64,000 bases of DNA from Rhodoplanes elegans (lineage in GTDB: Bacteria; Pseudomonadota; Alphaproteobacteria; Rhizobiales; Xanthobacteraceae). Of this stretch, positions 1 to 64,000 are shown piece by piece. The DNA lies in the NCBI RefSeq assembly GCF_016653355.1, contig NZ_NHSK01000074.1:70178-134177 (forward strand). Direction: 5' to 3'. The position numbers were made by a program, and so were the translations under genes. The first letter of the stretch is position 1; each line of letters begins with the position of its first letter. A model generated the notes under the pieces. That model saw only the letters and a list, made by a program, of their open reading frames with translations, was not told the DNA's origin and ran no database searches.

Positions 1-128
1 GCTACAGGCTGCGGCGCCTCCCGATCGTGCGGTCGTATCGTGGGAGTTTCCTCGCTGCGTGGTTTCTTTCCTGGAATCGGAGGCGGGCCCGAAAACGTCC
101 CCCAGCAAAATCAACGGCGAGCCGTTAA
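1..128 (+). CDS. 3' part of 78-aa basic protein (whole copy at 62998-63234)
   Basis: Only the end of this gene is visible here; position 1 is the second base of a codon. The full copy starts at 62998. The visible part contains the basic arginine-rich tail and the aromatic stretch WFLSW. No function is recognised. Confidence 0.7.
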   Translation, partial: YRLRRLPIVRSYRGSFLAAWFLSWNRRRARKRPPAKSTASR

Positions 129-141
129 TCACTTCCTAACC

Positions 142-354
142 ATGACCCGCTGCGTCCACTACGTCGGCTTCCGTGACGACGCCTATCTCCGGGCCCGGCG
201 CGTGTTCGGCGGGCCCGCCTTCATTCACAAATGGTGGGATCGCCGCGCCGCCCGCGAGATCGGCCCCGACGACCTCGTGGTATTCGCCACCGGAGAGCAC
301 GATCAGCCGCCCCGGCCGTGGAACGCGCCGGACGTCGAGGAGGACAGGGGATGA
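142..354 (+). CDS. Conserved small phage protein (70 aa)
   Basis: The protein begins MTRCVHYVGFRDD and has the pattern VHYVGF..DAY..A.RVFG.P.FIH..WD.RA..EI...D.VVFA, which I recall from many small hypothetical proteins of alphaproteobacterial phages. I chose the ATG at 142 because the recognisable domain starts there. A longer in-frame reading from 40 only adds sequence that shadows the preceding gene. Its stop overlaps the next start (ATGA), so it is probably translationally coupled to it. Function is unknown. Confidence 0.75.
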   Translation: MTRCVHYVGFRDDAYLRARRVFGGPAFIHKWWDRRAAREIGPDDLVVFATGEHDQPPRPWNAPDVEEDRG

Positions 355-587
355 GCGAAGTGTGCGACATGCGCCACGCGAAGCTGATGCAGGAGCTTCG
401 CCAGTCTGGCGTTACGATCGAGGACATCGCCCGGGCGTGGGCGTCGATCGACGGGAAGCGAGACGCCTTTGACGCAGAGAAGGGCAAGAGCGTGTCCGAT
501 GACATCACCGGCCACTATCTCGGCTATCTTTCAGAGGCCGAGGAGCTTGTGACCAGGGCCGCTAAGTACGCGCGCGAGCGGCGCTGA
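351..587 (+). CDS. Hypothetical protein (78 aa)
   Basis: The start overlaps the preceding stop as ATGA. The sequence is polar and predicted helical, beginning MSEVCDMRHAKLMQELRQSG. The segment SGVTIEDIARAWASIDGKRDAF could form a helix-turn-helix-like helical pair, but no family is recognised. It is the last gene of the rightward accessory run and converges with the leftward gene ending at 637. Confidence 0.7.
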   Translation: MSEVCDMRHAKLMQELRQSGVTIEDIARAWASIDGKRDAFDAEKGKSVSDDITGHYLGYLSEAEELVTRAAKYARERR

Positions 588-636
588 GTTGGGGCGGCGC
601 GCTGGACCATCGAGGAGGGACGAGGGACAACGACCC

Positions 637-1080
637 TCAGCGCCCCTCTCGCCTGGAGAGGAATGCCTTGGCGATGTCTGCGAACACCTCCTCGCCCCAG
701 TCCGACAATGCGGCGTTGATGCTGGCGAGCACGATCCGGCAGTTGCTCTGAACGTACCCGCGGGCCGGGACGATGCGGTCGATCGACGGGGCGTAGGGAT
801 CCCAATTCGTCGCCCTCTTCACTTCTTTGAAGAACGGAATACCGGTGACGGCGCACCGCAATCCGTTTCGCTCGACCTCGGCCAACGCCCAATCGAGCGT
901 CAAGTCGCTCTCCACAGCTTTCGAAACTTTCCGACACTTGGCCGCGGCCACCCTGACCCGTAGGGCGCCCTCGATCCGCTGACGCAGGCTGCGTTCGATC
1001 GTGTGTGCCGCGGCGGTCACCTTGCGCGCGCGGCTTCTGGCGCGGCGGGGAAAATCCGGGGAATGGGCAACCGTCGTCAT
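637..1080 (-). CDS. HNH-like endonuclease (147 aa)
   Basis: The C-terminal half has a CAVTG..F pair followed by PSIDRIVPARGY and NCRIVLASINAALSDWGEEVF. This arrangement (C..TG, then a D-R-x-x-P-x-x-G-Y turn and NCR) is that of HNH-type nucleases found in phages. The N-terminal 60 residues are basic and could bind DNA. The ATG at 1080 is preceded by an AGAGGG ribosome site. It is the promoter-distal gene of the long leftward operon, beyond integrase. Catalytic residues cannot be assigned with certainty because a canonical HNH triad is not obvious. Confidence 0.55.
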   Translation of the reverse strand: MTTVAHSPDFPRRARSRARKVTAAAHTIERSLRQRIEGALRVRVAAAKCRKVSKAVESDLTLDWALAEVERNGLRCAVTGIPFFKEVKRATNWDPYAPSIDRIVPARGYVQSNCRIVLASINAALSDWGEEVFADIAKAFLSRREGR

Positions 1081-1255
1081 TTATCCCTCTGATATTGCTT
1101 ATCGTTGCCGGCTCTCCCCCAAGAGCCGGCCGCACCCCTTTTATACGCTGAAAAATCAACGAAATCCATCTGTTATCCGGCACGTTCGCGTCGTTTGGTG
1201 CACGAACGGAACACGCACACGATGCAACGATCTGGGGAAATTTTGGGGAATCTGT
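1081..1255. other. Gap between integrase end and HNH-like gene; candidate attP region
   Basis: This stretch lies directly downstream of integrase and is richer in A and T than its surroundings. It contains the hairpin at 1108-1129. Attachment sites of tyrosine-recombinase phages are often beside int, so this is the first place to look for attP. I could not match it to a tRNA 3' end, so no core is called. Confidence 0.3.
1108..1129. terminator. Perfect 8-bp hairpin downstream of integrase
   Basis: CCGGCTCT (1108-1115) pairs with AGAGCCGG (1122-1129) around the loop CCCCCA. Neither side has a strong T-run; the rightward side is followed after some bases by CCCCTTTTATAC. It may attenuate leftward read-through from int into the HNH-like gene. 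Confidence 0.45.
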
Positions 1256-2299
1256 TCACCCTTCGGGCTCGCCCGGCAGGTCGTCGACCCGGCACCACTC
1301 GTCGCGCGGCACTACGTGCGCGTAGCGGGCGGCCGAGCGCGGGTCCGACCAGTTCCCCGTCGCCACCAGCCCCTGCACGTCGGCGCCGCCGTACATCCGC
1401 ATCCAAGTCGCCCATGTGTGCCGGAAGGTGTGGAAGTTCACCCACGCCAGCCGGTAGTCGAGCCGCGGCCGGCGCTGGCCCTTCTTGCCGCGGGGCGGCA
1501 TCGGCACGTCGCACACCGCGAGCTTGGCGCGCAGGAACTGGTCCTTCAGCCGGCCGCCGTAGGCGAACTGGAACACCCGGCCGGCGCCGGTCTCGGGTCG
1601 AATGGCACGGAGCTGCGCCACCAGGTCGGCCCGGAGCTTGGCGGTGCGCGCCTCCCCGGTCTTGGTGAGCCCGACATAGGCCGTCCCACCGGCCAGGTCG
1701 ATGTCCTCCCACCGCAGCCGCAGCGCCTCGTTGATGCGCATCCCGGTGTAGAGCAGAAGCCGGAGGAGCAGCCCGAGCCGAGCGTCGATCTGGTCGGCCT
1801 CGCGGATGATGGCGAACGCATCCGGCTGCGTCAGGAACCGGGTAACGACCCGCCCCTTAGCGCCCTTGGGCCGGCGGATCGGGCGATCGACGCCAGCATG
1901 GCGCAGCACGGCCGACAGCGGCGTGTAGAAGCACGTGTTGCGGGTCTGCGGTTGGACGGCCGGATAGAGCTCGACAGCGGCCCGGTCGATCTCGGCTTGC
2001 GTGATCCCCGACAGCGGCGTGTCGCCGAACCGGTCCAGGAGCTTCAGGAGGTACTTGCGGCGCCGGCCGGCTCGGACGTAGCCCTCGACGGCGTCGGCGA
2101 ACGTAGGCTCGTGGCGCGGGGCAGGCGGGGTGCTCCACTCGCCGGCCTCGATCTCGCGCTCTACCTCGCGGAGCCGCCGTTCGGCGATCCGCCGGTCAGG
2201 AGAGCCCGCACTGCGCTCGACCGCGATCCCGCGGTGTGTGCCGCGGATTTCCCAGTTCGGCGTCCGGCCGAGGCGGGGCGGGCGGAGACGGAGAGCCAT
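1256..2299 (-). CDS. int: Tyrosine recombinase / phage integrase (347 aa)
   Basis: This is the site-specific integrase that joins phage and host attachment sites. The start chosen gives MALRLRPPRLGRTPNW, an N-terminus typical of alphaproteobacterial prophage integrases. An SAM-like core-binding domain (about residues 65-150) is followed by the catalytic domain: Arg187 in TGMRINEAL, the H-x-x-R box HTFRHTW (His290, Arg293), Trp317 in the GNWSDP segment and the nucleophile Tyr326 in ARYAH. All key residues are present, so it looks active. It overlaps the excisionase gene by about 139 bp, an arrangement common in this group. Confidence 0.93.
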   Translation of the reverse strand: MALRLRPPRLGRTPNWEIRGTHRGIAVERSAGSPDRRIAERRLREVEREIEAGEWSTPPAPRHEPTFADAVEGYVRAGRRRKYLLKLLDRFGDTPLSGITQAEIDRAAVELYPAVQPQTRNTCFYTPLSAVLRHAGVDRPIRRPKGAKGRVVTRFLTQPDAFAIIREADQIDARLGLLLRLLLYTGMRINEALRLRWEDIDLAGGTAYVGLTKTGEARTAKLRADLVAQLRAIRPETGAGRVFQFAYGGRLKDQFLRAKLAVCDVPMPPRGKKGQRRPRLDYRLAWVNFHTFRHTWATWMRMYGGADVQGLVATGNWSDPRSAARYAHVVPRDEWCRVDDLPGEPEG

Positions 2300-2478
2300 T
2301 GCATGGTCTCGGCGATGCGGTCCAGGTCTCGGGGGCTGAACAGCATAGTGCGACCCGCGCGGGTGTAGAAGGGGCGCCCGGTGTGGTCTACGGGGTGAGC
2401 CCGCAGCCACGACCGGAGCCAGCGCGGCCCCTTGCGGAACCGCTCGGCAGCCTCCCGGATGGTCAGGAGGTCGGGCAT
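2161..2478 (-). CDS. Excisionase-like helix-turn-helix protein (105 aa)
   Basis: The N-terminus MPDLLTIREAAERF followed by a second helix and a beta-wing (GRTMLFSPRDLDRIAE) is the winged-helix form of MerR/excisionase-type proteins. The tail after WLSVSARPASAGRRTG is serine- and arginine-rich and overlaps the int reading frame; similar tails occur in alphaproteobacterial prophage homologues. The ATG at 2478 is preceded by AGAGGG. Its position just before int supports a directionality-factor role. A role as a plain transcription factor is possible. Confidence 0.75.
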   Translation of the reverse strand: MPDLLTIREAAERFRKGPRWLRSWLRAHPVDHTGRPFYTRAGRTMLFSPRDLDRIAETMQWLSVSARPASAGRRTGKSAAHTAGSRSSAVRALLTGGSPNGGSAR

Positions 2479-2480
2479 GG

Positions 2481-2678
2481 TCACCCTCTCTTCGGCATGC
2501 GGTTCTTGTTCCACCGGAAAAACTGCCCGAGACAGCGCCAAACCCGGCGGTTGCGCTTCAGACGGAACCTGAACCTCACCTCCAGGAACGGGCTCCCGCG
2601 CAACCGCAAGAACCCGTCGGGCACGATCTGGTGCGGGCGGCGCTTCTTCGGCAGCTCGGACCAGGACGGGCGGCGCAT
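2481..2678 (-). CDS. Small very basic protein (65 aa)
   Basis: The product starts MRRPSWSELPKKRRPHQ and is rich in arginine and phenylalanine in the middle (VRFRFRLKRNRRVWRC). It fits tightly between the upstream stop (2681-2683) and the downstream excisionase start. The charge suggests nucleic-acid binding, but no family is recognised. Confidence 0.65.
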   Translation of the reverse strand: MRRPSWSELPKKRRPHQIVPDGFLRLRGSPFLEVRFRFRLKRNRRVWRCLGQFFRWNKNRMPKRG

Positions 2679-2680
2679 GG

Positions 2681-3214
2681 TCAGGCGGGCTCCATGCCGG
2701 ACGGCAACGCCTTGCGTGGCGGCGGCGCTTTCTTGGCGTACTCGCGCACGTCCTGGAATATCGGCGCCTTCGTGTCGATCCCGTGCTTCTCGATCCACGC
2801 ATCGATTGCGGCGTTGACCATGTCGGCGAGATCGCGTTCTTGATCGGCTGTGAAACTGAGGAACTCACCGTCCTCGTTCATCCGGTCTTCGTTCTGGCCG
2901 TAGAACAGGTCATACAGTACATCAGCGTCGACATGCAGGTCGAAGTCGCCATCCTGGCACTCGGCGACGAGGCCGTAGCCATAGTCATCGAGACGCGCGA
3001 GCGCTTGTTCTTTGGAATCGCACAGATCGGTGAAGAACTCGCCGCCGACATCGGTCGTGAACCACCAGCGATAGGGCCGCTCCGCAGCGACGACGGGAGT
3101 CGCCACTGGCGCAGCGGCAGACTCGCAGACAGCCGCAGGGGTGGCGCTGATTGCGGCAACCGCGGGAACAGCAGCGGCGACTTTCAGAACAGAGCGTCTC
3201 GAAAATTTGGACAT
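2681..3214 (-). CDS. Protein with twin-arginine (Tat) leader (177 aa)
   Basis: The leader MSKFSRRSVLKVAAAVPAVAA has the S-R-R-x-x-L-K twin-arginine motif, a hydrophobic core and alanine-rich signal-peptidase region. This implies export to the periplasm in a folded state. The mature part is acidic and aromatic (RPYRWWFTTDVGGEFF, HVDADVLYDLFYGQNEDR) and unlike families I know. The ATG at 3214 was chosen over 3220 because AGGAG lies 6 nt before the former and touches the latter. It may be a lysogenic-conversion or superinfection factor; this is inference. The helical end DLADMVNAAIDAWIEKHG could mediate binding. Confidence 0.7.
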   Translation of the reverse strand: MSKFSRRSVLKVAAAVPAVAAISATPAAVCESAAAPVATPVVAAERPYRWWFTTDVGGEFFTDLCDSKEQALARLDDYGYGLVAECQDGDFDLHVDADVLYDLFYGQNEDRMNEDGEFLSFTADQERDLADMVNAAIDAWIEKHGIDTKAPIFQDVREYAKKAPPPRKALPSGMEPA

Positions 3215-3258
3215 CCTCATCTCCTGTTACCCGCACGCCGGCCGCGCGGGCGGGGTGG

Positions 3259-3318
3259 TCAGCCCTTCGCCTTCCACGCCCGGAGCGCGGCGATGCAGAT
3301 CAGCTCGTCAATCGTCAC
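3259..3318 (-). CDS. Micro-ORF, 19 aa, GTG start
   Basis: A GTG start overlaps the upstream stop as GTGA and is preceded by GGGAGG with a 5-nt gap. It encodes MTIDELICIAALRAWKAKG. The good ribosome site and the coupling suggest real translation. Its N-terminus recalls that of the gene upstream (MTIDPDF), so it could also be a remnant. No function is known. Confidence 0.45.
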   Translation of the reverse strand: MTIDELICIAALRAWKAKG

Positions 3319-3566
3319 TGCCGCCTCCCCTGGACCGAAACGTCGGCCATCCCAGATGCCGACTGAAACAACTGCTGAGACGCACCCTCACATAGCGTGT
3401 TCATCACGCCGGGATCGCCGCGGGACGCGACGGCGATGGTGAGCCCGAGTGAATGGACGAGCCGCTCGATCATGACGGCGGCGCGAGCCGGGTCTTTGCG
3501 GGCGTGGACGCACTCGCGTGAGCAAAGCTTGGAGAGCTGGTCGGAGAAGTCGGGGTCGATGGTCAT
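3315..3566 (-). CDS. Conserved phage hypothetical protein (83 aa)
   Basis: The sequence contains CSRECVHARKDPARAAVMIERLVHSLGLTIAVASRGDP, a pattern I recall from conserved proteins in rhizobial and methylobacterial prophages. It is helical and probably small and cytoplasmic. The ATG at 3566 overlaps the upstream stop region by one to two bases, placing it in the coupled leftward operon. Confidence 0.7.
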   Translation of the reverse strand: MTIDPDFSDQLSKLCSRECVHARKDPARAAVMIERLVHSLGLTIAVASRGDPGVMNTLCEGASQQLFQSASGMADVSVQGRRQ

Positions 3567-3567
3567 G

Positions 3568-3951
3568 TCACTTCTCCTCGGCCGGCGGGGCGCTACTGAT
3601 GCGGTAGTGAGTCGGGAGGATTGTCGTGTCGTCTTGAAATTGAAATACATCATGTCCCGTTAGAAGCCCCCGCCAACGTTGGCCGTCCCAATACCCGTGG
3701 CCTAACCGGAGATCACGCCAAGACTTGATCACCGCGGATTTCGGACCCCCACGACAATCGTCAAGCTTCAAATCGCGGTAGAAATACTCGACTTGACACG
3801 GCGCGGCGGGGAGATGTTCGATGGGCTCCCACGCGACCCGCTCCGCCGCATCCAGCGCATCCCTGATCAGCGTTTCGGTCACGCTCGGCGGTGCGTCGAT
3901 CATGTCGCGCAGGATTTCCGCTGCCGCCTCGATCTGCTTCTCGGTCGCCAT
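3568..3951 (-). CDS. Hypothetical protein (127 aa)
   Basis: The N-terminal 40 residues (MATEKQIEAAAEILRDMI) are helical, followed by a segment rich in tryptophan and tyrosine (YRDLKLDDCRGG, GHGYWDGQRWRGLL). The ATG at 3951 has AAAGGA 8 nt upstream; a GTG at 3957 is an alternative. No family is recognised. Confidence 0.65.
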   Translation of the reverse strand: MATEKQIEAAAEILRDMIDAPPSVTETLIRDALDAAERVAWEPIEHLPAAPCQVEYFYRDLKLDDCRGGPKSAVIKSWRDLRLGHGYWDGQRWRGLLTGHDVFQFQDDTTILPTHYRISSAPPAEEK

Positions 3952-3953
3952 GG

Positions 3954-4211
3954 TCACGTTCCTTTGAACGCGTTGGTCAACACGTCGCGGCAGCGGAGCA
4001 GCCGGCGGCGTCGCTCCACCGCGCCTTCCCGAACCGTCAGCAGATCATTTAGACGGCCCGACATGTCCTTGAACACGACGTACATAGGATCGTCCGGCGA
4101 CACGCCGTGCTCGTCAGGACTCTCGTCGAACGAGAGTTCCGCGACTGTCATGGAGTCCATGTCCTCGTCGTCCAGATCGGCCACCATCGTGGCCAGCATC
4201 GAGATTGCCAT
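3954..4211 (-). CDS. Hypothetical acidic protein (85 aa)
   Basis: It begins MAISMLATMVADLDDEDMDS and is strongly acidic in the first half, then basic (REGAVERRRRLLRC). The ATG at 4211 follows GAGAGG. The gene is tightly packed in the leftward early operon. No function is recognised. Confidence 0.65.
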   Translation of the reverse strand: MAISMLATMVADLDDEDMDSMTVAELSFDESPDEHGVSPDDPMYVVFKDMSGRLNDLLTVREGAVERRRRLLRCRDVLTNAFKGT

Positions 4212-4215
4212 CGCT

Positions 4216-4458
4216 CTACCTCTCCACCCATCCGTTGCCCTGCTCGCGCGCCGGCCCGGCGCCGCTGGTTTGCACGTTGATCGCATTGACGCGAGCACGC
4301 GGGTTCTTTGCGTTGATGAAAAACCTCGTCTCCGAACCGTCCTGATCGGTGATGCAGACAAACCATGACGAGCCCGACATGCGCTCGATCTGCACGTCAG
4401 CCCCGCGGGCCACGACCTCGTCGATGGCGCCTGCGTCGTCGTGGCGGAGGTCAGGCAT
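4216..4458 (-). CDS. Hypothetical protein (80 aa)
   Basis: The product has a probable beta-rich core (DVQIERMSGSSWFVCITDQDGSE). The start at 4458 overlaps the end of the upstream gene (4451), as is usual in this operon. No family is recognised. Confidence 0.65.
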   Translation of the reverse strand: MPDLRHDDAGAIDEVVARGADVQIERMSGSSWFVCITDQDGSETRFFINAKNPRARVNAINVQTSGAGPAREQGNGWVER

Positions 4459-4642
4459 TGGACGGCTCCCGCGCCACCGTGACCGGGACGACCTTCCATC
4501 GATCGTCGTCGCCCATGATGCGCCTCGCGTTGTTGAGTCTGATCGCCTCGTCAATGTTGCCGAAGGCCGAAGCAGCCCAGACCTCGCCGAATCCATGCTC
4601 CGGGTGCCACGGCGCCCACATCTTGATGGTGGTCTCAGCCAT
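4451..4642 (-). CDS. Hypothetical protein (63 aa)
   Basis: It begins MAETTIKMWAPWHPEHGFGE and is rich in tryptophan and charged residues. Both ends overlap neighbours by a few bases, indicating translational coupling. No function is recognised. Confidence 0.65.
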   Translation of the reverse strand: MAETTIKMWAPWHPEHGFGEVWAASAFGNIDEAIRLNNARRIMGDDDRWKVVPVTVAREPSNA

Positions 4643-4904
4643 CGGCGTTGCCCTCCATCACCTTTCGGATCGCGTCGCGTATCTCGTGCTGCCGCTTCCA
4701 GTAGCGATCGGCCGTGTCGCGCGACACGTACCCGTCCCCGCCATACTCTCCACCGCACAGCGGGCACGGCTGCTCTTCCTCTCCGCAGACGCACAGATCG
4801 CCTCCGCAATGGCAGGCGATCTCGCCATCACCGTTGCACCGCGGGCAGAGGACGTGATCAGTCGGGATGCTGGGCTCATGGTAGTCGTCCTCGTTGTCAC
4901 ACAT
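4635..4904 (-). CDS. Multi-zinc-ribbon protein (89 aa)
   Basis: Between residues 20 and 52 there are ten or more cysteines and a histidine in a DnaJ-like C-x-x-C-x-G-x-G order (CPRCNGDGEIACHCGG, then CVCGEEEQPCPLCGGEY). This suits one or two zinc sites and a scaffold or nucleic-acid role. A helical tail follows (YWKRQHEIRDAIRKVME). It is a typical early-operon accessory gene with no known target. Confidence 0.7.
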   Translation of the reverse strand: MCDNEDDYHEPSIPTDHVLCPRCNGDGEIACHCGGDLCVCGEEEQPCPLCGGEYGGDGYVSRDTADRYWKRQHEIRDAIRKVMEGNADG

Positions 4905-5355
4905 CGGTCTTCTCCGTGCTCTGCAGGCGGGCGATAAGGTCGCTGGCCGTGTGCAAAACAGCCGTGCGCCCACAGGTGCATGTATTGCCGCCGCGACAGA
5001 ACCCGACGTGCGCAGACCAGCGCGCGATCCATCCTTCACACGCCTCCAGAGCCTCCGCCGCCTCGGCCAGATCGCGCCTGGCGGCGTCTCGGTCGGCCTT
5101 CACCCGCGTCAGTTCGGCTTCGTACTCGGGCCACACCTCGCCGCCAGCCGCCGCGCGCGCCAGAAAGTCGGCGGTCTCGGATAGTTCGGTGTTGGTCGTG
5201 ACGAACGCAGCGCGGATGTTCTCCGGCGCCTCGTCGAGCGACGCGATAATGCCGCGGCCGGCCGTTGATGAGGCACACCAGAAGCAGCACGACGAAGAAC
5301 GCCACAAGCCCAACCGTAATCGGCCAAAGCGCCACAAATGCTGCAAGGCGCTCAT
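4897..5355 (-). CDS. Hypothetical protein (152 aa), possible frameshifted membrane protein
   Basis: In this frame the protein has a strange tryptophan- and arginine-rich start, then an ordinary coiled-coil region (EYEAELTRVKADRDAARRDL). In the neighbouring frame, bases from about 5335 to 5265 encode a convincing membrane segment (ITVGLVAFFVVLLLVCLI). The ancestral product was probably a single-span membrane protein with a cytoplasmic coil. Two compensating shifts, or two overlapping genes, would explain the present state. Function is unknown. Confidence 0.5.
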   Translation of the reverse strand: MSALQHLWRFGRLRLGLWRSSSCCFWCASSTAGRGIIASLDEAPENIRAAFVTTNTELSETADFLARAAAGGEVWPEYEAELTRVKADRDAARRDLAEAAEALEACEGWIARWSAHVGFCRGGNTCTCGRTAVLHTASDLIARLQSTEKTDV

Positions 5356-5368
5356 CGCCCGCCCCTCC

Positions 5369-5734
5369 TCAATCTCTGAGCACGACTGATCCGTCCATGC
5401 GCTTCTTCCACCGGCTATCGCGTGAGCAGGGGAAGCGTGACGGCTTTCGGATTCCCAAGTGCTTGGCCTTTCGACGCTTCGCCCGCGCGATCGTCGCGAG
5501 GTCGCCATCCGGCCCGTAGGTCTTGGCGTCGGCGCAGGCCTTGTGCGCCGGCCGCAGCTCGCCGCGATCGTCACTGCCACCCAACCCGAGCGCCGTGGGG
5601 TGCTCGACGATCCACCCGTCGCCAGCCTCGATCTTCCCGCCACAGCAACAGCAGACCCCGCCGGCGCGCTCGAAGATCGCCAGCCGCTCGCGAGGCGACA
5701 GCTTCCGGCGCTGCGTGGTGGAGACGTCGGTCAT
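5369..5734 (-). CDS. HNH endonuclease (121 aa)
   Basis: It has RERLAIFERAGGVCCCCGGKI, then WIVEHPTALGLGGSDD, then L.PAHKACADAKT, the C-x-x-C ... H ... N/H order of HNH nucleases in alphaproteobacterial prophages. A basic tail (KRRKAKHLGIRKPSRFPC) probably grips DNA. It overlaps the neighbour by 4 bases. It may act in recombination with the exonuclease upstream. Confidence 0.8.
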   Translation of the reverse strand: MTDVSTTQRRKLSPRERLAIFERAGGVCCCCGGKIEAGDGWIVEHPTALGLGGSDDRGELRPAHKACADAKTYGPDGDLATIARAKRRKAKHLGIRKPSRFPCSRDSRWKKRMDGSVVLRD

Positions 5735-6234
5735 GCGGCGTTCTCGGCTTGACTGGTGAGCGCGACGCTCGTCGTACCGATCAGGCCCGATACGATATCG
5801 AGGACCCGTTGCTTGCTTTCGTTGAACACTTTACCGCCCATCGCTCGCATCGACTGGCTCTTGGCCGTGTAGACCGACACGACTGCTTCTGACACCGTGA
5901 CCACGGCGAACTCGTCCATCGGTCCGACAAACGCTGCGACACGGTGGGCCTCGGCTTTCGACGCGCAGACGATCGATCGCTCGTCGCAATACCCGGCCTT
6001 GATCAACGCCCATTTCCGCAGCGCTTCGGGGTTGGGGAACTGGTCGGCCATGTGCTCGGGGAGGTTCCGCCACGCTTCGGTCAGGGCCGCGAAATAGAAA
6101 CGATGGCTCTTGGCCGACCGCTGTTCGACCACCTCCAGATTGTACACCTCTCCGACGACGAAGTCCTGATCAGCTCGTTTCCGGAACGAGTTGAGCACAA
6201 CGAATCCGTCGCCATCCCATCGGGCAGGGGTCAT
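5731..6234 (-). CDS. Conserved recombination-cluster protein (167 aa)
   Basis: The segment SAKSHRFYFAALTEAWRNLPEH and the later KAEAHRVAAFVGPMDEFAVV are shared, from memory, with proteins next to YqaJ/ERF genes in rhizobial prophages, and are distantly like DUF1367 or NinB proteins. It sits immediately before the exonuclease with a 4-base overlap, supporting a role in phage recombination. The family assignment is tentative. Confidence 0.6.
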   Translation of the reverse strand: MTPARWDGDGFVVLNSFRKRADQDFVVGEVYNLEVVEQRSAKSHRFYFAALTEAWRNLPEHMADQFPNPEALRKWALIKAGYCDERSIVCASKAEAHRVAAFVGPMDEFAVVTVSEAVVSVYTAKSQSMRAMGGKVFNESKQRVLDIVSGLIGTTSVALTSQAENAA

Positions 6235-6863
6235 GCCGCACTCCCATACATACGCTGAAGCGTTGCGATCTTCTCGTCCATCTCAGCGAGGAAATCGACG
6301 ACGGCCTTCTCGATCTCGACGATCTGCTCCTCATCCCACCGAATCCGTCTCACGAACAGTTTCATGGACTCCGGCATCCGGTTGTCGAACGATACAAAGT
6401 CGCACCATCGGCGATTGGTGCAGCGCATCTGCCACAGCATTTGCTTGACGTATTTGCTCGGGATTGAGCCGCCGATCAGAGTCTCGATGTGCGTCGCGGT
6501 GTTCGGGCACTTGATCTCCACAAGCCCGTCGTCGTCGACAAGCCCATCAGGGCTGGCGCCGGACATCCGGATGACAGGATGCGGGACGAACCCGACCTCC
6601 GCCACGGTACTGCCGGTCACGAACTCGTACGCGGCGCGTGCCTCGGCCTCAGTCTCGATCCCCCAGCGCATGGCGTCGGTGGTGAATCCCTCGGCCGGGA
6701 CGCCGGTGAGCCGCTCCGAGATCAGCGTCGCCATCAGGTTCGCCCGGGACGCGCCCCACCCCGTCTTGGTGCGCGCCATCAGGTCGGCGATGCGTGATGC
6801 CGTGACGCGGCCGGCCCTGGCAGCTTTCCATTCCTCTGAGCCCTGGACCAGATCGGCTGTCAT
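6231..6863 (-). CDS. YqaJ-like viral recombinase / exonuclease (210 aa)
   Basis: This is a lambda-exonuclease-type PD-(D/E)xK nuclease that resects double-stranded ends for the annealing protein. It starts with the family's QGSEEWKAARAGRVTASRI helix. The active site is Asp106 in SPDGLV and Glu116-x-Lys118 in GLVEIKCP, with the later QMLWQMRCTNRRWCDFV helix. Length is normal. It directly follows the ERF gene upstream (4-base overlap), the usual two-component recombination pair. Confidence 0.9.
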   Translation of the reverse strand: MTADLVQGSEEWKAARAGRVTASRIADLMARTKTGWGASRANLMATLISERLTGVPAEGFTTDAMRWGIETEAEARAAYEFVTGSTVAEVGFVPHPVIRMSGASPDGLVDDDGLVEIKCPNTATHIETLIGGSIPSKYVKQMLWQMRCTNRRWCDFVSFDNRMPESMKLFVRRIRWDEEQIVEIEKAVVDFLAEMDEKIATLQRMYGSAA

Positions 6864-7693
6864 GCGCTGGGCTCCGCAGCGCGTGCGGCTTTCGCCTTCA
6901 GTGCCGCCACGGCCTTGTCGTAACTGGCGGCCGGGATGTCTTCGATCGCCCCGATTTCGCATTTGCACGCCTTCGCCATGTACTTCAAGAACCCCGGGAT
7001 GTCCGTCCCCGTGGCGACGATGCGCGTCTGAAGATCGGCCACTTGATCCTGCGTGATGGTGTCCGCCGGCTCGGCGCTCTTGGCGTCGTCGTCGGCGCTG
7101 GCCGCGAGCCCGAGCGCGGCTTTGAGCGTGTAGCGAGACAGGTACGTCACGGCGCTGGCGACCGCCTAATGGCTGTTCTTGTTGCCGGTGTCGTCACGCC
7201 CGGCGCTCAGCGTGTTCTCCTCGAAATAGCCGTCGCGGTGCGAGATGATGCACGTCACGGTCACCGGCTCGTTCACCGGAGACTGCGTGCGGAACCGGTA
7301 CGAGAGGCCGTGTCGCGCTAAGATCGGGTCGACGACGCTGGCGATCCCGGCGAGGTCTTCGTGTCGGTAGTGCGTCCTCCCCTTGGTGGACGTGAAGTCG
7401 ACCTCGCGGTTCTTGAAGATCACCGGGATCTCGGCCTTGGCGTTGGCGATGGCCGCGTTGAACGCCTTGCGAGCCTCGTTCGCCTCCCACCGCTCGTGCA
7501 GCGACATCAAACGTTCCATGACGTCGATGCCGGCGCCGCGCTCGACCGCGGCCTGAAGCATCGCCATCGGCGTCATGCCGACTGGCGCCAGCGGCGTGTC
7601 TTCGTGAACGATCACCTGTCCCATCTTACTCTCCAGTGCTCCGACGACGCCGGCCGCCGCCTGCCCAATGCTGATTGCGTCGCGCTCGCTCAT
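6860..7693 (-). pseudogene. ERF-family single-strand annealing protein interrupted by an amber codon
   Basis: The two halves (7693-7166 and 7165-6860) lie in one frame and together make a normal ERF protein of about 277 codons. A TAG at 7166-7168 falls in the conserved block DDTGNKNSH-(stop)-AVASAVTYLSRYTLKAALG, where I expect glutamine from recalled relatives. One C-to-T change of CAG would produce it. A GTG at 7150 could restart the C-terminal part. Either the recombinase is inactivated, or the codon is read through. ERF binds and anneals single-stranded DNA with the YqaJ exonuclease. Confidence 0.8.
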
Positions 7694-8298
7694 GCCTCGC
7701 TCCCGATGCCGAGCTTGGCCCGCACCGCGGCGATTGCGGCCAGCGTCTCGGCGTCGCCGCGCTCGATCTTGGCGTCGACCTTCCGGATCCCGTGAAGCAC
7801 CGAAGTGTGATCTCTGCCGCCGAGCACGCGGCCAATCTCGGGCAGGCTGATGCCCTTCACGTCCCGCAGCATCCAGTAGGCCAGATGCCTCGCCCGGACG
7901 ATCGGCGCATCCCGGCGCGGCGCCCGCAGGTCCATCGGCGAAAAGCCGTAGTGCTGGCCCACGATCTCGACGATGCGGCGATGCGTGATCATGACGTAGC
8001 GCGTCGGCACGGTGTGCGGCGACCGATACCGGACCGTGCCGTTCTCAAACCGCACCGCGACGTCGGGGTCGAACTCGACGACGTGGGTGATCGGCGCCGG
8101 GCCCGGTGTTGGCTCGGGCGCGCTCTCCGGCACCGGCACCGGGATCGCGATCAGGAACGGCCGGCGCTGTGCCTCCGGATCGGGCCGGGCGTTGGCCGAC
8201 ATGCGGGCGAGGCGCGCCCGGTGGTCGTTGAGCCACGTCGCCGGGTTGAACGGGCGCATCCGGACTTGGCTGGGGGCTGAGGCGTCGATCGCGGGCAT
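7690..8298 (-). CDS. DnaA domain-IV-like DNA-binding protein (202 aa)
   Basis: The C-terminal 90 residues contain a DnaA-type helix-turn-helix: IVEIVGQHYGFSPMDLRAP, then ARHLAYWMLRD and the signature GGRDHTSVLHGIRKV, which in DnaA reads the DnaA box. No AAA+ ATPase domain is present; the N-terminal half is proline-rich linker. It probably binds DnaA-box-like sites and competes with or recruits host DnaA. Similar orphan domain-IV proteins occur in prophages. It overlaps ERF by 4 bases. Confidence 0.8.
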   Translation of the reverse strand: MPAIDASAPSQVRMRPFNPATWLNDHRARLARMSANARPDPEAQRRPFLIAIPVPVPESAPEPTPGPAPITHVVEFDPDVAVRFENGTVRYRSPHTVPTRYVMITHRRIVEIVGQHYGFSPMDLRAPRRDAPIVRARHLAYWMLRDVKGISLPEIGRVLGGRDHTSVLHGIRKVDAKIERGDAETLAAIAAVRAKLGIGSEA

Positions 8299-8303
8299 GG
8301 GCG

Positions 8304-8516
8304 TCAGTCCAGCGTGATGGTGCAGCGGCGGACGCGGTATCCGGCCTTCTTGGCGGCCCCCCACCCGGCGACCAGGTCGTCGTCGAACATCTCCGCAATG
8401 TTTCTCCGCACGTCCTTGGCGAGGCTTTCTGTCGACCATGGAAGGATGACGACGACGCCATCTTCGTCAGTGGTTGTCGCGACATACGCCAGCGTCGATG
8501 TGGATTCGCGTGCCAT
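8304..8516 (-). CDS. Hypothetical protein (70 aa)
   Basis: The sequence MARESTSTLAYVATTTDEDG continues into a helix and a beta strand (YRVRRCTITLD). It lies between the DnaA-like gene and the acyl-carrier-like gene in one operon. No family is recognised. Confidence 0.65.
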   Translation of the reverse strand: MARESTSTLAYVATTTDEDGVVVILPWSTESLAKDVRRNIAEMFDDDLVAGWGAAKKAGYRVRRCTITLD

Positions 8517-8518
8517 GG

Positions 8519-8770
8519 TCAAGCCGCCTCCAGCCGCCCGACGACCGTCGCGATCAGCTCGGCGACCGTCGTGTCCCCGCTCACCGCGTCGGCGCCGATC
8601 CGGACGCCGAACTCGATCTCGAGCCGCACCGCGATCTCGTCGACCTCCAGCTCGTCGGCGTGCAGCGAGTACAGCGTCCGGTCGTCGGTGATCTCGTCGG
8701 GCTCGTAGCTCACGACGCTGCACAGAACGGCGCGAACTTGGTCGGCGGCGGTCTGCTTCGGGTGGACCAT
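8519..8770 (-). CDS. Acyl-carrier-protein-like protein lacking the carrier serine (83 aa)
   Basis: Length and pattern match acyl carrier proteins: VRAVLCSVVSYEPDEITDD, then LHADELEVDEIAVRLEIEFGVRI, then TTVAELIATVV. In ACPs the turn is D-S-L and its serine carries phosphopantetheine; here it is D-E-L (Glu40), so the usual attachment is impossible. It could mimic ACP to bind host enzymes. The ATG at 8770 has CAGGAG 6 nt upstream; a longer start at 8839 overlaps the upstream stop. Confidence 0.65.
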   Translation of the reverse strand: MVHPKQTAADQVRAVLCSVVSYEPDEITDDRTLYSLHADELEVDEIAVRLEIEFGVRIGADAVSGDTTVAELIATVVGRLEAA

Positions 8771-8835
8771 GACTTGCTCCTGTCTGGTGGCAGGTTGTGC
8801 TTGATCGAGGATTCGCATCGGCGTCGTGAGGTGGC

Positions 8836-9003
8836 TCATGACGGTGCCGTCCATTCGAGAGCGATCGTCTCGCCGTCCATGTCCCACGTCGCGTCATCGA
8901 CATTCGCCGGGACCGGCAGGTCTTTGTCGCGCAGCCATTCCAGGATCATCTCTTTCAGGTCCTTCTTGGCGAAGGCGTACCGGCGTGTGATCTGGCGTTC
9001 CAT
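8836..9003 (-). CDS. Hypothetical protein (55 aa)
   Basis: It begins MERQITRRYAFAKKDLKEM and is helical, then ends with a short beta-like segment (WDMDGETIALEW). The ATG at 9003 has GTGAGG upstream and lies just after the stop of the upstream gene; an ATG at 9021 is a weaker alternative. Confidence 0.6.
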   Translation of the reverse strand: MERQITRRYAFAKKDLKEMILEWLRDKDLPVPANVDDATWDMDGETIALEWTAPS

Positions 9004-9010
9004 CTTGGCC

Positions 9011-9316
9011 TCACGCTGCATCGTTGGGATCGAACGGGTCGCACACCACCGCGCCGAGGTGCTTCGACGGCGCCGGCAGGTCGACCACCGCGTCGCGCGC
9101 GATGGTGTCGATCGCGGCGCTTGGCCGGCAACGGAGGTTGGCCGGCCACATGGCCCGTCTGGCCCGCTGCACCTGCAGCCCGAGTGCGCGGCGATGGATC
9201 AGCGCAGGGTCCGCCTCGATCGGGATCACGTCGCCGTCGTGGCGGGTGGCTGGGTCTTGGTTGCGGCGCTGGCGAGCGAACCAGTCGAGCGGCTTGCGGA
9301 CGATCTGTGCGGTCAT
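9011..9316 (-). CDS. Hypothetical basic protein (101 aa)
   Basis: The product starts MTAQIVRKPLDWFARQRRNQD. It is rich in arginine with a short helical middle (RRALGLQVQRARRAMW). I preferred the ATG at 9316, which follows GGTGA, over 9328, which would overlap the upstream stop. No family is recognised. Confidence 0.55.
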   Translation of the reverse strand: MTAQIVRKPLDWFARQRRNQDPATRHDGDVIPIEADPALIHRRALGLQVQRARRAMWPANLRCRPSAAIDTIARDAVVDLPAPSKHLGAVVCDPFDPNDAA

Positions 9317-9320
9317 GGTG

Positions 9321-9596
9321 TCACCCATTCATGTTCGGCAGGCATTCCATCGACACGACTTCCTTGCTGCCGAGCGAGATGCCCATTTCGCGCAGATCGC
9401 CGTACCCCTCAATGAAGGTCGTGTACTTGTCGACGAGCCCGCGGGCGTAGAGCTGAGCGATATGTTCGATGTGGCGCTCGATGGTGTCGAACGGGTAGAA
9501 GCTCGCGCGGTACTCGGCCATGAAATCCGGCGTGAACTTCTTGCGGTCGATCGTAATGCTGACCTCTTGGGTCACAGATACGGTTGTAGTGCGCAT
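9321..9596 (-). CDS. Conserved phage hypothetical protein (91 aa)
   Basis: The core KKFTPDFMAEYRASFYPFDTIERHIEHIAQLYARG is a pattern I recall from many rhizobial phage proteins. The start at 9596 has GGAGG with good spacing. It is probably a small helical protein. Function is unknown. Confidence 0.7.
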   Translation of the reverse strand: MRTTTVSVTQEVSITIDRKKFTPDFMAEYRASFYPFDTIERHIEHIAQLYARGLVDKYTTFIEGYGDLREMGISLGSKEVVSMECLPNMNG

Positions 9597-9613
9597 GCGC
9601 CATCCTCCGTCGA

Positions 9614-9820
9614 TCACCAGCGCTTTGGTATTGCCACGAAAATCTTGTCTGCCCAGTCAGTCCGATCTGGCGTCTTCGCCAACAGAAAGCCTGCGCTCTC
9701 GATTGCGTCGATCGCCTCTTTTGCGACGACCTCCGCATTGTCCACGCCGACTCGCCGGTTTGACAGAAGATCGGAGACAATGCGGACCAGCTCGTCATAG
9801 TGCGGGCTCAGATTACTCAT
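9614..9820 (-). CDS. Hypothetical protein (68 aa)
   Basis: It begins MSNLSPHYDELVRIVSDLLS and is mostly helical with a conserved-looking AAIESAGFLL-type hinge (IDAIESAGFLLAKTP). It overlaps the upstream gene by 4 bases. No family is recognised. Confidence 0.65.
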   Translation of the reverse strand: MSNLSPHYDELVRIVSDLLSNRRVGVDNAEVVAKEAIDAIESAGFLLAKTPDRTDWADKIFVAIPKRW

Positions 9821-10266
9821 CGATCACCTTCGACGGCCGCCGCGATCTGGTTGAGATGCGTCCCGAGTTCTGGATGCTCATCGCGCACCAGACTCCGGAT
9901 GTCGTTCGGGAGCCCGTCCCACGCATCGAGCAACGGGCCGATCAGAGGCATGACGCGAGCGGCTTGCTCCGCCCGGAGCGCAGCGCGCTCGGCCTCAGTG
10001 ACAGGCTCAGTGCCGCCCTCGGCACGCGCTATCAGCGCCTCGTTCTCGCGAATCTGCCAGTCGATCGGATACGGCGGCTCAGAGTCGTAGGAGTGAAAGT
10101 GCTCGCGCAACGCCTTGAGCTTCGCCGTGTTGTTTTTCAGCTCGTTCACGGCGTCGTCGATCAGCTCGGCCGCCATGATGGGCAGAGCGGCATCGGCAGC
10201 GCGGTCGCGCCAGTCTTTGGCGTACCATCGAAGCGCTTCGGATACGGTTCTAACGATCTTGGTCAT
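9817..10266 (-). CDS. Hypothetical coiled-coil protein (149 aa)
   Basis: Long helices with charged heptads run from MTKIVRTVSEALRWYAKDWR to the middle (ELIDDAVNELKNNTAKLKAL). A proline-rich hinge (SEPPYPIDW) separates a second helical half. No catalytic motif is visible. It is in the tightly packed leftward operon. Confidence 0.65.
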   Translation of the reverse strand: MTKIVRTVSEALRWYAKDWRDRAADAALPIMAAELIDDAVNELKNNTAKLKALREHFHSYDSEPPYPIDWQIRENEALIARAEGGTEPVTEAERAALRAEQAARVMPLIGPLLDAWDGLPNDIRSLVRDEHPELGTHLNQIAAAVEGDR

Positions 10267-10276
10267 GATAGGCCTC

Positions 10277-10576
10277 TTACAGTCCTATGGTCTTGGCGAA
10301 CCTGTCGCGTGCGCCCCGCAGGTATGAGTACGCCTCGGCGCTCGGGAATTTCACATGCGGCTCTTTCCACACCGCATCGAACTCGGCGACAAAATGCATC
10401 CCGGCGGCGACAATCTCGACGGTTTGTTCAGGGTGCGGGAGGCGCAGTTTGGAGATAGCGCGCTCTTTCAGAGCGGTGGTCTGCGCGGCGAGGTGGGGAC
10501 GGTACGGGTAGAGGGCCTCACTTTGGGCCGCGAGGACCAGATCATCGATCATTTTTTCGGCGTCATCTTTGGTCAT
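10277..10576 (-). CDS. Hypothetical protein (99 aa)
   Basis: The product begins MTKDDAEKMIDDLVLAAQSE and is helical and amphipathic. The ATG at 10576 lies 3 bases after the upstream stop. No family is recognised. Confidence 0.65.
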   Translation of the reverse strand: MTKDDAEKMIDDLVLAAQSEALYPYRPHLAAQTTALKERAISKLRLPHPEQTVEIVAAGMHFVAEFDAVWKEPHVKFPSAEAYSYLRGARDRFAKTIGL

Positions 10577-10578
10577 CC

Positions 10579-10806
10579 TCACGTCTCCGCAGCATCGGAC
10601 GTCACGACATGGTCGTTGATAGCTCTCAACGACACGGCGAATGCGTGGTCGCATGGCTGAACGCCATACAGCCTTCCGTTCCCCCACCGCTCTGCCTTGG
10701 CGCCGCAGTCATATTCCCAGAACGCGAAATCGTCCTCTGTCTCGTCGGCGCTGTCGTGCAACCGGCTGCCACATGCCGGGCATAAATCGGGCATGATCTT
10801 CTTCAT
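10579..10806 (-). CDS. Zinc-ribbon protein (75 aa)
   Basis: An N-terminal CPACGSRL knuckle with later cysteines (YDCGAKAERWGN, QPCDHAF) suggests one zinc site. Small proteins of this shape are frequent in phage early operons. The 4-base overlap with the upstream gene indicates coupling. Confidence 0.65.
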   Translation of the reverse strand: MKKIMPDLCPACGSRLHDSADETEDDFAFWEYDCGAKAERWGNGRLYGVQPCDHAFAVSLRAINDHVVTSDAAET

Positions 10807-11429
10807 GCTTTCTCCAGAATATGAGTTGTTGATGCGATCGAGATCAGCACATCACGGAATGCTGGCGGCGTCGCATTCCTGATGCGCGTCTTGTCCTTTC
10901 CGCCGACCATGGCGGTCATCCCGATGCGCCGCGCCTTCTCATAGCCGTAGCGGGCAAGCGCGGTCGGGTGCAGGCGCTGCGCGCCCTTTGACCAGTCCAG
11001 TTCGGGGAGTGTCGTGTGAGCGGCGTAGAGCCACGTCGGTTTGCGGCTCATGTGTCCGTAATGGCCTTGTTCGACATAACAGGTGTATCCGATCAGATCG
11101 CCGGCTGGCTGCCAGCCTGTGTGACGCTTGGGCCGGTCAATGCCGAAGTGCTTCCACGCATGACTGTCAGCCGGATGTTCGAGGACTCCGCCCCAGCGGC
11201 GAACCGCATAGACCGCAGCAGAGAAGCACCCACCGTCATCGCCGAGCTTGAATTGGTGTGGCTTGCGTGTGCTGCCATGCCAAAAGCGGCCCCATCGCTG
11301 ACACGGCGGATGTGCGACGACCGGCCACGGTCCGGCATAGTTCCTCGCGTCGCGCTGCTCGTCCCACGGGTCGACTCCTTTGATCCCGGAGTAACAACCC
11401 CCCGCCTCGACAAACAGCGCGGCAATCAC
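10803..11429 (-). CDS. Phage protein with C5-methylase-like PPCQ motif (208 aa)
   Basis: The GTG at 11429 has GGAGG 5 nt upstream and overlaps the previous stop. The N-terminus (ALFVEAGGCYSGIKGVDPWD) resembles a nucleotide-binding strand-loop. WPVVAHPPCQRWGRFWHG carries the P-P-C-Q motif of DNA cytosine-5 methyltransferases. Later GGVLEHPADSHAW and EKARRIGM complete a family I recall as conserved in alphaproteobacterial prophages. It may be a divergent cytosine methylase or an inactive relative; the S-adenosylmethionine site is not clear enough to decide. Confidence 0.55.
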   Translation of the reverse strand: MIAALFVEAGGCYSGIKGVDPWDEQRDARNYAGPWPVVAHPPCQRWGRFWHGSTRKPHQFKLGDDGGCFSAAVYAVRRWGGVLEHPADSHAWKHFGIDRPKRHTGWQPAGDLIGYTCYVEQGHYGHMSRKPTWLYAAHTTLPELDWSKGAQRLHPTALARYGYEKARRIGMTAMVGGKDKTRIRNATPPAFRDVLISIASTTHILEKA

Positions 11430-11680
11430 CCCACCCTCCTGATCTGCTCGCGCCCCGCCACGGTCAGCCCGAGCCGCCACAGCCTGGGCAGGCCGCGGGG
11501 CTGCACGATCTCCGTGATCTCGACCAGGCCGAGCCGGCTGAGGCTCTGCGCGTGCGACCAGAGGATCGCGCGGGCGCCCGGCGAGATCGGCTTGAACGTC
11601 GGCTTGGTTCCCTGTCCGCGGTACGGGTGCAGCACGAGCGCGTGGAGCGCGCCGAGGTGGCGAGTGGTGAGGTCGGTCAT
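11426..11680 (-). CDS. Possible winged-helix protein (84 aa)
   Basis: The order helix (MTDLTTRHLGALHALVL), helix (LWSHAQSLSRLGLVEIT) and a beta hairpin (PRLWRLGLTVAGREQI) resembles a winged-helix DNA-binding fold. It overlaps both neighbours by 4 bases. The assignment rests only on pattern, so a regulatory role is inference. Confidence 0.5.
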   Translation of the reverse strand: MTDLTTRHLGALHALVLHPYRGQGTKPTFKPISPGARAILWSHAQSLSRLGLVEITEIVQPRGLPRLWRLGLTVAGREQIRRVG

Positions 11681-12351
11681 GGGGTGCGGCCCTCGGCATC
11701 CTGCGCCGCAGGCGAAATAAAATCGCGCACCCACTGCGGTAGCCGCGAAATCCGCTCGCTCGTGATCGCCGCATAATCGTAGTTGGGCTGCTTCGTATCG
11801 TCGTAGTGAAGTAGCCACAGAAACGGTTGCTCGATCCACGGGCACACGAACTCGCCGCGGTTCCGAAGCTTCATAAGATTGTGGCAGAGCGCTTCGCGCG
11901 CGTCGTGGTAGCCGACCCACACTCCGTCATTCATGTGACCGCTCGATCTGACGTTCCGCCAGTCATCGACTTTTGGCATCCAATTGTATGAGACCTTAGC
12001 CGCATTCACGGTGTTGCCGCGGAACGTGTCGAATGACAGCAGCAAGCCGTCCCGGTGGGCGAACACGAAAAAAGTCTCGATCACGCCGTTATGCGACGAC
12101 GGCCACTCGTCGGCCAGCACTTGCTCGAACCCGAGTCTGTCCAAGATCGATAGGTAGCGCGCGAGGGAGTCGCCATACGTGGTGTCGCCAACCTCATGCA
12201 GCGCATCGCGCTTCATCTTGCTGTGCGTGCAGGCGAACAGGAGCCCGAGTGCAGCCGTCTCGTCATTGAGCGACTCCCCCATGCGCTCACCCGTCAACCC
12301 TTCGGCCGCAGCCAACGGATCAAAACTCAGCAGGTCGTCGATCTTGCTCAC
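11677..12351 (-). CDS. Hypothetical protein (224 aa)
   Basis: A large, soluble protein with many aromatic residues (SYNWMPKVDDW, FVCPWIEQPFLWLLHY). No motif is recognised. The GTG at 12351 is preferred because GGAGG lies about 5 nt upstream; a GTG at 12357 overlaps the previous stop and is possible. The base composition is a little less GC-rich than its neighbours, which may indicate separate acquisition. Confidence 0.6.
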   Translation of the reverse strand: MSKIDDLLSFDPLAAAEGLTGERMGESLNDETAALGLLFACTHSKMKRDALHEVGDTTYGDSLARYLSILDRLGFEQVLADEWPSSHNGVIETFFVFAHRDGLLLSFDTFRGNTVNAAKVSYNWMPKVDDWRNVRSSGHMNDGVWVGYHDAREALCHNLMKLRNRGEFVCPWIEQPFLWLLHYDDTKQPNYDYAAITSERISRLPQWVRDFISPAAQDAEGRTP

Positions 12352-12353
12352 GC

Positions 12354-12881
12354 TCACCTCCCCGTCATCACGAACCGCGCCGTCTCGGCGCTGACATGCA
12401 CCGTCGCGCCGACCCGCGGCTCCGACATCACGGCGAGCACCGACGGGACCCAGTGGTCGAGCCGGTACCGCCGCATCCAGCGCGCGATGAGCAGGGCCTC
12501 GCGGGCGGCCCGGAACAGCGCCGAGTCCGGGGTCCGCCGTTCCTCGGCGATGCGGCGCTCCCTGATCACGTGCCAGCGCAGCGCCTCGCAGGCCTGCGTC
12601 GCGTCGGCCACCTGTCGTCGGATCAGGAGATCGATGACGGGGCCGAACCAGATTCGCGACTGGTCGTTGTCGGGGCCGAGCCGGATCGTGCGCTCGGCCG
12701 CCAGCTTCATGTTGTTCGGCTCGCGGAACTCGGCCCGGAACGCGGCCGTAATGCCGGCCTCGTGGGCGGCGAGCGCGTCGGCGCCGGAGGCTTTGGCCTG
12801 GGCCGTGGCGACGGCGGCGACGCGCGTGAGGCGAGTACGGCGCGGAACGTGAGTGATGGGCGTGGCGATGCGGTCGAGCAT
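12354..12881 (-). CDS. Hypothetical helical protein (175 aa)
   Basis: The product is mostly helical and rich in alanine and arginine (AQAKASGADALAAHEAG, RRQVADATQACEALRW). The ATG at 12881 has an AGG-containing ribosome site; a GTG at 12893 is an alternative. No family is recognised. Confidence 0.6.
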   Translation of the reverse strand: MLDRIATPITHVPRRTRLTRVAAVATAQAKASGADALAAHEAGITAAFRAEFREPNNMKLAAERTIRLGPDNDQSRIWFGPVIDLLIRRQVADATQACEALRWHVIRERRIAEERRTPDSALFRAAREALLIARWMRRYRLDHWVPSVLAVMSEPRVGATVHVSAETARFVMTGR

Positions 12882-12889
12882 GGCGGGCC

Positions 12890-13051
12890 TCACATCTTCG
12901 AAGACAGGATCAGCAACGACAGCCAGCCGGCGCCGGCACCGGAAAGGAAGCTCGGGATGTCAGCGTCCGGCGACGTCATCGCCACGGCGACGGCGAGCGC
13001 GGTCACGAGGATCGTCGACCAGCGGAATGTGGTGGCGAGCATGGTGTTCAT
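12890..13051 (-). CDS. Small membrane protein (53 aa)
   Basis: Two hydrophobic stretches (STILVTALAVAVAM and GAGAGWLSLLILSS) suggest two membrane helices with a short loop. The ATG at 13051 overlaps the upstream stop as ATGA. Such small inner-membrane proteins in prophages can act in exclusion, but this is inference. Confidence 0.65.
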   Translation of the reverse strand: MNTMLATTFRWSTILVTALAVAVAMTSPDADIPSFLSGAGAGWLSLLILSSKM

Positions 13052-13308
13052 CCCCAGAACGAAACGGCCGACGCGATGATCGGCGCAGCGGGATCGGGCA
13101 GAGCGGGCGGCGGCGCGTCGGCGAAACGGTCGCAGCACTCGATCAGTTCGGCGCGCTCCGCGGCGTCGGCGTCCCAGGCGCAGATCAGCGTCAGGGCCGA
13201 AGCGCGCCAGTTCTCCCAGCGGTCGTGGTCGAGCCGGACCGACAGCGTCGGGCGGCGGGCGCCGAGCTGGACGGCGCGAGAGATGAGTCCGTGCGACGTG
13301 GTGAACAT
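13048..13308 (-). CDS. Hypothetical protein (86 aa)
   Basis: It begins MFTTSHGLISRAVQLGARRP and is helical in the middle (ASALTLICAWDADAAER). It is coupled to the small membrane protein downstream. No family is recognised. Confidence 0.6.
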   Translation of the reverse strand: MFTTSHGLISRAVQLGARRPTLSVRLDHDRWENWRASALTLICAWDADAAERAELIECCDRFADAPPPALPDPAAPIIASAVSFWG

Positions 13309-13316
13309 GGCGGACT

Positions 13317-13595
13317 CTAACGTCCGAGCCCGAGGACGACGTATCCCGGCTCAATGCCAAACTGCCCCCCAGTCAGCACGTATTTGATGCGCCGCCGGAG
13401 TTCGTAAGGTCGGTTGTCGCTGATGGTACGCGTGAAATTGTTACGCTCTCGATCCCACCGTTTGAGGATCAGGGTATCGCCCTTCTGAAAGCCGCGATCG
13501 TCACGGCGAACCTCAAACGTTTTTTCTCCGTTGGAGATCGCGTCCCAATAGACGTCCCAACATTTCAGATCGTGTTCGCGAGCCATCGCATTCAT
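13317..13595 (-). CDS. DUF3850 / ASCH-like protein (92 aa)
   Basis: The sequence HDLKCWDVYWDAISNGEKTFEVRRDDRGF, followed by GDTLILKRWD, then RRRIKYVLTGG and EPGYVVLGLG, is the DUF3850 pattern of the PUA/ASCH RNA-binding fold. These proteins are common in phages and may bind modified or structured RNA. The start at 13595 gives the extra MNA; 13586 is an alternative. A 16-bp repeat copy covers this start. Confidence 0.8.
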   Translation of the reverse strand: MNAMAREHDLKCWDVYWDAISNGEKTFEVRRDDRGFQKGDTLILKRWDRERNNFTRTISDNRPYELRRRIKYVLTGGQFGIEPGYVVLGLGR

Positions 13596-13607
13596 GCTTA
13601 TCCGGTT
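13592..13607. repeat. Left copy of a 16-bp perfect inverted repeat
   Basis: TCATGCTTATCCGGTT here is the exact reverse complement of 14222-14237 (AACCGGATAAGCATGA). Partial similarity extends outward on both sides (a TGTGTGC element). The two copies bound about 614 bp carrying two small genes. The arrangement could allow inversion or be a duplicated translation-start region. Confidence 0.75.
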
Positions 13608-13633
13608 GGCACACACAGCCCTAGATGTTGTGG

Positions 13634-13822
13634 TCATCGCCATCGCCCAAAACTGAGTTGAAACCACGCCCATCGAATCCACCAGATCGTTTCGCCATCG
13701 GCTTTGGCAGTTTCGGTTAGGTCGCGTCGAAAGCGTGCGCTCGGCAGAAGCCAGAAACCAAAGGGGTTTAGCTCCAGAGAGATACGAGTGGCGCGCAAGG
13801 GATAAGGCAGGGGGTTTTTCAT
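13634..13822 (-). CDS. Small aromatic protein (62 aa)
   Basis: It begins MKNPLPYPLRATRISLELNP and ends with IWWIRWAWFQLSFGRWR, a tryptophan-rich end I have seen in small alphaproteobacterial phage proteins. It overlaps the upstream gene by 4 bases and lies between the two inverted-repeat copies. Function is unknown. Confidence 0.6.
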   Translation of the reverse strand: MKNPLPYPLRATRISLELNPFGFWLLPSARFRRDLTETAKADGETIWWIRWAWFQLSFGRWR

Positions 13823-14193
13823 GGCTCATCCTCTTCAGGGGGTCGAAGGCTGTCGATATGCACGCCGCATCGACCGCAAATCTTCGGATCGCTCTTGCTC
13901 GCGACGTGGCCGGTGCAAGCCTCTTCGGAAAACCAAGGCCCATACAGTTCGAGAACCTCGCTCTCACCCTCCATCTTTATGACATCGCAGGGGCGGGCGG
14001 CGGTTCTGCCGGCTTCCAAGGCCGAATTGATAAATCCAAATCCGGTCGGGACTGGCGCCAACGGATGGTCGCGAAGCCATTGGCAAGAGAGACAGACGCA
14101 AGTCTTGGCCTCGTAAGATGCGGAGATCGAACGACCGCAGTCTTCGCAGGTGAAGTGCGTGGCGCCCTCTCGATCAACAAACGGGATCAACAT
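13819..14193 (-). CDS. Double zinc-finger protein (124 aa)
   Basis: Two cysteine clusters are visible: FTCEDCGRSI with CVCLSCQWL at the N-terminus, and KICGRCGVHIDSLRPPEEDEP at the end. The C-terminal motif is familiar from small conserved phage proteins. The start at 14193 abuts the stop of a 13-codon micro-ORF and also has its own TGAGG site. A nucleic-acid-binding role is likely but unproven. Confidence 0.65.
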   Translation of the reverse strand: MLIPFVDREGATHFTCEDCGRSISASYEAKTCVCLSCQWLRDHPLAPVPTGFGFINSALEAGRTAARPCDVIKMEGESEVLELYGPWFSEEACTGHVASKSDPKICGRCGVHIDSLRPPEEDEP

Positions 14194-14235
14194 CTAGTAT
14201 GCCTCAGCGCTTGTGTGCGTTAACCGGATAAGCAT
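14194..14235 (-). CDS. Micro-ORF, 13 aa, with strong ribosome site
   Basis: A GAGGAGG site precedes an ATG at 14235, encoding MLIRLTHTSAEAY. Its TAG is directly followed by the ATG of the zinc-finger gene. The strong site and abutting start suggest a leader that couples translation. The start lies within the right copy of the 16-bp inverted repeat. Confidence 0.4.
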   Translation of the reverse strand: MLIRLTHTSAEAY

Positions 14236-14237
14236 GA
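14222..14237. repeat. Right copy of a 16-bp perfect inverted repeat
   Basis: AACCGGATAAGCATGA pairs with the copy at 13592-13607 on the opposite strand. It covers the start codon of the micro-ORF at 14235. Confidence 0.75.
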
Positions 14238-14249
14238 TCGCATTCCTCC

Positions 14250-14513
14250 TCACAGCAGTCCGTCGCGCCGCAGCGCCGCGGCCAGATCAGCGGCCGGCGC
14301 CTGGCGCTTCGCCCGGTACGTGGCGACGTTCATTTCGTGGTTCGCCCGGAACTCCGCCGTGTCGATGCCGGCGTCCCTGATCACGCGCTTGATCCAGCCG
14401 AGCGCGGTCGGGTCGTCGATCTTGAGCGCGCAGACCAGTCCGTACAACGCGAGCCGGAGCATCACGCCGTCGGTGAGCGCGCGGCCCGGCAGCATGGGGA
14501 TGGGCTCGCTCAT
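14250..14513 (-). CDS. Hypothetical protein (87 aa)
   Basis: The product begins MSEPIPMLPGRALTDGVMLR and is helical (LALYGLVCALKIDDP, LGWIKRVIRDAG). No family is recognised. It is part of the leftward operon. Confidence 0.6.
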   Translation of the reverse strand: MSEPIPMLPGRALTDGVMLRLALYGLVCALKIDDPTALGWIKRVIRDAGIDTAEFRANHEMNVATYRAKRQAPAADLAAALRRDGLL

Positions 14514-14556
14514 GACGCGGGCTTCGTGGTGCGGGCGGCGGCGAGGGCGGCGTTGA

Positions 14557-14727
14557 CTATCGTAATTGTATAACGACGCTCGGGCACAAGCCGGATGCTA
14601 GGAGCATGCAGTCGAGCGATCTGAGCGCCTCCGTCAGCTTCTCGATCAGCGCGGCTTGGCGTTCGATATTCGCGGTCAACCGGCCGTTCTCGGCCATCAG
14701 GTCGCAGACTTCGTCGTGGTGTCCCAT
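14557..14727 (-). CDS. Small coiled-coil protein (56 aa)
   Basis: The sequence ENGRLTANIERQAALIEKLTEAL has clear heptad spacing of leucine, isoleucine and alanine, so it probably forms a coiled coil. The ATG at 14727 follows GAGGGG. No function is recognised. Confidence 0.6.
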   Translation of the reverse strand: MGHHDEVCDLMAENGRLTANIERQAALIEKLTEALRSLDCMLLASGLCPSVVIQLR

Positions 14728-14903
14728 TATCCCCTCCTCACGGCCACAAACGGCCAGAACGTCCTCGCATCGGGCAGCCGGCGCCTGACCGGCGGCACAT
14801 GGCTGGCGACGAGCCGCGCCGTGACGCTCGGACCGCGCCCGGCATCCCAATCGGCCCGCAGCTCGGCGAGACGGCGCGGCTGCTCCGGGAGGCGGCGGGT
14901 CAT
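14727..14903 (-). CDS. Small basic protein (58 aa)
   Basis: It starts MTRRLPEQPRRLAELRADWD and is arginine-rich. The stop overlaps the start base of the coiled-coil gene. No family is recognised. Confidence 0.55.
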   Translation of the reverse strand: MTRRLPEQPRRLAELRADWDAGRGPSVTARLVASHVPPVRRRLPDARTFWPFVAVRRG

Positions 14904-14905
14904 GA

Positions 14906-15760
14906 TCAGGACTCGCTGCCCGCGACCTCGACCGGATGACCGGACTCGTCGAGCGAGTACCAAGTCATCGGTGTGATGCCCTCGCGGCCGACGATGCCGG
15001 CCCAGACGTGAGTAATCGCGCCGTCATCGTCACGGCGATCGAGATGCAACGCCGATCCTGCAACGCCCCGCACGCGGCCGTAGCGACCGCTCGCATGGGC
15101 GGTAGCCGTAGCGTGCATGGCCGAGGCCGCGCCCCTGTAGCCGGTGGCCGAGGCCGCGCCCCTGTCGCCGGTGGCCGAGGCCGCGCCCCTGTAGCCGGTG
15201 GCCGAGGCCGCGCCCCTGTAGCCGGTGGCCGAGGCCGCGCCCCTGTCGCCGGTGGCCGAGGCCGCGCCCCTGTAGCCGGTGGCCGAGGCCGCGCCGCTGT
15301 CGCCGGTGGCCGAGGCCGCGCCGCTGTCGCCGGTGGCCGAGGCCGCGCCGCAGTTGCCGGTGGCCGTTTCGCCCTCGATCGTTGCCCGCGACCACACATA
15401 ATCCCAGGCGCGCCGCACGAGGTCGCTGATCGAGAGTTCGACGTTGATCGTGATCCGTGCCGCAGCGATCTTCGTGTCGCTGTCGTTGCCGTCCATCTCG
15501 CCGGACAGCGTCACCTCGGCGTAGCGGTTGCTGGCTGGCGCGTAGTAGCCGAAAACGTCAAGCGGGTGTTCGCAGGCGTGGAAGCCCGAAGCGCAGGCTT
15601 CGATCTTGCCGGCGTGCTCGTAGGTCTTCCCGACCTCGTACTGATAGCCGCGGCAGCGAAGCTGCGCGTCGAAGCCCTTGAAGGCCGTGACAATATTCTC
15701 CACGGCCGGGGCGATTTCTGCGGTCGTGGCAGTCACCTCGGTCTTGCGTCTGCGAGCCAT
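14906..15760 (-). CDS. DUF7666-like protein with nine 9-residue repeats (284 aa)
   Basis: The N-terminal 130 residues (VTAFKGFDAQLRCRGYQY, then FHACEHPLDVFGYYAP) match a domain I recall as DUF7666. Residues 133-213 consist of nine tandem units of the form ATG-x-x-GAAS (ATGDSGAAS, ATGYRGAAS and so on). A C-terminal part follows (YGRVRGVAGSALHLDRRD). The repeats suggest a regular beta structure. Copy number probably varies between strains. The repeat DNA is perfect enough to slip during replication. Function is unknown. Confidence 0.7.
   Translation of the reverse strand: MARRRKTEVTATTAEIAPAVENIVTAFKGFDAQLRCRGYQYEVGKTYEHAGKIEACASGFHACEHPLDVFGYYAPASNRYAEVTLSGEMDGNDSDTKIAAARITINVELSISDLVRRAWDYVWSRATIEGETATGNCGAASATGDSGAASATGDSGAASATGYRGAASATGDRGAASATGYRGAASATGYRGAASATGDRGAASATGYRGAASAMHATATAHASGRYGRVRGVAGSALHLDRRDDDGAITHVWAGIVGREGITPMTWYSLDESGHPVEVAGSES
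15122..15364. repeat. Nine tandem 27-bp coding repeats
   Basis: The unit is 27 bp and codes ATG-x-x-GAAS in the leftward gene. Variation is restricted to the two codons at positions 4 and 5 (DS, YR, DR, NC). There are no unique spacers, so it is not a CRISPR array. Confidence 0.9.
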
Positions 15761-15830
15761 GTCGGTGGCCTTTCGGAGTGATCAGGATCGGAAGGGTGAA
15801 AGCGGCAGGGTTTGAGCCCCGCCTACTGCA

Positions 15831-16061
15831 TCAGCGGTCCAGCGCGGCGCCGAGCCGCTGCGCCTCGATCCGGTCGGTCTCGACGCCGTCCCGGGCGTAC
15901 CGCTCGCACGCCGCGTCGTAGGCCGCGGTCAGGTCGACACCGACGGGCACCGGCGGCGGGAACATGGGCGGGTGCTCGGCGAGCATCGCGGCGTGGCGAG
16001 CCGCGGCACGGGGCGGGACGGCGCCCGCGCTGCTAAAGCTGATGCGGTCGGTGATGGTCAT
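15831..16061 (-). CDS. Hypothetical protein (76 aa)
   Basis: It begins MTITDRISFSSAGAVPPRAA and continues with a helical part (LTAAYDAACERYARDGVE). The ATG at 16061 has GGGGGAG upstream; a GTG at 16067 overlaps the previous stop. No family is recognised. Confidence 0.6.
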   Translation of the reverse strand: MTITDRISFSSAGAVPPRAAARHAAMLAEHPPMFPPPVPVGVDLTAAYDAACERYARDGVETDRIEAQRLGAALDR

Positions 16062-16063
16062 GA

Positions 16064-16252
16064 TCACTCTCCCCCCGGCGCGGCGGCAAAACGCTCGGCC
16101 GCGGTATGGAAGGCATCGACATTCGTGATACCGAGACCGCCGAGAACATCCGCGGCGAGCAGCGCGTCTTCTCCGAACATCGTCAGGAAAAAGCGGGCAA
16201 GAACGGCGACGACCACATGGTCGTCGATGTCGATGGCTGCGTCGGTGGTCAT
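16064..16252 (-). CDS. Hypothetical acidic protein (62 aa)
   Basis: It begins MTTDAAIDIDDHVVVAVLAR and ends TNVDAFHTAAERFAAAPGGE. The middle has hydrophobic helices but no clear membrane span. It lies second in the leftward operon, so it should be expressed early. Function is unknown. Confidence 0.6.
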   Translation of the reverse strand: MTTDAAIDIDDHVVVAVLARFFLTMFGEDALLAADVLGGLGITNVDAFHTAAERFAAAPGGE

Positions 16253-16279
16253 GGTCCTCTCCTGATCAGTTCAGCAAGT

Positions 16280-16295
16280 GGGGGCTTTCGCCCCC
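16280..16295. terminator. Short GC hairpin between first two operon genes
   Basis: GGGGGC (16280-16285) pairs with GCCCCC (16290-16295) around TTTC. There is no T-run on the leftward side, so it may be an attenuator or mRNA-stabilising stem and not a full terminator. Confidence 0.4.
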
Positions 16296-16299
16296 GCCG

Positions 16300-16476
16300 T
16301 CACTTCAGCTCGATCAGGTCGGCGAGGAACTGAACTTCCTCGATCAGCTTCGCGCGCTCCCGGGCGTTCTTGGTGCGAGCGACCTGGGCGGCGACCCGGT
16401 CGTATCGGGACGCCAGCTCGAGGCGGGCGGCTTGTCCGTGGCGGCGGTTCAGTTCGTTGCGGCGGCGGCTGGTCAT
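16300..16476 (-). CDS. First gene of the leftward operon, basic helical protein (58 aa)
   Basis: The product starts MTSRRRNELNRRHGQAARLE and ends REKAKLI-like with EEVQFLADLIELK. It is a single long charged helix pattern. The ATG at 16476 follows GGGAGC. Its place immediately after the repressor-controlled promoter makes it a candidate for an immediate-early regulator, but no family is recognised. Confidence 0.65.
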   Translation of the reverse strand: MTSRRRNELNRRHGQAARLELASRYDRVAAQVARTKNARERAKLIEEVQFLADLIELK

Positions 16477-16509
16477 TGGTAGCTCCCGTTCCCGTGCTTC
16501 GATGGTCTA

Positions 16510-16538
16510 AATGTACACGAGGTGCACACGGATGTCCA
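16510..16538 (-). promoter_or_regulatory. Leftward early promoter (PL-like)
   Basis: Reading leftward, TGGACA (16533-16538) and TACATT (16510-16515) are separated by exactly 17 bp. The -10 and -35 match the promoter at 18116-18144 almost base for base. The 17-bp operator 16512-16528 fills the spacer and overlaps the -10, so repressor binding should block polymerase. Confidence 0.75.
16512..16528. promoter_or_regulatory. Repressor operator, TGTACAC-GAG-GTGCACA
   Basis: This 17-bp imperfect palindrome matches the one at 18126-18142 (TGTGCAC-AGG-GTGTACA). It lies inside the leftward promoter. Arms match 6 of 7 positions. Confidence 0.8.
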
Positions 16539-16545
16539 GGGGGCA

Positions 16546-16562
16546 TGTGCATGTCATGTAAA
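16546..16562. promoter_or_regulatory. Weak second operator upstream of the leftward promoter
   Basis: TGTGCAT-GTC-ATGTAAA resembles the operator at 6 of 7 left-arm and 5 of 7 right-arm positions. Its centre is 34 bp from the strong operator, about three helical turns, which would suit cooperative binding. Confidence 0.45.
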
Positions 16563-16661
16563 AAAATGTTCAGCAGACCTTGCCGCCGAGAGGCGGCTGG
16601 GTCATCTTTGATGCGCGTGTCGTTGCTGAAAGGCCGGGCGAAGACCTCGGCCGCAGGGCAG

Positions 16662-16705
16662 GCAGGCAAAAAGAAAGCCGGGCAGGGTGGCGACCCTCCC
16701 GGCTT
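16662..16705 (-). terminator. Strong leftward rho-independent terminator
   Basis: AAGCCGGG (16675-16682) pairs with CCCGGCTT (16698-16705), extended by AGGGT/ACCCT around GGCG with one bulged C. Reading leftward the stem is followed by TTTCTTTTTGCC. It would stop transcripts from the repressor gene before they enter the early promoter. Confidence 0.7.
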
Positions 16706-17272
16706 CGATCGGGGGCGTGCTGAAAAGCCCCGACCGCTTGGTGTGTACGGTTTACATAGCGGCCGTTACAAAATCAAGCGTCTTCCCTTTCGGGTCAGCA
16801 CAAATCGCCGGCATAGGGCGCGCACCTCGTCGTGTGTTGCGCCTCCGCCCGCGATAGAGGGCCGAACCCGCGGAGCATGACGTGGGGGGACGAGACCGGC
16901 GAGAGCCGGAGACGAGCGGTGCCGGCAACGGCACCTCGGAGCCCTCGATCCCACGAGGGTCCGGACCGGGCTCCGGCTGGCGCCGACCCGGTGGGCGCGC
17001 CCGGCTGGCGGATCGGCTTGGCGATAAGCGCCCGCGTCAATGACAGACGTAAAGCCGACAGCGTGACCCCGGCTTCCCTTCCTCGACGAAGGTCGTTCGA
17101 TCCGTCCGTGCTCGTGGCCTCGCCTAACTTCGGGGTTCAGAGGATGGCTTCGCCCTCGCTGGCGAAGCTATGCCCGGACCAGCAGCCTTCATCGAGGTTC
17201 AGGGGCCTTCTGAAGTTGCTTCTACCCTTACGAGAGTCTACGGTTGAGAGATCAACGCAGGGGTGGTTTATC
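16706..17272. other. Gene-free, hairpin-rich region; candidate structured RNA
   Basis: No convincing ORF is present. Several perfect hairpins occur: GGTGCCG-GCAA-CGGCACC (16918-16935, GNRA loop), CCCTCG-ATCCCA-CGAGGG (16942-16959) enclosed by GAGCC/GGCTC, GCTTCGCC-CTCGCT-GGCGAAGC (17147-17168), and GGGGC/GCCCC (16712-16731). The density of stable stems suggests a non-coding RNA or a structured leader for the lipoprotein gene. Leftward there is a short reading frame that looks like the end of a decayed gene. Confidence 0.45.
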
Positions 17273-17683
17273 ATGCGCAATGTGATTGCAATCGCTGCAC
17301 TTTCGTTTTTCGTCGCGGCCGGATGCGCCGGCACGCCGACTGCGCCTCCTGTCGCAATCGCAGCCGAGCCGCCGCCGGCGCCGGTCGTCATCACGTCGAA
17401 GATGCGGTCGGCGATCGAGCGGGGCGCCAGGCAAGGCCTTAAAGACCCCGACAGCGCGCGATTCGGCGACATGAAAGCCTCCACGGGCAAGGAGGGCCTC
17501 GTCAACGTTTGCGGTTGGCTGAACGCCAAGAACAGCTACGGCGGGTACACCGGCATGGGTCCGTTCACCGGGCAGCTTGCGGGCGAAACCTTCGTGCTGC
17601 TCGGGTCCGGGACGTTCGATTCGATCGGCGGGCGCGCTGTCTTGGAGATCTGCCGGACGCGCTATGGGCTGCCGCTCGACTAA
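17273..17683 (+). CDS. Phage lipoprotein (136 aa)
   Basis: The leader MRNVIAIAALSFFVAAGC has a lipobox with Cys18, so the mature protein should be lipid-anchored. The domain SAIERGARQGLKDPDSARFGDM, then CGWLNAKNSYGGYTGMGPFTG, is a family I recall from alphaproteobacterial genomes and phages. The ribosome site AGGGGTGG lies before the ATG. Next to the repressor, it may be expressed in the lysogen as a conversion or exclusion protein; this is inference. Confidence 0.8.
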   Translation: MRNVIAIAALSFFVAAGCAGTPTAPPVAIAAEPPPAPVVITSKMRSAIERGARQGLKDPDSARFGDMKASTGKEGLVNVCGWLNAKNSYGGYTGMGPFTGQLAGETFVLLGSGTFDSIGGRAVLEICRTRYGLPLD

Positions 17684-17721
17684 TCGACACGGAGTCGGGC
17701 GATGCTGCCGTCGCGGGAGGG

Positions 17722-18057
17722 TCAGTGCTTGTCGTCCAGCACGGCCCGGGCGTGGCGGGCGATCTGCCGGCGCTGATCGGGTTCGGCTGACGAGAGCAGC
17801 ATGTCGAGCTCATCCGGCTCGTCGGGATGCCGGGTCAGCAGCGTGATCGGGTCGGTGCCGTACACCGCGGCGAGCGCCTCGAGCAAGTCGCCTGTGTAAT
17901 CCTGCACGCCACGCTCGATTCTGGACAAGCTGGCGTGGCTGTAGTCGATCTTGGCGCCGACCTCCTCAAGGGTCATCTCGCGCTTTTCCCGCCACTCTCG
18001 CAGGTAGTTCCTGCGGCGGCAGACCCTTCGCCTCTTTGCACTAACCATCTTTGCCAT
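17722..18057 (-). CDS. CI-like repressor with XRE helix-turn-helix (111 aa)
   Basis: Residues about 15-70 form an XRE domain: YLREWREKREMTLEEVGAKI, then DYSHASLSRIERGVQDY. The remainder (PDELDMLLSSAEPDQRRQIA) could dimerise. There is no LexA-like S24 peptidase domain, so induction would not follow RecA-driven self-cleavage. It is transcribed leftward, divergent from the Cro-like gene, with operators between. An operator overlaps its own start, suggesting autoregulation. The ATG at 18057 was chosen; 18048 is possible. Confidence 0.85.
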   Translation of the reverse strand: MAKMVSAKRRRVCRRRNYLREWREKREMTLEEVGAKIDYSHASLSRIERGVQDYTGDLLEALAAVYGTDPITLLTRHPDEPDELDMLLSSAEPDQRRQIARHARAVLDDKH

Positions 18058-18073
18058 GTGCACATGATGCACC
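18057..18073. promoter_or_regulatory. Operator overlapping the repressor start
   Basis: TGTGCAC-ATG-ATGCACC is an imperfect copy of the 17-bp operator (perfect left arm, degenerate right arm). A half-site GTGCACA lies at 18102-18108, giving three sites in the intergenic region, as in lambda OR. Confidence 0.6.
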
Positions 18074-18115
18074 GGCCATCCCTGTGAATCCATGTCGCTG
18101 GGTGCACAAGGGGGC

Positions 18116-18144
18116 TGGACGATCATGTGCACAGGGTGTACATT
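18116..18144 (+). promoter_or_regulatory. Rightward early promoter (PR-like)
   Basis: TGGACG (18116-18121) and TACATT (18139-18144) are 17 bp apart. The operator 18126-18142 lies in the spacer and overlaps the -10. Transcription should start close to 18151, next to the ATG at 18152, so the message is probably leaderless. Confidence 0.75.
18126..18142. promoter_or_regulatory. Repressor operator, TGTGCAC-AGG-GTGTACA
   Basis: This is the best rightward copy of the 17-bp operator, with arms matching 6 of 7 positions. It sits within the PR-like promoter. Confidence 0.8.
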
Positions 18145-18151
18145 ACGCGAC

Positions 18152-18373
18152 ATGACGAAGACCTCGAAGCCCAAGACGAAACTCGCGGCCTGGATGAAGG
18201 ACAACGGCATTACGGATGCCGACCTCGCCGAAATGGTCGGTACGTCCCGCGAGCAGATCAACCGCGTCCGAAATGGCGTGAGCTCCCCGTCGTGGGGGCT
18301 TGCGGCCAAGCTGAAGGCCGCGACACGAGGCGTCATCACGGCTGACGACTTTCTGCCGGACGCCGCGGCATGA
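18152..18373 (+). CDS. Cro-like helix-turn-helix protein (73 aa)
   Basis: The pattern LAAWMKDNGITDADLAEMVG, then TSREQINRVRNGVSSPSWG is a compact XRE/Cro fold. It is divergent from the repressor and controlled by the promoter at 18116-18144. The start codon lies 7 nt after the -10, leaving no room for a ribosome site. It should antagonise the repressor and favour lytic growth. Confidence 0.8.
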   Translation: MTKTSKPKTKLAAWMKDNGITDADLAEMVGTSREQINRVRNGVSSPSWGLAAKLKAATRGVITADDFLPDAAA

Positions 18374-18378
18374 CGCTT

Positions 18379-18591
18379 TCAGTTGCACCCGCCGCGCGCC
18401 GGCATCCGCAGCACGCCAGCCGGCGCCACGATGCGCGCCACCACCACGCGTTCGCGGGTGCGGCCGTCCAGGCTGGTCTGCTCCGTGTAGAGCGTGAGCC
18501 GCTCGTTCGGCCCGATCTGTTCGATGGCGCCGATGCCGTCCGCATACACGTCCGGAATGGGCGTGATCTCGACCAAATGCGTCCTGCTCAT
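18379..18591 (-). CDS. Conserved phage hypothetical protein (70 aa)
   Basis: The sequence HLVEITPIPDVYADGIGAIEQIGPN, then LTLYTEQTSLDG and ERVVVARIVAPAG, matches a small conserved protein of rhizobial prophages that I recall without a function. It is transcribed against the Cro-like gene, with AGGGG upstream of the ATG at 18591, so it is independently expressed. Confidence 0.7.
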   Translation of the reverse strand: MSRTHLVEITPIPDVYADGIGAIEQIGPNERLTLYTEQTSLDGRTRERVVVARIVAPAGVLRMPARGGCN

Positions 18592-18672
18592 CGCAATCCC
18601 CTGGCGCGCTCTTCTGTCGGCGCGCGGGAATTGTGTGCGCGGATCGCTGTTTCATCAACCTGAACTGGTAAA

Positions 18673-18735
18673 CGATCATCTGATTAGCTCCCGGCTTGGT
18701 TAAGGCGAGCATCTGACGATCTGATCAGATCATCG
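18673..18735. promoter_or_regulatory. Inverted CGATSATCTGATYAG repeats with a GATC palindrome
   Basis: CGATCATCTGATTAG (18673-18687) is repeated in reverse orientation as the complement of 18721-18735, with 13 of 15 matching. The second copy includes the perfect 14-bp palindrome GATCTGATCAGATC (18718-18731). The site lies between divergent genes (18591 leftward, 18789 rightward), so it is probably a regulator-binding site. Confidence 0.55.
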
Positions 18736-18788
18736 GTTGTTGCGTGAAACCTCGTAAGCGTCTGTCCGTAGGAAAAACGGGTGATAGC

Positions 18789-19052
18789 ATGAGCATTGAC
18801 ACGCAAGCAGACCAGCGCCGCCACACGCACCCGGCGCCGCCGCGGATGCCGCCGGACGTGGAGCCGATCACACAGCCGCTCGTCTTCACACATCGCCCTC
18901 TGTCGGATGTTGAGGTCGCCGTGCTCCGCACGATGCGACCGGCGGGCGATCTCTACGTCCACGAGCCCGACCTCTCCCTCCACGTCATCAGCATGGCCCT
19001 CGCCGCGATCTCCGGCGCGCTGGTGGGATTCGTCATCAGGGGGCTGCTGTGA
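18789..19052 (+). CDS. Single-span membrane protein (87 aa)
   Basis: A hydrophilic, proline- and histidine-rich N-terminus is followed by one C-terminal membrane helix (ISMALAAISGALVGFVI). The ATG at 18789 follows GGTGA; a GTG at 18744 would extend it. It opens a run of four small genes, three of them membrane proteins. Exclusion of other phages is a possible role, by inference from position near the switch. Confidence 0.65.
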   Translation: MSIDTQADQRRHTHPAPPRMPPDVEPITQPLVFTHRPLSDVEVAVLRTMRPAGDLYVHEPDLSLHVISMALAAISGALVGFVIRGLL

Positions 19053-19174
19053 GCCCGGACCTGCACTCCACGCGCGTCCGCCCCGAGTTGGCCGGCTCCG
19101 CCCTCATCGTGCTGCTCGGCTTCATCGTCGCGGCGGCGCTGATCACGATCCTTGTGCTGGTGGTGGTGTCATGA
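19049..19174 (+). CDS. Small membrane protein (41 aa), GTG start
   Basis: A GTG overlaps the previous stop as GTGA. The peptide has about 14 polar residues then one membrane helix (ALIVLLGFIVAAALITILVL). Its own stop overlaps the next ATG. Coupling at both ends and high hydrophobicity support translation. Confidence 0.65.
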   Translation: MSPDLHSTRVRPELAGSALIVLLGFIVAAALITILVLVVVS

Positions 19175-19371
19175 CCCAGCACCGCACCGAAACCGACCGC
19201 CTCGTTGCGATGTGCTCGCCCGTGGTGGCGGACGCGCGGCGGACCCGGATCGCGCTCGACGCTCTCGCTGCGCACATCGAGTGCAGAACCGCCGTGCTGC
19301 GGGAGATGCGGCGCGAGGCCGCGATCGGCGCGCGCGTCGCCGAGCTGAAGCGCATCTCCGGAGCGAGCTGA
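19171..19371 (+). CDS. Hypothetical helical protein (66 aa)
   Basis: It begins MTQHRTETDRLVAMCSPVVA and is mostly helical and basic (VLREMRREAAIGARVAELK). Both ends overlap neighbouring genes. No family is recognised. Confidence 0.65.
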   Translation: MTQHRTETDRLVAMCSPVVADARRTRIALDALAAHIECRTAVLREMRREAAIGARVAELKRISGAS

Positions 19372-19562
19372 TGAACGACGTCCGCCCTTGGCACACCGAA
19401 GTCGGCACCACCCTCGTCACGATCCCAGCCGTCCTGCTCGGCAGCACGTGGCTGCTCATCAACCTCGCGGTCTGGCTCGCCTGGAGCGCCAGCCTCTTCG
19501 TCTCCGCGCCGCTCGCCGCCGTGTGCCGCGCGGTCGCTGCGGATGTGGCGGGGCCGCGATGA
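19371..19562 (+). CDS. Membrane protein (63 aa)
   Basis: The central part TIPAVLLGSTWLLINLAVWL and following ASLFVSAPLAAV form one or two membrane helices. The ATG overlaps the previous stop (TGATG). It belongs to the small-membrane-protein operon beside the switch. Confidence 0.65.
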   Translation: MNDVRPWHTEVGTTLVTIPAVLLGSTWLLINLAVWLAWSASLFVSAPLAAVCRAVAADVAGPR

Positions 19563-20014
19563 GCACTCTTCGCGCGCGCCGTCGAGCACGTGATGTGGCC
19601 CCGCGGGCTTGCCTGCACCTGTGCTGCAATAGGCATGAGGACGGGTCCTTTGCGGGGCGCGTGTCGGCGATCGAGGTCGCCCGCCGGGGCGAGTCCGTTG
19701 CGCTGGAACACTGGTCCCGCGGCGTTCGTCTGACGCTCGACGACGGCGGCCTGCGGCTTCTGCGCCGTCGGTGTGTCGTGCTCGACAGCAAGCAGTGGGT
19801 CGGGAACTGGTCCTGGAACCTCTACGTCGTCCCGGTCGCGGACGTCGCAGCCGTGATCGAGGCAGCCATGTCGGCCGGGTTCACGTGCGAGTCGGCAACC
19901 GGCGAGCACGCGATTCACCTGAGTGAGCTGCTCGACGCGCGCCGAGCCGGGCCGTGGGCCGGGTCGTCGGCTGAGATCGAGATTGCCCTCGCGGCTTTCG
20001 GTGAGTGCGCCTGA
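19559..20014 (+). CDS. Hypothetical protein (151 aa)
   Basis: The product starts MSTLRARRRARDVAPRACLH and has a mixed alpha-beta pattern (VALEHWSRGVRLTLDDG, WSWNLYVVPVADVAAVIEA). No motif is recognised. It is the last gene before the strong hairpin at 20242. Confidence 0.65.
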   Translation: MSTLRARRRARDVAPRACLHLCCNRHEDGSFAGRVSAIEVARRGESVALEHWSRGVRLTLDDGGLRLLRRRCVVLDSKQWVGNWSWNLYVVPVADVAAVIEAAMSAGFTCESATGEHAIHLSELLDARRAGPWAGSSAEIEIALAAFGECA

Positions 20015-20241
20015 CATGCAGATCCCCACGCGCACCCGTTCCTCCCGGTGCTCCATCCCCCGCGGGGCCACTGGCGCCGGCTCGCTGCTCCGTGTGAGCG
20101 CGGCCGGCGCCTCTTTCATCACGAGGTTCGCGCCGGCTTCGGCCGTGCGCCTCAAGACCCTGGCATCGCCACCGACGCCGATCGATGCGGTGGCGTTTGC
20201 GATCCCGCTGGCAGACCGGGTGGGGCACGTCTGCATGGTGG

Positions 20242-20276
20242 GGAGCCGGGCCGCGGACGCCTCGCGGCCCGGCTCC
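20242..20276 (+). terminator. 14-bp perfect GC hairpin ending the switch-proximal operon
   Basis: GGAGCCGGGCCGCG (20242-20255) pairs with CGCGGCCCGGCTCC (20263-20276) around a 7-nt loop, followed by TTACG. The stem is very stable but the T-run is weak. The surrounding gap 20015-20360 has no convincing gene; an ORF from about 20013 is arginine-rich shadow. The gap should also hold a promoter for the next operon. Confidence 0.6.
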
Positions 20277-20360
20277 TTACGCCCTGCGACCCGGTACGCG
20301 AGACCGGTCCGGACCGCGGCGGCGAACGTGATTTGCTCATTGGTTTGAACGGTGATCGTC

Positions 20361-20765
20361 ATGACCACATCGTCCTCTGCGACCGCGGTTAAGGCAAATG
20401 GGCGGGGGTACAGCTCGGCTGTCATTCGCAGCCAACCTGGCACCGCTCAGTCGATTTTGTCGAAGTTCTTCAACGAAAGGATTGGTCGGCAGCGGAAACC
20501 GTGGGCGCTGCTCTGCGTGTGGCTCGGGATCGACGAACACACCGCCAAACACAGGCTCGCCGAGCGCCGGGATTTTTCCCCAGATGACATCGTGACCGCG
20601 CTTCGCGGCGAACTCGGCGGCGACCTTCTAGCCGCGATCATGGGCGACTCCAAGGCGGCTTGGTACGCCAAATACAAACGCACGCTCGACATTGCCAACC
20701 TCAGGAAGTTGCAAGCCGAGCACCAACGACTGCTCGAAAAGTTGGAACAGGACGCTGCCGAATGA
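20361..20765 (+). CDS. Putative DNA-binding protein with coiled-coil tail (134 aa)
   Basis: The segment WALLCVWLGIDEHTAKHRLA followed by RRDFSPDDIVTALRGE looks like a helix-turn-helix of the type used by phage regulators. The C-terminus (ANLRKLQAEHQRLLEKLEQD) is a coiled coil. The ATG at 20361 has a weak site; a GTG at 20352 is an alternative. It leads the replication-side operon and may regulate it. Confidence 0.6.
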   Translation: MTTSSSATAVKANGRGYSSAVIRSQPGTAQSILSKFFNERIGRQRKPWALLCVWLGIDEHTAKHRLAERRDFSPDDIVTALRGELGGDLLAAIMGDSKAAWYAKYKRTLDIANLRKLQAEHQRLLEKLEQDAAE

Positions 20766-20947
20766 ACGGGTTTTTGTCTGATCTCTGCATTTGGCAGTCC
20801 ACACGACTGCTGATCCGCTCGCGCCAATGGTCCGAGTGGGCGCGGATGCTCAATCACTCCGATCGGCTGACGGCCGTGCGGAGACTTTACGAGGCTCATT
20901 GGCGCGAACGCGCAGTTGCAGGGCTACAGCCGAGCCGTCGCGATTAG
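20762..20947 (+). CDS. Hypothetical protein (61 aa)
   Basis: It begins MNGFLSDLCIWQSTRLLIRS and is aromatic and basic. The ATG overlaps the previous stop as ATGA. No family is recognised. Confidence 0.65.
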   Translation: MNGFLSDLCIWQSTRLLIRSRQWSEWARMLNHSDRLTAVRRLYEAHWRERAVAGLQPSRRD

Positions 20948-21013
20948 GCGCTGAGAACGCGCCGCAGGCTCCACCTCCGGCCTGCAGAGATCGCGTCACA
21001 GGAGGAAGAGAGG

Positions 21014-21985
21014 GTGGAAATGTTGGACCGTCTATTTGGAACTGCCGAGCCGATGGCGCCGCGTGCGCCGGTCAAGACAGGCATGGGTGACCCGGACGTG
21101 CTGTCGTCCATGAAGGACACTGGGGACGCCCGCAAGCGTCTGCGCTGGTGGTGCCAGGAGGCGAACAAGGAGCCACAGGCGCACTTCTTGACTATCGACC
21201 CCTCGATGGCGTGCGCCATGATGGAGCGGAACCAGGACGACGAATGGCGCAATCGCCCGTCGAGCGAGAAGGGCGTGCGCCGCTACGTCCGCGCCATGAA
21301 GACTGGGTGGAAGCTCACAGGCGAGACGATCGTGTTCGGCCGCAGCGGGCGTCTGCTCAACGGTCAGCACCGCCTCAAGGCGTGCATGGACTCCGGGGCG
21401 ACGTTCCCGTGTCTCGTCGCGTTCGGGATCGACGACAACGCCTTCACGTTCATGGACAGTGGCATCAAGCGGACCGCCGGGCACATCTTCGCGATCGACG
21501 GGGTGCCGAACGCTGCCGGTGCCTCGGCTGCGGCTCGTCTTCTCTACGGCTACGACAAAGAACGGGATTGGGGCGGGAACGCGCCGGACGTCGACAGCGA
21601 CCCGCTGCTTGCCTTTTACCACGAGAACGAAGGACTGGCCGAAAGCGTGAACGTCGGCCAGCGTCTGTATCACACCCGCCTGATGGTCATCAGTTGGGCG
21701 TCGTTCCTGCATTACGTGATGACGCGCAAGAGCCGGTCCGAGGCCAACGACTTCTTCGAGAAGCTGATCACCGGCATTGGGCTCACCAGTAAGAACGACC
21801 CGGTGTGGAAACTTCGGAACAAGCTCGAAACCAACGCGCGGTCCGACAGCGCCAGTCTCAGCCTACCGCACATCGGCGCGTTTACAGTCCAGGCGTGGAA
21901 CGCCGTCCGGACGGGGTCATCTCGTGACCTGTTCCGTTGGCGCGGCGAGCAGGCCCCCAACCAGTCCTTCCCGCGAGTGGTGTGA
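21014..21985 (+). CDS. ParB/sulfiredoxin-like domain protein (323 aa)
   Basis: The motif GRLLNGQHRLKACMDSGATF, with preceding WKLTGETIVFG, is the ParB/Srx-type G-x-H-R-L nucleotide-binding core seen in many phage proteins. The rest is helical without a clear DNA-binding domain. An AGGAGG site precedes the GTG at 21014; an ATG at 21020 is possible. It may act with the second ParB-like protein downstream in replication or partition. Confidence 0.75.
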   Translation: MEMLDRLFGTAEPMAPRAPVKTGMGDPDVLSSMKDTGDARKRLRWWCQEANKEPQAHFLTIDPSMACAMMERNQDDEWRNRPSSEKGVRRYVRAMKTGWKLTGETIVFGRSGRLLNGQHRLKACMDSGATFPCLVAFGIDDNAFTFMDSGIKRTAGHIFAIDGVPNAAGASAAARLLYGYDKERDWGGNAPDVDSDPLLAFYHENEGLAESVNVGQRLYHTRLMVISWASFLHYVMTRKSRSEANDFFEKLITGIGLTSKNDPVWKLRNKLETNARSDSASLSLPHIGAFTVQAWNAVRTGSSRDLFRWRGEQAPNQSFPRVV

Positions 21986-21989
21986 CGTC

Positions 21990-22787
21990 ATGAAGCTGGA
22001 CAACATCGAAGTCTCGGCGGTCATCGTGCCGCCGGGTCGGCGGGAGCCAAACATGGCACGGGTCCGCGAGATCGCGGAAAGCATCCGCCGTGTCGGGTTG
22101 CTCCAGCCGATCGTCGTGCGCGAGCAGGCGCACGGCTACAAGCTAATCGCCGGGCGCCATCGGCTCGCGGCGGTCACTCTCTTGGAAGAGCCGTTCATTG
22201 ACGCCTTCTTGTTCAAAGGAGACGACATCGGCCAACGGCTAGCCGAGATCACGGAGAACCTGCACCGAGCGGACCTGACGGCGCTTGAACGCGACGAGCA
22301 ACTAGCCGAGTGGATTAGGCTAACTGAGGCGCAGCAAGTTCAATCGTTCCAATCTGAAACGATTGAAAGCAAGCGAGTAGACGGCAAGGGGCATCGGCAA
22401 GAGGGCGGCGTTAATGCTGCCGCCCGCGACCTCGGCGTCAGCAAGGCAGACGCCCACCGCGCCATGAAGGTGTCGACCTTGTCAGAGTCGGCTAAGCAGG
22501 CCGCTCGCGACGTCGGACTCGACAACAACCGCACGGCGCTGCTGAAGGCGGCGGCGGTGCCGGTCGATCGTCAGGCCGAAGCGATCAGGCAAGAAGCCGA
22601 GGCGCGCAAGAAAGACAACAAGGCCCGCAACGAGATCATCCGCGACGACCACACGGAAGAATTCGCCGAATGGCTATATCAGCACGGCGGGCAGGAGCTC
22701 CCGTCGCTGATCTCGTGGCTTGAAGTCTGCAAGCCGAAAGAAGTGATCGAGGCATTGCGGCGCATTTCACGAGGGGCCGCCGCATGA
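21990..22787 (+). CDS. ParB-like partition/nuclease protein (265 aa)
   Basis: It has the N-terminal ParB core: REIAESIRRVGLLQPIVVRE, YKLIAGRHRLAAVTLL and ITENLHRADLTALERDEQLAEW. A helix-turn-helix follows (AARDLGVSKADAHRAMKVST). This matches full ParB/RepB architecture without a long C-terminal dimerisation domain. With no ParA nearby, it is more likely a regulator or nuclease than a partition protein. Confidence 0.85.
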   Translation: MKLDNIEVSAVIVPPGRREPNMARVREIAESIRRVGLLQPIVVREQAHGYKLIAGRHRLAAVTLLEEPFIDAFLFKGDDIGQRLAEITENLHRADLTALERDEQLAEWIRLTEAQQVQSFQSETIESKRVDGKGHRQEGGVNAAARDLGVSKADAHRAMKVSTLSESAKQAARDVGLDNNRTALLKAAAVPVDRQAEAIRQEAEARKKDNKARNEIIRDDHTEEFAEWLYQHGGQELPSLISWLEVCKPKEVIEALRRISRGAAA

Positions 22788-23362
22788 CCGGCACCTCGTC
22801 CTACGACACCCTGAGCCCCGGCTGGACCGACGAGCGCGTGGCAGAGCTGCGCCAGCTGTGGGCTGACGGACTATCGGCCTCTCAGATCGCGGTCGAGCTT
22901 GGCGGCGCGACGCGGAACGCCATTCTAGGCAAGGTCAACCGGATGAAGCTTGAAGCGCGAGGCCGCGGCCACATCGTCAAGCCGCGCGGCGAGCCTCGCC
23001 CCAAGCCCGACAAGCGCAGCCACGCCCGGAAGCCCGACACGGATAAGCGCGCCCCGGTCCGCCGTCCGCCCGTGATCGAGCCCGACGACACCCCACTGAG
23101 AGCCGCGCCGATCGAGTGCGTGGTCCCGCTGCTCGACCTGACCGAAGGCATGTGCCGCTACCCGTCCGGCGACGGTGCCGACATCCGGTTCTGCGGCGCC
23201 CCGAAGGCGCGCGGCTCGTGGTGCGCGACGCATGCCGCGCTCGTGTACGTGCCGCTGCACCGCCGGCCGGAGGGCGTCGACTACCGGGTGAAGCGGGGCG
23301 ACGCGATGAATGCGATCCGCTGGCGGCAAGGTCGCGGCACGACGCAATACGCGGCTGAGTGA
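22784..23362 (+). CDS. gcrA-like: GcrA cell-cycle regulator homologue (192 aa)
   Basis: The N-terminus WTDERVAELRQLWADGLSAS, then QIAVELGGATRNAILGKVNR is diagnostic of GcrA, the sigma70-binding, methylated-GANTC-reading regulator of alphaproteobacteria. The C-terminal zinc-like part CRYPSGDGADIRFCGAPKA with WCATHAALV is also kept. A proline- and arginine-rich linker joins them. A phage copy could redirect host cell-cycle transcription or use CcrM methylation to time phage genes. It overlaps the ParB-like gene by 4 bases. Confidence 0.9.
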   Translation: MTGTSSYDTLSPGWTDERVAELRQLWADGLSASQIAVELGGATRNAILGKVNRMKLEARGRGHIVKPRGEPRPKPDKRSHARKPDTDKRAPVRRPPVIEPDDTPLRAAPIECVVPLLDLTEGMCRYPSGDGADIRFCGAPKARGSWCATHAALVYVPLHRRPEGVDYRVKRGDAMNAIRWRQGRGTTQYAAE

Positions 23363-23386
23363 TCACGACAACCGAAAGGCACCAGC

Positions 23387-24016
23387 ATGGACAAGGAAAT
23401 GCACGCTTTGGCCGAGCGGTGGGCCAACCTGGAAGACCAGCGGAAGCAGATCGCCGACGACATCAAGGATCTGCGCGCCGAAGCCGAGGGCCGAGGCTAC
23501 GACCCGAAGCTGCTCGCCAAGACCGTGCGCATCATGCGCATGGAGGCCGACAAGCGCGCCAAGGAACTGGACCAGCACCAGTTATTCGATGTGTACCTCG
23601 CCGGCTGCGGCCTGATCGCGAGCGCTCCGGTCGGCCGAGCCGTGGAGCGCGCGGCGAAGAGCACCAAGCCGCGCCGCGCCACCCCAGACCACGACTCCGA
23701 CGGAGTCATCCACGAGCCGGCGAGCCACGACGAGGCGGCCTGCACGCTCGACACGGAGGAGGGCGACAAGGCCGACGACTTGGACCCGGCTGGCCGCGAT
23801 TGGGAGCCGCCGCCGGCCGATAACGAGGTCAGGGAGGCGACTGCCGCCGCGAACGAACTCGCTCGCCTGCTACGTGAAGACGGCGCGACTGGTTCGCTGA
23901 GCTTCCGCGACGAAGACGGGACCGAGCGCGACATCACGCCAGCCGTGATCGCTGCGGTCGGCCGGTCCGCGATCGACGACGGCCTCGACATCCCGGCCAA
24001 CCTGCGGCGGTTCTGA
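23387..24016 (+). CDS. GapR/DUF2312-like protein with C-terminal extension (209 aa)
   Basis: Residues 1-75 (MDKEMHALAERWANLEDQRK, IADDIKDLRAEAEGRGYD, then IMRMEADKRAKELDQHQLF) fit the GapR/DUF2312 coiled-coil family, a nucleoid protein that binds overtwisted DNA ahead of forks. The cysteine- and acid-rich extension after residue 80 is not part of GapR. It lies right after GcrA, so two host cell-cycle factors are paired. Confidence 0.75.
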   Translation: MDKEMHALAERWANLEDQRKQIADDIKDLRAEAEGRGYDPKLLAKTVRIMRMEADKRAKELDQHQLFDVYLAGCGLIASAPVGRAVERAAKSTKPRRATPDHDSDGVIHEPASHDEAACTLDTEEGDKADDLDPAGRDWEPPPADNEVREATAAANELARLLREDGATGSLSFRDEDGTERDITPAVIAAVGRSAIDDGLDIPANLRRF

Positions 24017-24393
24017 TGACCGCGATCGTCCTCGACCTTCCGATTCCGCCCCTCGTGAACCGCACCCGTCGCATCGACTGGTCGGCGCACCGTTTGGTCA
24101 AGGCGTGGCGCCGCACCGCCGACGGCCTGATGCTCGTCGCACGCTGTCGCAAGGTCGATCCGATCAGGCTCGCCGCGCCGCTCGACAGGTTCGAAGTCGA
24201 GATCATGCTCTCGTCCGAGCACACCAAGGGCGACCTCGACTCGGTGATCAAGACGACCATCGACTACCTCAAGCACGCCGGCCTGATCGTCGACGACGCG
24301 CAGAAGCATCTCCGCCGGCTGACCGTGGGTTGGACATGCTCCGAATACGCGAGCGAGGGCATGCGCGTCACAGTGCGGGAGGTGATTTCCTGA
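24016..24393 (+). CDS. rusA-like: RusA-like Holliday junction resolvase (125 aa)
   Basis: LDLPIPPLVNRTRRIDWSAH and the acidic segment GDLDSVIKTTIDYLKHAGLIVDD match the RusA resolvase family, in which the aspartates bind metal. Length is normal for RusA (about 120 aa). It should resolve recombination intermediates during phage replication. The start overlaps the previous stop. Confidence 0.85.
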   Translation: MTAIVLDLPIPPLVNRTRRIDWSAHRLVKAWRRTADGLMLVARCRKVDPIRLAAPLDRFEVEIMLSSEHTKGDLDSVIKTTIDYLKHAGLIVDDAQKHLRRLTVGWTCSEYASEGMRVTVREVIS

Positions 24394-25286
24394 TGCTCGA
24401 CCACAGTTGTCAGGTTCAGAGAGCCCCGCTATCCGAGCGCGGAGACGACTTCTATGCCACCCCGCCGGTCGCGGTCGAGGCGCTGTTGCAGGTCGAGCGG
24501 TTGCCGCGCCTGATCTGGGAACCAGCATGCGGCGACGGCGCGATTGTCAACGTGCTCCGCGCGGCCGGATATGACGTGGCCGCCACGGACTTGGTCGACC
24601 GCGGTTGTCCGGACAGCGCGGCCGGCATCGACTTTCTGATGGAACACCGCGCGCCCGCGGGCGTCCAATGCATCGTGACCAATCCGCCGTTCAAGCTGGC
24701 GGAAGAGTTCGTCGTCAAGGCGCTCGATCTCTGCCCGCGCGTCATCATGCTTCTGCGCCTCGCCTTCCTGGAGTCAGAGCGGCGGTCGTCAATTCTGGAC
24801 TGTGGCCGGCTGGCGCGCGTGCATTGTTTCTCGCGCCGCATCCCGATGATGCACCGCGGCGGGTACGAGGGAAAAAAGATTGGCAACAGCGGCATGGCGT
24901 TCGCGTGGTTTGTCTGGAATCGCGACCATCGCGGGCCGACCGAAGCCATGAGCCGGATGAACATTGAGCAGCGCGATTTGATTATCGCTCTGGCGAAGGC
25001 CGGCACGCCACCAATCGAGATCGTGCGCAAGCTGGCCGACTGCTACCAGCGCGTCGGGCTGGAGACGGTCAGAAACGTCATTACCTATGAGCGAAGCAGG
25101 GGGCGGCTGATTCCCCGCTGCACCCGCCGCGGCGCTCCGATTGTCATGCCAGACGTCAAGGCCAGCCTGAGAGAGCACGCTACTCGACGCCGGATGACGG
25201 TCCGGGCGCTCGCGCGGGAGATCATCACGACTGTGGTTGCGTCCGGGATGGTTGATGCCGTGCTCGACGACGGGGTGCAGCCATGA
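24393..25286 (+). CDS. Adenine-type DNA methyltransferase fused to a DNA-binding-like domain (297 aa)
   Basis: Residues 1-185 form an N6-adenine/N4-cytosine-type methylase: DDFYATPPVAVEALL, IWEPACGDGAIVNVLRAAG and the catalytic NPPF in CIVTNPPFKLAEE. Stand-alone relatives that I recall end soon after AWFVWNRDHRGPT. Here translation continues in frame for about 110 residues with a helical segment (QRDLIIALAKAGTPPIEIVR) and a second one (REHATRRRMTVRALAREII). The extension resembles a target-recognition or regulator domain. It overlaps RusA by one base. Confidence 0.8.
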   Translation: MLDHSCQVQRAPLSERGDDFYATPPVAVEALLQVERLPRLIWEPACGDGAIVNVLRAAGYDVAATDLVDRGCPDSAAGIDFLMEHRAPAGVQCIVTNPPFKLAEEFVVKALDLCPRVIMLLRLAFLESERRSSILDCGRLARVHCFSRRIPMMHRGGYEGKKIGNSGMAFAWFVWNRDHRGPTEAMSRMNIEQRDLIIALAKAGTPPIEIVRKLADCYQRVGLETVRNVITYERSRGRLIPRCTRRGAPIVMPDVKASLREHATRRRMTVRALAREIITTVVASGMVDAVLDDGVQP

Positions 25287-27547
25287 CGCCTCAATCCCGC
25301 GACCCGCTGCACCGGGAGATCGCCGCGCTTCGTGAGCAGGTCGAGGGGCTGCAAGCGGGGATCGATCGGCTTCGGCAGATCAATGCAGTCGACCCGTTCG
25401 AGCCGCCGATCCCATGGGCGCAGACGCAGGCTGCGATTGATCGCCGATACATGCGGCTTTTGATCAAACGCGCCAAACTCAGCCGCGCCTACCGGGACGT
25501 CCTACAGACAATCGTGAACCTCTGGTTCCGCAACCGGAGCAACGGCGGGGTCATCCATCCCGGCAGGTCCAAGATCGCAAAGATGGCCCGGGTCTCGGTT
25601 CCGACCGTCACCCGAGCACTGTCGGAATTCCGCGAAAGGTCGTTCATCAAGGCGACGGCGTACCAAGATGGGGGAGCAAGGGTGACCCGTTATCTGGTCG
25701 ACCTGAACGCCATCCGAGACGCGCTTACGCCGCCCCATCTCATCCCCGTGACGGTTCCGGGCACGCTCGGCAAGATCGTTGATCTGAGAGAGCGCGATCT
25801 GCCGAAAGAATACGACGAACCAATCGGTTACGATGCATGGCTAGCCGATACCGACTATCACTGTAACCCGGATCAAAATGATCCACGGATAATAGACTCT
25901 CCTAGAGATGAATTCGACCAGCGCTCTCCCGAGCCGATAGGCACGGAAGGCCCCGGCCAAGAAGAGACCGGGCAGGATGTCCGGCTCCCTGGTTCCAATG
26001 TCATCCCGTTTCGCCCGTGGTCGTCCATCTTTTGGCTAGGGTCATCTTCGATGCTCACGGCTTCGTCGCCACGTCAGCTCCGCCCGCATCAGCAGTCCGC
26101 AATCGACATGCTTCGGGACTCGCTTCGCGCCGGGAACAAGCGAGTGATCCTTCAAGCGCCCACAGGATTCGGCAAGACGATCACGGCCGTAAAGATCATC
26201 GGCGCTTCTCTGGCTAAGGGGCACAGGGTGCTGTTCACGGTGCCGAGGCTGTCTCTGGTCAATCAGGCGATTGCCGATTTCGAGCGGGACGGTCTGTCTC
26301 ATGTCGGCGCGATGCAGTCCGACCACCCGCGAACCGACGACAGTGCTCCGGTTCAGGTCGCCACGGTCCAGACGCTCAAGCGTCGGCTGCGCAATGGCAA
26401 CATGGACGAGAATTTCGGGTTGGTGATCGTCGACGAATGCCACGAGGATTTCACGGTCATTCGCGAAATGATGGCCCGCTGGCCGACGCGAGTGTTCGTC
26501 GGTCTCTCTGCGACGCCATGGACGATCGGGCTCGGCAGGCACTGGCAAGACCTGCGTATTGCCGCGACGATCGGATCGCTGATCGAGGCGGGCTACCTGT
26601 CGAAGTTCGTAGCGTTCGCCCCGGACAAGCCGGACTTGAGCAAGGTCCGAACGGTTGCTGGGGACTATGCCGAAAACGACCTTGAGCAGGTGATGAGCGA
26701 AAACAAGCTCGTCGGCCACGTCGTGCAGACGTGGCTTGAGAAGGGGGGAAACCGGCCGACGCTGGTGTTCGGCGTGAATTGTAGTCACGCCAAGGTTTTG
26801 CAGGAACAGTTTCTGAGAGCCGGGGTGTCGGCGGGATACTGTGACGCACACACCGACATCGTGGCGCGCGAGCATTTGAAGCGCCAATTCATCAGCGGCG
26901 AGATCAAGGTTGTCTGCTCAGTCCGGACGCTCACCACAGGCGTCGACTGGCCGGTGTCGTGCATCGTGGACGCCGCCCCGACCAAATCCGAAATGCTCCA
27001 TGTGCAGCGCATCGGCCGTGGGCTCAGGATCAACCCAGGCACCGAAGACCTCGTGATCTTGGACCACGCCGGGAATTCGCTCCGGCTCGGGCTCGTGACC
27101 GATATCCACCACGCGGTGCTCGACAAGGGTGAGGGCGGGAAGGCGAAGGCGCGGCGGAAAGCGGAAAAGCTCCCGAGGGAATGCAGCGCGTGCGGCGCGC
27201 TCCACACTGGCCGGGTCTGCCCTGAGTGTGGACACGAGAGCCGGCGCCCGTGTGAGGTCGAGACGGTTGACGGCCGCTTGGTCGAGATCACCGGTCGGGC
27301 GAAGGCGCCAACCCAAGCCGAGAAACAACGGTTCTGGAGCATGGCGCTCGACATGGACGACCATCGGAAGCGTGGCGGAAAGCTGGCTCTCGGGCTCTAC
27401 AAGTCGAAATTCGGTGTGTGGCCCCGCGGCTTGCTCGACGTGCGGATCCCGTTCGACGGCGCGTTCCAGCGCTACGAGCAGAGCCGGAGAATTAGGTGGG
27501 CAAAGAAGATGGAGTCTGAGCGTCGTGCTGTTGGGGGCGTTCGATGA
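25283..27547 (+). CDS. HTH replication-protein-like domain fused to SSL2-type DEAH helicase (754 aa)
   Basis: Residues 1-150 carry a winged-helix segment (HPGRSKIAKMARVSVPTV, TRALSEFRERSFIKATAYQD) like phage replication initiators. From residue 257 a full superfamily-2 helicase begins: Walker A APTGFGKT (292-299), DECH box in IVDECHEDF, LSATP and the motif VI QRIGRGLR. A zinc ribbon follows (CSACGALHTGRVCPECGHE). An in-frame ATG at 26051 could start the helicase alone. The fusion is unusual; separate genes are expected in relatives. Confidence 0.85.
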   Translation: MTPQSRDPLHREIAALREQVEGLQAGIDRLRQINAVDPFEPPIPWAQTQAAIDRRYMRLLIKRAKLSRAYRDVLQTIVNLWFRNRSNGGVIHPGRSKIAKMARVSVPTVTRALSEFRERSFIKATAYQDGGARVTRYLVDLNAIRDALTPPHLIPVTVPGTLGKIVDLRERDLPKEYDEPIGYDAWLADTDYHCNPDQNDPRIIDSPRDEFDQRSPEPIGTEGPGQEETGQDVRLPGSNVIPFRPWSSIFWLGSSSMLTASSPRQLRPHQQSAIDMLRDSLRAGNKRVILQAPTGFGKTITAVKIIGASLAKGHRVLFTVPRLSLVNQAIADFERDGLSHVGAMQSDHPRTDDSAPVQVATVQTLKRRLRNGNMDENFGLVIVDECHEDFTVIREMMARWPTRVFVGLSATPWTIGLGRHWQDLRIAATIGSLIEAGYLSKFVAFAPDKPDLSKVRTVAGDYAENDLEQVMSENKLVGHVVQTWLEKGGNRPTLVFGVNCSHAKVLQEQFLRAGVSAGYCDAHTDIVAREHLKRQFISGEIKVVCSVRTLTTGVDWPVSCIVDAAPTKSEMLHVQRIGRGLRINPGTEDLVILDHAGNSLRLGLVTDIHHAVLDKGEGGKAKARRKAEKLPRECSACGALHTGRVCPECGHESRRPCEVETVDGRLVEITGRAKAPTQAEKQRFWSMALDMDDHRKRGGKLALGLYKSKFGVWPRGLLDVRIPFDGAFQRYEQSRRIRWAKKMESERRAVGGVR

Positions 27548-28272
27548 AGGACCAGACGAAACTCGAAACGCGCCTCGGGCATGGCGTTTGTGGGGTTTAT
27601 TCGATCGCAACGCCAACGGGAAAAGAGTACATCGGCTCAAGTGTTGACGTTCGCCGGCGGTGGTATGAACATCATTGGCGAATGAAGAACGGGAGGTCGA
27701 GCAGCCCTCAGTTGAGCAGGGCGTATGGGAAATATGGCTTGTTGTTGAAATTCTCCGTTCTGGAGGAATGCGACCCAGGCGAACTGAGGCGTCGTGAACA
27801 GTGGCATATAGACACACGAAAGCCTGCTCTGAATGCGTCTGATAATGCTTATTGTGCCGCGTTGTGGGCGGCCAAGAAGGGGGCGCAATTATCAGCGGGT
27901 GCTCAAGCGCGCCGCTGCGCCGTTGAAGATAGCATGGGCCGCCTGTACGAAAGTATTACATTTGCGGCAAAGACTATGGGTTGCTCGCAAGCGATGATGG
28001 CTCGGCGGATAGCCCACCATGATCCGTTTCCATGTGGGCTCCGATTTAGACGAATCGGTGAGATTTGGAAGCCGCTTCGCCCATCTCCTGAGGTGCGGAA
28101 GCGTGATGCCATAATCAAATCTCAGATTGAGCGACGCGCGGCTGGTAAGCTGGTCCACAGTGAGAAGGCGAAACTTGAGAAGAGCCTACGGACTAAGGGG
28201 GTTCCGTGGAGTCAGGAGCGACGGGCTAAGTTCTACGCCAAGAGCATGCTGAAGCAGCGTGGTGCCGCCTGA
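27544..28272 (+). CDS. GIY-YIG homing-type endonuclease (242 aa)
   Basis: The N-terminus GVYSIATPTGKEYIGSSVDV, then RRRWYEHHW matches the GIY-YIG nuclease (G-V-Y ... Y-I-G with the conserved Arg). The middle (DSMGRLYESITFAAKTMGCS) resembles NUMOD-type DNA-binding repeats of homing endonucleases. GC content is clearly lower than that of both neighbours, indicating recent arrival. It is wedged between helicase and primase with 4- and 1-base overlaps. Confidence 0.85.
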   Translation: MKDQTKLETRLGHGVCGVYSIATPTGKEYIGSSVDVRRRWYEHHWRMKNGRSSSPQLSRAYGKYGLLLKFSVLEECDPGELRRREQWHIDTRKPALNASDNAYCAALWAAKKGAQLSAGAQARRCAVEDSMGRLYESITFAAKTMGCSQAMMARRIAHHDPFPCGLRFRRIGEIWKPLRPSPEVRKRDAIIKSQIERRAAGKLVHSEKAKLEKSLRTKGVPWSQERRAKFYAKSMLKQRGAA

Positions 28273-29228
28273 TGGCGTTTCACGAGAAGACAGCCCTGGC
28301 GGCGACCGGGAAGTGGCGCGGCATCCTGCTCAGCTTCGGCGTTCCGGAGCGCGCCCTGTCAGGCAAACACGGCCCGTGCCCGATCTGCGGCGGGACTGAC
28401 CGGTTCCGGTACGACGACAAGGACCGTCGGGGCACCTGGATATGCGGCCAGTGCGGGGCAGGCGATGGGATGAAGTTGGCGATCGAGTTTACCGGCAAGC
28501 CATTTTCCGAGGTCGCGGCCCGCATCGACGAGATGCTCGGCAACCTAAAGCCGGATTCGACGCTGCCGAAGGTCGACTTGACGGACGAGCAGCGCATCAA
28601 GGCTCTGAGGGCCATTTGGGTTGAGACCCGTCCTGTGACCCCGGGCGATCTGGTGCATCGCTATTTCGATGCGCGCGGGATTGAGGAGCGGGTCGTCTAT
28701 CCGAGGGCTCTTCGGTTCGGCGAGCGCCTCAGGGACGGGGATGGTGGTGTCCGACCAGCTTTGGTCGCCATGGTCGGGTTGTTCGGAGTGCCGAAGTTTG
28801 TGTCGATGCATCGGACGTTTTTGCGGCCGGACGGACTCGCTAAGGCCGAAATGCCATCGCCTCGCAAGCTGATGCCCGGGAGCCTCCCGGATGGTGCCTG
28901 CGTCATGCTGAGCGACTACACCCACGGCCCCCTTGGGATCGCCGAGGGGATCGAGACTGCACTGAGCGCCAGCATCCTGTACGAAATGCCGGTGTGGGCT
29001 GCGATCAATTCGGCTCTCATGGCGAAATGGCACCCGCCACCAGCGTGCGATGAGGTCGCCATTTTCGGGGACAACGACCCGAAATACGGCGGTCAGTATG
29101 CGGCCTATTCGCTCGCCCACCGTCTCGCCGTCAAGAATATCGAGGTGTCAGTGCATATCCCCCCGATCGTCGGGCAGGACTGGAATGACGTCCTTATGGC
29201 GTCCCGGGGCCTGTCAGGCGGTGCCTAG
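28272..29228 (+). CDS. DNA primase with zinc finger and TOPRIM domain (318 aa)
   Basis: A zinc-binding segment (CPICGGTDRFRYDD, then WICGQCGAGDG) is followed by a TOPRIM-like domain: LGIAEGIETALSASIL, then VAIFGDND and DWNDVL. This is the P4/alpha-like primase architecture without a fused helicase. It should start lagging-strand primers with the helicase upstream. It ends in TAG, which matters for judging amber recoding. Confidence 0.85.
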   Translation: MAFHEKTALAATGKWRGILLSFGVPERALSGKHGPCPICGGTDRFRYDDKDRRGTWICGQCGAGDGMKLAIEFTGKPFSEVAARIDEMLGNLKPDSTLPKVDLTDEQRIKALRAIWVETRPVTPGDLVHRYFDARGIEERVVYPRALRFGERLRDGDGGVRPALVAMVGLFGVPKFVSMHRTFLRPDGLAKAEMPSPRKLMPGSLPDGACVMLSDYTHGPLGIAEGIETALSASILYEMPVWAAINSALMAKWHPPPACDEVAIFGDNDPKYGGQYAAYSLAHRLAVKNIEVSVHIPPIVGQDWNDVLMASRGLSGGA

Positions 29229-29245
29229 CAGAAAGGGCAAGCGGC

Positions 29246-29815
29246 ATGACCCTCACCGTCCACAACGCACCAGAGCGGCCGTCTCAGCCCGCTGTCGCGG
29301 CCGGGGCTTACCCGTACTGGCTCATCGCCCTGATCGAGCCGCAGCACGAAAAGCGGGCGCGTGACTGGCTATGGGAGTCCGCCGAGATCCCGAGCTATCT
29401 GCCGGTCGAGCGGGTGACGCAGGTGCGGCGAGGCCGAAAGGTCGATGTCGAAAACCTGATGATCCGGGGCTACCTGTTCGTGCCGGCGCTGTACGCCAAC
29501 CATGCCCAGATCCAGCGTGACGAGGTCCGCGGCATCCGAGGTCAATGGCGTTACGCCAGCGGCGCGCTGAAGCTGGTGCCTGACGCCGCGCTCAACCCGA
29601 TTCGGACGATCGAGGCCAACCTCAACGACCCGGCGTGGCTCGCCGGCAAACCGCGCAAGTATCGAGCGGGGCAGGCCGTTCGGCTGATCGATGGCGCGTG
29701 GCGCGGGCTGATTGCCACGGTCGACTCGCTTCGGGATGGGCAGAGGATCGTGGTGGACATCGGCGGGGTGCTCGGGCACGTCGAGCTTGGGGAGGAGCAC
29801 GTAACCCCGGCCTGA
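29246..29815 (+). CDS. NusG/RfaH-like transcription factor (189 aa)
   Basis: The N-terminal NGN-like domain (YWLIALIEPQHEKRARDWL, YLPVERVTQVRRGRKV, IRGYLFVP) is followed by a KOW domain (KYRAGQAVRLIDGAWRGLIA). These proteins bind RNA polymerase and modulate elongation. Its place just before the structured leader and late operon suggests it permits late read-through. Similar genes stand before terminase in other alphaproteobacterial phages. Confidence 0.85.
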   Translation: MTLTVHNAPERPSQPAVAAGAYPYWLIALIEPQHEKRARDWLWESAEIPSYLPVERVTQVRRGRKVDVENLMIRGYLFVPALYANHAQIQRDEVRGIRGQWRYASGALKLVPDAALNPIRTIEANLNDPAWLAGKPRKYRAGQAVRLIDGAWRGLIATVDSLRDGQRIVVDIGGVLGHVELGEEHVTPA

Positions 29816-29820
29816 TCCGC

Positions 29821-29948
29821 TTGACAAATCAACATGAGTCTGCATTACCTGCATGCAGCGTAGCGTGACCGCCCCGGCAATGCCCTGAGAGATGGGCGAG
29901 GACCGCGCACTTGGGCAACGGTCCAGGCTCAGGACACCGTTCTGAGTC
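29821..29948 (+). promoter_or_regulatory. Candidate late promoter and three-hairpin leader
   Basis: A consensus TTGACA (29821-29826) is followed by weak -10 options. Downstream lie three hairpins: GCCC/GGGC (29882-29897), GGACCG/CGGTCC (29900-29924) and GGCTCAG/CTGAGTC (29926-29948). With the NusG-like gene just upstream, this could be an antitermination or attenuator leader for the late genes. Confidence 0.45.
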
Positions 29949-30044
29949 GGCGTGCTGCTGCATCCACCGAAATCGCGAGACGAGATGCCCAGGCCACCGG
30001 CCATGCCGGATGAGGCACGGGCATCCGGTCCCATAGGACCCGAC

Positions 30045-30227
30045 ATGACCGTCACCCTCGTGCTGTGGCTGATCGTCGGTGGTGTCGACATCGCCGGACC
30101 GGGCATCCGCATGCCGGACCTCGCTACATGCCAGGCGCAGGCCGAGAAGTTCATGGCGATTGCGCCCCCCGATGAGGCGCAAGCCTACGGTGCGGCGTGT
30201 CTGATCACCCTTGGGAGCCGCAGCTAG
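30045..30227 (+). CDS. Small secreted or membrane-associated protein (60 aa)
   Basis: The ATG at 30045 has TAGGA upstream. MTVTLVLWLIVGGVDIAGPG is hydrophobic like a signal or anchor, followed by a helical part with two cysteines (LATCQAQAEKFM, AACLITLG). No family is recognised. It is the first gene of the late region. Confidence 0.6.
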   Translation: MTVTLVLWLIVGGVDIAGPGIRMPDLATCQAQAEKFMAIAPPDEAQAYGAACLITLGSRS

Positions 30228-30518
30228 GTGGCTCGCCTATCAGCCCGACAGCGTGGCTACTCGACCGCGTGGGACAAGGCCAGGGCTGGCTTCCTGCGCG
30301 ATCATCCCTGGTGCGCGATATGCCTCAAAGCAGGCCGCTACACCCAGGCAACAGTGGTTGACCACATCAAGCCGCATCGCGGAGATCAATCTCTGTTTTG
30401 GGATAGGTCGAACTGGCAAGCCTTGGACGCGACATGCCATTCGAGTGCGAAGCAGAAGGCGGAGAAAAGCGGCAAGCCTGTGAGGGTGACCGGGGTAGAC
30501 GGGTGGCCGATCGATTGA
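30228..30518 (+). CDS. HNH endonuclease of the packaging module (96 aa)
   Basis: The order RQRGYSTAWDKARAGFLRDH, then WCAICLKAG, VVDHIKPHRGD, LFWDRSNWQALDATCHSSAK is that of HNH proteins placed beside terminases (HK97 gp74-like), where they help cut cos DNA. It uses a GTG directly after the previous TAG. A cos-type packaging site nearby is therefore likely. Confidence 0.9.
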   Translation: MARLSARQRGYSTAWDKARAGFLRDHPWCAICLKAGRYTQATVVDHIKPHRGDQSLFWDRSNWQALDATCHSSAKQKAEKSGKPVRVTGVDGWPID

Positions 30519-30590
30519 CCCCTACCCGGGTCTGGATCTTGGGGGAAATAGGGGCAGGACCGCGCCGGTAGTTGACTTTTCATAACCGGC
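30519..30590. other. Candidate cos/packaging region
   Basis: Between HNH and TerS, CCCCTA (30519-30524) is inverted as TAGGGG (30549-30554), and GCCGG (30564-30568) as CCGGC (30586-30590). HNH plus TerS plus TerL neighbours imply a cos phage. The exact cut cannot be seen from sequence. Confidence 0.35.
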
Positions 30591-30612
30591 CCCAAAAAAG
30601 GTTCCATAACAC

Positions 30613-31020
30613 ATGACGCCTCGCGGACGGAAATCTGCCGCCTCGCTTGAGGTTCTTCCGGCGAAAATTGAGGCTGTTCAACGACCTGACGCGCCATACG
30701 ACCTGACGGACGAGCAGGCGGCGGAGTGGTGGGCGGTCGTCAATCGGATGCCGGCGGACTGGTTTCCGCGCGAGACGCACGGGATGCTGACCGCGTATTG
30801 CCGGCACGTTGTGGCGGCGCGCCGGGTGGCGCAACTGATCGAGCAGGCCGAAAAAGCCGACCCGTTCGACGTCGCGAACTACAACACGCTGTTGATCATG
30901 CAGGAGCGCGAGGGCCGGGCGCTGTCGTCGCTCGCCACCCGGATGCGTCTTTCTCAGCAGGCCACGTTTGACAAGAAAAAGTCCAAACCGATCCAAGGCA
31001 AGAAGCCTTGGGAGGCCTGA
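30613..31020 (+). CDS. terS: Terminase small subunit (135 aa)
   Basis: The P27-family-like pattern is visible: PYDLTDEQAAEWWAVVNRMPADWF, then LTAYCRHVVAARRVAQLIEQ and REGRALSSLATRMRLSQQAT. It should recognise the packaging site and load the large subunit. Length is normal for the family. The 3' end overlaps the TTG-started TerL frame by 53 bp. Confidence 0.85.
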   Translation: MTPRGRKSAASLEVLPAKIEAVQRPDAPYDLTDEQAAEWWAVVNRMPADWFPRETHGMLTAYCRHVVAARRVAQLIEQAEKADPFDVANYNTLLIMQEREGRALSSLATRMRLSQQATFDKKKSKPIQGKKPWEA

Positions 31021-32530
31021 GACCCGCGCTGAGCGGAACATCCGGTGGATCGAGGAATTTTGCCGAATTCCAGAAGGGCGCGACGTCGGCAAGCCGGTTC
31101 GGCTCAGGCCATGGCAGCGCGACGAGATTCGTAAGATCTACGACAACCCGGCCGGCACGCGCCGGGCGATCCTGAGCTTCGGGCGGAAGAACGCCAAGAC
31201 GACGCTGTCGGCGTTCCTCTTGCTTCTCCACCTGTGCGGCCCGGAGGCGCGGCCGAACTCGCAACTGTTCTCGGCGGCGCAATCCAGGGATCAGGCCGCG
31301 CTGCTGTTCGCGCTGGCTGCGAAGATTGTCCGCATGTCGCCGGACCTCTTGGGCGTGGTAACGCCACGCGACACGGCAAAGCAATTGTACTGTTCCGATC
31401 TCGGGACGCTATACCGAGCGCTGTCGGCAGAGGCCAGCACGGCATACGGGCTCAGCCCGGTGTTCATCGTCCACGACGAGCTTGGCCAGGTGAAGGGGCC
31501 GCGTTCCGAACTCTACGAGGCGCTGGAGACAGCAACCGGGGCGCAGGACAGTCCGCTATCGATCATCATCTCGACACAAGCGCCGACTGATTCAGACCTG
31601 TTGTCGCTTCTGATTGATGATGCGATGGCTGGGCACGACCCGCGGGTCACGGTCTCACTCTATACGGCGCCGCAAGAGGACGACCCGTTCGTCGAGGCGA
31701 CCATCCGAAAGGCCAACCCGGCGTTCGGAGACTTCCTGAACGCCACCGAAGTCCTGGCGATGGCGGCTGACGCCAAGCGGATGCCGAGCCGCGAGTCGGA
31801 GTACCGCAACCTCGTCCTCAACCAGCGCGTCGAAGCGGCGTCACCGTTCGTTTCTCGTGCCCTGTGGCAGTCCTGTGGCGCCGACCCGTTGTCGATCGAA
31901 GACGTTGAGGTGTACGGCGGACTGGACCTCTCAGCGGTCAACGATCTGACAGCGCTGGTCCTGATTGGAAAGGTCTCCGGGGTTTGGCAAGTCCACCCCA
32001 CGTTCTGGCTCCCCCGTGACGGGCTGGCAGACAAATCAAGGACTGATCGCGTCCCCTATGATCTGTGGGAGCGGCAGGGTCAGCTTTGCACCGCGCCTGG
32101 GCGATCGATCGACTATGAGTTTGTGGCGAGCATTTTGCGCGAACAATGCCGAGCGCTCGACATTCGCAAGATCGCGTTCGACCGTTGGAACTTCAAGCAC
32201 CTCAAACCGTGGCTGCTTCAAGCCGGGTTCACAGAGGACGAGATCGCGGAACGGTTCGTCGAGTTCGGGCAGGGCTTCCAGTCGATGAGCCCGGCGCTGC
32301 GCGACCTCGAAAGTGAGATCTTGAACGGCCGGATCGCACACGGCAACCACCCGGTTCTTGCGATGTGTGCGGCGAACGCCGTGGTGCAGACAGACCCGAG
32401 CGGGAATCGCAAGTTGGCGAAGAACAAGAGCAGCGGGCGGATCGACGGCATGGTTGCTCTTACCATGGCAATGGGCGCGGCGCCGTCGGAAGACGAATCC
32501 GCCCCCCGCCCCTTCATCACCTTCCTCTGA
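30968..32530 (+). CDS. terL: Terminase large subunit (520 aa)
   Basis: The ATPase has RRAILSFGRKNAKTTLSAF as deviant Walker A and VFIVHDELGQV as Walker B. The nuclease part has GGLDLSAVNDLTALV and a C-terminal RIDGMVALTMAMG. This fits Terminase_1. The only early in-frame start is TTG at 30968, inside TerS, so translation may be coupled. It powers DNA packaging into the prohead. Confidence 0.93.
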   Translation: MTRKSPNRSKARSLGRPETRAERNIRWIEEFCRIPEGRDVGKPVRLRPWQRDEIRKIYDNPAGTRRAILSFGRKNAKTTLSAFLLLLHLCGPEARPNSQLFSAAQSRDQAALLFALAAKIVRMSPDLLGVVTPRDTAKQLYCSDLGTLYRALSAEASTAYGLSPVFIVHDELGQVKGPRSELYEALETATGAQDSPLSIIISTQAPTDSDLLSLLIDDAMAGHDPRVTVSLYTAPQEDDPFVEATIRKANPAFGDFLNATEVLAMAADAKRMPSRESEYRNLVLNQRVEAASPFVSRALWQSCGADPLSIEDVEVYGGLDLSAVNDLTALVLIGKVSGVWQVHPTFWLPRDGLADKSRTDRVPYDLWERQGQLCTAPGRSIDYEFVASILREQCRALDIRKIAFDRWNFKHLKPWLLQAGFTEDEIAERFVEFGQGFQSMSPALRDLESEILNGRIAHGNHPVLAMCAANAVVQTDPSGNRKLAKNKSSGRIDGMVALTMAMGAAPSEDESAPRPFITFL

Positions 32531-32542
32531 GGCATCGGTCGT

Positions 32543-34720
32543 ATGAGCTGGAGGAAGTGGCTGTTCTGGAAGACTCCGACCGAGGTCAAAGCGGTCGAGT
32601 TTTCGCCGGAACTGCTCTCCGCGATCCTGACCGGGTCGTGGGGCGGCCCGGCCAAGTCCGGCGCCTCGGTGTCGACCGGCTCGGCCCTGCAGGTGGCGGC
32701 GTGGTGGCGCGGCATCAACGTGATCGCCGACGGCATCCGCCAACTGCCGGTCGAGATCTACCGCGAGCTGCCGGACGGCCGCGGCTCGGAGCCGGCCAAG
32801 GACCACCCGCTCTACGACGTTCTGCGGCACAAGCCGAACCAGCACCAGAGCGCGGCCGACTTCTGGGGCACGGTGCTGCTGCACGCCGCCGGCGCCGGCC
32901 GGTCGGTGAGCTACAAGAACACGGTCGCCGGGCAGGTCCGTGAGCTCATCCCGGTCCGGCCGGACTGGGCGCATGTCGAGACGCTGGCCGACATGAGTCT
33001 GCGCTACCGCGTGACGTTCGAGAACTCGCGCAGCGCGACGCTCGAGCAGAACGAGGTGTTCCATCTCCGCGGCCCGAGCTGGGACGGCGTGGACGGGCTC
33101 AACCCGGTCGACCTCGGTCGCGAGGCGCTCGGCCTCGCCATGGCGACCGAAGAAAGCCATGCGAGGTTCCACGCCAACGGCGCGCGGCCCAGCGGCGCGC
33201 TGGTCGCGGACAAGGCGGCGAAGGCACTTGACCCTGCGGAGATCGACCGGCTCCGCGCGATGTTCGAGGAGAAGTACGTCGGCACGGCCAATGCCGGGAA
33301 GCCGATGATCCTGCAGGGCGGGCTCGACTGGAAGCAGATGCAGATGACGGGCGTCGACGCCCAGCATCTCGAAACCCGCAAGCACCAGGTCGCCGAGATC
33401 GCCCGCGTGCTCCGGCTGTGGCCGATCATGCTCGGGCTCGGCGGCGACGAGAGCCCGACGTTCGCGAGCGCCCTGGAGTTCATGCGGGCGCACGTCCGGT
33501 TCAGCCTGCAGCCGTGGCTCACGTCTATCAAGGGGGCGATCGAGTGCCAGCTTCTGACGCCTGAGGAGAGGCGCGAAGGCTACCACGTCAAGATCGACAC
33601 GGCCGAACTGCTCCGCGGGTCACCGCAAGAGCGCGCCGAGGCCTACAAGGCCGCGCTCGGGACGAACTCGTCGCCGGGTTGGGTGTCGATCAACGAGGTC
33701 CGCGAGGACGACGGGTGGAATCCGCTTGAGGGTGACCAGTTTTCGCGCCCGTGGACGCCGAAAGACTACGGCATGGACGGCGGAACCGCTGACGATCAGG
33801 GCGCGCTAGCTGATGGCGAGTTCTACGACGAGAACGGCGACCCGGTCGAGCCCGATCAGATCGTGAAGGTCGACGGCGAATGGTACGAGATCAAGCGGAA
33901 GGTTAGCAAGAAACCGGCCGGTGGCGCGCGACCGGACTTTCGCGAGGAGCTGCACCGCCGGGACCGCGGCGGACGGTTCGCGCCGAAGCCCGATGCCAAC
34001 CGCGGCGCCGCGCCGTCTCGTGATTATTCCAGCTATACCATGGACGACGGCGCGCTCCGGGCCGGGCGCGACGCTGGGATCTGGACCGACGAGGCCGACG
34101 CGAAGCGGCTGGTCGACAAGATGATGTCCGGGGTGCCGGTGGGTGAGCGGCTGCAGGTGACCGTGACGCGCATGCCGTCCGGCGACATCTTCGTCCGCGG
34201 GCAATCGGCCGGCGCGCGCGTCGAGCGCAGCTTTACGCGCGACGTCGAGTACGAGGCCGAGACGGGCCGCGTCGGTTACAAGGCCCGACACGAGCTGTTC
34301 TCGCTCGCGCCGAGCTATCAAGGCGGCGGGCACGCCAAGAAGATGCTCCGCGACGCGATCGACGAGTATCGGGCTCGCGGAATCACGGCGATCGAAGCGC
34401 AAGCGAACATCGACAAGGGCGGGTACGTGTGGGCGCGCCTCGGTTTCCGGCCACAGGCGCGAGCGACGAGGTTGATCAGGTCGGACACGCTCGATCACGT
34501 CGCGAAGTCGACGAAGCTCTCCGCTGCGCACAAGAAAATCATCACGGACATCGTGAACAACAGCAGCGACGACGACCTGATGTTCAACCTCGCCGCAGCG
34601 CGCGGCCCGCGCGGCAAGAAGATCGGGTACAGCCTGCTCGCCGGCTCAAACTGGTTCGGACGGCTCGACCTCACAAACGCAAAGGCCTACCGACGCGCCG
34701 TAAGGGCTTTGGCGTCCTGA
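32543..34720 (+). CDS. HK97-type portal protein with C-terminal GNAT-like domain (725 aa)
   Basis: Residues about 1-405 are a normal HK97 portal (AWWRGINVIADGIRQLPVEI, FHLRGPSWDGVDGLNPVDL, VAEIARVLRLWPIMLGLGG). A linker with the frequent RRDRGGRFAPKPD motif follows. Residues about 515-650 look like a GNAT acetyltransferase: the acetyl-CoA loop SYQGGGHAKKML, then AQANIDKGGYVWARLGFRP. Typical portals end near 400-500 residues, so about 300 are extra. The role of the extension is unknown; it may modify a capsid or host protein. Confidence 0.85.
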   Translation: MSWRKWLFWKTPTEVKAVEFSPELLSAILTGSWGGPAKSGASVSTGSALQVAAWWRGINVIADGIRQLPVEIYRELPDGRGSEPAKDHPLYDVLRHKPNQHQSAADFWGTVLLHAAGAGRSVSYKNTVAGQVRELIPVRPDWAHVETLADMSLRYRVTFENSRSATLEQNEVFHLRGPSWDGVDGLNPVDLGREALGLAMATEESHARFHANGARPSGALVADKAAKALDPAEIDRLRAMFEEKYVGTANAGKPMILQGGLDWKQMQMTGVDAQHLETRKHQVAEIARVLRLWPIMLGLGGDESPTFASALEFMRAHVRFSLQPWLTSIKGAIECQLLTPEERREGYHVKIDTAELLRGSPQERAEAYKAALGTNSSPGWVSINEVREDDGWNPLEGDQFSRPWTPKDYGMDGGTADDQGALADGEFYDENGDPVEPDQIVKVDGEWYEIKRKVSKKPAGGARPDFREELHRRDRGGRFAPKPDANRGAAPSRDYSSYTMDDGALRAGRDAGIWTDEADAKRLVDKMMSGVPVGERLQVTVTRMPSGDIFVRGQSAGARVERSFTRDVEYEAETGRVGYKARHELFSLAPSYQGGGHAKKMLRDAIDEYRARGITAIEAQANIDKGGYVWARLGFRPQARATRLIRSDTLDHVAKSTKLSAAHKKIITDIVNNSSDDDLMFNLAAARGPRGKKIGYSLLAGSNWFGRLDLTNAKAYRRAVRALAS

Positions 34721-34911
34721 TCAATCTGATCTGGCGTTGTCTTGGTCTGCACCATCAGCGTCAGCAGCATGGAGACGGGCTTCGGAACAGGGTACTCACC
34801 GGAAAGCCACCGCCTGACCTGCCGTCCGTTGCCGTGGCCTAGAAAGCGACCGGCGGACTCTTGGGAAAGCCTGAGTTTGTTGAGGGCGGCGCGTAGCTGA
34901 GACGGGGTCAT
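34687..34911 (-). CDS. Antisense XRE-type regulator (74 aa)
   Basis: MTPSQLRAALNKLRLSQESA, then GRFLGHGNGRQVRRWLSGEY is an XRE/Cro-like helix-turn-helix. The gene is read against the late operon and its end overlaps the portal end by 34 bp. It follows the 75-aa gene with a 2-base gap and shares its promoter at 35169-35197. It may be an antitoxin-like or immunity regulator active in the lysogen. Confidence 0.7.
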   Translation of the reverse strand: MTPSQLRAALNKLRLSQESAGRFLGHGNGRQVRRWLSGEYPVPKPVSMLLTLMVQTKTTPDQIDQDAKALTARR

Positions 34912-34913
34912 GG

Positions 34914-35141
34914 TCAGCCCCGCATCTTCGCCTGCCGTTGGTTCGGGGTCAGCGCAAACCACCGGCGATTGATCTCGGCAGAAATCAGGTCGAGATTGCG
35001 CTGAGCCATGGCGCGGGTCTGGGGCCGGCTGGTGGTGTCGGCGACGTCCTGGAGCCGGAGCTGCTCGGCTCCGAGTTGTTCGGTGGCCCATGTCCGGTAC
35101 TCGGCGCGGGCGGCGGCGGCGGTGTTGAGGTTGGTGGTCAC
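34914..35141 (-). CDS. Antisense cassette protein, partner of the XRE gene (75 aa)
   Basis: It begins MTTNLNTAAAARAEYRTWAT and is helical throughout (EQLRLQDVADTTSRP, LDLISAEINRRWFALTP). The GTG at 35141 has GGAGGGG upstream. No family is recognised. Its pairing with an XRE protein under a consensus promoter suggests a self-contained regulatory or toxin-antitoxin-like moron. Confidence 0.65.
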   Translation of the reverse strand: MTTNLNTAAAARAEYRTWATEQLGAEQLRLQDVADTTSRPQTRAMAQRNLDLISAEINRRWFALTPNQRQAKMRG

Positions 35142-35168
35142 TGGTTTCCCCTCCGTTTCAATATCTGA

Positions 35169-35197
35169 ACTATAGCGGACAACTCGTCCTAGGTCAA
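35169..35197 (-). promoter_or_regulatory. Near-consensus sigma70-type promoter for the antisense cassette
   Basis: Leftward TTGACC (35192-35197) and TATAGT (35169-35174) are 17 bp apart. This is the best canonical promoter in the late region and is followed by a strong ribosome site. Confidence 0.75.
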
Positions 35198-35206
35198 GCG
35201 GTCCTA
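35177..35206. promoter_or_regulatory. Two palindromes in the antisense cassette promoter
   Basis: GGAC-AACTC-GTCC (35177-35189) fills the spacer and TAGGTCAAGCGGTCCTA (35190-35206) covers the -35. They share a TAGGWC half-site. Autoregulation by the XRE protein is the simplest reading. Confidence 0.5.
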
Positions 35207-35376
35207 TGAAAGATTCCGTGGTCTACGACTTTTCCGGTTTTGCTCCGGCTGATGCGACCGACGGCACGGAAGAACTCCTGCCGGACGGCGATCTCGACGA
35301 CCTCGACGATGACGAGGCGCTGGTCGGGTTGCTGAAAGATGCCATCGCCGCCGGGGCGGCTGGCGAGAAGGACTAA
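35206..35376 (+). CDS. Small acidic protein (56 aa)
   Basis: The frame MKDSVVYDFSGFAPADATDG ends with an acidic run (GDLDDLDDDEALVGLL). It fits the gap before the protease in the late direction and has coding-like base use. The ribosome site is poor because the operator region lies upstream. Function is unknown. Confidence 0.5.
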   Translation: MKDSVVYDFSGFAPADATDGTEELLPDGDLDDLDDDEALVGLLKDAIAAGAAGEKD

Positions 35377-35380
35377 CGCA

Positions 35381-36115
35381 ATGGACATCCACGTCCTCGG
35401 CGCATCGCTCGAAATCAAGTTCATGGACGGCGGCGACTGCGCGCCCGGCACGTTCGAGGGCCTGGGAGCGGTTTTCGGCAACGTCGACAGCGTCGGGGAT
35501 CTGATCGAGCCCGGCGCGTTTTCCAAATCGCTCTACGCCTGCAAGGCCTGCGGCAAGTACCCGCCGATGCGCAAGATGCACGGCATGGGCGCGTCGAGCC
35601 TCGACCCGATCGGGGTCTGGGATCACATGGAGGAGGACAGCCGCGGCCTGATTGTCAAGGGCCGGCTCGTTGGGCTCGACACCGAGCAGGGCAAATGGAA
35701 CTACGCGCAGCTCCGCGAAGGCGCGCTGAAGGGCCTCTCGATCGGCTACCGCGTGTCGCCGAATGGCTCGCGCCGCGGCTCCGGCAAGATGGGCGAGCCA
35801 GCCCGCTACCTGAAACAGATCGACCTCAAGGAGGTCAGCCTCGTCGACATGCCGGCGAACGCGCTGGCCACGGTCACGGCGATGAAGAGCCTGTACGGCG
35901 CCGCCGCCGACATCAGTTTCGATCCTCGCGAGATGGAGGGCGCCCTGCGTGATGCCGGGCTCTCGCGCGCCGACGCCGTCAAGGGCGTGGCGGTCTTCCG
36001 CACCTACCTCCGGCGTGATGCCGGGGATGCCGATCCTGCCCTTCGTGACGAAGCGGCCGCGGCTGAGCTGGTCACTGCCATCAAGGCGGCGGCCGATCGC
36101 CTCCGGGCCCTGTAG
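35381..36115 (+). CDS. HK97-type prohead protease (244 aa)
   Basis: The S78-family hallmarks are visible: GTFEGLGAVFGNVDSVGDLI, then PGAFSKSL, His in MRKMHGMG, catalytic Ser in LKGLSIGYRV and ALLEVSLVDMPAN-like LKEVSLVDMPANA. It matures the capsid by removing the scaffold segment. A C-terminal helical tail (LRRDAGDADPALRDEAAAAE) may be a self-cleaved end. Confidence 0.92.
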   Translation: MDIHVLGASLEIKFMDGGDCAPGTFEGLGAVFGNVDSVGDLIEPGAFSKSLYACKACGKYPPMRKMHGMGASSLDPIGVWDHMEEDSRGLIVKGRLVGLDTEQGKWNYAQLREGALKGLSIGYRVSPNGSRRGSGKMGEPARYLKQIDLKEVSLVDMPANALATVTAMKSLYGAAADISFDPREMEGALRDAGLSRADAVKGVAVFRTYLRRDAGDADPALRDEAAAAELVTAIKAAADRLRAL

Positions 36116-36140
36116 CCCGACCGCACGAAGGACCATCATC

Positions 36141-37403
36141 ATGGAAGACGCGAAGCAGGCCATCGACGGCCTGATGACGGCGTTCGAGGAGTTCAAGTCC
36201 ACGAACGACGCCCGTCTGAAGGAGATCGAGAAGAAGGGCACGGCCGACCCGGTCGTGACCGACAAGCTCAGCAAGATCGAGAACACGATCGCTGGCTTCG
36301 AGGGCATCAACCAGCGGCTCACCCAGGCCGAGGCGCAGAAGAAGGCGCTCGACGACCTGAAGAGCCAGTTCGACGCGATCGAGCTGAAGGTCGGGCGCAT
36401 CGTCGGCAAGCCGCGCGACGAGGGCGAGAAGAAGGGGCGGGTCGAGACTTGGCTGCGCGCCGCTTGGCGGGCTCATGCCGTCGGCAAGACCAACCTCTCG
36501 GCCGATGAGGCCAAGGCCCTCGACGCGGTCGAGACCGAGATGAAGGCCCTCAACGTCGGCACCGACACAGCCGGCGGATTCCTCGCGCCCACCGAGTATG
36601 TGCGCGAGATCATCAAGGGCATCACCGATGTCAGTCCGGTTCGCAGTCTCGTCCGGGTGCGCCCAACGGCGAACAAGGCCATCCAGATCCCGGCTCGCCG
36701 CGGTCAGTTCGCCGCGCAGCGCGTCGGCGAGCAGGGCACGCGCACCGAGACGACCGGTCTCACCTACGGTCTGGAGGAGATCACCGCGCCGGAGATGTAC
36801 GCGCTGGTCGACATCTCCCGGCAGATGATCGACGACGCGGCCTTCGATATGGAGGGCGAGATCCGGATGGAGGCCGAGGAGCAGTTCGCCGTGAAGGAGG
36901 GCGCCGAGTTCGTCTCCGGCACCGGCGTCGGCCAGCTCGAAGGCATCCTGTCGAATTCGTCCGTCGCCGAGACCAACTCCGGCGCCGCGACGGCGATCGC
37001 CGCGGACGGCATGATCAATCTCTTCCACGGCATCAAGACGGCCTACACGCGGAATGCCACTTGGGTCCTCAACCGGACCACGCTGGGCTCGGTTCGGAAG
37101 CTCAAGGACACGACGAACCAGTACCTGTGGCAGCCCGGCGTCGCCAACGGCGTCCCGAACTCGATCCTGGGCGCGCCCTATGTCGAGGTGCCGGACATGC
37201 CGAACGAGGCGGCGAACGCCTACCCGGTGGCGTTCGGCGACTTCCGGCGCGCCTACACGCTGGTAGATCGCATCGTGATGGAACTGCTGCGTGACCCCTA
37301 CACGCAGGCCACCAGCGGCAACATCCGCTTCCAGTTCTGGAAGCGGGTCGGCGGCAAGGTCACGCTCGCCGAGGCGATTCGGAAAATGAAGTGTTCGACC
37401 TGA
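36141..37403 (+). CDS. Major capsid protein, HK97 fold (420 aa)
   Basis: The first 120 residues are a coiled-coil delta domain (LTQAEAQKKALDDLKSQFDA) that acts as scaffold and is removed by the protease. The shell part begins near LNVGTDTAGGFLAPTEYVRE and shows HK97 features (PARRGQFAAQRVGEQGTRTE, ALVDISRQMIDDAAFDME, VLNRTTLGSVRKLKDT). Length and order after the protease are as expected. Confidence 0.95.
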   Translation: MEDAKQAIDGLMTAFEEFKSTNDARLKEIEKKGTADPVVTDKLSKIENTIAGFEGINQRLTQAEAQKKALDDLKSQFDAIELKVGRIVGKPRDEGEKKGRVETWLRAAWRAHAVGKTNLSADEAKALDAVETEMKALNVGTDTAGGFLAPTEYVREIIKGITDVSPVRSLVRVRPTANKAIQIPARRGQFAAQRVGEQGTRTETTGLTYGLEEITAPEMYALVDISRQMIDDAAFDMEGEIRMEAEEQFAVKEGAEFVSGTGVGQLEGILSNSSVAETNSGAATAIAADGMINLFHGIKTAYTRNATWVLNRTTLGSVRKLKDTTNQYLWQPGVANGVPNSILGAPYVEVPDMPNEAANAYPVAFGDFRRAYTLVDRIVMELLRDPYTQATSGNIRFQFWKRVGGKVTLAEAIRKMKCST

Positions 37404-37476
37404 CGAAGGTCCGGCGCCGTCGGCCCCGGCCGGCGGCGTTCACCTCTCCCGCAATCAGAACTGAGGACAGATCGTC

Positions 37477-37899
37477 ATGGACGACCTCTACAGCTCCCTC
37501 AAGGTGACCCGTGTCATCCCGCCCGTCGCGGTCGGCACCACGGGCACCGGCCAGACCGGCAAGATCATTGATCGGCAGGGCTACGTCGGCCCGGTCCTGT
37601 TCACCGTCGGCTACGGAGCCATCACGTCGAGCACCGCGGTGTTCACGGTAACGGTGAAGGAGGGCGATGTCACCGGCACGCTCACCTCCGTGGCCGACAC
37701 CGACCTGATCGGCACCGAGTCCGCGGCCGGCCTCGCCGCCGGCGCCCGCACGTCGAACTCGACCAAGCTGGTCACCAAGAAGATCGCCTACAAGGGCGCC
37801 AAGCGGTACGTGCAGTGCAACGTGAAGAGCACTGCCACGGCCGGCACCCCGGTGCACGTCGACGCGTTCCAGCGCGCCGCGTCCGCCCCGGCGAGCTGA
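37477..37899 (+). CDS. Capsid-associated or decoration protein (140 aa)
   Basis: A beta-rich protein with many glycine and threonine residues (VGTTGTGQTGKIIDRQGYVG, VTVKEGDVTGTLTSVADTDL). Proteins of this kind often follow the capsid gene and cover the shell. The gene ends at a strong hairpin. Family membership is not certain. Confidence 0.65.
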   Translation: MDDLYSSLKVTRVIPPVAVGTTGTGQTGKIIDRQGYVGPVLFTVGYGAITSSTAVFTVTVKEGDVTGTLTSVADTDLIGTESAAGLAAGARTSNSTKLVTKKIAYKGAKRYVQCNVKSTATAGTPVHVDAFQRAASAPAS

Positions 37900-37911
37900 T
37901 CACGACACTTG

Positions 37912-37942
37912 CCCCGGGCCGGCCCCGAACTCCGGCCCGGGG
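37912..37942 (+). terminator. 11-bp perfect hairpin after the capsid genes
   Basis: CCCCGGGCCGG (37912-37922) pairs with CCGGCCCGGGG (37932-37942) around CCCCGAACT, followed by TTCCT. It probably lowers transcription of the enzymes downstream relative to capsid. Confidence 0.6.
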
Positions 37943-37976
37943 TTCCTCAGCGTCTCCGAACAGCGCAGGACACGAG

Positions 37977-39350
37977 ATGAGCCTCGACAACGGCGAGCGC
38001 CAGGTCGCGCCGACCATCGACGGAATCCGGGCCGACCACGTCGCCCGCTACAGGTGGGCCGCCGAGCGGCTGCCGGCCGGCTCCCGCGTGCTCGACGCGG
38101 GCTGCGGCATCGGATACGGCGCCCGCATCCTGGCCGAGGCCGGCCACAAGGTCGTGGCGCTGGACCGCAGCGCCGAGGCGCTCGCCTACGGCCGCGAGCA
38201 CTACGACCACGAGGGCATCGCCTGGCGCACCGGCGACCTGTCCGACCTCGGCGTGCTGCCCATGCTCGACGCCGTGGTCTGCTTCGAGGCGATGGAGCAC
38301 CTCGCCGAGCCGATCGCGTTCCTGCGTGAGGCCCGCCGGGTTGCGCCGCGGCTCCTGCTCTCCGTTCCGAACGAGCTCGGCATGCCGTTCGGCCGCCGCG
38401 GCTACGCCTTCCACCACCGGCACTACACGCCGGACCAGCTCGGATGGCACCTCGCTCGGGCCGGATTTGAGCCGAGCCTCTGCGGGTGGCAGGCGGACGC
38501 GGTCTCGCCAGTCATGGAAGAGTGGACGAGCACCGAGAGCTACCCGCGAACCCTAGTGGTCGACGCCAAGCGCGTCGCCCCGGCGCTGAACCTCGGCCCG
38601 GAGCCGGCCACGCCAGAGCGCGCCCCGCGCCACGTCGTCATCCTCGGGCTCGGCCCGTCGCTGGAGACCTTCGTCGACCTCGTGAAGCGCATGGGCGGCG
38701 CCTCGGCGCTCTGCGACGAGGTCTGGGGCATCAACGCGGTCGGCGACGTCATCGCGTGCGACAAAATTTTCCACCTTGACGACGTAAGGATCCAACAGGC
38801 GCGCGCCGAGGCATCTCCGACTAGCAACATCGCCGCGATGCTGCGCTGGATGAAGCGCCATCCCGGCCCGATCTACACCAGCCGGACCCATCCCGACTTC
38901 CCCGGCCTCGTCGAGTACCCGCTTCAGGACGTGCTCAACTCGATCGGGTTCGCCTACCTCAACAGCACCGCGGCCTACGCCGTGGCCTACGCGATTCACA
39001 TCGGCGTACAGGAGATCGGCCTGTTCGGCCTGGACTTCAGCTACGCCAACAGCCACCAGGCCGAGAAGGGCCGCGGCTGCGTCGAGTTCCTGCTCGGCAT
39101 CGCACACGCCCGCGGCATCCGGATCGGGTTCCCCGAGACCACCACGCTGATGGACGCGTGCGCACCGAACGACGAGCGGCTCTACGGCTACGACACGGTC
39201 CACGTCGACCTCGCAGGCGGCGGCGACGAACCGATCACCGTGGCGCTCCGCGAGCGTGAGACGATCGCGACGGCGGCCGAGATCGAGGCCCGCTACGACC
39301 ACGCCCGGCCCACCGTGCCGGCCGAGATGCTCGCCAAGGCCGCGGGCTGA
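37977..39350 (+). CDS. Methyltransferase fused to MptE/Maf-like (DUF115) domain (457 aa)
   Basis: Residues 30-200 are a class I methyltransferase (GSRVLDAGCGIGYGARILAE, VVALDRSAEAL, VVCFEAMEHL). From about 225 the pattern HVVILGLGPSLETFVDLVKR, YTSRTHPDFPG and EIGLFGLDFSYANSHQ resembles the MptE/DUF115 domain, also found in flagellin glycosylation (Maf) enzymes. It lies between capsid and connector genes. A role in modifying a virion glycan or protein is an inference. Confidence 0.75.
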   Translation: MSLDNGERQVAPTIDGIRADHVARYRWAAERLPAGSRVLDAGCGIGYGARILAEAGHKVVALDRSAEALAYGREHYDHEGIAWRTGDLSDLGVLPMLDAVVCFEAMEHLAEPIAFLREARRVAPRLLLSVPNELGMPFGRRGYAFHHRHYTPDQLGWHLARAGFEPSLCGWQADAVSPVMEEWTSTESYPRTLVVDAKRVAPALNLGPEPATPERAPRHVVILGLGPSLETFVDLVKRMGGASALCDEVWGINAVGDVIACDKIFHLDDVRIQQARAEASPTSNIAAMLRWMKRHPGPIYTSRTHPDFPGLVEYPLQDVLNSIGFAYLNSTAAYAVAYAIHIGVQEIGLFGLDFSYANSHQAEKGRGCVEFLLGIAHARGIRIGFPETTTLMDACAPNDERLYGYDTVHVDLAGGGDEPITVALRERETIATAAEIEARYDHARPTVPAEMLAKAAG

Positions 39351-39365
39351 CGACAGGAGATCTAC

Positions 39366-39632
39366 ATGGCGGCTGCGCAACTGATCGCGACCGGGGACAC
39401 GGCGACGAGCTCGTCCGACCAGACGGTCGCCGATGGCTCGACGCTGACCGTGGCGCTCAAAGGCGTCACGGGGTCTCAGGCCCGCGTCCTGATCGAGCTG
39501 AAGGACGACGGCGGCACCTACAACGTGGTTGGCGAACTGAACTCGCTGCAGCCCGCCACTGTGATCGCGGCGCCCGGCGTCTACCGCCTCACCCGCGTCG
39601 CCGGCGCGACCTGCGGGGTCTACAGTGGGTAG
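39366..39632 (+). CDS. Small beta-rich structural protein (88 aa)
   Basis: The sequence TGDTATSSSDQTVADGSTLT, then GVTGSQARVLIELKDDGG and PGVYRLTRVAGATCG looks like an Ig-like beta sandwich. An AGGAG site precedes the ATG. It may be a virion decoration or substrate of the flanking enzymes. No family is certain. Confidence 0.55.
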   Translation: MAAAQLIATGDTATSSSDQTVADGSTLTVALKGVTGSQARVLIELKDDGGTYNVVGELNSLQPATVIAAPGVYRLTRVAGATCGVYSG

Positions 39633-40848
39633 CCCGCTCCGTCCGGTGCTGCGGCCTCTGTTGAGGAGCCCGCTGCGCGATCCGCTCACCACGGGACAGG
39701 GTGTGCGGGTGACCCCCACGTTGCGAAACGTGGCCACGCGGTGCGCGATTCCGAACGTTCTGAGCACGACACTCAAGTATGCGAACGCGCGCCGCGCGCA
39801 CTACGCTCGGGACGCGATTGCGTCGTTGCAGATCGTCATCCCGAATTTCTACGTCAAGGCGACTGCCGCGACCGGAGAGGCTGGGACCGGCGGCACCGCG
39901 ACCGTGTCGGCGAGCATCGAGTATCCGCTCGGAACGCGCACACAGGTGCTGTTCTCCGGGGTCGCGACAGGTTCGATCCCGAACAACAGTTACATCGTTT
40001 CCGACGCGGTTGCTGTGTCGATTCCGAAGGATGCTCTATTTTACGTCTGGCTGCATTGGGAGAATGCGTCTGGGTTCCCTTATAGGAATTACACCGGTAA
40101 CAATCCTGGCGTGTTCGCGAGCGACGGCTACGAGTATTCGGCCTCGTCGCTCGCGGACAAGACGATGAGCGGGACGATCGCCAACAATTCTCCAACCAAC
40201 ACCAATGTATTCGGCTGCTGCGCGATTATTGCGATGTCGAAGCGGCCGGCGGTGCTGCTGATCGGCGATAGCCGATGCCTCGGTACGCGGGACTCCAATG
40301 TCGCAGGGTTCGGCGACCTCGGTGAGGTGGAGAAGAGCATCGGCCCGTCGCTCGCGGTTGCGAATTACGGAATTTCGTCGCTCACGGCGCAGGGGTGGAA
40401 CAACTCGCACGCGAACCAAGTCGCGTTGGCCCAGTATTTTCAGAACATCGTCATTCAGATTGGGGTCAACGATCTGTACAGCGGCGCATCGGCCGCAACT
40501 CTCATCACCAGAAACACGACGATCGCCGGAAACTTCACGGGAAAACGCATTTTCTATACGACGATCCCGCCAGAGACGACGTCGACGGACAACTGGGCGA
40601 CGGAAGTAAATCAGACGCCGGTGTCGGTTGAGAACGACACACAGCGGAAATCTTACAACGCCTCGGTTCGGGCCGGGTTGTCCGGAGCGTACGGCTATTT
40701 CGAAATCGCCGATGTGGTCGAAAGCGCACGGGATAGTGGCATATGGAAAGCTGGCTACACGCCTGATGGTGTGCACGAAAACGCAACGGCGACGGCCGCG
40801 ATCAAGGCGAGCGGTAACATCAACGCGACGGTTTTCGCGGCTACCTGA
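39625..40848 (+). CDS. SGNH/GDSL hydrolase (407 aa)
   Basis: The C-terminal half has all SGNH blocks: VLLIGDSRCLG (Ser), NYGISSLTAQGW (Gly), IQIGVNDLYSG (Asn) and the Asp-x-x-His of DGVHENATA. The N-terminal half is a beta-rich region. These esterases remove acetyl groups from surface polysaccharides. On a virion it would de-acetylate host capsule or O-antigen; it could instead act on a phage glycan with its neighbour. The GTG start overlaps the previous gene. Confidence 0.85.
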   Translation: MGSPLRPVLRPLLRSPLRDPLTTGQGVRVTPTLRNVATRCAIPNVLSTTLKYANARRAHYARDAIASLQIVIPNFYVKATAATGEAGTGGTATVSASIEYPLGTRTQVLFSGVATGSIPNNSYIVSDAVAVSIPKDALFYVWLHWENASGFPYRNYTGNNPGVFASDGYEYSASSLADKTMSGTIANNSPTNTNVFGCCAIIAMSKRPAVLLIGDSRCLGTRDSNVAGFGDLGEVEKSIGPSLAVANYGISSLTAQGWNNSHANQVALAQYFQNIVIQIGVNDLYSGASAATLITRNTTIAGNFTGKRIFYTTIPPETTSTDNWATEVNQTPVSVENDTQRKSYNASVRAGLSGAYGYFEIADVVESARDSGIWKAGYTPDGVHENATATAAIKASGNINATVFAAT

Positions 40849-40892
40849 CCCACCCACACCCCAATCTCAGTTGTGCCCCATCGCGAGGCAAG

Positions 40893-41108
40893 ATGAAACT
40901 CACCATCCTGAAACCCTTCCCCTACGCCGCAGACCACATCAACGCCGTGATGGTCGAGCCCGGAGAGGCCGAGATCGCGGACGACGTGGCTACCGGACTG
41001 ATCGTCGAGGGCTACGCGCGCGACCCTGCCAAGCCGCAGCCGATCCCGATGCAGCAGGTGCCGGTCGACAAGCCGGCGGCGCCCGCCGCCGAGAAGCGCA
41101 AGGCCTGA
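40893..41108 (+). CDS. Small conserved phage protein (71 aa)
   Basis: It begins MKLTILKPFPYAADHINAVM and ends with a proline- and alanine-rich basic tail. Small proteins of this type occur just before the head-tail connector in related phages. Function is unknown. Confidence 0.65.
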   Translation: MKLTILKPFPYAADHINAVMVEPGEAEIADDVATGLIVEGYARDPAKPQPIPMQQVPVDKPAAPAAEKRKA

Positions 41109-41110
41109 CC

Positions 41111-41752
41111 ATGCTCGTCGTCACCACCGCGGCGGCCCGGACCGATCTCACGACGCTGGAGCGGGTCAAATCCGACCTCCGGATCGAGGGCTCGGCCGAG
41201 GACGCCTACCTCCGCGGCCAGATCGCGGTGGCGACCGACCTGATCACGCGGCACCTCGGCGTTGTGCCGGCCGGCCGGTCCCGCACGCTCGGGCGCGAGA
41301 CCTTGGTCGAGACGCTCCGCCCGGACCGCAGCCGCGAGCTCCTGCTCCTGTCGCGCACCCCCATCGTGTCGATCGCGTCGGTGGTCGAGGCTGACGAGAC
41401 GGTGGACGCCGCGGAATACGAGATCGAGGACGCCGCGGCCGGTATGGTGCGCCGGCTCGACGCCGACGGCGATCCCGCGCTCTGGGCGACCGGCCGGATC
41501 GTGGTGACATACACGGCGGGGTGGCTGATGCCTGGCGATGCCAGCGCCGACCTGCCTGCCGCGATCGAGGCGGCCGCGATCGAGCTCGTCGGCTCGTTCC
41601 GCTCGGCGCGCGGCCGCGACCCGCTGGTGCGCTCCGAGAGCGTGCCGGGGCTCGGCGACACCTCGTATTGGATCCAGTCACCCATGGAGGCGGGCGAGCT
41701 GCCGCCGTCCGTCGCGACCAAGCTCGCCCCGTATCGGAGGATCGCGCTGTGA
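41111..41752 (+). CDS. Head-tail connector, gp6-like (213 aa)
   Basis: The helical DLTTLERVKSDLRIEGSAED, then AYLRGQIAVATDLITRHLGV, followed by RTPIVSIASVVEADE and the later PAAIEAAAIELVGSF match the HK97 gp6/SPP1 gp15-type connector that binds under the portal. Its position after the capsid block fits. Confidence 0.8.
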   Translation: MLVVTTAAARTDLTTLERVKSDLRIEGSAEDAYLRGQIAVATDLITRHLGVVPAGRSRTLGRETLVETLRPDRSRELLLLSRTPIVSIASVVEADETVDAAEYEIEDAAAGMVRRLDADGDPALWATGRIVVTYTAGWLMPGDASADLPAAIEAAAIELVGSFRSARGRDPLVRSESVPGLGDTSYWIQSPMEAGELPPSVATKLAPYRRIAL

Positions 41753-42189
41753 TCAGCCCGCTCAACCTCGGCGACTCCGTCATCGGCGCAGCCACGGCGG
41801 CCGCGGGCGAGGTCATCACGTCTTCGGCCGACATCAACGGCGCGACGCAGGCCTACCTGGAGATCGAGGACGACGTCTCCGCGGTCCTGCTGTCGGTCAA
41901 CTTCACGTACGGGTCTGGCGGGAGCACCCTGAAGGTCATCGTCGAGACCAGCGTCGACGGTGGCACGACCTGGACCGAGGTCTATCGCGCGGCCTTCACC
42001 ACGGCGAGCGGCCAGCGCCTCGTCAACCTGTCGGCACTGACCCCGGTGAGCCCCTACACCCCGGCCGCGCTCAGCGACGATGCGGTCAAGGACGGCATCA
42101 TCGGCCCGCGCTGGCGGGCTCGCAAGATCGTGAGCGGGACCTACGCGGGGAATTCGAGCCTGTCGGTTCGGATGGTGCCGCGGCGATGA
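41749..42189 (+). CDS. Connector-region structural protein (146 aa)
   Basis: It is rich in threonine and beta-prone (FTYGSGGSTLKVIVETSVDG, TASGQRLVNLSALTPVSPYT). A GTG overlaps the previous stop. It lies between two connector genes, so it is probably a structural component. No firm family. Confidence 0.65.
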   Translation: MISPLNLGDSVIGAATAAAGEVITSSADINGATQAYLEIEDDVSAVLLSVNFTYGSGGSTLKVIVETSVDGGTTWTEVYRAAFTTASGQRLVNLSALTPVSPYTPAALSDDAVKDGIIGPRWRARKIVSGTYAGNSSLSVRMVPRR

Positions 42190-42545
42190 GCCCGGAGGCG
42201 GCCCGCGCGATGTACGCGCGCCTGATGCAGGGCGGCCAGACCGTCACCATCAGGCGTCGGACCGGCGCCGGGTCGAACCCGCCAACCTTCGAGTTTGCGG
42301 TCCGCGGCCGGCATTCCGGCTTCGACCCGGCTTCGTTGGTCGGCGGCATCGTCCAGGGCGACAGTCAGGTGATCATCCTCGCGGAGGATCTTGCCGGCGT
42401 CGGGTTCGCACTACCGTTCCGGACGACCTATGACGCCGTGATTATCGACGGGCAAAGCTACAGCATCAAAGCGCCAGTGCCGCGCCGGGCGAGCGACGGG
42501 ACGATCGTGGCGTACGAACTGCAAGTCACGGGTGGTGGGAAGTAA
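42186..42545 (+). CDS. Head-closure / head-tail adaptor protein (119 aa)
   Basis: The compact beta protein with GGQTVTIRRRTGAGSNPPTF and VIIDGQSYSIKAPVPRRASD resembles head-closure proteins of the SPP1 gp16 / HK97 type. The ATG overlaps the previous stop. It would seal the connector after packaging. Confidence 0.65.
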   Translation: MSPEAARAMYARLMQGGQTVTIRRRTGAGSNPPTFEFAVRGRHSGFDPASLVGGIVQGDSQVIILAEDLAGVGFALPFRTTYDAVIIDGQSYSIKAPVPRRASDGTIVAYELQVTGGGK

Positions 42546-42549
42546 TGGC

Positions 42550-42849
42550 TCACTCCCGCATCCTGACCCCAGCCCCACCGGTGCGGGTGTCGCCGGGGTC
42601 GAGGAAGACAACGCCGCCGCGTTCCAGGGCGCCCTGGATAGCGGCAAGGATCGTGGCGCGGACCGGCGGGACGTCGTCGGTCTGCTCGGTACGGGAAACG
42701 GTGGCGTAGGAGACCGACGCGGCCTCGGCGAGCTGGGATGATGTCCACCCCAACAACGCCCGTGCCGCCCGAATTTGCTTCCCCGTGAGCATCGCGGGCG
42801 GCTTGTACAGCGCGGCGTGGTGCCGGACAACAGCGGAATTCCTCGGCAT
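42550..42849 (-). CDS. Antisense XRE regulator of a moron island (99 aa)
   Basis: LTGKQIRAARALLGWTSSQL, then AEAASVSYATVSRTEQTD is an XRE helix-turn-helix, ending with ERGGVVFLDPGDTRTGGAG, an end found in many such prophage regulators. It is divergent from the gene at 42974 with a promoter and inverted repeats between, so it probably represses that gene. The ATG at 42849 has AAAGG upstream. Confidence 0.8.
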   Translation of the reverse strand: MPRNSAVVRHHAALYKPPAMLTGKQIRAARALLGWTSSQLAEAASVSYATVSRTEQTDDVPPVRATILAAIQGALERGGVVFLDPGDTRTGGAGVRMRE

Positions 42850-42973
42850 TTCTCGGCCTTTCTCGGCAGAAGTGCGACGTTACGTAAAAAATGCGCTTGC
42901 AACGTAGCTGAAAGGCGATATCTTGTCACTACCGAGCACGATCGCTCATCAGCACGTCGAGGGTAGAGCGCAG
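42850..42973. promoter_or_regulatory. Divergent control region with promoter 42897-42924
   Basis: Rightward TTGCAA (42897-42902) and TATCTT (42919-42924) are 16 bp apart. GCGACGTTACGTAA (42874-42887) and the complement of TTGCAACGTAGC (42897-42908) form an inverted repeat overlapping the -35, a likely XRE operator. Confidence 0.6.
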
Positions 42974-43783
42974 ATGCAAACCACTATGGCTGCAGCCATG
43001 AAGAGCACACCGGCCGGCCGGCTGATGGTCGCCGACGTCAATCTCCGGATCGCGGTCGAGAACGCGCTTCGCGCGCGCCGCGGCAGCGTCGATCAGGCGC
43101 TCGACCTGTTCCTGCGCACCAACGGGCGCGAGGCGCTCCACGATTATTTCGAGCTTGTCGCCGCCGACATGGCCGGCGCTGCTCTGCCGGGCGGGGGCCA
43201 TATGTCGATTGGCTCCCAAAGAACTCGTGCCCTCGCCCGGCGACCGAATGACGACGACGCTGGCCAATGTTTCGGTGCCAACCACTCGGCGAGTGCCGGC
43301 GCGTCGTCACCCTCTGACGGACGGACCGACCATACCTGCGGTGTAGCCCACGTTGCGCCTGTCGGTTCTCCGTCTCTCTCTGACGGCGGTGCGGGCCAGC
43401 TCCGCATTGGCGCCCATTCACCTCGTGCCCGCGCCCCGTCACCCCTTCGCGAGCGGGCGGACCAAAGCCGCATTGTCACCCAGTCGCCGGGTGTCCGCCC
43501 CGCTCGCGATCCCTCTCCGACCCAACTTCGCGCCGTCGACGCGGTGAAGGGCGCCGCCGCAGATGCGATCTGGCGGGTGAAGAAGACCAGTGACGGCCGC
43601 GCGTGGGGCGAGATCGGGTATCACGAGCTGGCCGGGCTGGCGCGCGACGGCGGCATCGCCAAGGCGCTGATCGACCACATCGGCGCGGTCAACGACAAGC
43701 AACGGTTCGCGCCGCTCCCGACGCTGGTCTCGGCCGGCACATTCGAAACGCTCTGCCGCAACGCGGAGCGGGCCAATGTCTGA
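42974..43783 (+). CDS. Conserved phage protein with low-complexity centre (269 aa)
   Basis: The N-terminus (GRLMVADVNLRIAVENALRA, RRGSVDQALDLFLRTNG) and the C-terminus (DAIWRVKKTSDGRAWGEIGY, ALIDHIGAVNDKQRFAPLP) match a conserved alphaproteobacterial phage protein I recall. The middle (residues about 90-190) is a degenerate serine-, proline- and arginine-rich repeat. It is under its own promoter and pairs with the next gene. Function is unknown. Confidence 0.65.
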   Translation: MQTTMAAAMKSTPAGRLMVADVNLRIAVENALRARRGSVDQALDLFLRTNGREALHDYFELVAADMAGAALPGGGHMSIGSQRTRALARRPNDDDAGQCFGANHSASAGASSPSDGRTDHTCGVAHVAPVGSPSLSDGGAGQLRIGAHSPRARAPSPLRERADQSRIVTQSPGVRPARDPSPTQLRAVDAVKGAAADAIWRVKKTSDGRAWGEIGYHELAGLARDGGIAKALIDHIGAVNDKQRFAPLPTLVSAGTFETLCRNAERANV

Positions 43784-44672
43784 GGAGATCATCGCTCAGA
43801 TCCGCGCGTGGCACCGGGAGCGGTGTTATGCCATGGAGCAGCGCAAGCGTTCCAACGCCGCGCTCGGCGCCTACCTGCGGACCGCGCTGGGCTGGCGCAA
43901 GGACGCGCCGGCCGAAGAGCGGAAGGCGATCGAGGCGTTGGCCAAAGATCTGATCATCTGCGGCAAGCTGGGTGCCAAGGCCGCGGCACTGAAGACGCCG
44001 AAGCAGAACCATCATGAACTGGCCGGGTCACCAGAGTACAAGCGGTTCGCCAAGATCATCAGCGCCTCGATCAAGGCGCGAGCGCCGTGGGACGCGATCG
44101 AGTCCGAGTCGGTTAAAGCTTTGGAGGTTCTTGCCGAGCAGTTGCCCGTGTGGGCGGCGTTCGGCGCAGAGATTCGCGGATTCGGTCTGAAGTCGCTGGC
44201 GACGATCGTCGGAGAGGCCGGTGACCTGTCGAACTACGCCACGGTCGCGAAGCTGTGGAAGCGGATGGGCGTCGGGGTCGTCAACGGCAAGCGGCAAGGT
44301 GGCCTCGCCAAGTCGGCCAGCAAGGACGAGTGGATCGAGCACGGCTACAACCGGCAGCGCCGGTCGCGCATGTGGAACGTCGGCAAGGCGCTGATCTATG
44401 CCGGCGGCGAGTACGCGGACCTGTATCGCGCACGGAAGGAAGTCGAGCGGCAGAAGGCGGCCGACGAAGGGCTGACCGTCGCGCCGGCCGGGTCGATCCC
44501 AAAGAAACGGGCGGCTGAGTTCCGCTCGCTCGGACACATCGAAAAGCGCGCTCAGCGCGTGATGGAGAAAGAGCTTCTGAAACGCCTGTGGAAGGCGTGG
44601 CGGCGGGCCAGCATCCAGGTGAACCCCGAGGAGAGAATGCCCGCCTCCGAAATTCTGATCGCGGCCGAATAG
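43776..44672 (+). CDS. IS110-transposase-C-terminal / HhH-like protein (298 aa)
   Basis: The segment GFGLKSLATIVGEAGDLSNY, then ATVAKLWKRMGVGVVNGKRQ resembles the helix-hairpin-helix C-terminal domain of IS110/IS116 transposases. No DEDD catalytic domain is visible, so it is not a complete transposase. The rest is helical and basic (RAQRVMEKELLKRLWKAWRR). It may bind DNA branch structures. It overlaps the preceding gene by 8 bp. Confidence 0.65.
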   Translation: MSEEIIAQIRAWHRERCYAMEQRKRSNAALGAYLRTALGWRKDAPAEERKAIEALAKDLIICGKLGAKAAALKTPKQNHHELAGSPEYKRFAKIISASIKARAPWDAIESESVKALEVLAEQLPVWAAFGAEIRGFGLKSLATIVGEAGDLSNYATVAKLWKRMGVGVVNGKRQGGLAKSASKDEWIEHGYNRQRRSRMWNVGKALIYAGGEYADLYRARKEVERQKAADEGLTVAPAGSIPKKRAAEFRSLGHIEKRAQRVMEKELLKRLWKAWRRASIQVNPEERMPASEILIAAE

Positions 44673-44838
44673 CCGCGCGCGGCGGACCATTGCTGAATTG
44701 CAAACCACTGGTGCGGTGTCCGCCGCACTAATTCGGCGAAAGCCGAACGCCAGACCAAATCACCTTTGAATCCCAGAGACCGAGTGTCTGGCAAGCGGGT
44801 CGCAGCGATGCGGCCCGCGCACCTATGGAAGGTAGGCA
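44673..44838. other. Three-hairpin spacer after the moron island
   Basis: Stems are GTGCGG/CCGCAC (44711-44728), TTCGGC-GAAA-GCCGAA (44732-44747) and GCGGGTCGCA-GCGA-TGCGGCCCGC (44795-44818, one G-U pair). Two have GNRA loops. No ORF is present. It may end the island's transcript or form a leader for the tail genes. Confidence 0.5.
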
Positions 44839-45516
44839 ATGGCGCTGTCGGCCAAGATCGAGGCACTCGACCGCGACGTTGAACTGATCATTCAGTCCGA
44901 CCTCTCGCCGGCGGCGCGCAGCCGCGTGCTGGCGCAGTTCGCACGGGAGCAGATCGGGATCGCGAGCGAGCAGAACCGCCGCGCTCTGGGCTCTGTCCCG
45001 CCGTTCACGACGTTCGTTGACGGGTCGGAAAGTGCCGCACTCGATCGGGTTCGCCCGGATGGCGTGATCTCGGTCGAGTACGAGTTGTTCGTCGATGTCC
45101 TGCGCTTCATCGCCGACGAGTTGGTCAAGACCTCGCCGAAACTCACCGGCCGCTACTCGAAGAGCCACATCCTGATGGCCGATGGCGACGAGATCGAGCT
45201 GACGGACGACCTGCCGGACGCTGCCGAGTTTGCGTTCGTGTCGACGATGCCGTACAGCCGAAAACTTGAAAAAGGCTTGTCGCGGCAAGCACCTGATGGA
45301 ATTTACGAAGTGCTCGCCGCCAAGGCCAAGCGCAGGTTCTCCAACATCGCCACAATCCGCTTCGGCTTCCGATCGGTGCTCGGCGCCTCGGCGCTGAACA
45401 CCTGGGCAGGCCGGACCCGCATGCGGCCGAACCGCACCAACAAGCAGTCGGCCCGCGCGTTCGGCGACTGGCTCCGCCGGCAGCCGGCTATCGTCGTCAC
45501 GTTCAGGAACCGATAG
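44839..45516 (+). CDS. Tail-completion / neck protein, HK97 gp10-like (225 aa)
   Basis: The order of a helical start (MALSAKIEALDRDVELIIQS), a loop and TGRYSKSHILMADGDE, then ATIRFGFRSVLGAS resembles minor tail/neck proteins of the gp10 family. Position before the terminator gene fits. The family call is moderate. Confidence 0.65.
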   Translation: MALSAKIEALDRDVELIIQSDLSPAARSRVLAQFAREQIGIASEQNRRALGSVPPFTTFVDGSESAALDRVRPDGVISVEYELFVDVLRFIADELVKTSPKLTGRYSKSHILMADGDEIELTDDLPDAAEFAFVSTMPYSRKLEKGLSRQAPDGIYEVLAAKAKRRFSNIATIRFGFRSVLGASALNTWAGRTRMRPNRTNKQSARAFGDWLRRQPAIVVTFRNR

Positions 45517-45520
45517 CAGC

Positions 45521-45958
45521 ATGGCCGCCGACGCCGTTTACGACGCGATCCGGGCCTACCTGGAGGGCACCGAGAGCACGCCGCCGGCGTGGACCGCGAC
45601 CCGGATCCGCTGGGAAAACGAGGACTTCGTCAAGCCCGAGCCGCCGTCGCCGTGGATCGCTGTGGCACTCACCGGCGTGGTCTACGGCCAGCAAAGCATC
45701 GGCGCCGCGACTCAGGCGGATAACCGCTGGGACGAGGACGGGACGCTGTGGATCTCGGTGTTCGCCCCGGTCGGCCAGGGCGTGAGCGAGATCCGCGCGC
45801 TGTGCAAGCAGCTCGCGGACCTGTTCCGCGGGACGACTCTGCTCGGTGGTGCTTTGGAGTTTATGGACGCCGCGATCGGCACGAATGGGCCGGCTGCGGA
45901 AGAGGGGAATTGGTTCGAGCTGCTGGTCGCGATTGACTGGCGACGAATGGAGGCGTGA
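45521..45958 (+). CDS. Tail terminator protein, DUF4128-like (145 aa)
   Basis: AVYDAIRAYLEGTESTPPAW, then TATRIRWENEDFVKPEPPSP and LWISVFAPVGQGVSEIRALC match the tail terminator fold that closes the tail tube. It directly precedes the tube gene, allowing for the small antisense insert. Confidence 0.75.
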   Translation: MAADAVYDAIRAYLEGTESTPPAWTATRIRWENEDFVKPEPPSPWIAVALTGVVYGQQSIGAATQADNRWDEDGTLWISVFAPVGQGVSEIRALCKQLADLFRGTTLLGGALEFMDAAIGTNGPAAEEGNWFELLVAIDWRRMEA

Positions 45959-46129
45959 TCACTTCGTCTTCATGAACGCTTCGACGGCCTCGGCCAGTGC
46001 AACAAGATCGACCTTCCCGTCGATCCCAAATTCGCGCGGGTCGTCGCAGTCGTACAGGTACGGGCCACCGCTGAACAGTGGGCCTGATTGCCGTTCAAGC
46101 TCGGCGATGATCGCGTCGAGGAGTGTCAT
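45959..46129 (-). CDS. Antisense small protein between tail genes (56 aa)
   Basis: MTLLDAIIAELERQSGPLFS with the later acidic DCDDPREFGIDGKVDLVALA is a coherent small helical protein. AGGAGG lies 6 nt before its ATG. It is read against the tail operon, so it is a moron. The region 46130-46295 upstream should contain its promoter. Function is unknown. Confidence 0.65.
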   Translation of the reverse strand: MTLLDAIIAELERQSGPLFSGGPYLYDCDDPREFGIDGKVDLVALAEAVEAFMKTK

Positions 46130-46295
46130 TTCGGCCTCCTGTGAGGCGGAGAGAGTACCAAAATCCGGCCGCTTCGGCGAGCCGTAACGCCCTAACTGGC
46201 GCCTTGGGCAAGCGTCATCCGCGCCGTCGTGAGACGCCGCAACACCGCCGCCGTCGTGATGACGCCGGCTTCCTCCCTTTGATGGAGCCCAAACT

Positions 46296-47759
46296 ATGAC
46301 GTCGAGCAATCGTACGAGGGTGGCCGTCTGTCGTGAGTCGACGGTCGGGACGACGCCCAACACCCCGCGCATGCGCACGATGCGCATCACCGGCGAGTCG
46401 CTGTCGTTCACGCCGGAGTACGTCGACAGCGACGAGGTCCGCTCGGACCGCATGCTCGGCGACCCGATCAAGGTGATGCAGGCCAGCCAGGGCGGGCTCA
46501 ATTTCGAGCTGAGCTACCCGGAGGACAACACCCCGTTGTCCGAGGTGATCCGGTCGGCGCTGTTCGCCACCTGGACCAACACGCCGACCTTCGACAACGA
46601 CGGCACAGCCGACAGCGTGTGCACCCAGGTCACGGACTCCACCGACACCTTCACGGTCGCGTCGGGCGGCGCCGCGGCCGTCGCCGGACATCTGATCCGG
46701 ACGACGGGGTTCACCAACGCGGCGAACAACGGGATCTTCAAGGTCGGGTCATCGACCGGGACGACCATCGTGGTCGCTGGCACGCCCACGCTCACCGACG
46801 AGGCGGCCCCGCCCGCCGCCGCGAAGATCAAGGTGGTCGGGTTCCAGGGCGCGTCCGGCGACATCACGGCGACCAGCACCGGGCTCGGATCGACGCTGCT
46901 CGATTTCACGACGCTCGGCCTCGCGGTCGGCCAGTGGATCAAGATCGGCGGCACAGCGACGGGCGACAAGTTCGCGACGGCTGCGTGCAACGGCTTCGCC
47001 CGCGTCACCGCGATCGCGGCACACGCCCTGACCTGTGACAACCTGCCGAGCGGATGGACCACGGATTCCGGCGCCTCGAAGACGATCAAGGTCTGGTTCG
47101 GCGACCAGATCAAAAACGGAACCACCGTCTCGTCGATGACGATCGAGAAGGGGTTCATGGGCCAGACCACGCCGACCTACATCTACAACACAGGCATGGT
47201 CGCCAACACGCTGGAACTGACGTTCCAGAGCCGGCAGAAGATCACGGGCTCGGTGAACTTCATGGGCATGGGCGGCGGACAGGACACAACGTCGCTCGAT
47301 TCATCGCCCGACGCCGAGACGACGAATTCCGTGATGGCCTGCCACGCCAACGTCGGCCGGCTCGCCGAGAACGGGTCGACCCTCACCGATCCGAACTGGG
47401 CGCGCTCGTTCTCGCTCAACGTCAACAACAACATCGAGATGAAGGACGCCGTCGACTCGACGTCGCCGGTCGGGCACCGCGAGGGCGAGTGCACCGTGAC
47501 CGGCAACATCACGACGTACTTCGGCTCGAACTCGCTGCTGGCCAAGCTCTACGCGGGCACCGCGACCAGCATCAACGTCAGGGCCGCAAAGGACAGCCAA
47601 GCCATCATCCTCCAGGTGCCGCGCGCCACGCTGCGCTCTGGCGTCCCGGCAGCGGGCGGGAAGAACCAGAACGTGGAGCTGTCGAGCGATTTCCAGGCGT
47701 CGAAGGACACGCTCACGTCGGCGCACGTCATCATCGACCGCATTCCCTACTACGAGTGA
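46296..47759 (+). CDS. Tail tube protein (487 aa)
   Basis: The N-terminus (RVAVCRESTVGTTPNTPRMR, then RITGESLSFTPEYVDSDEVR) and C-terminus (HREGECTVTGNITTYFGSNS) match the phage tail tube family. The length is larger than usual because of a middle section rich in glycine, alanine and threonine, with two similar Ig-like stretches. It forms the tail shaft. Confidence 0.85.
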   Translation: MTSSNRTRVAVCRESTVGTTPNTPRMRTMRITGESLSFTPEYVDSDEVRSDRMLGDPIKVMQASQGGLNFELSYPEDNTPLSEVIRSALFATWTNTPTFDNDGTADSVCTQVTDSTDTFTVASGGAAAVAGHLIRTTGFTNAANNGIFKVGSSTGTTIVVAGTPTLTDEAAPPAAAKIKVVGFQGASGDITATSTGLGSTLLDFTTLGLAVGQWIKIGGTATGDKFATAACNGFARVTAIAAHALTCDNLPSGWTTDSGASKTIKVWFGDQIKNGTTVSSMTIEKGFMGQTTPTYIYNTGMVANTLELTFQSRQKITGSVNFMGMGGGQDTTSLDSSPDAETTNSVMACHANVGRLAENGSTLTDPNWARSFSLNVNNNIEMKDAVDSTSPVGHREGECTVTGNITTYFGSNSLLAKLYAGTATSINVRAAKDSQAIILQVPRATLRSGVPAAGGKNQNVELSSDFQASKDTLTSAHVIIDRIPYYE

Positions 47760-47880
47760 CCCGTTCCGCGGCCCGAACGCCGCGGCCCCGCTTCGTGGTG
47801 GTCTCCTCCCACGAAGACCCTGCGCGCAGAGGCGGGCGGCGGGTTCGGCCGCCGTCCGCCACCTCCCGAACGAGGACAAA
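47760..47880. other. Three-hairpin spacer after the tail tube gene
   Basis: CCGCGG/CCGCGG (47766-47785), CTTCGTGG/CCACGAAG (47791-47816) and a GGCGGGCGGC stem (47831-47860) follow the tube gene. No gene is present. It resembles the spacer at 44673-44838 in layout and may process or attenuate the mRNA. Confidence 0.5.
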
Positions 47881-48090
47881 ATGGCGACACACGAACAAAG
47901 GCGCGTCGCTCGTCGAATGGTCGACGCAATCGCCGAAGTGAACGCTGCGCTGGCTGAGGCGGCGAGCGTCGATCTGCATGTGGAATTCACGCCTGCTGTG
48001 GTCGGCCGCATCTCCGGGATCAAGCTCACGTGTTGCGAATCCCGCGAGCGCGTCGACCCGCTTCCCCCTTCCGAACACGGTGACGACTGA
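47881..48090 (+). CDS. Small hypothetical protein (69 aa)
   Basis: It begins MATHEQRRVARRMVDAIAEV and has a beta-like middle (SVDLHVEFTPAVVGRISGIK). The stop overlaps the next ATG by one base. No family is recognised. Confidence 0.55.
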   Translation: MATHEQRRVARRMVDAIAEVNAALAEAASVDLHVEFTPAVVGRISGIKLTCCESRERVDPLPPSEHGDD

Positions 48091-48521
48091 TGGACCTCTC
48101 CCAGATCAAGACCAACTCGGCCCTCATCGAGCAGGGCGAGTGGATCGGCGACCTCCCCGAACTCGGCGACGTCGCGTTCCGGGTCCGCGGGCTCGGCAAC
48201 GCTGACTATCGCGCCCTGCAGCACAAGCTGATCAACGAGATCCCGGCGCGTCTGCGCCGCAAGGGGCTCGGCGCCGACGACCAGGACCGGATCCAGACCG
48301 AGTGCCTGATCGAGACCGTGCTCACCGACTGGCGCGGCCTCACCTCCGGCGGCGCGCCGCTCCCCTATAGCCGCGAGAAGGCCCGCGAGCTGCTGACCGA
48401 TCCCGACTTCCGCCGTCTGCGTGACGCCGTGTTCGCCGCGGCGTCGATGGTCGGCGAGGACGTGGCGGCGGCCGACGAGGCGCTGGAAAAAAACTCCGAG
48501 ACGTCTTCCGCTGGCGCCTGA
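48090..48521 (+). CDS. Tail assembly chaperone, short form (143 aa)
   Basis: The product (LIEQGEWIGDLPELGDVAFR, VRGLGNADYRALQHKLINEI) resembles gpG-like tail chaperones. It ends at TGA 48519-48521 unless ribosomes shift at 48488-48494. It acts with the long form to guide tape measure folding. Confidence 0.8.
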   Translation: MDLSQIKTNSALIEQGEWIGDLPELGDVAFRVRGLGNADYRALQHKLINEIPARLRRKGLGADDQDRIQTECLIETVLTDWRGLTSGGAPLPYSREKARELLTDPDFRRLRDAVFAAASMVGEDVAAADEALEKNSETSSAGA

Positions 48522-48862
48522 CGCACCAGGCCGGCGCGGTCCTGCTCGCGGACTGCGCCGCGGAAGGCGACGAAGAAGCGGCCCGGGCCTTGGAGCAGAT
48601 CCCGGACGAGCCCGAGCCGCTCCCCGGCGCCGAGCTCTATCTCTCAGCGTTCCACGACCTCTCCGGAGATCGACAGTACGGCGCGATGGGCGGGGCCGGT
48701 CCGATCCCATGGCTCGCGCTCGACCGATGGGCCGGGCGCGCCGGGCTCGACGGCGACGACTTCGACCGGTTGGTCCGCATGGTCCGGGCGGTCGACGCAG
48801 AGTGGCTCGCCGATCAGGCAGAGCGGGCCGAGGCGGAACGGCAGCGGCAGAAGCGGGACTAA
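48090..48862 (+). CDS. Tail assembly chaperone, long -1 frameshift form (about 257 aa)
   Basis: Ribosomes that slip -1 on A-AAA-AAC (48488-48494) continue as LRDVFRWRLTHQAGAVLLAD and into the frame that ends at 48862 (AGRAGLDGDDFDRLVRMVRA). The downstream frame has no good start of its own. This is the gpG/gpGT arrangement of siphophages, placed as expected just before the tape measure gene. Confidence 0.85.
48488..48494 (+). other. Slippery heptamer A-AAA-AAC for -1 frameshifting
   Basis: Seven A residues followed by C lie in the correct phase (GAA AAA AAC in the zero frame). The downstream frame continues open across the zero-frame stop at 48519. Confidence 0.88.
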
Positions 48863-48868
48863 GGCGAC

Positions 48869-51652
48869 ATGGAACTGAACGCGGTCAGGACGTTGCGGGT
48901 GGTCGGCCGGTCCGAAGGCGTGGACCGCGTCGCCTCGGACTTGCGGGATGTCGCAGATGCGCAACAGGCCGTCGCGGTGTCGTCGGACACCATGACGCGC
49001 CGGCAGACCTCGGCGGCGCGGTCGTTTGCGGCGATGAACGCGCAGGTCGACCCGGCGGTAAAGGCTCAGCAGGCATTCGAGCGCGCGCAGCGCATTGCCG
49101 ACCGGGCGCTACAACAGGCAGTCATCACGCAGAACGAGCACGCGCGCGTGATGGAGCAGGCGCGCCGCCGTTATCTCGACATCGTGCCGGCGAACGAAAA
49201 TCTCGCTCGCTCGACCGGACTTGCCGCGCACGAGATGACCAATCTCGGGCGACAGACCGCCGACGTGTTCACCATGTTGGCGATGGGCCAGTCGCCGTTC
49301 ATGACGCTGGTCAGCCAGGGGCCGCAGGTCATCGACATCTTCAAGTCGACGAAGGGCTCGATGGCCGGATTCGGCCAGCAAATCGCAGCCCTCGTCACGC
49401 CTGCTCGGTTCGCGGCCGGCGCGGTTCTTGCGATCGGCACCGCGGCTGCGATGGCGGCGATGCAGTACGCCGACGCGCAGCGCGAGATGAAGATGGCGCT
49501 ACTCGGCGCCGGCAGTGCGTCGGGGGCGACCGTGTCGGAACTCAACGACATCGCCACCACGCGCTCCGGTCTCACCGGCTACTCGATATCCGAGGCGCGT
49601 GCGCTCGCGACCGAACTCGTCAAGACGGGGAAGATCGGTTCGGCAGCGATCGGCGAAATCGTGTCGATCGGCCACGGGCTCGAAAAGTTCCTCGGCGTCT
49701 CCGGCCCGGAAGCGGCCAAGATGATGGCCGAGTCGTTCGCTGATCCGGTCAAGGGCGCGCAGTCGCTGAACGAGCGCATCGGATTCCTTGACGCCAAGAC
49801 CCTGCACTACATCCAGACGCTGACGGAACAGGGCGACCGGCAGCGGGCGATCGCGACGCTCACCGACGCGCTCAGGCCGAAGATCGAGGCGGCAGAGGCG
49901 AGCACGTCGAAGTGGGCGCGGGCATGGAACGCCGTCGCGAATGCCGCCCCCGATGCGTATGACGCGATGGGGCGCGGCGTCGATCGCATCGTCTCCGGCC
50001 CGTCGACGCAAGAGCAGATCAGCCTCAAGACGATCGAAATGCTCGACGTGCAGCGTCGCGCGATGGAGATGGCGCGCAACCCGGCCTCCAGCTTCTTCAT
50101 GTCGAAGGACCCGGCAGCCGGAGCGCAAGCGCGTGTCGCGCAGCTGCAGGCCGAGATTGACGCTCTCCTGAAAGTCGCCGAGGCGGAGCGCAAGGCGTCG
50201 GAGGAGAGCCAGTCGCGGGCGCGGTCGCTGTCCGTGCAACCGATCATCAGCGCGCTGACCCAGGAGGTGCAGCAGCGCGAGGAGTTGGAAAACAAGATCA
50301 AGGCTCTCGCGACGGCGATGGCGGATCCGAGGTTCGCCGAGTTCACCAAGAACATCGATCAGGCCGCGCTTGCCATGCAGCGTGCGCAGGGCGCTGTGGA
50401 CACGCTGCTGTCTCCGATGGAGCGCGTGGCCGCGCAGACGAGGCTCGGCATCGACACGGCCAACGCGCGCGGCCCGAACGCGCAGGCCAACATCGCGGCG
50501 CGCCAGAAGGCGCTCGAACTCGCCGGGCAAGAGCTGACGACCGCCGAGCGCGCGGCTCAGATCGAGGGCGCGCGGCTCGTGTCGCTGGAGCAGTCGAATC
50601 GCGCCATCGCGGATGCGGTCAACGCCAGGACGCTGTCTGCTCAGCAGAGCGTGGAAACCGCGCGGCTTGAACTCGACCTCGTCGGCAAATCGGCAGCAGA
50701 GCAAGAGAAGATGCGTGGAGCCTTGCAGATCAGGCATCAGCTTGAGCAAGAGGCGCTGCAGACCTACGGGAATAGAGACGCCTACGACAAGGCTCACCTC
50801 GCGTCTCTGCTCCGGCAGAACGAGGCCACCGCGGAGTACAAGCGGCAGACCGCTGTTGCCCAGATCAACGACCAAATCAGGTTTGACCGCGAGACCGCGT
50901 TTCTGTCGTCGGAAGACGTCCAGATCGCGCAACAGCTCAAGTCGATCTACCCCGACGTCGCGGCGGCTCTGAACAGCTCCGAGGCCGCGGCGATCCGATT
51001 CAACAATTCCATGAAGTCGATCGGCGATGCGGGGCGCGAGGCGTTCGGATCGATCGCGCAGGCGATGGCGGATGGTAAGATCACGGCCGACGAGTTCTCA
51101 TCGGTCCTGACGTCGCTCCAGTCTCGCCTGATCCAGATGGCAGCCAACAAGGTGTGGGACGGAATTTTCGGGACAGCCGCCGGTGCAGCTACAGGCGGCG
51201 CGGCGGGAGGCGGCATGTTCTCGTGGATCTCTGGCCTGTTCGGCTCGGCCAACGGCAACGTGTTCGCCGGCGGCAACATCATCCCGTTCGAACGCGGCGG
51301 CATCGTCGACAGGATGCAATATTTCCCGCTCGCGAACGGCGGGATCGCGTCGATTGCCGAAGGCAATAAGCCCGAGGTCGTGATGCCGTTGCGACGCACG
51401 CCGGACGGCCGGATGGGTGTGGCTGCGACGGGTGTGGGGGGTGGCGGGTCAACGAACTTTACATTCAACGTCGTCAACAACTCGTCGGCGCAGGTCCGCG
51501 TCGAGGAGGAGTCGGACGGCCGCGGCGGCCGCAAGCCACGCATCGTGATCGACGAGATGGTCGCCGGGTCGATGCGCCCGGGCGGCGCCGGGAACCGGTC
51601 GGTGCTCGGCGCGCTCGGCGCACGCCAGCGGCCGCGGCGAATGGGGGCCTGA
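48869..51652 (+). CDS. Tail tape measure protein (927 aa)
   Basis: A long helical protein (RVASDLRDVADAQQAVAVSS, long coiled regions 400-700) with hydrophobic membrane-active segments (FAAGAVLAIGTAAAMAAMQY). The C-terminus has the typical NIIPFERGGIVDR and ASIAEGNKPEVVMPLRR box. 927 residues at about 1.5 A per residue would predict a tail near 140 nm by the usual rule. It sets tail length and helps DNA injection. Confidence 0.93.
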   Translation: MELNAVRTLRVVGRSEGVDRVASDLRDVADAQQAVAVSSDTMTRRQTSAARSFAAMNAQVDPAVKAQQAFERAQRIADRALQQAVITQNEHARVMEQARRRYLDIVPANENLARSTGLAAHEMTNLGRQTADVFTMLAMGQSPFMTLVSQGPQVIDIFKSTKGSMAGFGQQIAALVTPARFAAGAVLAIGTAAAMAAMQYADAQREMKMALLGAGSASGATVSELNDIATTRSGLTGYSISEARALATELVKTGKIGSAAIGEIVSIGHGLEKFLGVSGPEAAKMMAESFADPVKGAQSLNERIGFLDAKTLHYIQTLTEQGDRQRAIATLTDALRPKIEAAEASTSKWARAWNAVANAAPDAYDAMGRGVDRIVSGPSTQEQISLKTIEMLDVQRRAMEMARNPASSFFMSKDPAAGAQARVAQLQAEIDALLKVAEAERKASEESQSRARSLSVQPIISALTQEVQQREELENKIKALATAMADPRFAEFTKNIDQAALAMQRAQGAVDTLLSPMERVAAQTRLGIDTANARGPNAQANIAARQKALELAGQELTTAERAAQIEGARLVSLEQSNRAIADAVNARTLSAQQSVETARLELDLVGKSAAEQEKMRGALQIRHQLEQEALQTYGNRDAYDKAHLASLLRQNEATAEYKRQTAVAQINDQIRFDRETAFLSSEDVQIAQQLKSIYPDVAAALNSSEAAAIRFNNSMKSIGDAGREAFGSIAQAMADGKITADEFSSVLTSLQSRLIQMAANKVWDGIFGTAAGAATGGAAGGGMFSWISGLFGSANGNVFAGGNIIPFERGGIVDRMQYFPLANGGIASIAEGNKPEVVMPLRRTPDGRMGVAATGVGGGGSTNFTFNVVNNSSAQVRVEEESDGRGGRKPRIVIDEMVAGSMRPGGAGNRSVLGALGARQRPRRMGA

Positions 51653-51654
51653 TC

Positions 51655-52086
51655 ATGGCGGTCGCGGTCTGGCCGGGCGAACTCCCGGAGTACGTGCTGG
51701 TCGACGGGTTCTCGCTGACGCAGCCGGACGGCCGGCTGCGCACACCGACCGACACCGGGCCTGGCAAGACGCGCCTCAAGAACAGCGCGGCGATGACGCC
51801 AGTCGCGGCGCAGGTTTACCTCAAAGGGCCGAACGACATGGCCAGGTTCCGCCGGTTCTGGGCCGAGGATCTGGCCGGCGGCGTGCTGCCTTTCGTGGTC
51901 CGCGATCCGCGTCACGATGGTGCGCTGCTCGGCGACGAGGACGGGCTCGTCCTGGCCGACGAGGACGGCGCGCCGATCGAGGTCTCGGCCTATTGGCTGG
52001 CCGAGTTCGACGCGGCGCCGGCCGAGTCGCAGGTCGCGGGCTACTTCTCGCGGCTGTCGTTCACGTTGCTCGTGTTCCCGGGGTGA
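51655..52086 (+). CDS. Minor tail protein (143 aa)
   Basis: The sequence MAVAVWPGELPEYVLVDGFS, then LTQPDGRLRTPTDTGPGKTR and GGVLPFVVRDPRHDGALLG resembles short tail-tip proteins that follow the tape measure in rhizobial siphophages. It ends with a beta hairpin (SRLSFTLLVFPG). The precise family is unsure. Confidence 0.7.
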   Translation: MAVAVWPGELPEYVLVDGFSLTQPDGRLRTPTDTGPGKTRLKNSAAMTPVAAQVYLKGPNDMARFRRFWAEDLAGGVLPFVVRDPRHDGALLGDEDGLVLADEDGAPIEVSAYWLAEFDAAPAESQVAGYFSRLSFTLLVFPG

Positions 52087-52096
52087 TGGTGAGCCT

Positions 52097-52531
52097 TCAG
52101 CTCGTGGGCGAGCGGGGCGGGCGCACGGGGCTGTGCGGCGTGACCGGGGCGGAACGCTGCGCCGGGACGAGGCGGGCCGCCACAGGATTCGGCGTGTGGT
52201 CGAGCATTGCGCCGGAGTTGCCGTCGGCGAGCGCGCCGATCACGCCGCCGACGATGATGTTGCCGGCGCCCGCGACCGCACCGCCGGCGCCGACCTCGGA
52301 CTTCACGGCGATGGTCTGCGGCTCGAATCCGGACTTCTCGAACGTGACGCTGAATTCGAACTTTCGCGGCAGCGGCATCTCGCACGGCGTGACGCAGGAC
52401 AGGCCGTTCGAGAGCCGCGCCAGCGCGCCCTCCGGCTCAGACACGAACCGCACCTGTTCGTCGGTGCCACGAACCATGGTGGCGCAGCCGGCGCACATCA
52501 GCGCGGCCAGCATGACTGGCAATACACGCAT
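52097..52531 (-). CDS. Antisense lipoprotein with glycine-zipper segment (144 aa)
   Basis: The leader MRVLPVMLAALMCAGCATMV has a lipobox at Cys16. A PEGA-like part (VRFVSEPEGALARLSNGLSC, VTPCEMPLP) is followed by a glycine-rich zipper (GAGGAVAGAGNIIVGGVIGA). GGAGGGG precedes the ATG. It is a moron in the tail operon and likely alters the lysogen's envelope. Confidence 0.8.
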   Translation of the reverse strand: MRVLPVMLAALMCAGCATMVRGTDEQVRFVSEPEGALARLSNGLSCVTPCEMPLPRKFEFSVTFEKSGFEPQTIAVKSEVGAGGAVAGAGNIIVGGVIGALADGNSGAMLDHTPNPVAARLVPAQRSAPVTPHSPVRPPRSPTS

Positions 52532-52601
52532 GATCCCCTCCCGTGTAGACGCTGGACGCTACGACCGGCGCGAGCGCGGCACAATCGGGAGGCGGTAGCC
52601 C

Positions 52602-53126
52602 GTGCCGAATGAGATCCCGAGTGTTGTAAAACAGCAACTAAACGCCGAGCGGTCGACGACCGACTACGCCGTGCTGGTGACGATCGACGACGACACGCTT
52701 TCGGCGCCGCTCCGGTACACCGACAAGGCGGTGACGCGGCTGTCGAGCGACCCGATCCGCTACGGTCTGGTGTCGGCCGGCGAGACCTACGTGCACGCGC
52801 TGCTCGGCAGCGTGCTCCCGGACGACACGAGCGAAAACGCGCAGTCGACGACGATCACCATCGACAACGTCGTCGAGGACGTGTGGTCGTCGATCCGCGG
52901 GTTGACCGCCGACGCCACGGTCTCGGTCGCGCTGGTGATGATCGCCATGCCGGACGAGCAGTTCCTCGCCTACACCGGACTGCGGGTCGTGGACCGCTCG
53001 GTCAAGTACGAGGCGATCACGCTCGAAGTGTCCCGCCACGCCAACCGCTCGGGCGCTGCCGATCTGCTCTACCCGCTCAGCGGGGAACGGCAGACGAAGC
53101 GCAAGGCGCCGGGGCTTTTTAGGTGA
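52602..53126 (+). CDS. Tail protein, DUF1833-like (174 aa)
   Basis: The pattern LVTIDDDTLSAPLRYTDKAV, then TITIDNVVEDVWSSIRGLTA and YPLSGERQTKRKAPGLF is of the DUF1833 minor tail protein family. A GTG start was used. It follows the antisense lipoprotein in the late direction. Confidence 0.75.
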   Translation: MPNEIPSVVKQQLNAERSTTDYAVLVTIDDDTLSAPLRYTDKAVTRLSSDPIRYGLVSAGETYVHALLGSVLPDDTSENAQSTTITIDNVVEDVWSSIRGLTADATVSVALVMIAMPDEQFLAYTGLRVVDRSVKYEAITLEVSRHANRSGAADLLYPLSGERQTKRKAPGLFR

Positions 53127-53299
53127 GAGGCCCCGCGGCTTCGCGTCTCGGCCACGCGGTCCACCGAGACGGGCTCCGTACTGCCGCAATGAGCGCGCGC
53201 GAAGCCGCGAGACGACCCACCAATACAACAACGGCGAGCTGAATGAAACCCCCACCCGATCGTAAGGCGCCGGGGTTTTTTCGCTGAAGGAGAGTCACT
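53127..53299. other. Gap with a 12-bp inverted repeat and a T-tailed hairpin
   Basis: CGCGGCTTCGCG (53135-53146) is inverted at 53198-53209, and CGTCTCGG (53145-53152) at 53164-53171; the two stems exclude each other. AAACCCC (about 53245-53251) can pair with GGGGTTT before TTT near 53278, resembling a terminator. An AAGGCGCCGGGG motif occurs at both ends of the gap. Confidence 0.5.
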
Positions 53300-53551
53300 A
53301 TGGATCGTCGATCGTTCTTCCGGTTCGTCGGACTGGCGGCGCCGGCTGCGGCAACAGCACTGCTGCCGCAGCGAGGGTATGCGACGGGTGGCGTCGTAGG
53401 TCCGGGTGTGCGCCCGTTTATCCCAGGTGCCGGGCGGATTTGCGAGGCCGGGCCCGAGGCCGTGATGCCGCTGCGGATGACGATCGAGAACCGCGTCGGC
53501 GCGGCGATCATCATCTCAGCGATCGGCGGCAAGCGTGAAGCCGGTCACTGA
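53300..53551 (+). CDS. Tat-leader protein resembling a tape-measure C-terminus (83 aa)
   Basis: MDRRSFFRFVGLAAPAAATA is a twin-arginine leader. The remaining part (GGVVGPGVRPFIPGAGRICE, AGPEAVMPLRMTIENRVG) resembles the glycine-rich EAGPEAVMPL box of tape measure proteins. AGGAG lies 7 nt before the ATG. It may be a secreted fragment competing with tail assembly or an envelope factor. The combination is odd and unexplained. Confidence 0.65.
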   Translation: MDRRSFFRFVGLAAPAAATALLPQRGYATGGVVGPGVRPFIPGAGRICEAGPEAVMPLRMTIENRVGAAIIISAIGGKREAGH

Positions 53552-53960
53552 TCGCCACTGGTCGGCCGCGTGGCTCGGCATCCCGTACCTGGAGGCCGGG
53601 CTCACGCGGGCCGGCGCCTCGTGCTGGGGTCTGGTCCGGCTCGTCTACGACCACGAGCTCGGCATTACGCTGCCGAGCTATGCTGGCGCGCCGTGCGAGG
53701 CGGAGCGGGCCGAGATCGCCGGGGCGCTCGCCGGTGACGCTGCGGCCTGGCCGTGGCGCGAGGTGCCCGTGGACCGGGCCGAGCCGTTCGATCTGATGCT
53801 GTTCCGCTACGGCCTGACCGAGTCCCACGTCGGGCTGGTCGCATGGCCCGGGCATCACCTGCACGTCATGACCGGCATCACCAGCCGGATCGAGGCCTAC
53901 CGTCGCGCGCCGTGGGACGGGCTGGTGTCGCGAGTGCTGAGGCACGTGAATGTCGGCTGA
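53535..53960 (+). CDS. NlpC/P60-type tail peptidase (141 aa)
   Basis: The catalytic Cys is in GASCWGLVRLVYDHELG and His in LTESHVGLVAWPGHH, typical of NlpC/P60 tail proteins (lambda gpK-like, C-terminal half). It should cut peptidoglycan during entry. It overlaps both neighbours. Confidence 0.88.
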   Translation: MKPVTDRHWSAAWLGIPYLEAGLTRAGASCWGLVRLVYDHELGITLPSYAGAPCEAERAEIAGALAGDAAAWPWREVPVDRAEPFDLMLFRYGLTESHVGLVAWPGHHLHVMTGITSRIEAYRRAPWDGLVSRVLRHVNVG

Positions 53961-56619
53961 TCTCCTCACCACGACGCGGCCGGCGCCGTTGCCTGACCTC
54001 GGGCTGGTGCGCGCCCGCGTGCTGCCCGACTTCGGGCCATCCGATCGCGCCGTCGACTGGGTGGCGCCACTCGGCGCCAGCGTGCTCGACATGGTGCTCG
54101 GCACGCTGCCCGGCCTGCCGCCGGCGATGTACGACCGGTTGCGGGTCACGATCGGCGAGCACGTGATCCCGGTCGAGCGCTGGGGCCGGGTGCGGCCGCG
54201 GCCCGGCGTCGTCGTGCTGATCCGGGCGATGCCGGGGGCGACGGACTATTTCCGCTCGGCGCTGTTCCTGGCTGTGGCCGTCGCGTCGATCGCGACCGGT
54301 CAGTTCTACGGCGTGGCGGCCGCAAACGCTGCCCTAGGCGCTGCCGGATTGACTGGTTTCACGGCGACGGCTGCGACCGTGAACCTTGCGACGTCGTTGA
54401 TTTCCGCCACCGCGTTGTTCGGCGGAACTTTGTTGGTCAACGCGCTCGTTCCGGTCCGCGGCGCGGATCAGTCGAAGGACGACCGCGCCGTCTACTCGAT
54501 CAACGGATTCCAAAACAGGCCGAATGCCAATGGGCCGGTTCCGCAATTGTGGGGTCGCGTGCGCGTTGCGCCGCCCTACGCCATGTTGCCCTACGGCGAG
54601 GTGGTCGGGCGGCAGCGCTGGATCCGTGCCGCCTTCCTGCTCGGTCAAGGCCGGATGGATTTATCGGCTGCTGCGCCGGCGATCGGCACCACGGCGCTGT
54701 CGAAAATCGACTCCGGCGACTATCAGATCACGTTGCGTGAGGGCACAACAGGCGACGATCAGCTCGTCTACTGCACATCTCAGGTGATCGAAGAGAATCT
54801 CAACATTCAGGTTCGGTACGACGAGGGGGCGCAGATTCGAACGACCGCGACCGAGGTCACGGCAGTCGAAGTCGAGATCTTCTTTCCGGGCGGGTTGTTT
54901 CACGTCAAGAACGACGGTTCCTACATTGCGTGGACCGCAACCGCCGTCGTCGAGACGCGCGAGGTGGGCGCAACAGAATGGAATACGCTCGGAACGGTCT
55001 CGGCTACGGCAATGGAGCGTCGGCCGTTCTGGGCAGCGCAATATTTTGCGCTCCCGTCGCGTGGTACGTATGAAATCAAGGTGACGCGCTACGCCGTCGA
55101 CGATGGGTCGTCGTCGCAACAGACGGCGTGGTCGTGGTCCGCGCTGCGCTCGTTCCGACCGGAATATCCGCTCGCCTTCGACGCGCCGATGGCGGTGGCC
55201 GAGCTGCGCATGCGCGCCTCAGGCCGGCTGAACGGCACCCTCGACAATTTCAACCTGCTCGCGACCCGCATCGTCCCAGACTGGACCGGCAGTGCGTGGG
55301 TGACGCAGGCGACCCGCAACCCGGCCTCGATCGCGCGCGCCGCGCTGCAAGGACCGCAAAACGTCTGGCCGGAACCGGACGAGGCACTCGATCTCGATGC
55401 ATTCCAGGACTGGGCCGAGTTCTGCGACAGCGAAGGTCTGGAGTTCAACGCCTACCAGGTCGACGAGATCACGCGGGACGATTTCCTCACCGACGTCGCC
55501 TCTGCGGGCCGCGCCATCGTGATCCGGCGCGGCTCGGTCTGGACGGTCTCGATCGACCGTGAAAGGACGACCTTCTACGACCTGATCAGCCCGCGCAACT
55601 CGTGGGACTTGACCGAGACCGACACACCGCCGAATTTCCCCGATGCCTTCGCGATCGACTTTCTGGACGAGACCAACAACTACGCGCCGAGCCGTCGCGT
55701 GGTGCGCTGGCCCGGCTTCGTCGGCGATCCTGTCGTGATCGAAGAATTGCGGTTGCCAGGTAAGACGCACCCCGACGAGATCTGGATCGAGGCGCGGCGA
55801 CGGCAATACGAGGCAATCTATCGGCGCCGGTCGTGGACCGTGTCGCAGGATGCAGAGCACCTGATCCTGACCCGCGGCGACGCCGCTATCCTGGTGCATC
55901 CGGTGATCGACCGGAGGCAGACCGGCGGGCGTGTCATTGGCGTCGACTCCGGCGTCGTCTATGTCGACGAAGTGGTGTCGGTCGAGGCCGGGCTCGTTTA
56001 TCGCGTTGCGTTCCGGGCCGCAAACGGCACCATCACGGATCGGCTGCTCTCGACGCCGGATACAGGGGAGACGCGGCGGCTGGTGCTGGCCGACGCCGGC
56101 ACGGATCCGGCGGTTGGTGACCTCGCCACGGTCTACACCACGGCCTCGCCGGCGATCGAGGTCATCGTCCAGAAGATCGAGCGCGGCGACAATCACACGG
56201 CCGTGCTGACGCTGGTCCCGCACGCGCCGGAGATTTTCACGTCGACCGCGGCCGAGGTGCCGCCAGCGTGGGATCCGGCGATCGGAGACACGATCGGCGA
56301 TTCGCTGATCCCAGCGCCGGCGACGCCTGTGATCACGTCGATGGTCTCGACCGTCGATGAAATCTCCTGGTTCTTCTCGGCAGGCGACGCGACCCCGGTG
56401 CTGCAGTATCAGCTCCGCCACCGCGAGCAGGGGACCAGCACTTGGACGACTGCGACGGCGCTCGGCGGTTCCGACTCCATCACGCTCGACAGCTCACCAT
56501 ACGGCTCTGCCGACGTCGTCGAGTTCGCGATCCGCGCCGTCGGCGTCAACAGCCTCACGTCGAGCTGGTCGGCGACCTACGAGCACACCGTCCCCGGCAC
56601 CACCTTCGCAGAGGCATGA
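53950..56619 (+). CDS. Tail tip / host-specificity protein, TipJ-like (889 aa)
   Basis: A hydrophobic region (FLAVAVASIATGQFYGVAAA) and YSINGFQNRPNANGPVPQLW lead the usual J-protein order, with GTYEIKVTRYAVDDGSSSQQ and several FN3-like beta parts. The C-terminal WFFSAGDATPVLQYQLRHRE is FN3. It forms the tail tip and contacts receptors. Confidence 0.88.
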   Translation: MSADLLTTTRPAPLPDLGLVRARVLPDFGPSDRAVDWVAPLGASVLDMVLGTLPGLPPAMYDRLRVTIGEHVIPVERWGRVRPRPGVVVLIRAMPGATDYFRSALFLAVAVASIATGQFYGVAAANAALGAAGLTGFTATAATVNLATSLISATALFGGTLLVNALVPVRGADQSKDDRAVYSINGFQNRPNANGPVPQLWGRVRVAPPYAMLPYGEVVGRQRWIRAAFLLGQGRMDLSAAAPAIGTTALSKIDSGDYQITLREGTTGDDQLVYCTSQVIEENLNIQVRYDEGAQIRTTATEVTAVEVEIFFPGGLFHVKNDGSYIAWTATAVVETREVGATEWNTLGTVSATAMERRPFWAAQYFALPSRGTYEIKVTRYAVDDGSSSQQTAWSWSALRSFRPEYPLAFDAPMAVAELRMRASGRLNGTLDNFNLLATRIVPDWTGSAWVTQATRNPASIARAALQGPQNVWPEPDEALDLDAFQDWAEFCDSEGLEFNAYQVDEITRDDFLTDVASAGRAIVIRRGSVWTVSIDRERTTFYDLISPRNSWDLTETDTPPNFPDAFAIDFLDETNNYAPSRRVVRWPGFVGDPVVIEELRLPGKTHPDEIWIEARRRQYEAIYRRRSWTVSQDAEHLILTRGDAAILVHPVIDRRQTGGRVIGVDSGVVYVDEVVSVEAGLVYRVAFRAANGTITDRLLSTPDTGETRRLVLADAGTDPAVGDLATVYTTASPAIEVIVQKIERGDNHTAVLTLVPHAPEIFTSTAAEVPPAWDPAIGDTIGDSLIPAPATPVITSMVSTVDEISWFFSAGDATPVLQYQLRHREQGTSTWTTATALGGSDSITLDSSPYGSADVVEFAIRAVGVNSLTSSWSATYEHTVPGTTFAEA

Positions 56620-56620
56620 C

Positions 56621-57307
56621 ATGACTGATCCGATTCGATTGCCGAACAAGCCCATCGGCTCCGTGCCAGCGTTCACGATCGGACTGCAGGACGAGGGCGG
56701 CGGAAACTACAGCGTCAAGAAATTCCCATCGCTCACCACCAATCCCGGGCTCACCTATTCATCCCGCGCAGCACTGTACGCCGCCACGAAGCCGGCGAAC
56801 ACGCAAGCCTGGGTCAATGGCGACAGCATCCCGGCCTACAACGGAGTGTACGAGAGCACTGGATCGGGGTGGGTGCGAAAGAGCGACCTCCCGATCCCGT
56901 TCATCATCGCCGTGGACGCCGGAGCCGGCACGCCGAACGCCATCCTCGCGACGGCTGCCTACCCGATCGGCGAAAGCAACCTCGTGCTGCTCAACATCTA
57001 CGAGACGAACACGGGGTCGCCTGTGACGGTGTCCTTTGACGGCGGCGGCACGACACTCACGATCAAGACCAATACGGGCAACGACGTCGCAACCGGTGGA
57101 CTGGTCGCCGGCATGCACGTGCTCGGAAAGCAAGTCGGCGCGACGTTCCGGATCGTCACCGATCAAGTGTCCGCCGCGATCATAGCGTCGGCAGAAGCAG
57201 CGGAGGCGGCTGCGGTCGCAGCCAGAGATGCCGCGGTCGCGGCAGCGAGCGAGGCAGTCGCCGCGACGAAGTTCGACCCCCTTCTTTCCATCCAGATTCA
57301 CGGCTGA
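56621..57307 (+). CDS. Tail fibre-like protein (228 aa)
   Basis: Beta-rich repeats (NTGSPVTVSFDGGGTTLTIK) end in an alanine-rich coiled coil (SAEAAEAAAVAARDAAVAAA). This is typical of trimeric fibre stems that attach tip proteins. The ATG at 56621 follows the tail tip gene directly. Confidence 0.7.
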   Translation: MTDPIRLPNKPIGSVPAFTIGLQDEGGGNYSVKKFPSLTTNPGLTYSSRAALYAATKPANTQAWVNGDSIPAYNGVYESTGSGWVRKSDLPIPFIIAVDAGAGTPNAILATAAYPIGESNLVLLNIYETNTGSPVTVSFDGGGTTLTIKTNTGNDVATGGLVAGMHVLGKQVGATFRIVTDQVSAAIIASAEAAEAAAVAARDAAVAAASEAVAATKFDPLLSIQIHG

Positions 57308-57316
57308 CAGGAGAGC

Positions 57317-57706
57317 ATGATGTCGACGACGGCCAATTACGCATCGACCCCGCGGTGTGGTGCCGCTCAAGTCTCAGCGGCCAATACCAATCTCGACGGA
57401 TCCGGGACGGTCGTCATGATCCTGACGGCAGGGTCATCGGGAAGCAGGATCGACAGAATCGACATCAAGGCCGTGGTGACGACGTCGGCAGGTATGATTC
57501 GACTGTTCGTGCACGACGGTACGAATTACAGGCTGTGGAAAGAGGTCCCCGTTTCTGCGGTGGAGAAGTCCGCGTCGGTCCCGGCATTCGGAACCACCAT
57601 CGACATGTCGCACCAACCGCTCGTTCTTCCGTCGGGCTACTCGCTTCGTGCCGCGACCGAAAAGGCCGAGGCTTTCAACATCATCGCGACGGGCGGAGAC
57701 TTCTGA
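57317..57706 (+). CDS. Small tail-associated beta protein (129 aa)
   Basis: A beta-rich protein (VVMILTAGSSGSRIDRIDIK, SAGMIRLFVHDGTNYRLWKE). AGGAG lies before ATGATG, so the start is 57317 or 57320. It sits between fibre and spike, so it may connect them. No firm family. Confidence 0.65.
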   Translation: MMSTTANYASTPRCGAAQVSAANTNLDGSGTVVMILTAGSSGSRIDRIDIKAVVTTSAGMIRLFVHDGTNYRLWKEVPVSAVEKSASVPAFGTTIDMSHQPLVLPSGYSLRAATEKAEAFNIIATGGDF

Positions 57707-58677
57707 TGCACGCGGGACTATATGGTCGTATCGACAGGCTGCGGGCTCCGGCGTCGCCTCCGATCATTCGCAACCGGTTCGACCCGATCTATGCACATCG
57801 GGATTTCGGAATCGGAAACGGAAACGGTGCCGAGCCGGAGGATGCGGCGTTACAGAAGCTCTTCGACGACGGCGCAGGCCGGGTGATCGTGTTCGAAGGG
57901 CCTCTGTTGACGGTGTTCCACACTCGTCCTCTGTATGTGAGATCGAACACCCGGATCATCGGTAACGGCGCGACGATCAAGGCTCACCCCGTCGCGGATA
58001 TCAATTGCACCGGCATCCATCTGACGTCGGAAACTTGGCTTGGTTCCGGCCCATCCAACGTCATAATTCAAGATTTGCGATATGACGGTAACGCGGTTTC
58101 ACGTCGCGCTGCCGGCGTTCTGCTGCCATATCTCGGTGTCGGACAATTCGGGCAGGCGGCTGCATTCTACCTCATCAACGCCGAGAACTGCATCATCGAC
58201 GCATGTTCGGTGATAAATGCCGTTTCTGATTGTTTTTATATGGGTGGCACTGTATCAGACGGCAGTTCCACCAATTCCCATTTTCGCAACTGCTATGCGA
58301 AGAATAGCAGCAGAAACGGTTTTTCGTTTGTCGGTACGCAAAATTGCACAGCGTCCGGGTGCGTGTCCAAGGACCACAATTACGGAAATAGCAATAGCAA
58401 TATATCGTGCGGGTTCGATGTCGAGCCGGACGGCGCGGCGACGGCTAACTACGGCTTGATCTTGTCCGGATGCATTGCGACAGATTGCACGACGGCTGGT
58501 TTTGCATGTAACAATTCTGCTTATAATTATTCTGTTACATGGGCGTATCCTTACACAAGGTCGTGCGCGGTAGGATTTCATCGTGCCAGCGCTGGCGGAA
58601 CAAAGATATTCGCTGCTCAATACAATTTCAACACTACGAACTTTGATGGCATCACGGAAAAGATTTCAGGCTTCTGA
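57706..58677 (+). CDS. Right-handed beta-helix tail spike (323 aa)
   Basis: The repeated short beta turns (NCIIDACSVINAVSDCFYMG, SHFRNCYAKNSSRNGFSF, TASGCVSKDHNYGN) are those of pectate-lyase/NosD-type beta helices found in tail spikes. The second half has markedly lower GC and many Asn residues, a sign of horizontal exchange of the receptor-binding gene. Catalytic residues are not identified. Confidence 0.8.
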   Translation: MHAGLYGRIDRLRAPASPPIIRNRFDPIYAHRDFGIGNGNGAEPEDAALQKLFDDGAGRVIVFEGPLLTVFHTRPLYVRSNTRIIGNGATIKAHPVADINCTGIHLTSETWLGSGPSNVIIQDLRYDGNAVSRRAAGVLLPYLGVGQFGQAAAFYLINAENCIIDACSVINAVSDCFYMGGTVSDGSSTNSHFRNCYAKNSSRNGFSFVGTQNCTASGCVSKDHNYGNSNSNISCGFDVEPDGAATANYGLILSGCIATDCTTAGFACNNSAYNYSVTWAYPYTRSCAVGFHRASAGGTKIFAAQYNFNTTNFDGITEKISGF

Positions 58678-58754
58678 ACGTCCGCGCTGGTGACAAGCTG
58701 AAACCCGCGCCCGGCCGGCTGCCGGGCGATCCCCTGAATCAACGGAGAACCGCC

Positions 58755-59984
58755 ATGCCGACCTGGCGTGTCGCGCGCGCGTTGCTCGCGCTGCGTGACC
58801 AAATCGACGCCGCGCGCCCGCGGCGGAACAAGAGCCACGACGGGACGATCGGAGACACGTCGCACGCGGCGCGCGCGAGCGACCACAATCCGAACGCGGC
58901 CGGCGTCGTCACGGCGATTGACATCACCCACGACCCGTCCGGCGGCGTCGACACCTACGCGCTCGCCGACTGGCTGCGGAAGCGGCGCGACCCGCGCATC
59001 AAATACCTGATCTCGAACGGCCGGATCTGCTCGTCCACGGTCTCGCCCTGGACGTGGCGGCCGTACAGCGGCTCGAGCAAGCACGACAAGCACCTGCACA
59101 TCTCCGTGTCGGCCGACCCGGCGCGCTACGACGATCCGGCGCCGTGGGACCTGTCGATCGGCGCCGCGGCCCCGGCCCGGCCGGCTGCCGCCGCCGACAT
59201 CCGGTCTCGCATGGGCAAGGCGATCCTTGACTTCGAGGCGCGGCGCGACGCCAAGGGCCGCCTCGCCGTCTACCGGCTGCCTGCCGGCGACGGCGGTGGA
59301 ACCTACGAGGTGGCCGGCATTAACGACCGCTATCACCCGGCCGAGGCCGCCGCGCTCAAGGCGCTGATCGAGGCCGGTCGGCACGCCGAGGCCGAGCAAC
59401 GCGCGATCGGCTACGTGCTCGCCTACACGTCCGGCGTCGCCGGCTGGCACCCGGACCCGGGCGTCGAGTTCTTCCTCCGCGACACGGCATTCAACCGGGG
59501 CCCGACCGGCGCCGCGCGGATCCTGCAGCGTGCGGTCCGCGTCACGCAGGACGGCGTCGTCGGTCAGACCACTCGGTCCGCCGCGGCCGCGATGCCGCCG
59601 GCGGCCCTCCTTGATGCGCTGCGCGCGGCCCGAGAGGGCTACGAGCGCGACGTGGTCGGCTACCGCGCGCAGTTCTGGCGCGGGCTCACCAACCGCTGGG
59701 ACAACGCACTGACGACCGCCAAGGCGTTCTCGGCCGAGTCCGGGTCGGGCCGAGGCGCGGCCAGTGCGGCGGCCGGCACCGCGGCGGCTGGGGCGGCTGC
59801 GGGCGCCGCCGCCGGCGTCGAGCAGGGCTGGGGCGCCACGGAGTGGACGCTGTTCGCCTTCGCCGCGCTGTTCGTCATCGGCCTCGGCGTCATCGCCTGG
59901 CACGTCTGGCGGCAGCGCCGGCGCACGGCGGCCGCCATGCCGGCCGAGCCGGTGTCCACCGATCTCGACACCACGGAGGAGTAG
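58755..59984 (+). CDS. Two-domain endolysin with C-terminal membrane anchor (409 aa)
   Basis: Domain 1 (DTSHAARASDHNPNAAGVVT, AIDITHDPSGG, HLHISVSADP) resembles metallopeptidase-M15-like phage proteins. Domain 2 (residues about 150-320: ILDFEARRDAKGRLAVYRLP, AFNRGPTGAARILQRAV, LTNRWDNAL) resembles the GH108/COG3926 muramidase. A membrane span (TLFAFAALFVIGLGVIAWHV) lies near the end. The anchor could hold it inactive until the holin acts. Domain calls are from pattern only. Confidence 0.75.
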   Translation: MPTWRVARALLALRDQIDAARPRRNKSHDGTIGDTSHAARASDHNPNAAGVVTAIDITHDPSGGVDTYALADWLRKRRDPRIKYLISNGRICSSTVSPWTWRPYSGSSKHDKHLHISVSADPARYDDPAPWDLSIGAAAPARPAAAADIRSRMGKAILDFEARRDAKGRLAVYRLPAGDGGGTYEVAGINDRYHPAEAAALKALIEAGRHAEAEQRAIGYVLAYTSGVAGWHPDPGVEFFLRDTAFNRGPTGAARILQRAVRVTQDGVVGQTTRSAAAAMPPAALLDALRAAREGYERDVVGYRAQFWRGLTNRWDNALTTAKAFSAESGSGRGAASAAAGTAAAGAAAGAAAGVEQGWGATEWTLFAFAALFVIGLGVIAWHVWRQRRRTAAAMPAEPVSTDLDTTEE

Positions 59985-59987
59985 TCC

Positions 59988-60605
59988 ATGGACTGGAAAG
60001 ACCTCGGGGGGCAGCTCGCGCGAGCCGGCGCCCCCATCATCGGCGGGGCGCTCGGCGGGCCGCTCGGTGGCATGCTGGGCGGCGTGGTCGGCAACGTGCT
60101 GGCCGACGCGCTCGGCACCGACGCAACCCCGGAGGCGGTCGGCAAGGCGATCGCCACGGCGACGCCGGCCGAAGTGGCAGAGAAGCTCGCGGCGGCCGAC
60201 GCCGAGGCGCACGCCCGTTGGCCGGCTCTCGCCGAGATCGCCAAGGCCGAGCACGAGGCGCGGGCCCGCGGCATCGAATCCGTCAACGAGACGATCCGGG
60301 CCGAGGTGCAGGCGGCGGCCGCGCGGCCGGACGGCTGGTGGTCGTCCTGGCGGACGATCCTCGCCTACGAGCTCGCGGTCGAATGCCCGGTCTGGGCCGC
60401 CCTGATGATCTGGGCGACCGTGACGGGCCGTGTCGCCGACGTGGTCGCGCTGTCCGGCCTGCTCACCACTTGGTGGGGCGCCCGCTTCGGCCTGCTCGGC
60501 GTGCACGTCTGGACCGGCTCGCACGAGCGCCTCACCGCCATCACGGGCCAGCCGGCGCCGTCCGTCGTGGGCGAGATCGTCAAAGCCGTGAAGGGCAAGA
60601 GGTGA
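59988..60605 (+). CDS. Holin of the 3TM gene-transfer-release type (205 aa)
   Basis: A glycine-rich N-terminus (APIIGGALGGPLGGMLGGVV), a helical middle and hydrophobic spans (ILAYELAVECPVWAALMIWA, VVALSGLLTTWWGARFGLLG) match the 3TM holin family of gene transfer agents. It directly follows the endolysin and should time lysis. Confidence 0.8.
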   Translation: MDWKDLGGQLARAGAPIIGGALGGPLGGMLGGVVGNVLADALGTDATPEAVGKAIATATPAEVAEKLAAADAEAHARWPALAEIAKAEHEARARGIESVNETIRAEVQAAAARPDGWWSSWRTILAYELAVECPVWAALMIWATVTGRVADVVALSGLLTTWWGARFGLLGVHVWTGSHERLTAITGQPAPSVVGEIVKAVKGKR

Positions 60606-60609
60606 CACC

Positions 60610-60753
60610 ATGATCTGGATGTTCGCCGCCGTCTCCATCTACCTGATGATCGGCTGCATGGTCGCAGTCCTGATAAGCCGCAGCTCCTGTCCGCACGGTG
60701 CGGCGTGGTCAGTCATTCTATGGCCGCTGTGGCTGTTCCCGCGATCTAGCTGA
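60610..60753 (+). CDS. Small membrane protein in the lysis cassette (47 aa)
   Basis: MIWMFAAVSIYLMIGCMVAV is one membrane helix, with a second hydrophobic stretch near the end (WSVILWPLWLF). It starts 4 nt after the holin stop. It may be an antiholin or accessory lysis protein. Confidence 0.6.
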   Translation: MIWMFAAVSIYLMIGCMVAVLISRSSCPHGAAWSVILWPLWLFPRSS

Positions 60754-60761
60754 GAGAGAGC

Positions 60762-60896
60762 ATGATCAAGATCGATACACTCATGCGCCCCGGCCAGCAC
60801 GTCCCGGGCGTCACCCCTGTGCGCCTACCGCCGGCACCTGTCTCGCGGAACGAGCCGAGCCAGACCGCCACGACCGATGTGACGCGGCAAAAGTAG
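60762..60896 (+). CDS. Small hydrophilic protein (44 aa)
   Basis: It encodes MIKIDTLMRPGQHVPGVTPV followed by a proline-rich tail and ends in TAG. GAGAGAG precedes the ATG. Function is unknown. Confidence 0.5.
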   Translation: MIKIDTLMRPGQHVPGVTPVRLPPAPVSRNEPSQTATTDVTRQK

Positions 60897-60978
60897 CCCC
60901 ACCTCTCGGCTCGCGTCCGCGCGCCGCTCTCCCCTGTGTGCAATGTGCGTCGCCGGCCCGGCATATGGGTGCCCCCGA

Positions 60979-61287
60979 ATGGATGACATGGAAATGGCCG
61001 AACCCTGCCCAGAGCCGCGGCGCCCTTGCCCTTTCGACGGCGAGGCCCGCGAGCGGATCGCCGTGCTCGAAGCCGAGGCTCGACACACACGGGAGACGCT
61101 CGATCGGATCGCGGCCCACGTCGAGCGGATCGACGACAAGGTCGAGAAGGTGAGCAACGAGTTCCTCGCGGCGATCTCGGGCGCCAAGAGCGGATGGTGG
61201 GTGCTGGTCCAGGTCGGTGGGCTGGCGTCGATGTTCGTCGCCGGGCTCTGGTATCTGGTCAGCAAGATTCCGTGGTCGAAGCTGTAG
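60979..61287 (+). CDS. XhlA-like coiled-coil membrane protein (102 aa)
   Basis: A coiled coil (RERIAVLEAEARHTRETLDR, IAAHVERIDDKVEKV) and one C-terminal membrane helix (LASMFVAGLWYLVSKI) are like XhlA/haemolysin-type lysis accessory proteins. The ATG at 60979 was chosen; 60988 is possible. It closes the late operon just before the tRNA. Confidence 0.7.
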   Translation: MDDMEMAEPCPEPRRPCPFDGEARERIAVLEAEARHTRETLDRIAAHVERIDDKVEKVSNEFLAAISGAKSGWWVLVQVGGLASMFVAGLWYLVSKIPWSKL

Positions 61288-61362
61288 TGGCAAGCGCGGC
61301 AGGATTCGAACCTGCGCCCGCCGACGTCAAAGGTCGGTGCTCTACCGTTGAGCTACGCGCCT
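61288..61362 (-). tRNA. tRNA-Gln (anticodon UUG)
   Basis: Reading leftward, a 75-nt cloverleaf forms: acceptor AGGCGCG/CGCGCTT with one G-U, D arm GCTC/GAGC, anticodon arm CCGAC-CTTTGAC-GTCGG with TTG, T arm GCAGG-TTCGAAT-CCTGC, discriminator G and encoded CCA. It is intact. It reads CAA and, by wobble, CAG. A role in suppressing UAG is possible only by first-position mispairing. Confidence 0.93.
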
Positions 61363-61372
61363 GTGGAATTGG

Positions 61373-61462
61373 TCAGGGAATTAGAAATCGCCCAACCACG
61401 ACGCCGAGAACGTAGAATCCGAACAACGTCGCCCACATCCGAACCGGCGATATCGTGATCAT
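61373..61462 (-). CDS. Small membrane peptide (29 aa)
   Basis: The peptide MITISPVRMWATLFGFYVLG with a further hydrophobic end is a single membrane helix. The strong GAGGAGAGGAAG site lies directly before the ATG at 61462. Function is unknown; small single-span phage peptides can block superinfection. Confidence 0.6.
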   Translation of the reverse strand: MITISPVRMWATLFGFYVLGVVVGRFLIP

Positions 61463-61500
61463 CTTCCTCTCCTCCTGCTGCCCGCGCTCGCGGGCGGGGG

Positions 61501-61785
61501 TCACGTCCGTCGTTGCTGCTCCAACCGGATTAGAAGCCGGTCGATGCTATCCCGCAGCGCGTTGGCTGCTGTCTCGGTCGCCCACCAATCGCGGCGGCTC
61601 AGCCCGGCATGGAGCGCCTGCACGTGTCGCTGGCGGATATCTGCAATTATCGAGGAAACCGGGTATGGGTCGCCGAGGAACGTGTCGTTGAGGCCGTTCT
61701 GCGCCTCGCCATCAACGCCGGGGACCGTGACGCCGCGCAGCCGCTCGTTCTCCGCCCGCAACCGCTCGATCTGGTCGCGCTGCAT
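61501..61785 (-). CDS. Hypothetical coiled-coil protein (94 aa)
   Basis: It begins MQRDQIERLRAENERLRGVT, a clear coiled coil, and ends with another helical basic part (RDSIDRLLIRLEQQRR). It is probably an oligomeric small protein. No family is recognised. Confidence 0.65.
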   Translation of the reverse strand: MQRDQIERLRAENERLRGVTVPGVDGEAQNGLNDTFLGDPYPVSSIIADIRQRHVQALHAGLSRRDWWATETAANALRDSIDRLLIRLEQQRRT

Positions 61786-61868
61786 TCTGATGTGCCCTGG
61801 TAGTCACGGCACTGCTCGTGGCCGGGGTCGCACATCGGGTGATCGGGTTCGTCGTCGTCATCGCTCAT
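61647..61868 (-). CDS. Doubtful overlapping protein (73 aa)
   Basis: The first 27 residues (MSDDDDEPDHPMCDPGHEQC) look coding and have AGGAG upstream, but the rest is a shadow of the gene at 61785. The real gene may be shorter or frameshifted. Confidence 0.3.
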   Translation of the reverse strand: MSDDDDEPDHPMCDPGHEQCRDYQGTSECSATRSSGCGRRTSGCAASRSPALMARRRTASTTRSSATHTRFPR

Positions 61869-61886
61869 CTTGATGAGGCTCCTGCG

Positions 61887-62048
61887 TCAGATTGCGTCGG
61901 GATCGATTTCATCCGGGGCATCGCACTGACGGCACTGCTCCGGCTCGTACTCGTCAAGTTCTTCCTCGGTGCAATGGAACGCAGCCTTCAGCAGATTGCC
62001 GCACACGTTGCACCACACCCCGTCGTCGTTCCTGCTCCACCAGTCCAT
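61887..62048 (-). CDS. Zinc-ribbon protein (53 aa)
   Basis: It encodes MDWWSRNDDGVWCNVCGNLL, then an acidic helix and CRQCDAPDE: two C-x-x-C pairs for one zinc. GGAGGATGAGGG precedes the ATG at 62048. It belongs to the leftward accessory run. Confidence 0.65.
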   Translation of the reverse strand: MDWWSRNDDGVWCNVCGNLLKAAFHCTEEELDEYEPEQCRQCDAPDEIDPDAI

Positions 62049-62081
62049 CCCTCATCCTCCATGCGCCAGCGGCGCTGGTGG

Positions 62082-62330
62082 TCAGTTCTCCGGCCCGTAG
62101 TCGTCGCAGTAGTAGTCCAGGACAACGTCATAGATCGCGTTGATTTCAGCACCGGTCAGCGGCGGCTTGAACTCGTCACCGGTCAGCACGGTGTTGAGCG
62201 GGACACCGTGCTGGTCCGCGGTGCGCTGCTCGTTCGTCGCCAGCCACCACGTGTCCGGGCCGCCGTCGGCCCACAGTTCGAAGGATGCACCGCGTAACTG
62301 GAACTCTTCGTTCAAGCATCGCTCGGCCAT
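62082..62330 (-). CDS. Hypothetical protein (82 aa)
   Basis: It starts MAERCLNEEFQLRGASFELW with a helical aromatic tail (GAEINAIYDVVLDYYCDDYG). It is divergent from the ribbon-helix-helix gene at 62378, with the promoter region 62331-62377 between. No family is recognised. Confidence 0.65.
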   Translation of the reverse strand: MAERCLNEEFQLRGASFELWADGGPDTWWLATNEQRTADQHGVPLNTVLTGDEFKPPLTGAEINAIYDVVLDYYCDDYGPEN

Positions 62331-62342
62331 GTCGTTCCCCTC

Positions 62343-62371
62343 TTGACAGTCTCAAATAAACGTACCATAGA
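62343..62371 (+). promoter_or_regulatory. Promoter for the ribbon-helix-helix gene
   Basis: TTGACA (62343-62348) and CATAGA (62366-62371) are 17 bp apart. The ATG lies 7 nt after the -10, so the message is probably leaderless, like that of the Cro-like gene. Confidence 0.6.
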
Positions 62372-62377
62372 AATGCG

Positions 62378-62560
62378 ATGGGACGCAAGCCGAAGAAGAC
62401 AGAATTACGAGCCCAGGCGGTGAGCATCACGCTCGCCCCCGGTCAGCGTGACAAGATCGACGCCGTCGTGGAACGGGGCGAGGTCTCGTCACGATCGGAG
62501 TTCATCCGCCGCGCGGTCGAGGTCGCGCTCAAGCGGGCGGAGAAGAGGAGAGAGGGATGA
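62378..62560 (+). CDS. Ribbon-helix-helix regulator (60 aa)
   Basis: AVSITLAPGQRDKIDAVVER, then GEVSSRSEFIRRAVEVAL is the beta strand and two helices of a CopG/Arc-type regulator. It has its own promoter and no ribosome site. It may repress the promoter region it shares with the leftward gene. Confidence 0.8.
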   Translation: MGRKPKKTELRAQAVSITLAPGQRDKIDAVVERGEVSSRSEFIRRAVEVALKRAEKRREG

Positions 62561-62751
62561 CGGAAAAGTGGCTGATCTACATCGTCGGGTACGGGTACTT
62601 CGAGTTTGAAGGAACCGAGGAGCAGGCCGAGCAGAAGCGACGCGACAAGGCGTCGTGGGAGCGCGCCAACGGCTACAAGTGCCGAATGAGCGATGCCGCC
62701 GCGGTCGAGAAGCTCAAGGCGCGTGCCGTTCGCGATTGTGAGGTGGTCTAA
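62557..62751 (+). CDS. Hypothetical protein (64 aa)
   Basis: It begins MTEKWLIYIVGYGYFEFEGT, followed by charged helices (EQAEQKRRDKASWERANGY). The ATG overlaps the previous stop. No family is recognised. Confidence 0.65.
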   Translation: MTEKWLIYIVGYGYFEFEGTEEQAEQKRRDKASWERANGYKCRMSDAAAVEKLKARAVRDCEVV

Positions 62752-62815
62752 CCGCCCCGCCCGCGCTGGCGGCAGGGTGAGGAGGAGCGCCGGAGGAGCC
62801 GGCGAAGGAGGGGTG

Positions 62816-62983
62816 ATGCCGACGTGCATCGTGGATGATGCGTTGCGGCTCTTCAACGAGACGCGGGCGTCGATCGGACTTGCGCCAGTCGATCGACTCC
62901 CCAATAGGCGACGCGGCGTTTGGTGCGAGAAAGCGATGTGGGCGAGTGTCGCCCGCCGCCGGCAGGCCGACCAGCACCCGTAG
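62816..62983 (+). CDS. Hypothetical protein (55 aa)
   Basis: It encodes MPTCIVDDALRLFNETRASI followed by basic residues. GAAGGAGGGG lies just before the ATG, a strong site. No family is recognised. Confidence 0.6.
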   Translation: MPTCIVDDALRLFNETRASIGLAPVDRLPNRRRGVWCEKAMWASVARRRQADQHP

Positions 62984-62997
62984 AGGGAGGAGAGGGG

Positions 62998-63234
62998 ATG
63001 GAACTGCCACTGCAAGCGCAACAGCGGTTGTGCCGGCCGCGTCCGAAGCGCCATCTTCCCCTGAGATACGCCAAGCCGTACCCGATCGTGCTTGACGACA
63101 TTCGCCGCTACAGGCTGCGGCGCCTCCCGATCGTGCGGTCGTATCGTGGGAGTTTCCTCGCTGCGTGGTTTCTTTCCTGGAATCGGAGGCGGGCCCGAAA
63201 ACGTCCCCCAGCAAAATCAACGGCGAGCCGTTAA
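62998..63234 (+). CDS. Hypothetical basic protein (78 aa)
   Basis: It begins MELPLQAQQRLCRPRPKRHL and ends in RRRARKRPPAKS, with a short hydrophobic stretch (FLAAWFLSW). GGAGGAGAGG lies before the ATG. It is the complete copy of the gene whose 3' end opens the window. Confidence 0.65.
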   Translation: MELPLQAQQRLCRPRPKRHLPLRYAKPYPIVLDDIRRYRLRRLPIVRSYRGSFLAAWFLSWNRRRARKRPPAKSTASR

Positions 63235-63247
63235 TCACTTCCTAACC

Positions 63248-63460
63248 ATGACCCGCTGCGTCCACTACGTCGGCTTCCGTGACGACGCCTATCTCCGGGC
63301 CCGGCGCGTGTTCGGCGGGCCCGCCTTCATTCACAAATGGTGGGATCGCCGCGCCGCCCGCGAGATCGGCCCCGACGACCTCGTGGTATTCGCCACCGGA
63401 GAGCACGATCAGCCGCCCCGGCCGTGGAACGCGCCGGACGTCGAGGAGGACAGGGGATGA
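63248..63460 (+). CDS. Conserved small phage protein (70 aa), second reading of 142-354
   Basis: The same gene as at 142-354, repeated because the circular genome wraps. It adds no new gene. Confidence 0.75.
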   Translation: MTRCVHYVGFRDDAYLRARRVFGGPAFIHKWWDRRAAREIGPDDLVVFATGEHDQPPRPWNAPDVEEDRG

Positions 63461-63693
63461 GCGAAGTGTGCGACATGCGCCACGCGAAGCTGATGCAGGA
63501 GCTTCGCCAGTCTGGCGTTACGATCGAGGACATCGCCCGGGCGTGGGCGTCGATCGACGGGAAGCGAGACGCCTTTGACGCAGAGAAGGGCAAGAGCGTG
63601 TCCGATGACATCACCGGCCACTATCTCGGCTATCTTTCAGAGGCCGAGGAGCTTGTGACCAGGGCCGCTAAGTACGCGCGCGAGCGGCGCTGA
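63457..63693 (+). CDS. Hypothetical protein (78 aa), second reading of 351-587
   Basis: The same gene as at 351-587, repeated by wrap-around. Confidence 0.7.
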   Translation: MSEVCDMRHAKLMQELRQSGVTIEDIARAWASIDGKRDAFDAEKGKSVSDDITGHYLGYLSEAEELVTRAAKYARERR

Positions 63694-63742
63694 GTTGGGG
63701 CGGCGCGCTGGACCATCGAGGAGGGACGAGGGACAACGACCC

Positions 63743-64000
63743 TCAGCGCCCCTCTCGCCTGGAGAGGAATGCCTTGGCGATGTCTGCGAACACCTCCTCG
63801 CCCCAGTCCGACAATGCGGCGTTGATGCTGGCGAGCACGATCCGGCAGTTGCTCTGAACGTACCCGCGGGCCGGGACGATGCGGTCGATCGACGGGGCGT
63901 AGGGATCCCAATTCGTCGCCCTCTTCACTTCTTTGAAGAACGGAATACCGGTGACGGCGCACCGCAATCCGTTTCGCTCGACCTCGGCCAACGCCCAATC
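63743..64000 (-). CDS. HNH-like endonuclease, 3' part cut by the window edge
   Basis: The same gene as at 637-1080; its start lies beyond the window end. The visible part holds the CAVTG and PSIDRIVPARGY motifs. Confidence 0.55.
   Translation of the reverse strand, partial: DWALAEVERNGLRCAVTGIPFFKEVKRATNWDPYAPSIDRIVPARGYVQSNCRIVLASINAALSDWGEEVFADIAKAFLSRREGR

What the first reader, a model, noticed from the sequence alone, without database searches (positions are those of the whole stretch)
34080..34560. Portal protein carries an extra GNAT-like domain
A normal HK97 portal continues in frame for about 300 residues into a domain with an acetyl-CoA-type loop (SYQGGGHAKKML) and a GNAT-like end (GGYVWARLGF). 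Virion-linked enzyme domains on portals or MuF proteins can be delivered to the host with the DNA. I do not know a described portal-acetyltransferase.
Basis: partly seen in the sequence, partly recalled or inferred. Interest (0 to 1): 0.7.

Follow-up and report, generated by a model that had tools for sequence, protein, structure and literature searches.

The report
Phage portal with acetyltransferase-like tail
A bacterial prophage has joined the protein ring through which its DNA enters and leaves the capsid to a domain shaped like an acetyltransferase enzyme, one of a large family of such domains attached to phage head proteins, probably as cargo carried into the next host.

Summary
ORF 32543-34720 (725 aa) is an HK97-type portal (PF04860, E 1e-82) running in frame into a folded domain, residues 499-725. 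The domain model is confident (pLDDT 96.5), its best structural matches are GNAT-type entries, and the acetyl-CoA loop QGGGHA is kept. It is not an ordinary portal tail: 0 of 30 related portals measured have more than 52 residues past the homology.

The domain belongs to a large phage family (251 IMG/VR stretches), found on or behind portals, on MuF proteins and on a protease-capsid frame, with ART, zeta, Fic, 2H and anti-CBASS genes nearby. Four other distinct portal fusions, of two portal families, were found. In Methylobacterium indicum the domain is the gene next to the portal.

A junction peptide (consensus WDExxHPRDxxGRF; divergent here) lies between portal and domain in this and three of the four other fusions. 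Used alone it finds at least 120 viral stretches (reversed control 0); carriers include head proteins and varied effectors.

Best reading: a head-loaded GNAT effector tethered to the portal, a new variant of the polyvalent/MuF-toxin theme. Catalysis, packaging and injection are inferred. The junction peptide may be the more novel part.

The parts
32543..34720 (+). portal-GNAT fusion gene, 725 aa
   Evidence: single open frame
32699..33706 (+). Phage_portal domain, residues 53-388
   Evidence: PF04860, 278 bits, E 1.2e-82
33935..33991 (+). junction peptide, residues 465-483 (DFREELHRRDRGGRFAPKP), a divergent copy of the WDExxHPRDxxGRF motif (R in place of P)
   Evidence: 20.9 bits against a profile trained without it, 0 of 2000 shuffles, next best frame in the window 7.9
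34037..34717 (+). GNAT-fold domain, residues 499-725
   Evidence: alignment of 107 relatives; model pLDDT 96.5, pTM 0.90; PDB matches
34319..34336 (+). acetyl-CoA loop QGGGHA, residues 593-598
   Evidence: Q/R593 95, G596 97, A/S/G598 98 of 107 rows
34418..34447 (+). motif-B-like GGYVWARLGF, residues 626-635
   Evidence: sequence; its invariance in the alignment is built in by the search pattern
34652..34672 (+). C-terminal strand W704-L710
   Evidence: W704 105, G706 101 of 107 rows
30968..32530 (+). terminase large subunit, gene before the fusion
   Evidence: TerL_nuclease E 1.7e-28, TerL_ATPase E 2.2e-14
35339..36115 (+). S78 prohead protease (frame as listed; the ATG at 35381 is a likely start, by eye)
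   Evidence: PF04586 E 4.5e-19
35949..37403 (+). HK97-type capsid protein (frame as listed)
   Evidence: PF05065 E 1.2e-75

Best explanation
The gene makes a portal protein whose C-terminus carries, on a junction segment, a GNAT-fold acetyltransferase-like domain as cargo. Shown or predicted here: a portal core; a GNAT fold with the acetyl-CoA loop kept; repeated attachment of the same domain family to portals, MuF proteins and a protease-capsid frame; company of other effector enzymes; a shared junction peptide. Inferred: since the C-terminal crown of portals lies on the capsid side of the channel, a virion would hold up to twelve copies of the domain inside the head; the domain is released, perhaps by cleavage at or near the junction peptide or at ejection, enters the next host with the DNA, and acetylates a host or defence target early in infection.
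For: Fold: mean pLDDT 96.5; the 50 Foldseek rows shown are by title nearly all acetyltransferases (E 2e-3 to 1.3e-2); VIA-align Z up to 8.0 with GNAT-type entries. Acetyl-CoA loop kept in the window and in 95-98 of 107 rows per position. Not a normal tail: 0 of 30. Of 70 viral host proteins scanned: MuF 15; portal fusions are 6 rows (this phage's record L025, L088, L089 of the same layout, L050, L065, L090); ART 2; S78 plus capsid 1; InPase 1. Upstream neighbours: 28 portal-model hits among 54 proteins (families may overlap; one row set by hand). Downstream neighbours include Acb1, zeta toxin, Fic, InPase, papain-type toxin and 2H. Junction peptide between portal and GNAT here and in L050, L065, L090, and by itself a finder of head and effector proteins. 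In L026 and L057 portal and domain genes overlap by 4 nt.
Against: No direct proof of translation, packaging, injection or catalysis. Pfam scores of the window domain are below the curated cut-offs. No PDB match at E<=1e-3, and the aligner warns that Z of 7-8 is common. Trp630 seems to stand where GNAT toxins such as AtaT have a catalytic Tyr (alignment by eye, catalytic role recalled; no coordinates checked). L088/L089 lack the junction peptide. A portal ring stays with the virion as far as I recall, so injection needs release, for which no cut is shown. Only one weak match among 99 other related genomes, and cargo swapping on close relatives of this portal could not be shown. Many neighbours of the family have no informative Pfam hit or have non-head ones (topoisomerase, ribonucleotide reductase).
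Confidence: 0.5

Rival explanations
1. Structural or assembly accessory: the GNAT-fold domain serves head assembly or DNA packaging at the portal vertex, as MuF proteins do, without acting on the host.
For: Attachment to portal, MuF and protease/capsid proteins; conserved extra helices and C-terminal W-x-G strand; a possible change at the motif-B tyrosine position (by eye).
Against: 0 of 30 related portals carry it, so it is dispensable for such heads; the acetyl-CoA loop is kept; it also occurs in very long actinobacterial frames and in a WXG100-like and a papain-toxin protein, outside heads.
Confidence: 0.25
2. Active acetyltransferase that stays with the portal and acts late inside the producing cell or inside the head, for example on head proteins, and is not injected.
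For: Covalent tie to the portal; no release shown; a long or fused portal would be made in the producing cell.
Against: Other domains at the same position are typical injected or toxin-type effectors; the family also occurs as a separate gene (L026, L027, L057).
Confidence: 0.15
3. Polymorphic toxin with immunity: the domain poisons competitors or superinfected cells and a neighbouring gene protects the lysogen.
For: Structural matches include GNAT toxins TacT, AtaT, KacT; two small antisense frames with a promoter-like site lie next to it.
Against: The small frames have no Pfam match and nothing ties them to immunity; a portal gene is expected to be silent in the lysogen; general GNAT similarity does not pick the toxins out (Z values tied).
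Confidence: 0.07
4. Assembly or reading artefact: two genes run together by a sequencing error.
For: Relatives have two genes (L026, L057), and the region is in a draft contig with a 100-N gap and a 63-kb repeat.
Against: Both copies in the assembly agree and so does the IMG/VR record, though this may be the same sequence data; portal-GNAT fusions occur in four other distinct contigs and two portal families.
Confidence: 0.03

Closest known systems
Polyvalent proteins of phages and conjugative elements (PMC5512222; passages and section 11 seen)
   Same: Effector domains fused to virion proteins; portal fusions with PBECR, 2H and InPase; two GNAT families reported, one usually next to an ART domain in the same protein.
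   Different: No portal-GNAT fusion in the passages seen. The Alice gp113 GNAT showed no relation. The ART-linked GNAT family (BAR32501.1) could not be compared and may be this family: L075 and L099 here carry ART plus GNAT.
MuF polymorphic toxins of temperate phages (PMC5576092; passages seen)
   Same: Gene position behind the portal, C-terminal enzyme extension, proposed delivery with the DNA; 15 of 70 family hosts carry MuF.
   Different: In the window the carrier is the portal itself. That paper's main text has 0 occurrences of acetyltransferase or GNAT. Its unassigned domain Ct_MAD was not compared.
Rac of phiKMV-like phages and other phage GNATs (PMC7824862; passages seen)
   Same: A phage GNAT that modifies a host protein.
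   Different: As described there Rac acts on RNA polymerase; no fusion to a head protein is mentioned in the passages seen.
T4 internal proteins with the capsid targeting sequence (PMC3012670; passages seen)
   Same: Diverse head-loaded proteins that share only a short tag; a possible parallel to the junction peptide.
   Different: Other phages; I made no sequence comparison, and no loading function of the junction peptide was tested.

Membership tests
HK97-type portal proteins (PF04860) | match to the portal profile above the curated cut-off over its length | tested here: met
   278.2 bits against 39.1, profile positions 2-318 of 321; terminase before, S78 protease and capsid after
HK97-type portal proteins (PF04860) | portal fold in a structure model | tested here: inconclusive
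   full-length model with few portal rows: mean pLDDT 61.2, portal part mostly under 50-70
GNAT superfamily | GNAT fold | tested here: met
   predicted model only, pLDDT 96.5; Foldseek and VIA-align rows shown are GNAT-type, best Z 8.0 over 129 residues at 3.6 A
GNAT superfamily | acetyl-CoA loop Q/R-x-x-G-x-G/A | tested here: met
   QGGGHA at 593-598; 95, 97 and 98 of 107 rows at the three positions, S counted with G/A at the last
GNAT superfamily | score above a curated Pfam GNAT cut-off | tested here: inconclusive
   window 20.4 against 20.7 and 20.9 against 27; relative L079 scores 23.4 against 20.7. A detection limit, not a defining trait
GNAT superfamily | acetyl-CoA binding and acetyl transfer | not testable with these tools
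   needs purified protein
Polyvalent proteins | two or more domains, with an effector domain fused to or beside virion genes | tested here: met
   portal plus GNAT in a head cassette
Polyvalent-protein GNAT family 2 (Alice gp113) | sequence relation to Alice gp113 | tested here: not met
   profile against the single sequence: probability 0.35, E 0.17 over 27 columns; a weak test
Polyvalent-protein GNAT family 1 (ART-linked) | sequence relation to BAR32501.1 | not tested
   sequence not fetched; ART-GNAT proteins exist in the family (L075; L099)
MuF polymorphic toxins | MuF domain in the protein | tested here: not met
   no MuF match in the window protein at E<=1
MuF toxins / polyvalent proteins | delivery into the host from the virion | not testable with these tools
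   needs virion and infection experiments

The most novel reading that the evidence does not exclude
The peptide WDExxHPRDxxG[RKQ]F (and close variants) at the portal-GNAT junction is a general head-cargo tag of tailed phages: a short sequence that brings otherwise unrelated enzymes into the head, or marks where the prohead protease cuts them free, a counterpart of T4's capsid targeting sequence. The portal-GNAT protein is one member of a tagged cargo system.
Probability: 0.35. Interest if true: 0.8.

Novelty: new variant of a known kind. Interest (0 to 1): 0.55.

Why it matters
Tailed phages are thought to inject enzymes with their DNA, but how most such enzymes are loaded is not known to me. 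A GNAT fused to the vertex through which all DNA passes, with a relative that has the same domain as the overlapping next gene, gives a simple system in which loading, release and target can be tested. The shared junction peptide could turn the question of how HK97-type phages choose internal cargo into a direct experiment, and into a search tool for unknown cargo proteins. If the domain acetylates host or defence proteins at entry, it adds a protein-modifying activity to the ART examples.

Tried and rejected
Common portal tail: rejected (29 fetched loci of the order search plus one viral contig were measured; the remaining match rows were seen only as open frames of 403-540 aa). The one order-level frame of 737 aa (L194) is a terminase-portal join at the N-terminal side. 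Alice gp113 relation: none found. Full-length structure: portal part not interpretable. Close portal relatives with swapped cargo in viral contigs: only the window's own record and one distant portal, so swapping on this portal could not be shown. PDB search with the single sequence: two weak hits. Domain in related genomes: besides the own genome one weak match (E 2.9e-4, one stop inside) in the 100 searched. VIA-align rows are tied within about Z 2 and were not used to choose a substrate. A home-made iterated MuF profile labels 49 of 142 hosts MuF-like; it may have drifted, so Pfam counts are quoted, but the tree's MuF labels rest on it. Literal-string paper search for the junction peptide: 0 papers, weak evidence of novelty. 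A context search found no papers.

Selection effects. Relatives were fetched with the pattern GG[YW][ATV]W[AL][RK]xG[FY], so that motif's invariance is built in; R562, H583, Y609 and W704 were not selected for. The junction-peptide profile was trained on 16 peptides, eight of them from ten of the sixteen hosts that it later scores at 15 bits or more; the window, L050, L065, L090, L076, L056 and L071 were not in it. One of 387 shuffled hosts reached 15.0 bits, so L056 and L071 (15.3) are doubtful. Gene calls are simple longest-ORF calls. Of 71 upstream genes listed for viral loci I kept 54 (minus-strand calls and duplicates dropped), and L027's minus-strand call was replaced by hand with its portal frame (located). 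The downstream set was cut to 40 in the same way, and L025's row was replaced by hand with its S78 frame, which is the one S78 count. Of the 80 viral host loci 70 were scanned (left out: L034, L042, L043, L045, L061, L076, L077, L082, L084, L086, as duplicates, near-duplicates or open-ended). From the 70 genome-contig loci 43 proteins were scanned; giant, open-ended and duplicate ones were left out. Of 131 candidate domain rows 107 were aligned. Of 87 junction-peptide carriers 70 were scanned for length reasons and duplicates. Neither nor says how many members had no match, and each shows the first 25 of 38 and 34 families.

Full report
Observation. The frame 32543-34720 codes for 725 residues without a stop. 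Residues 53-388 are a nearly complete Phage_portal domain (278 bits, E 1.2e-82). The gene lies in an HK97-type head cassette: terminase large subunit 30968-32530, S78 prohead protease 35339-36115, capsid protein 35949-37403. After the portal there are about 290-330 more residues. The folded unit is residues 499-725, longer than the span given.

Is the tail ordinary? A search of 297 genomes of the order with the portal core (E<=1e-40) found matches in 47, the own genome included. I measured the tail in 29 fetched loci plus one viral contig: past the end of the portal homology they have at most 52 residues, so 0 of 30 have such an extension. The other match rows have open frames of 403-540 aa. 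The one long frame (L194, 737 aa) is a terminase-portal join at the other end.

What is the domain? Single-sequence evidence is borderline (Acetyltransf_1 20.4 bits, cut-off 20.7; phrog_1249 acetyltransferase E 7.1e-5). I collected relatives, aligned 107 and predicted the structure: mean pLDDT 96.5, pTM 0.90. Foldseek against the PDB has no hit at E<=1e-3; the 50 rows shown (E 2.0e-3 to 1.3e-2) are by title nearly all acetyltransferases, the rest (N-myristoyltransferases, FeeM and the like) I recall as the same superfamily. VIA-align gives Z up to 8.0 (129 residues, 3.6 A), again GNAT-type entries; the tool warns that Z of 7-8 is common, so the uniformity of the list counts more than the value. 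A profile search of PDB sequences lists 20 at E<=1, best 0.009: 13 named acetyltransferases, several uncharacterised or gene-named entries, a glucosaminidase with a GCN5-related region, and one helicase. Conserved positions in window numbering: R562 99, H583 95, Q/R593 95, G596 97, A/S/G598 98, Y609 102, W704 105, G706 101 of 107. Helices at 639-655, 661-673 and 676-684 come before the last strand 704-709. In viral predicted structures the best matches are long uncharacterised phage proteins and one named for head morphogenesis (E 4e-14 to 1e-8). Against activity: Trp630 seems to stand where some GNAT toxins have a catalytic Tyr (by eye and recall).

Family and contexts. In Methylobacterium indicum (L002 = L026 = L105) the domain is a separate gene that overlaps the portal stop by 4 nt (GTGA), followed by S78 protease and a gene that reads as a capsid protein by eye; in L057 the overlap is ATGA. 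In Pseudomonas Abidjanvirus phages and Alteromonas phage R7M it is at the N-terminus of a protein annotated hypothetical, morphogenesis or minor head protein; in Microbacterium phage Jera at the C-terminus of the capsid maturation protease; in a Micromonospora plasmid at the end of a 2'-5' RNA ligase family protein between minor head and major capsid genes. IMG/VR holds 251 related stretches (80 loci kept), GTDB contigs 72 (70 loci). Of 70 viral host proteins scanned: MuF 15, Phage_portal 4, Phage_portal_3 3, ART 2, and one each min_cap2, InPase, S78, capsid. The portal-bearing rows are L025 (this phage), L088 and L089 (same layout), L050, L065 and L090, which matches both portal models. L050 is portal-InPase-GNAT; L071 is GNAT-S78-capsid in one 1381-aa frame and L099 MuF-ART-GNAT. 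Of 43 genome-contig proteins: MuF 4, min_cap2 2, VG15 2, papain-type toxin 1, WXG100-like 1. Upstream neighbours (54): SPP1_portal 12, Phage_portal 9, Portal_Mu 4, Phage_portal_3 2, Phage_portal_2 1, DUF4055 2, ART-PolyVal 2, also topoisomerase IB 2, a ribonucleotide reductase and others (families may overlap). Downstream (40): S78_2 2, MuF 2, 2H 2, virion morphogenesis 2, one each of Acb1, zeta toxin, Fic, InPase and papain-type toxin, and S78 1, which is this phage.

Origin of the fusion. On a quick tree of 107 domains (53 of 104 inner branches open) the five portal-fused rows need five changes, and branches with support of 95 or more force at least two; the portal label is no more clustered than shuffled labels. 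The window lies in a 99-supported set of nine: seven domains on neither portal nor MuF, one on a MuF protein. So portal fusion arose more than once, and here probably from a neighbouring gene (inference).

Junction peptide. Several cargo proteins share a peptide, for example KHPRGPGGRF at residue 30 of the L026 protein and DWDESLHPRDEQGQF in L038. A 19-residue profile trained without the window scores residues 465-483 of the window protein (DFREELHRRDRGGRFAPKP, a divergent copy) at 20.9 bits; 0 of 2000 shuffles reach it and the next frame in the window has 7.9. It lies between portal and GNAT here and in L050 (26.4), L065 (19.0) and L090 (21.7), not in L088/L089. At 15 bits or more it occurs in 16 of 129 other hosts, before the GNAT in 13 of these, and in 13 of 1014 other genes of the loci, nine of them in two cassettes (L038 five, L100 four) and one just upstream of L065's fusion. 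So most hosts lack a recognisable copy. A DNA pattern for WDExxHP[RS]DxxGxF stopped at the limit of 120 stretches in IMG/VR (80 loci listed); the reversed peptide gave 0. Of 70 carriers scanned: MuF 7, ART 6, 2H 3, portal models 2, 1, 1 and 1 (may overlap), NUDIX 2, Acetyltransf_1 2, one each RelA/SpoT, LPD3, S-AdoMet lyase, S78_2, and unrelated singles such as oxidoreductases and helicase (25 of 38 families shown). Up to two genes upstream of carriers (70 genes, 44 loci): portal models 4 and 3, several terminase models at 2-3 each, MuF 1, min_cap2 1, but also topoisomerase, glycosyltransferase and AAA proteins (25 of 34 families shown). A short peptide thus recurs in head proteins and in very different enzymes. 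Its function is untested: loading tag, cleavage site or plain linker.

Mechanism. [quoted passage not shown] the P22 portal's C-terminal barrel extends inwards (PMC4992974, abstract start in the listing). A C-terminal fusion would therefore face the capsid interior. Delivery with DNA is the published proposal for MuF toxins and polyvalent proteins (PMC5576092, PMC5512222, passages seen), and described for T4 Alt there. Rac of phiKMV-like phages is described as a GNAT that acetylates host RNA polymerase (PMC7824862, passages seen). I infer loading with the portal, release, and acetylation of a target at entry. Every step after the fold is inference.

Known or new. Portal fusions to other effector domains and GNATs in polyvalent proteins are described (PMC5512222). 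A portal-GNAT fusion was not found in the passages read nor by the searches. I file it as a new variant of the head-linked effector kind. One literal-string search found no print of the junction peptide; subscription papers and preprints are largely outside the library.

Noticed in passing
window 1107-64000 (G000 contig C74 8178-134425): The prophage is present twice in tandem in the assembly: 63,142 bp at 99.997% identity, with a 36-bp terminator-like direct repeat at C74 7951, 71284 and 134390, probably att sites. A true double lysogen or an assembly artefact; 160 of 218 kb of the contig were examined.
   Followed up: partly
window 34687-35197, minus strand: Two small antisense frames (74 and 75 aa, one HTH-like by eye, no Pfam match) with a promoter-like site at 35197-35169 lie between the fusion gene and the protease; the first overlaps the fusion gene's 3' end.
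   Followed up: partly
L132, L144, L145, L148, L152, L153, L159-L162, L164-L166, L171, L173: The GNAT-like domain also sits inside open frames of roughly 2000-4200 aa in Mycobacterium, Mycolicibacterium, Micromonospora and Actinoplanes, twice in L152; what these giant proteins are was not followed.
   Followed up: no
L038 314-10071 and L100 2104-10227: Runs of neighbouring genes each carry the HPRD-type peptide (six and five with the GNAT gene counted), including a zeta toxin and a pterin dehydratase-ART-acetyltransferase protein.
   Followed up: partly
L071 4485-8627: One 1381-aa frame joins GNAT-like domain, S78 prohead protease and capsid protein.
   Followed up: no
window 37815-39350: Methyltransferase (E 1.5e-15) with a weak MptE-like C-terminal match, between capsid and tail genes.
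   Followed up: partly
window 39625-40848: Weak GDSL-type hydrolase match in the structural module (E 2.7e-5, below cut-off).
   Followed up: partly
window 27544-30518: GIY-YIG nuclease, primase-type Toprim protein, NusG-like protein and HNH nuclease in a row before the terminase.
   Followed up: partly
window about 15118-15366: Short tandem repeat with copies about 54 bp apart (from the self-comparison).
   Followed up: no
L194: A terminase large subunit-like frame (by eye) runs in frame into the second half of a portal, a probable deletion join in a decayed prophage.
   Followed up: no
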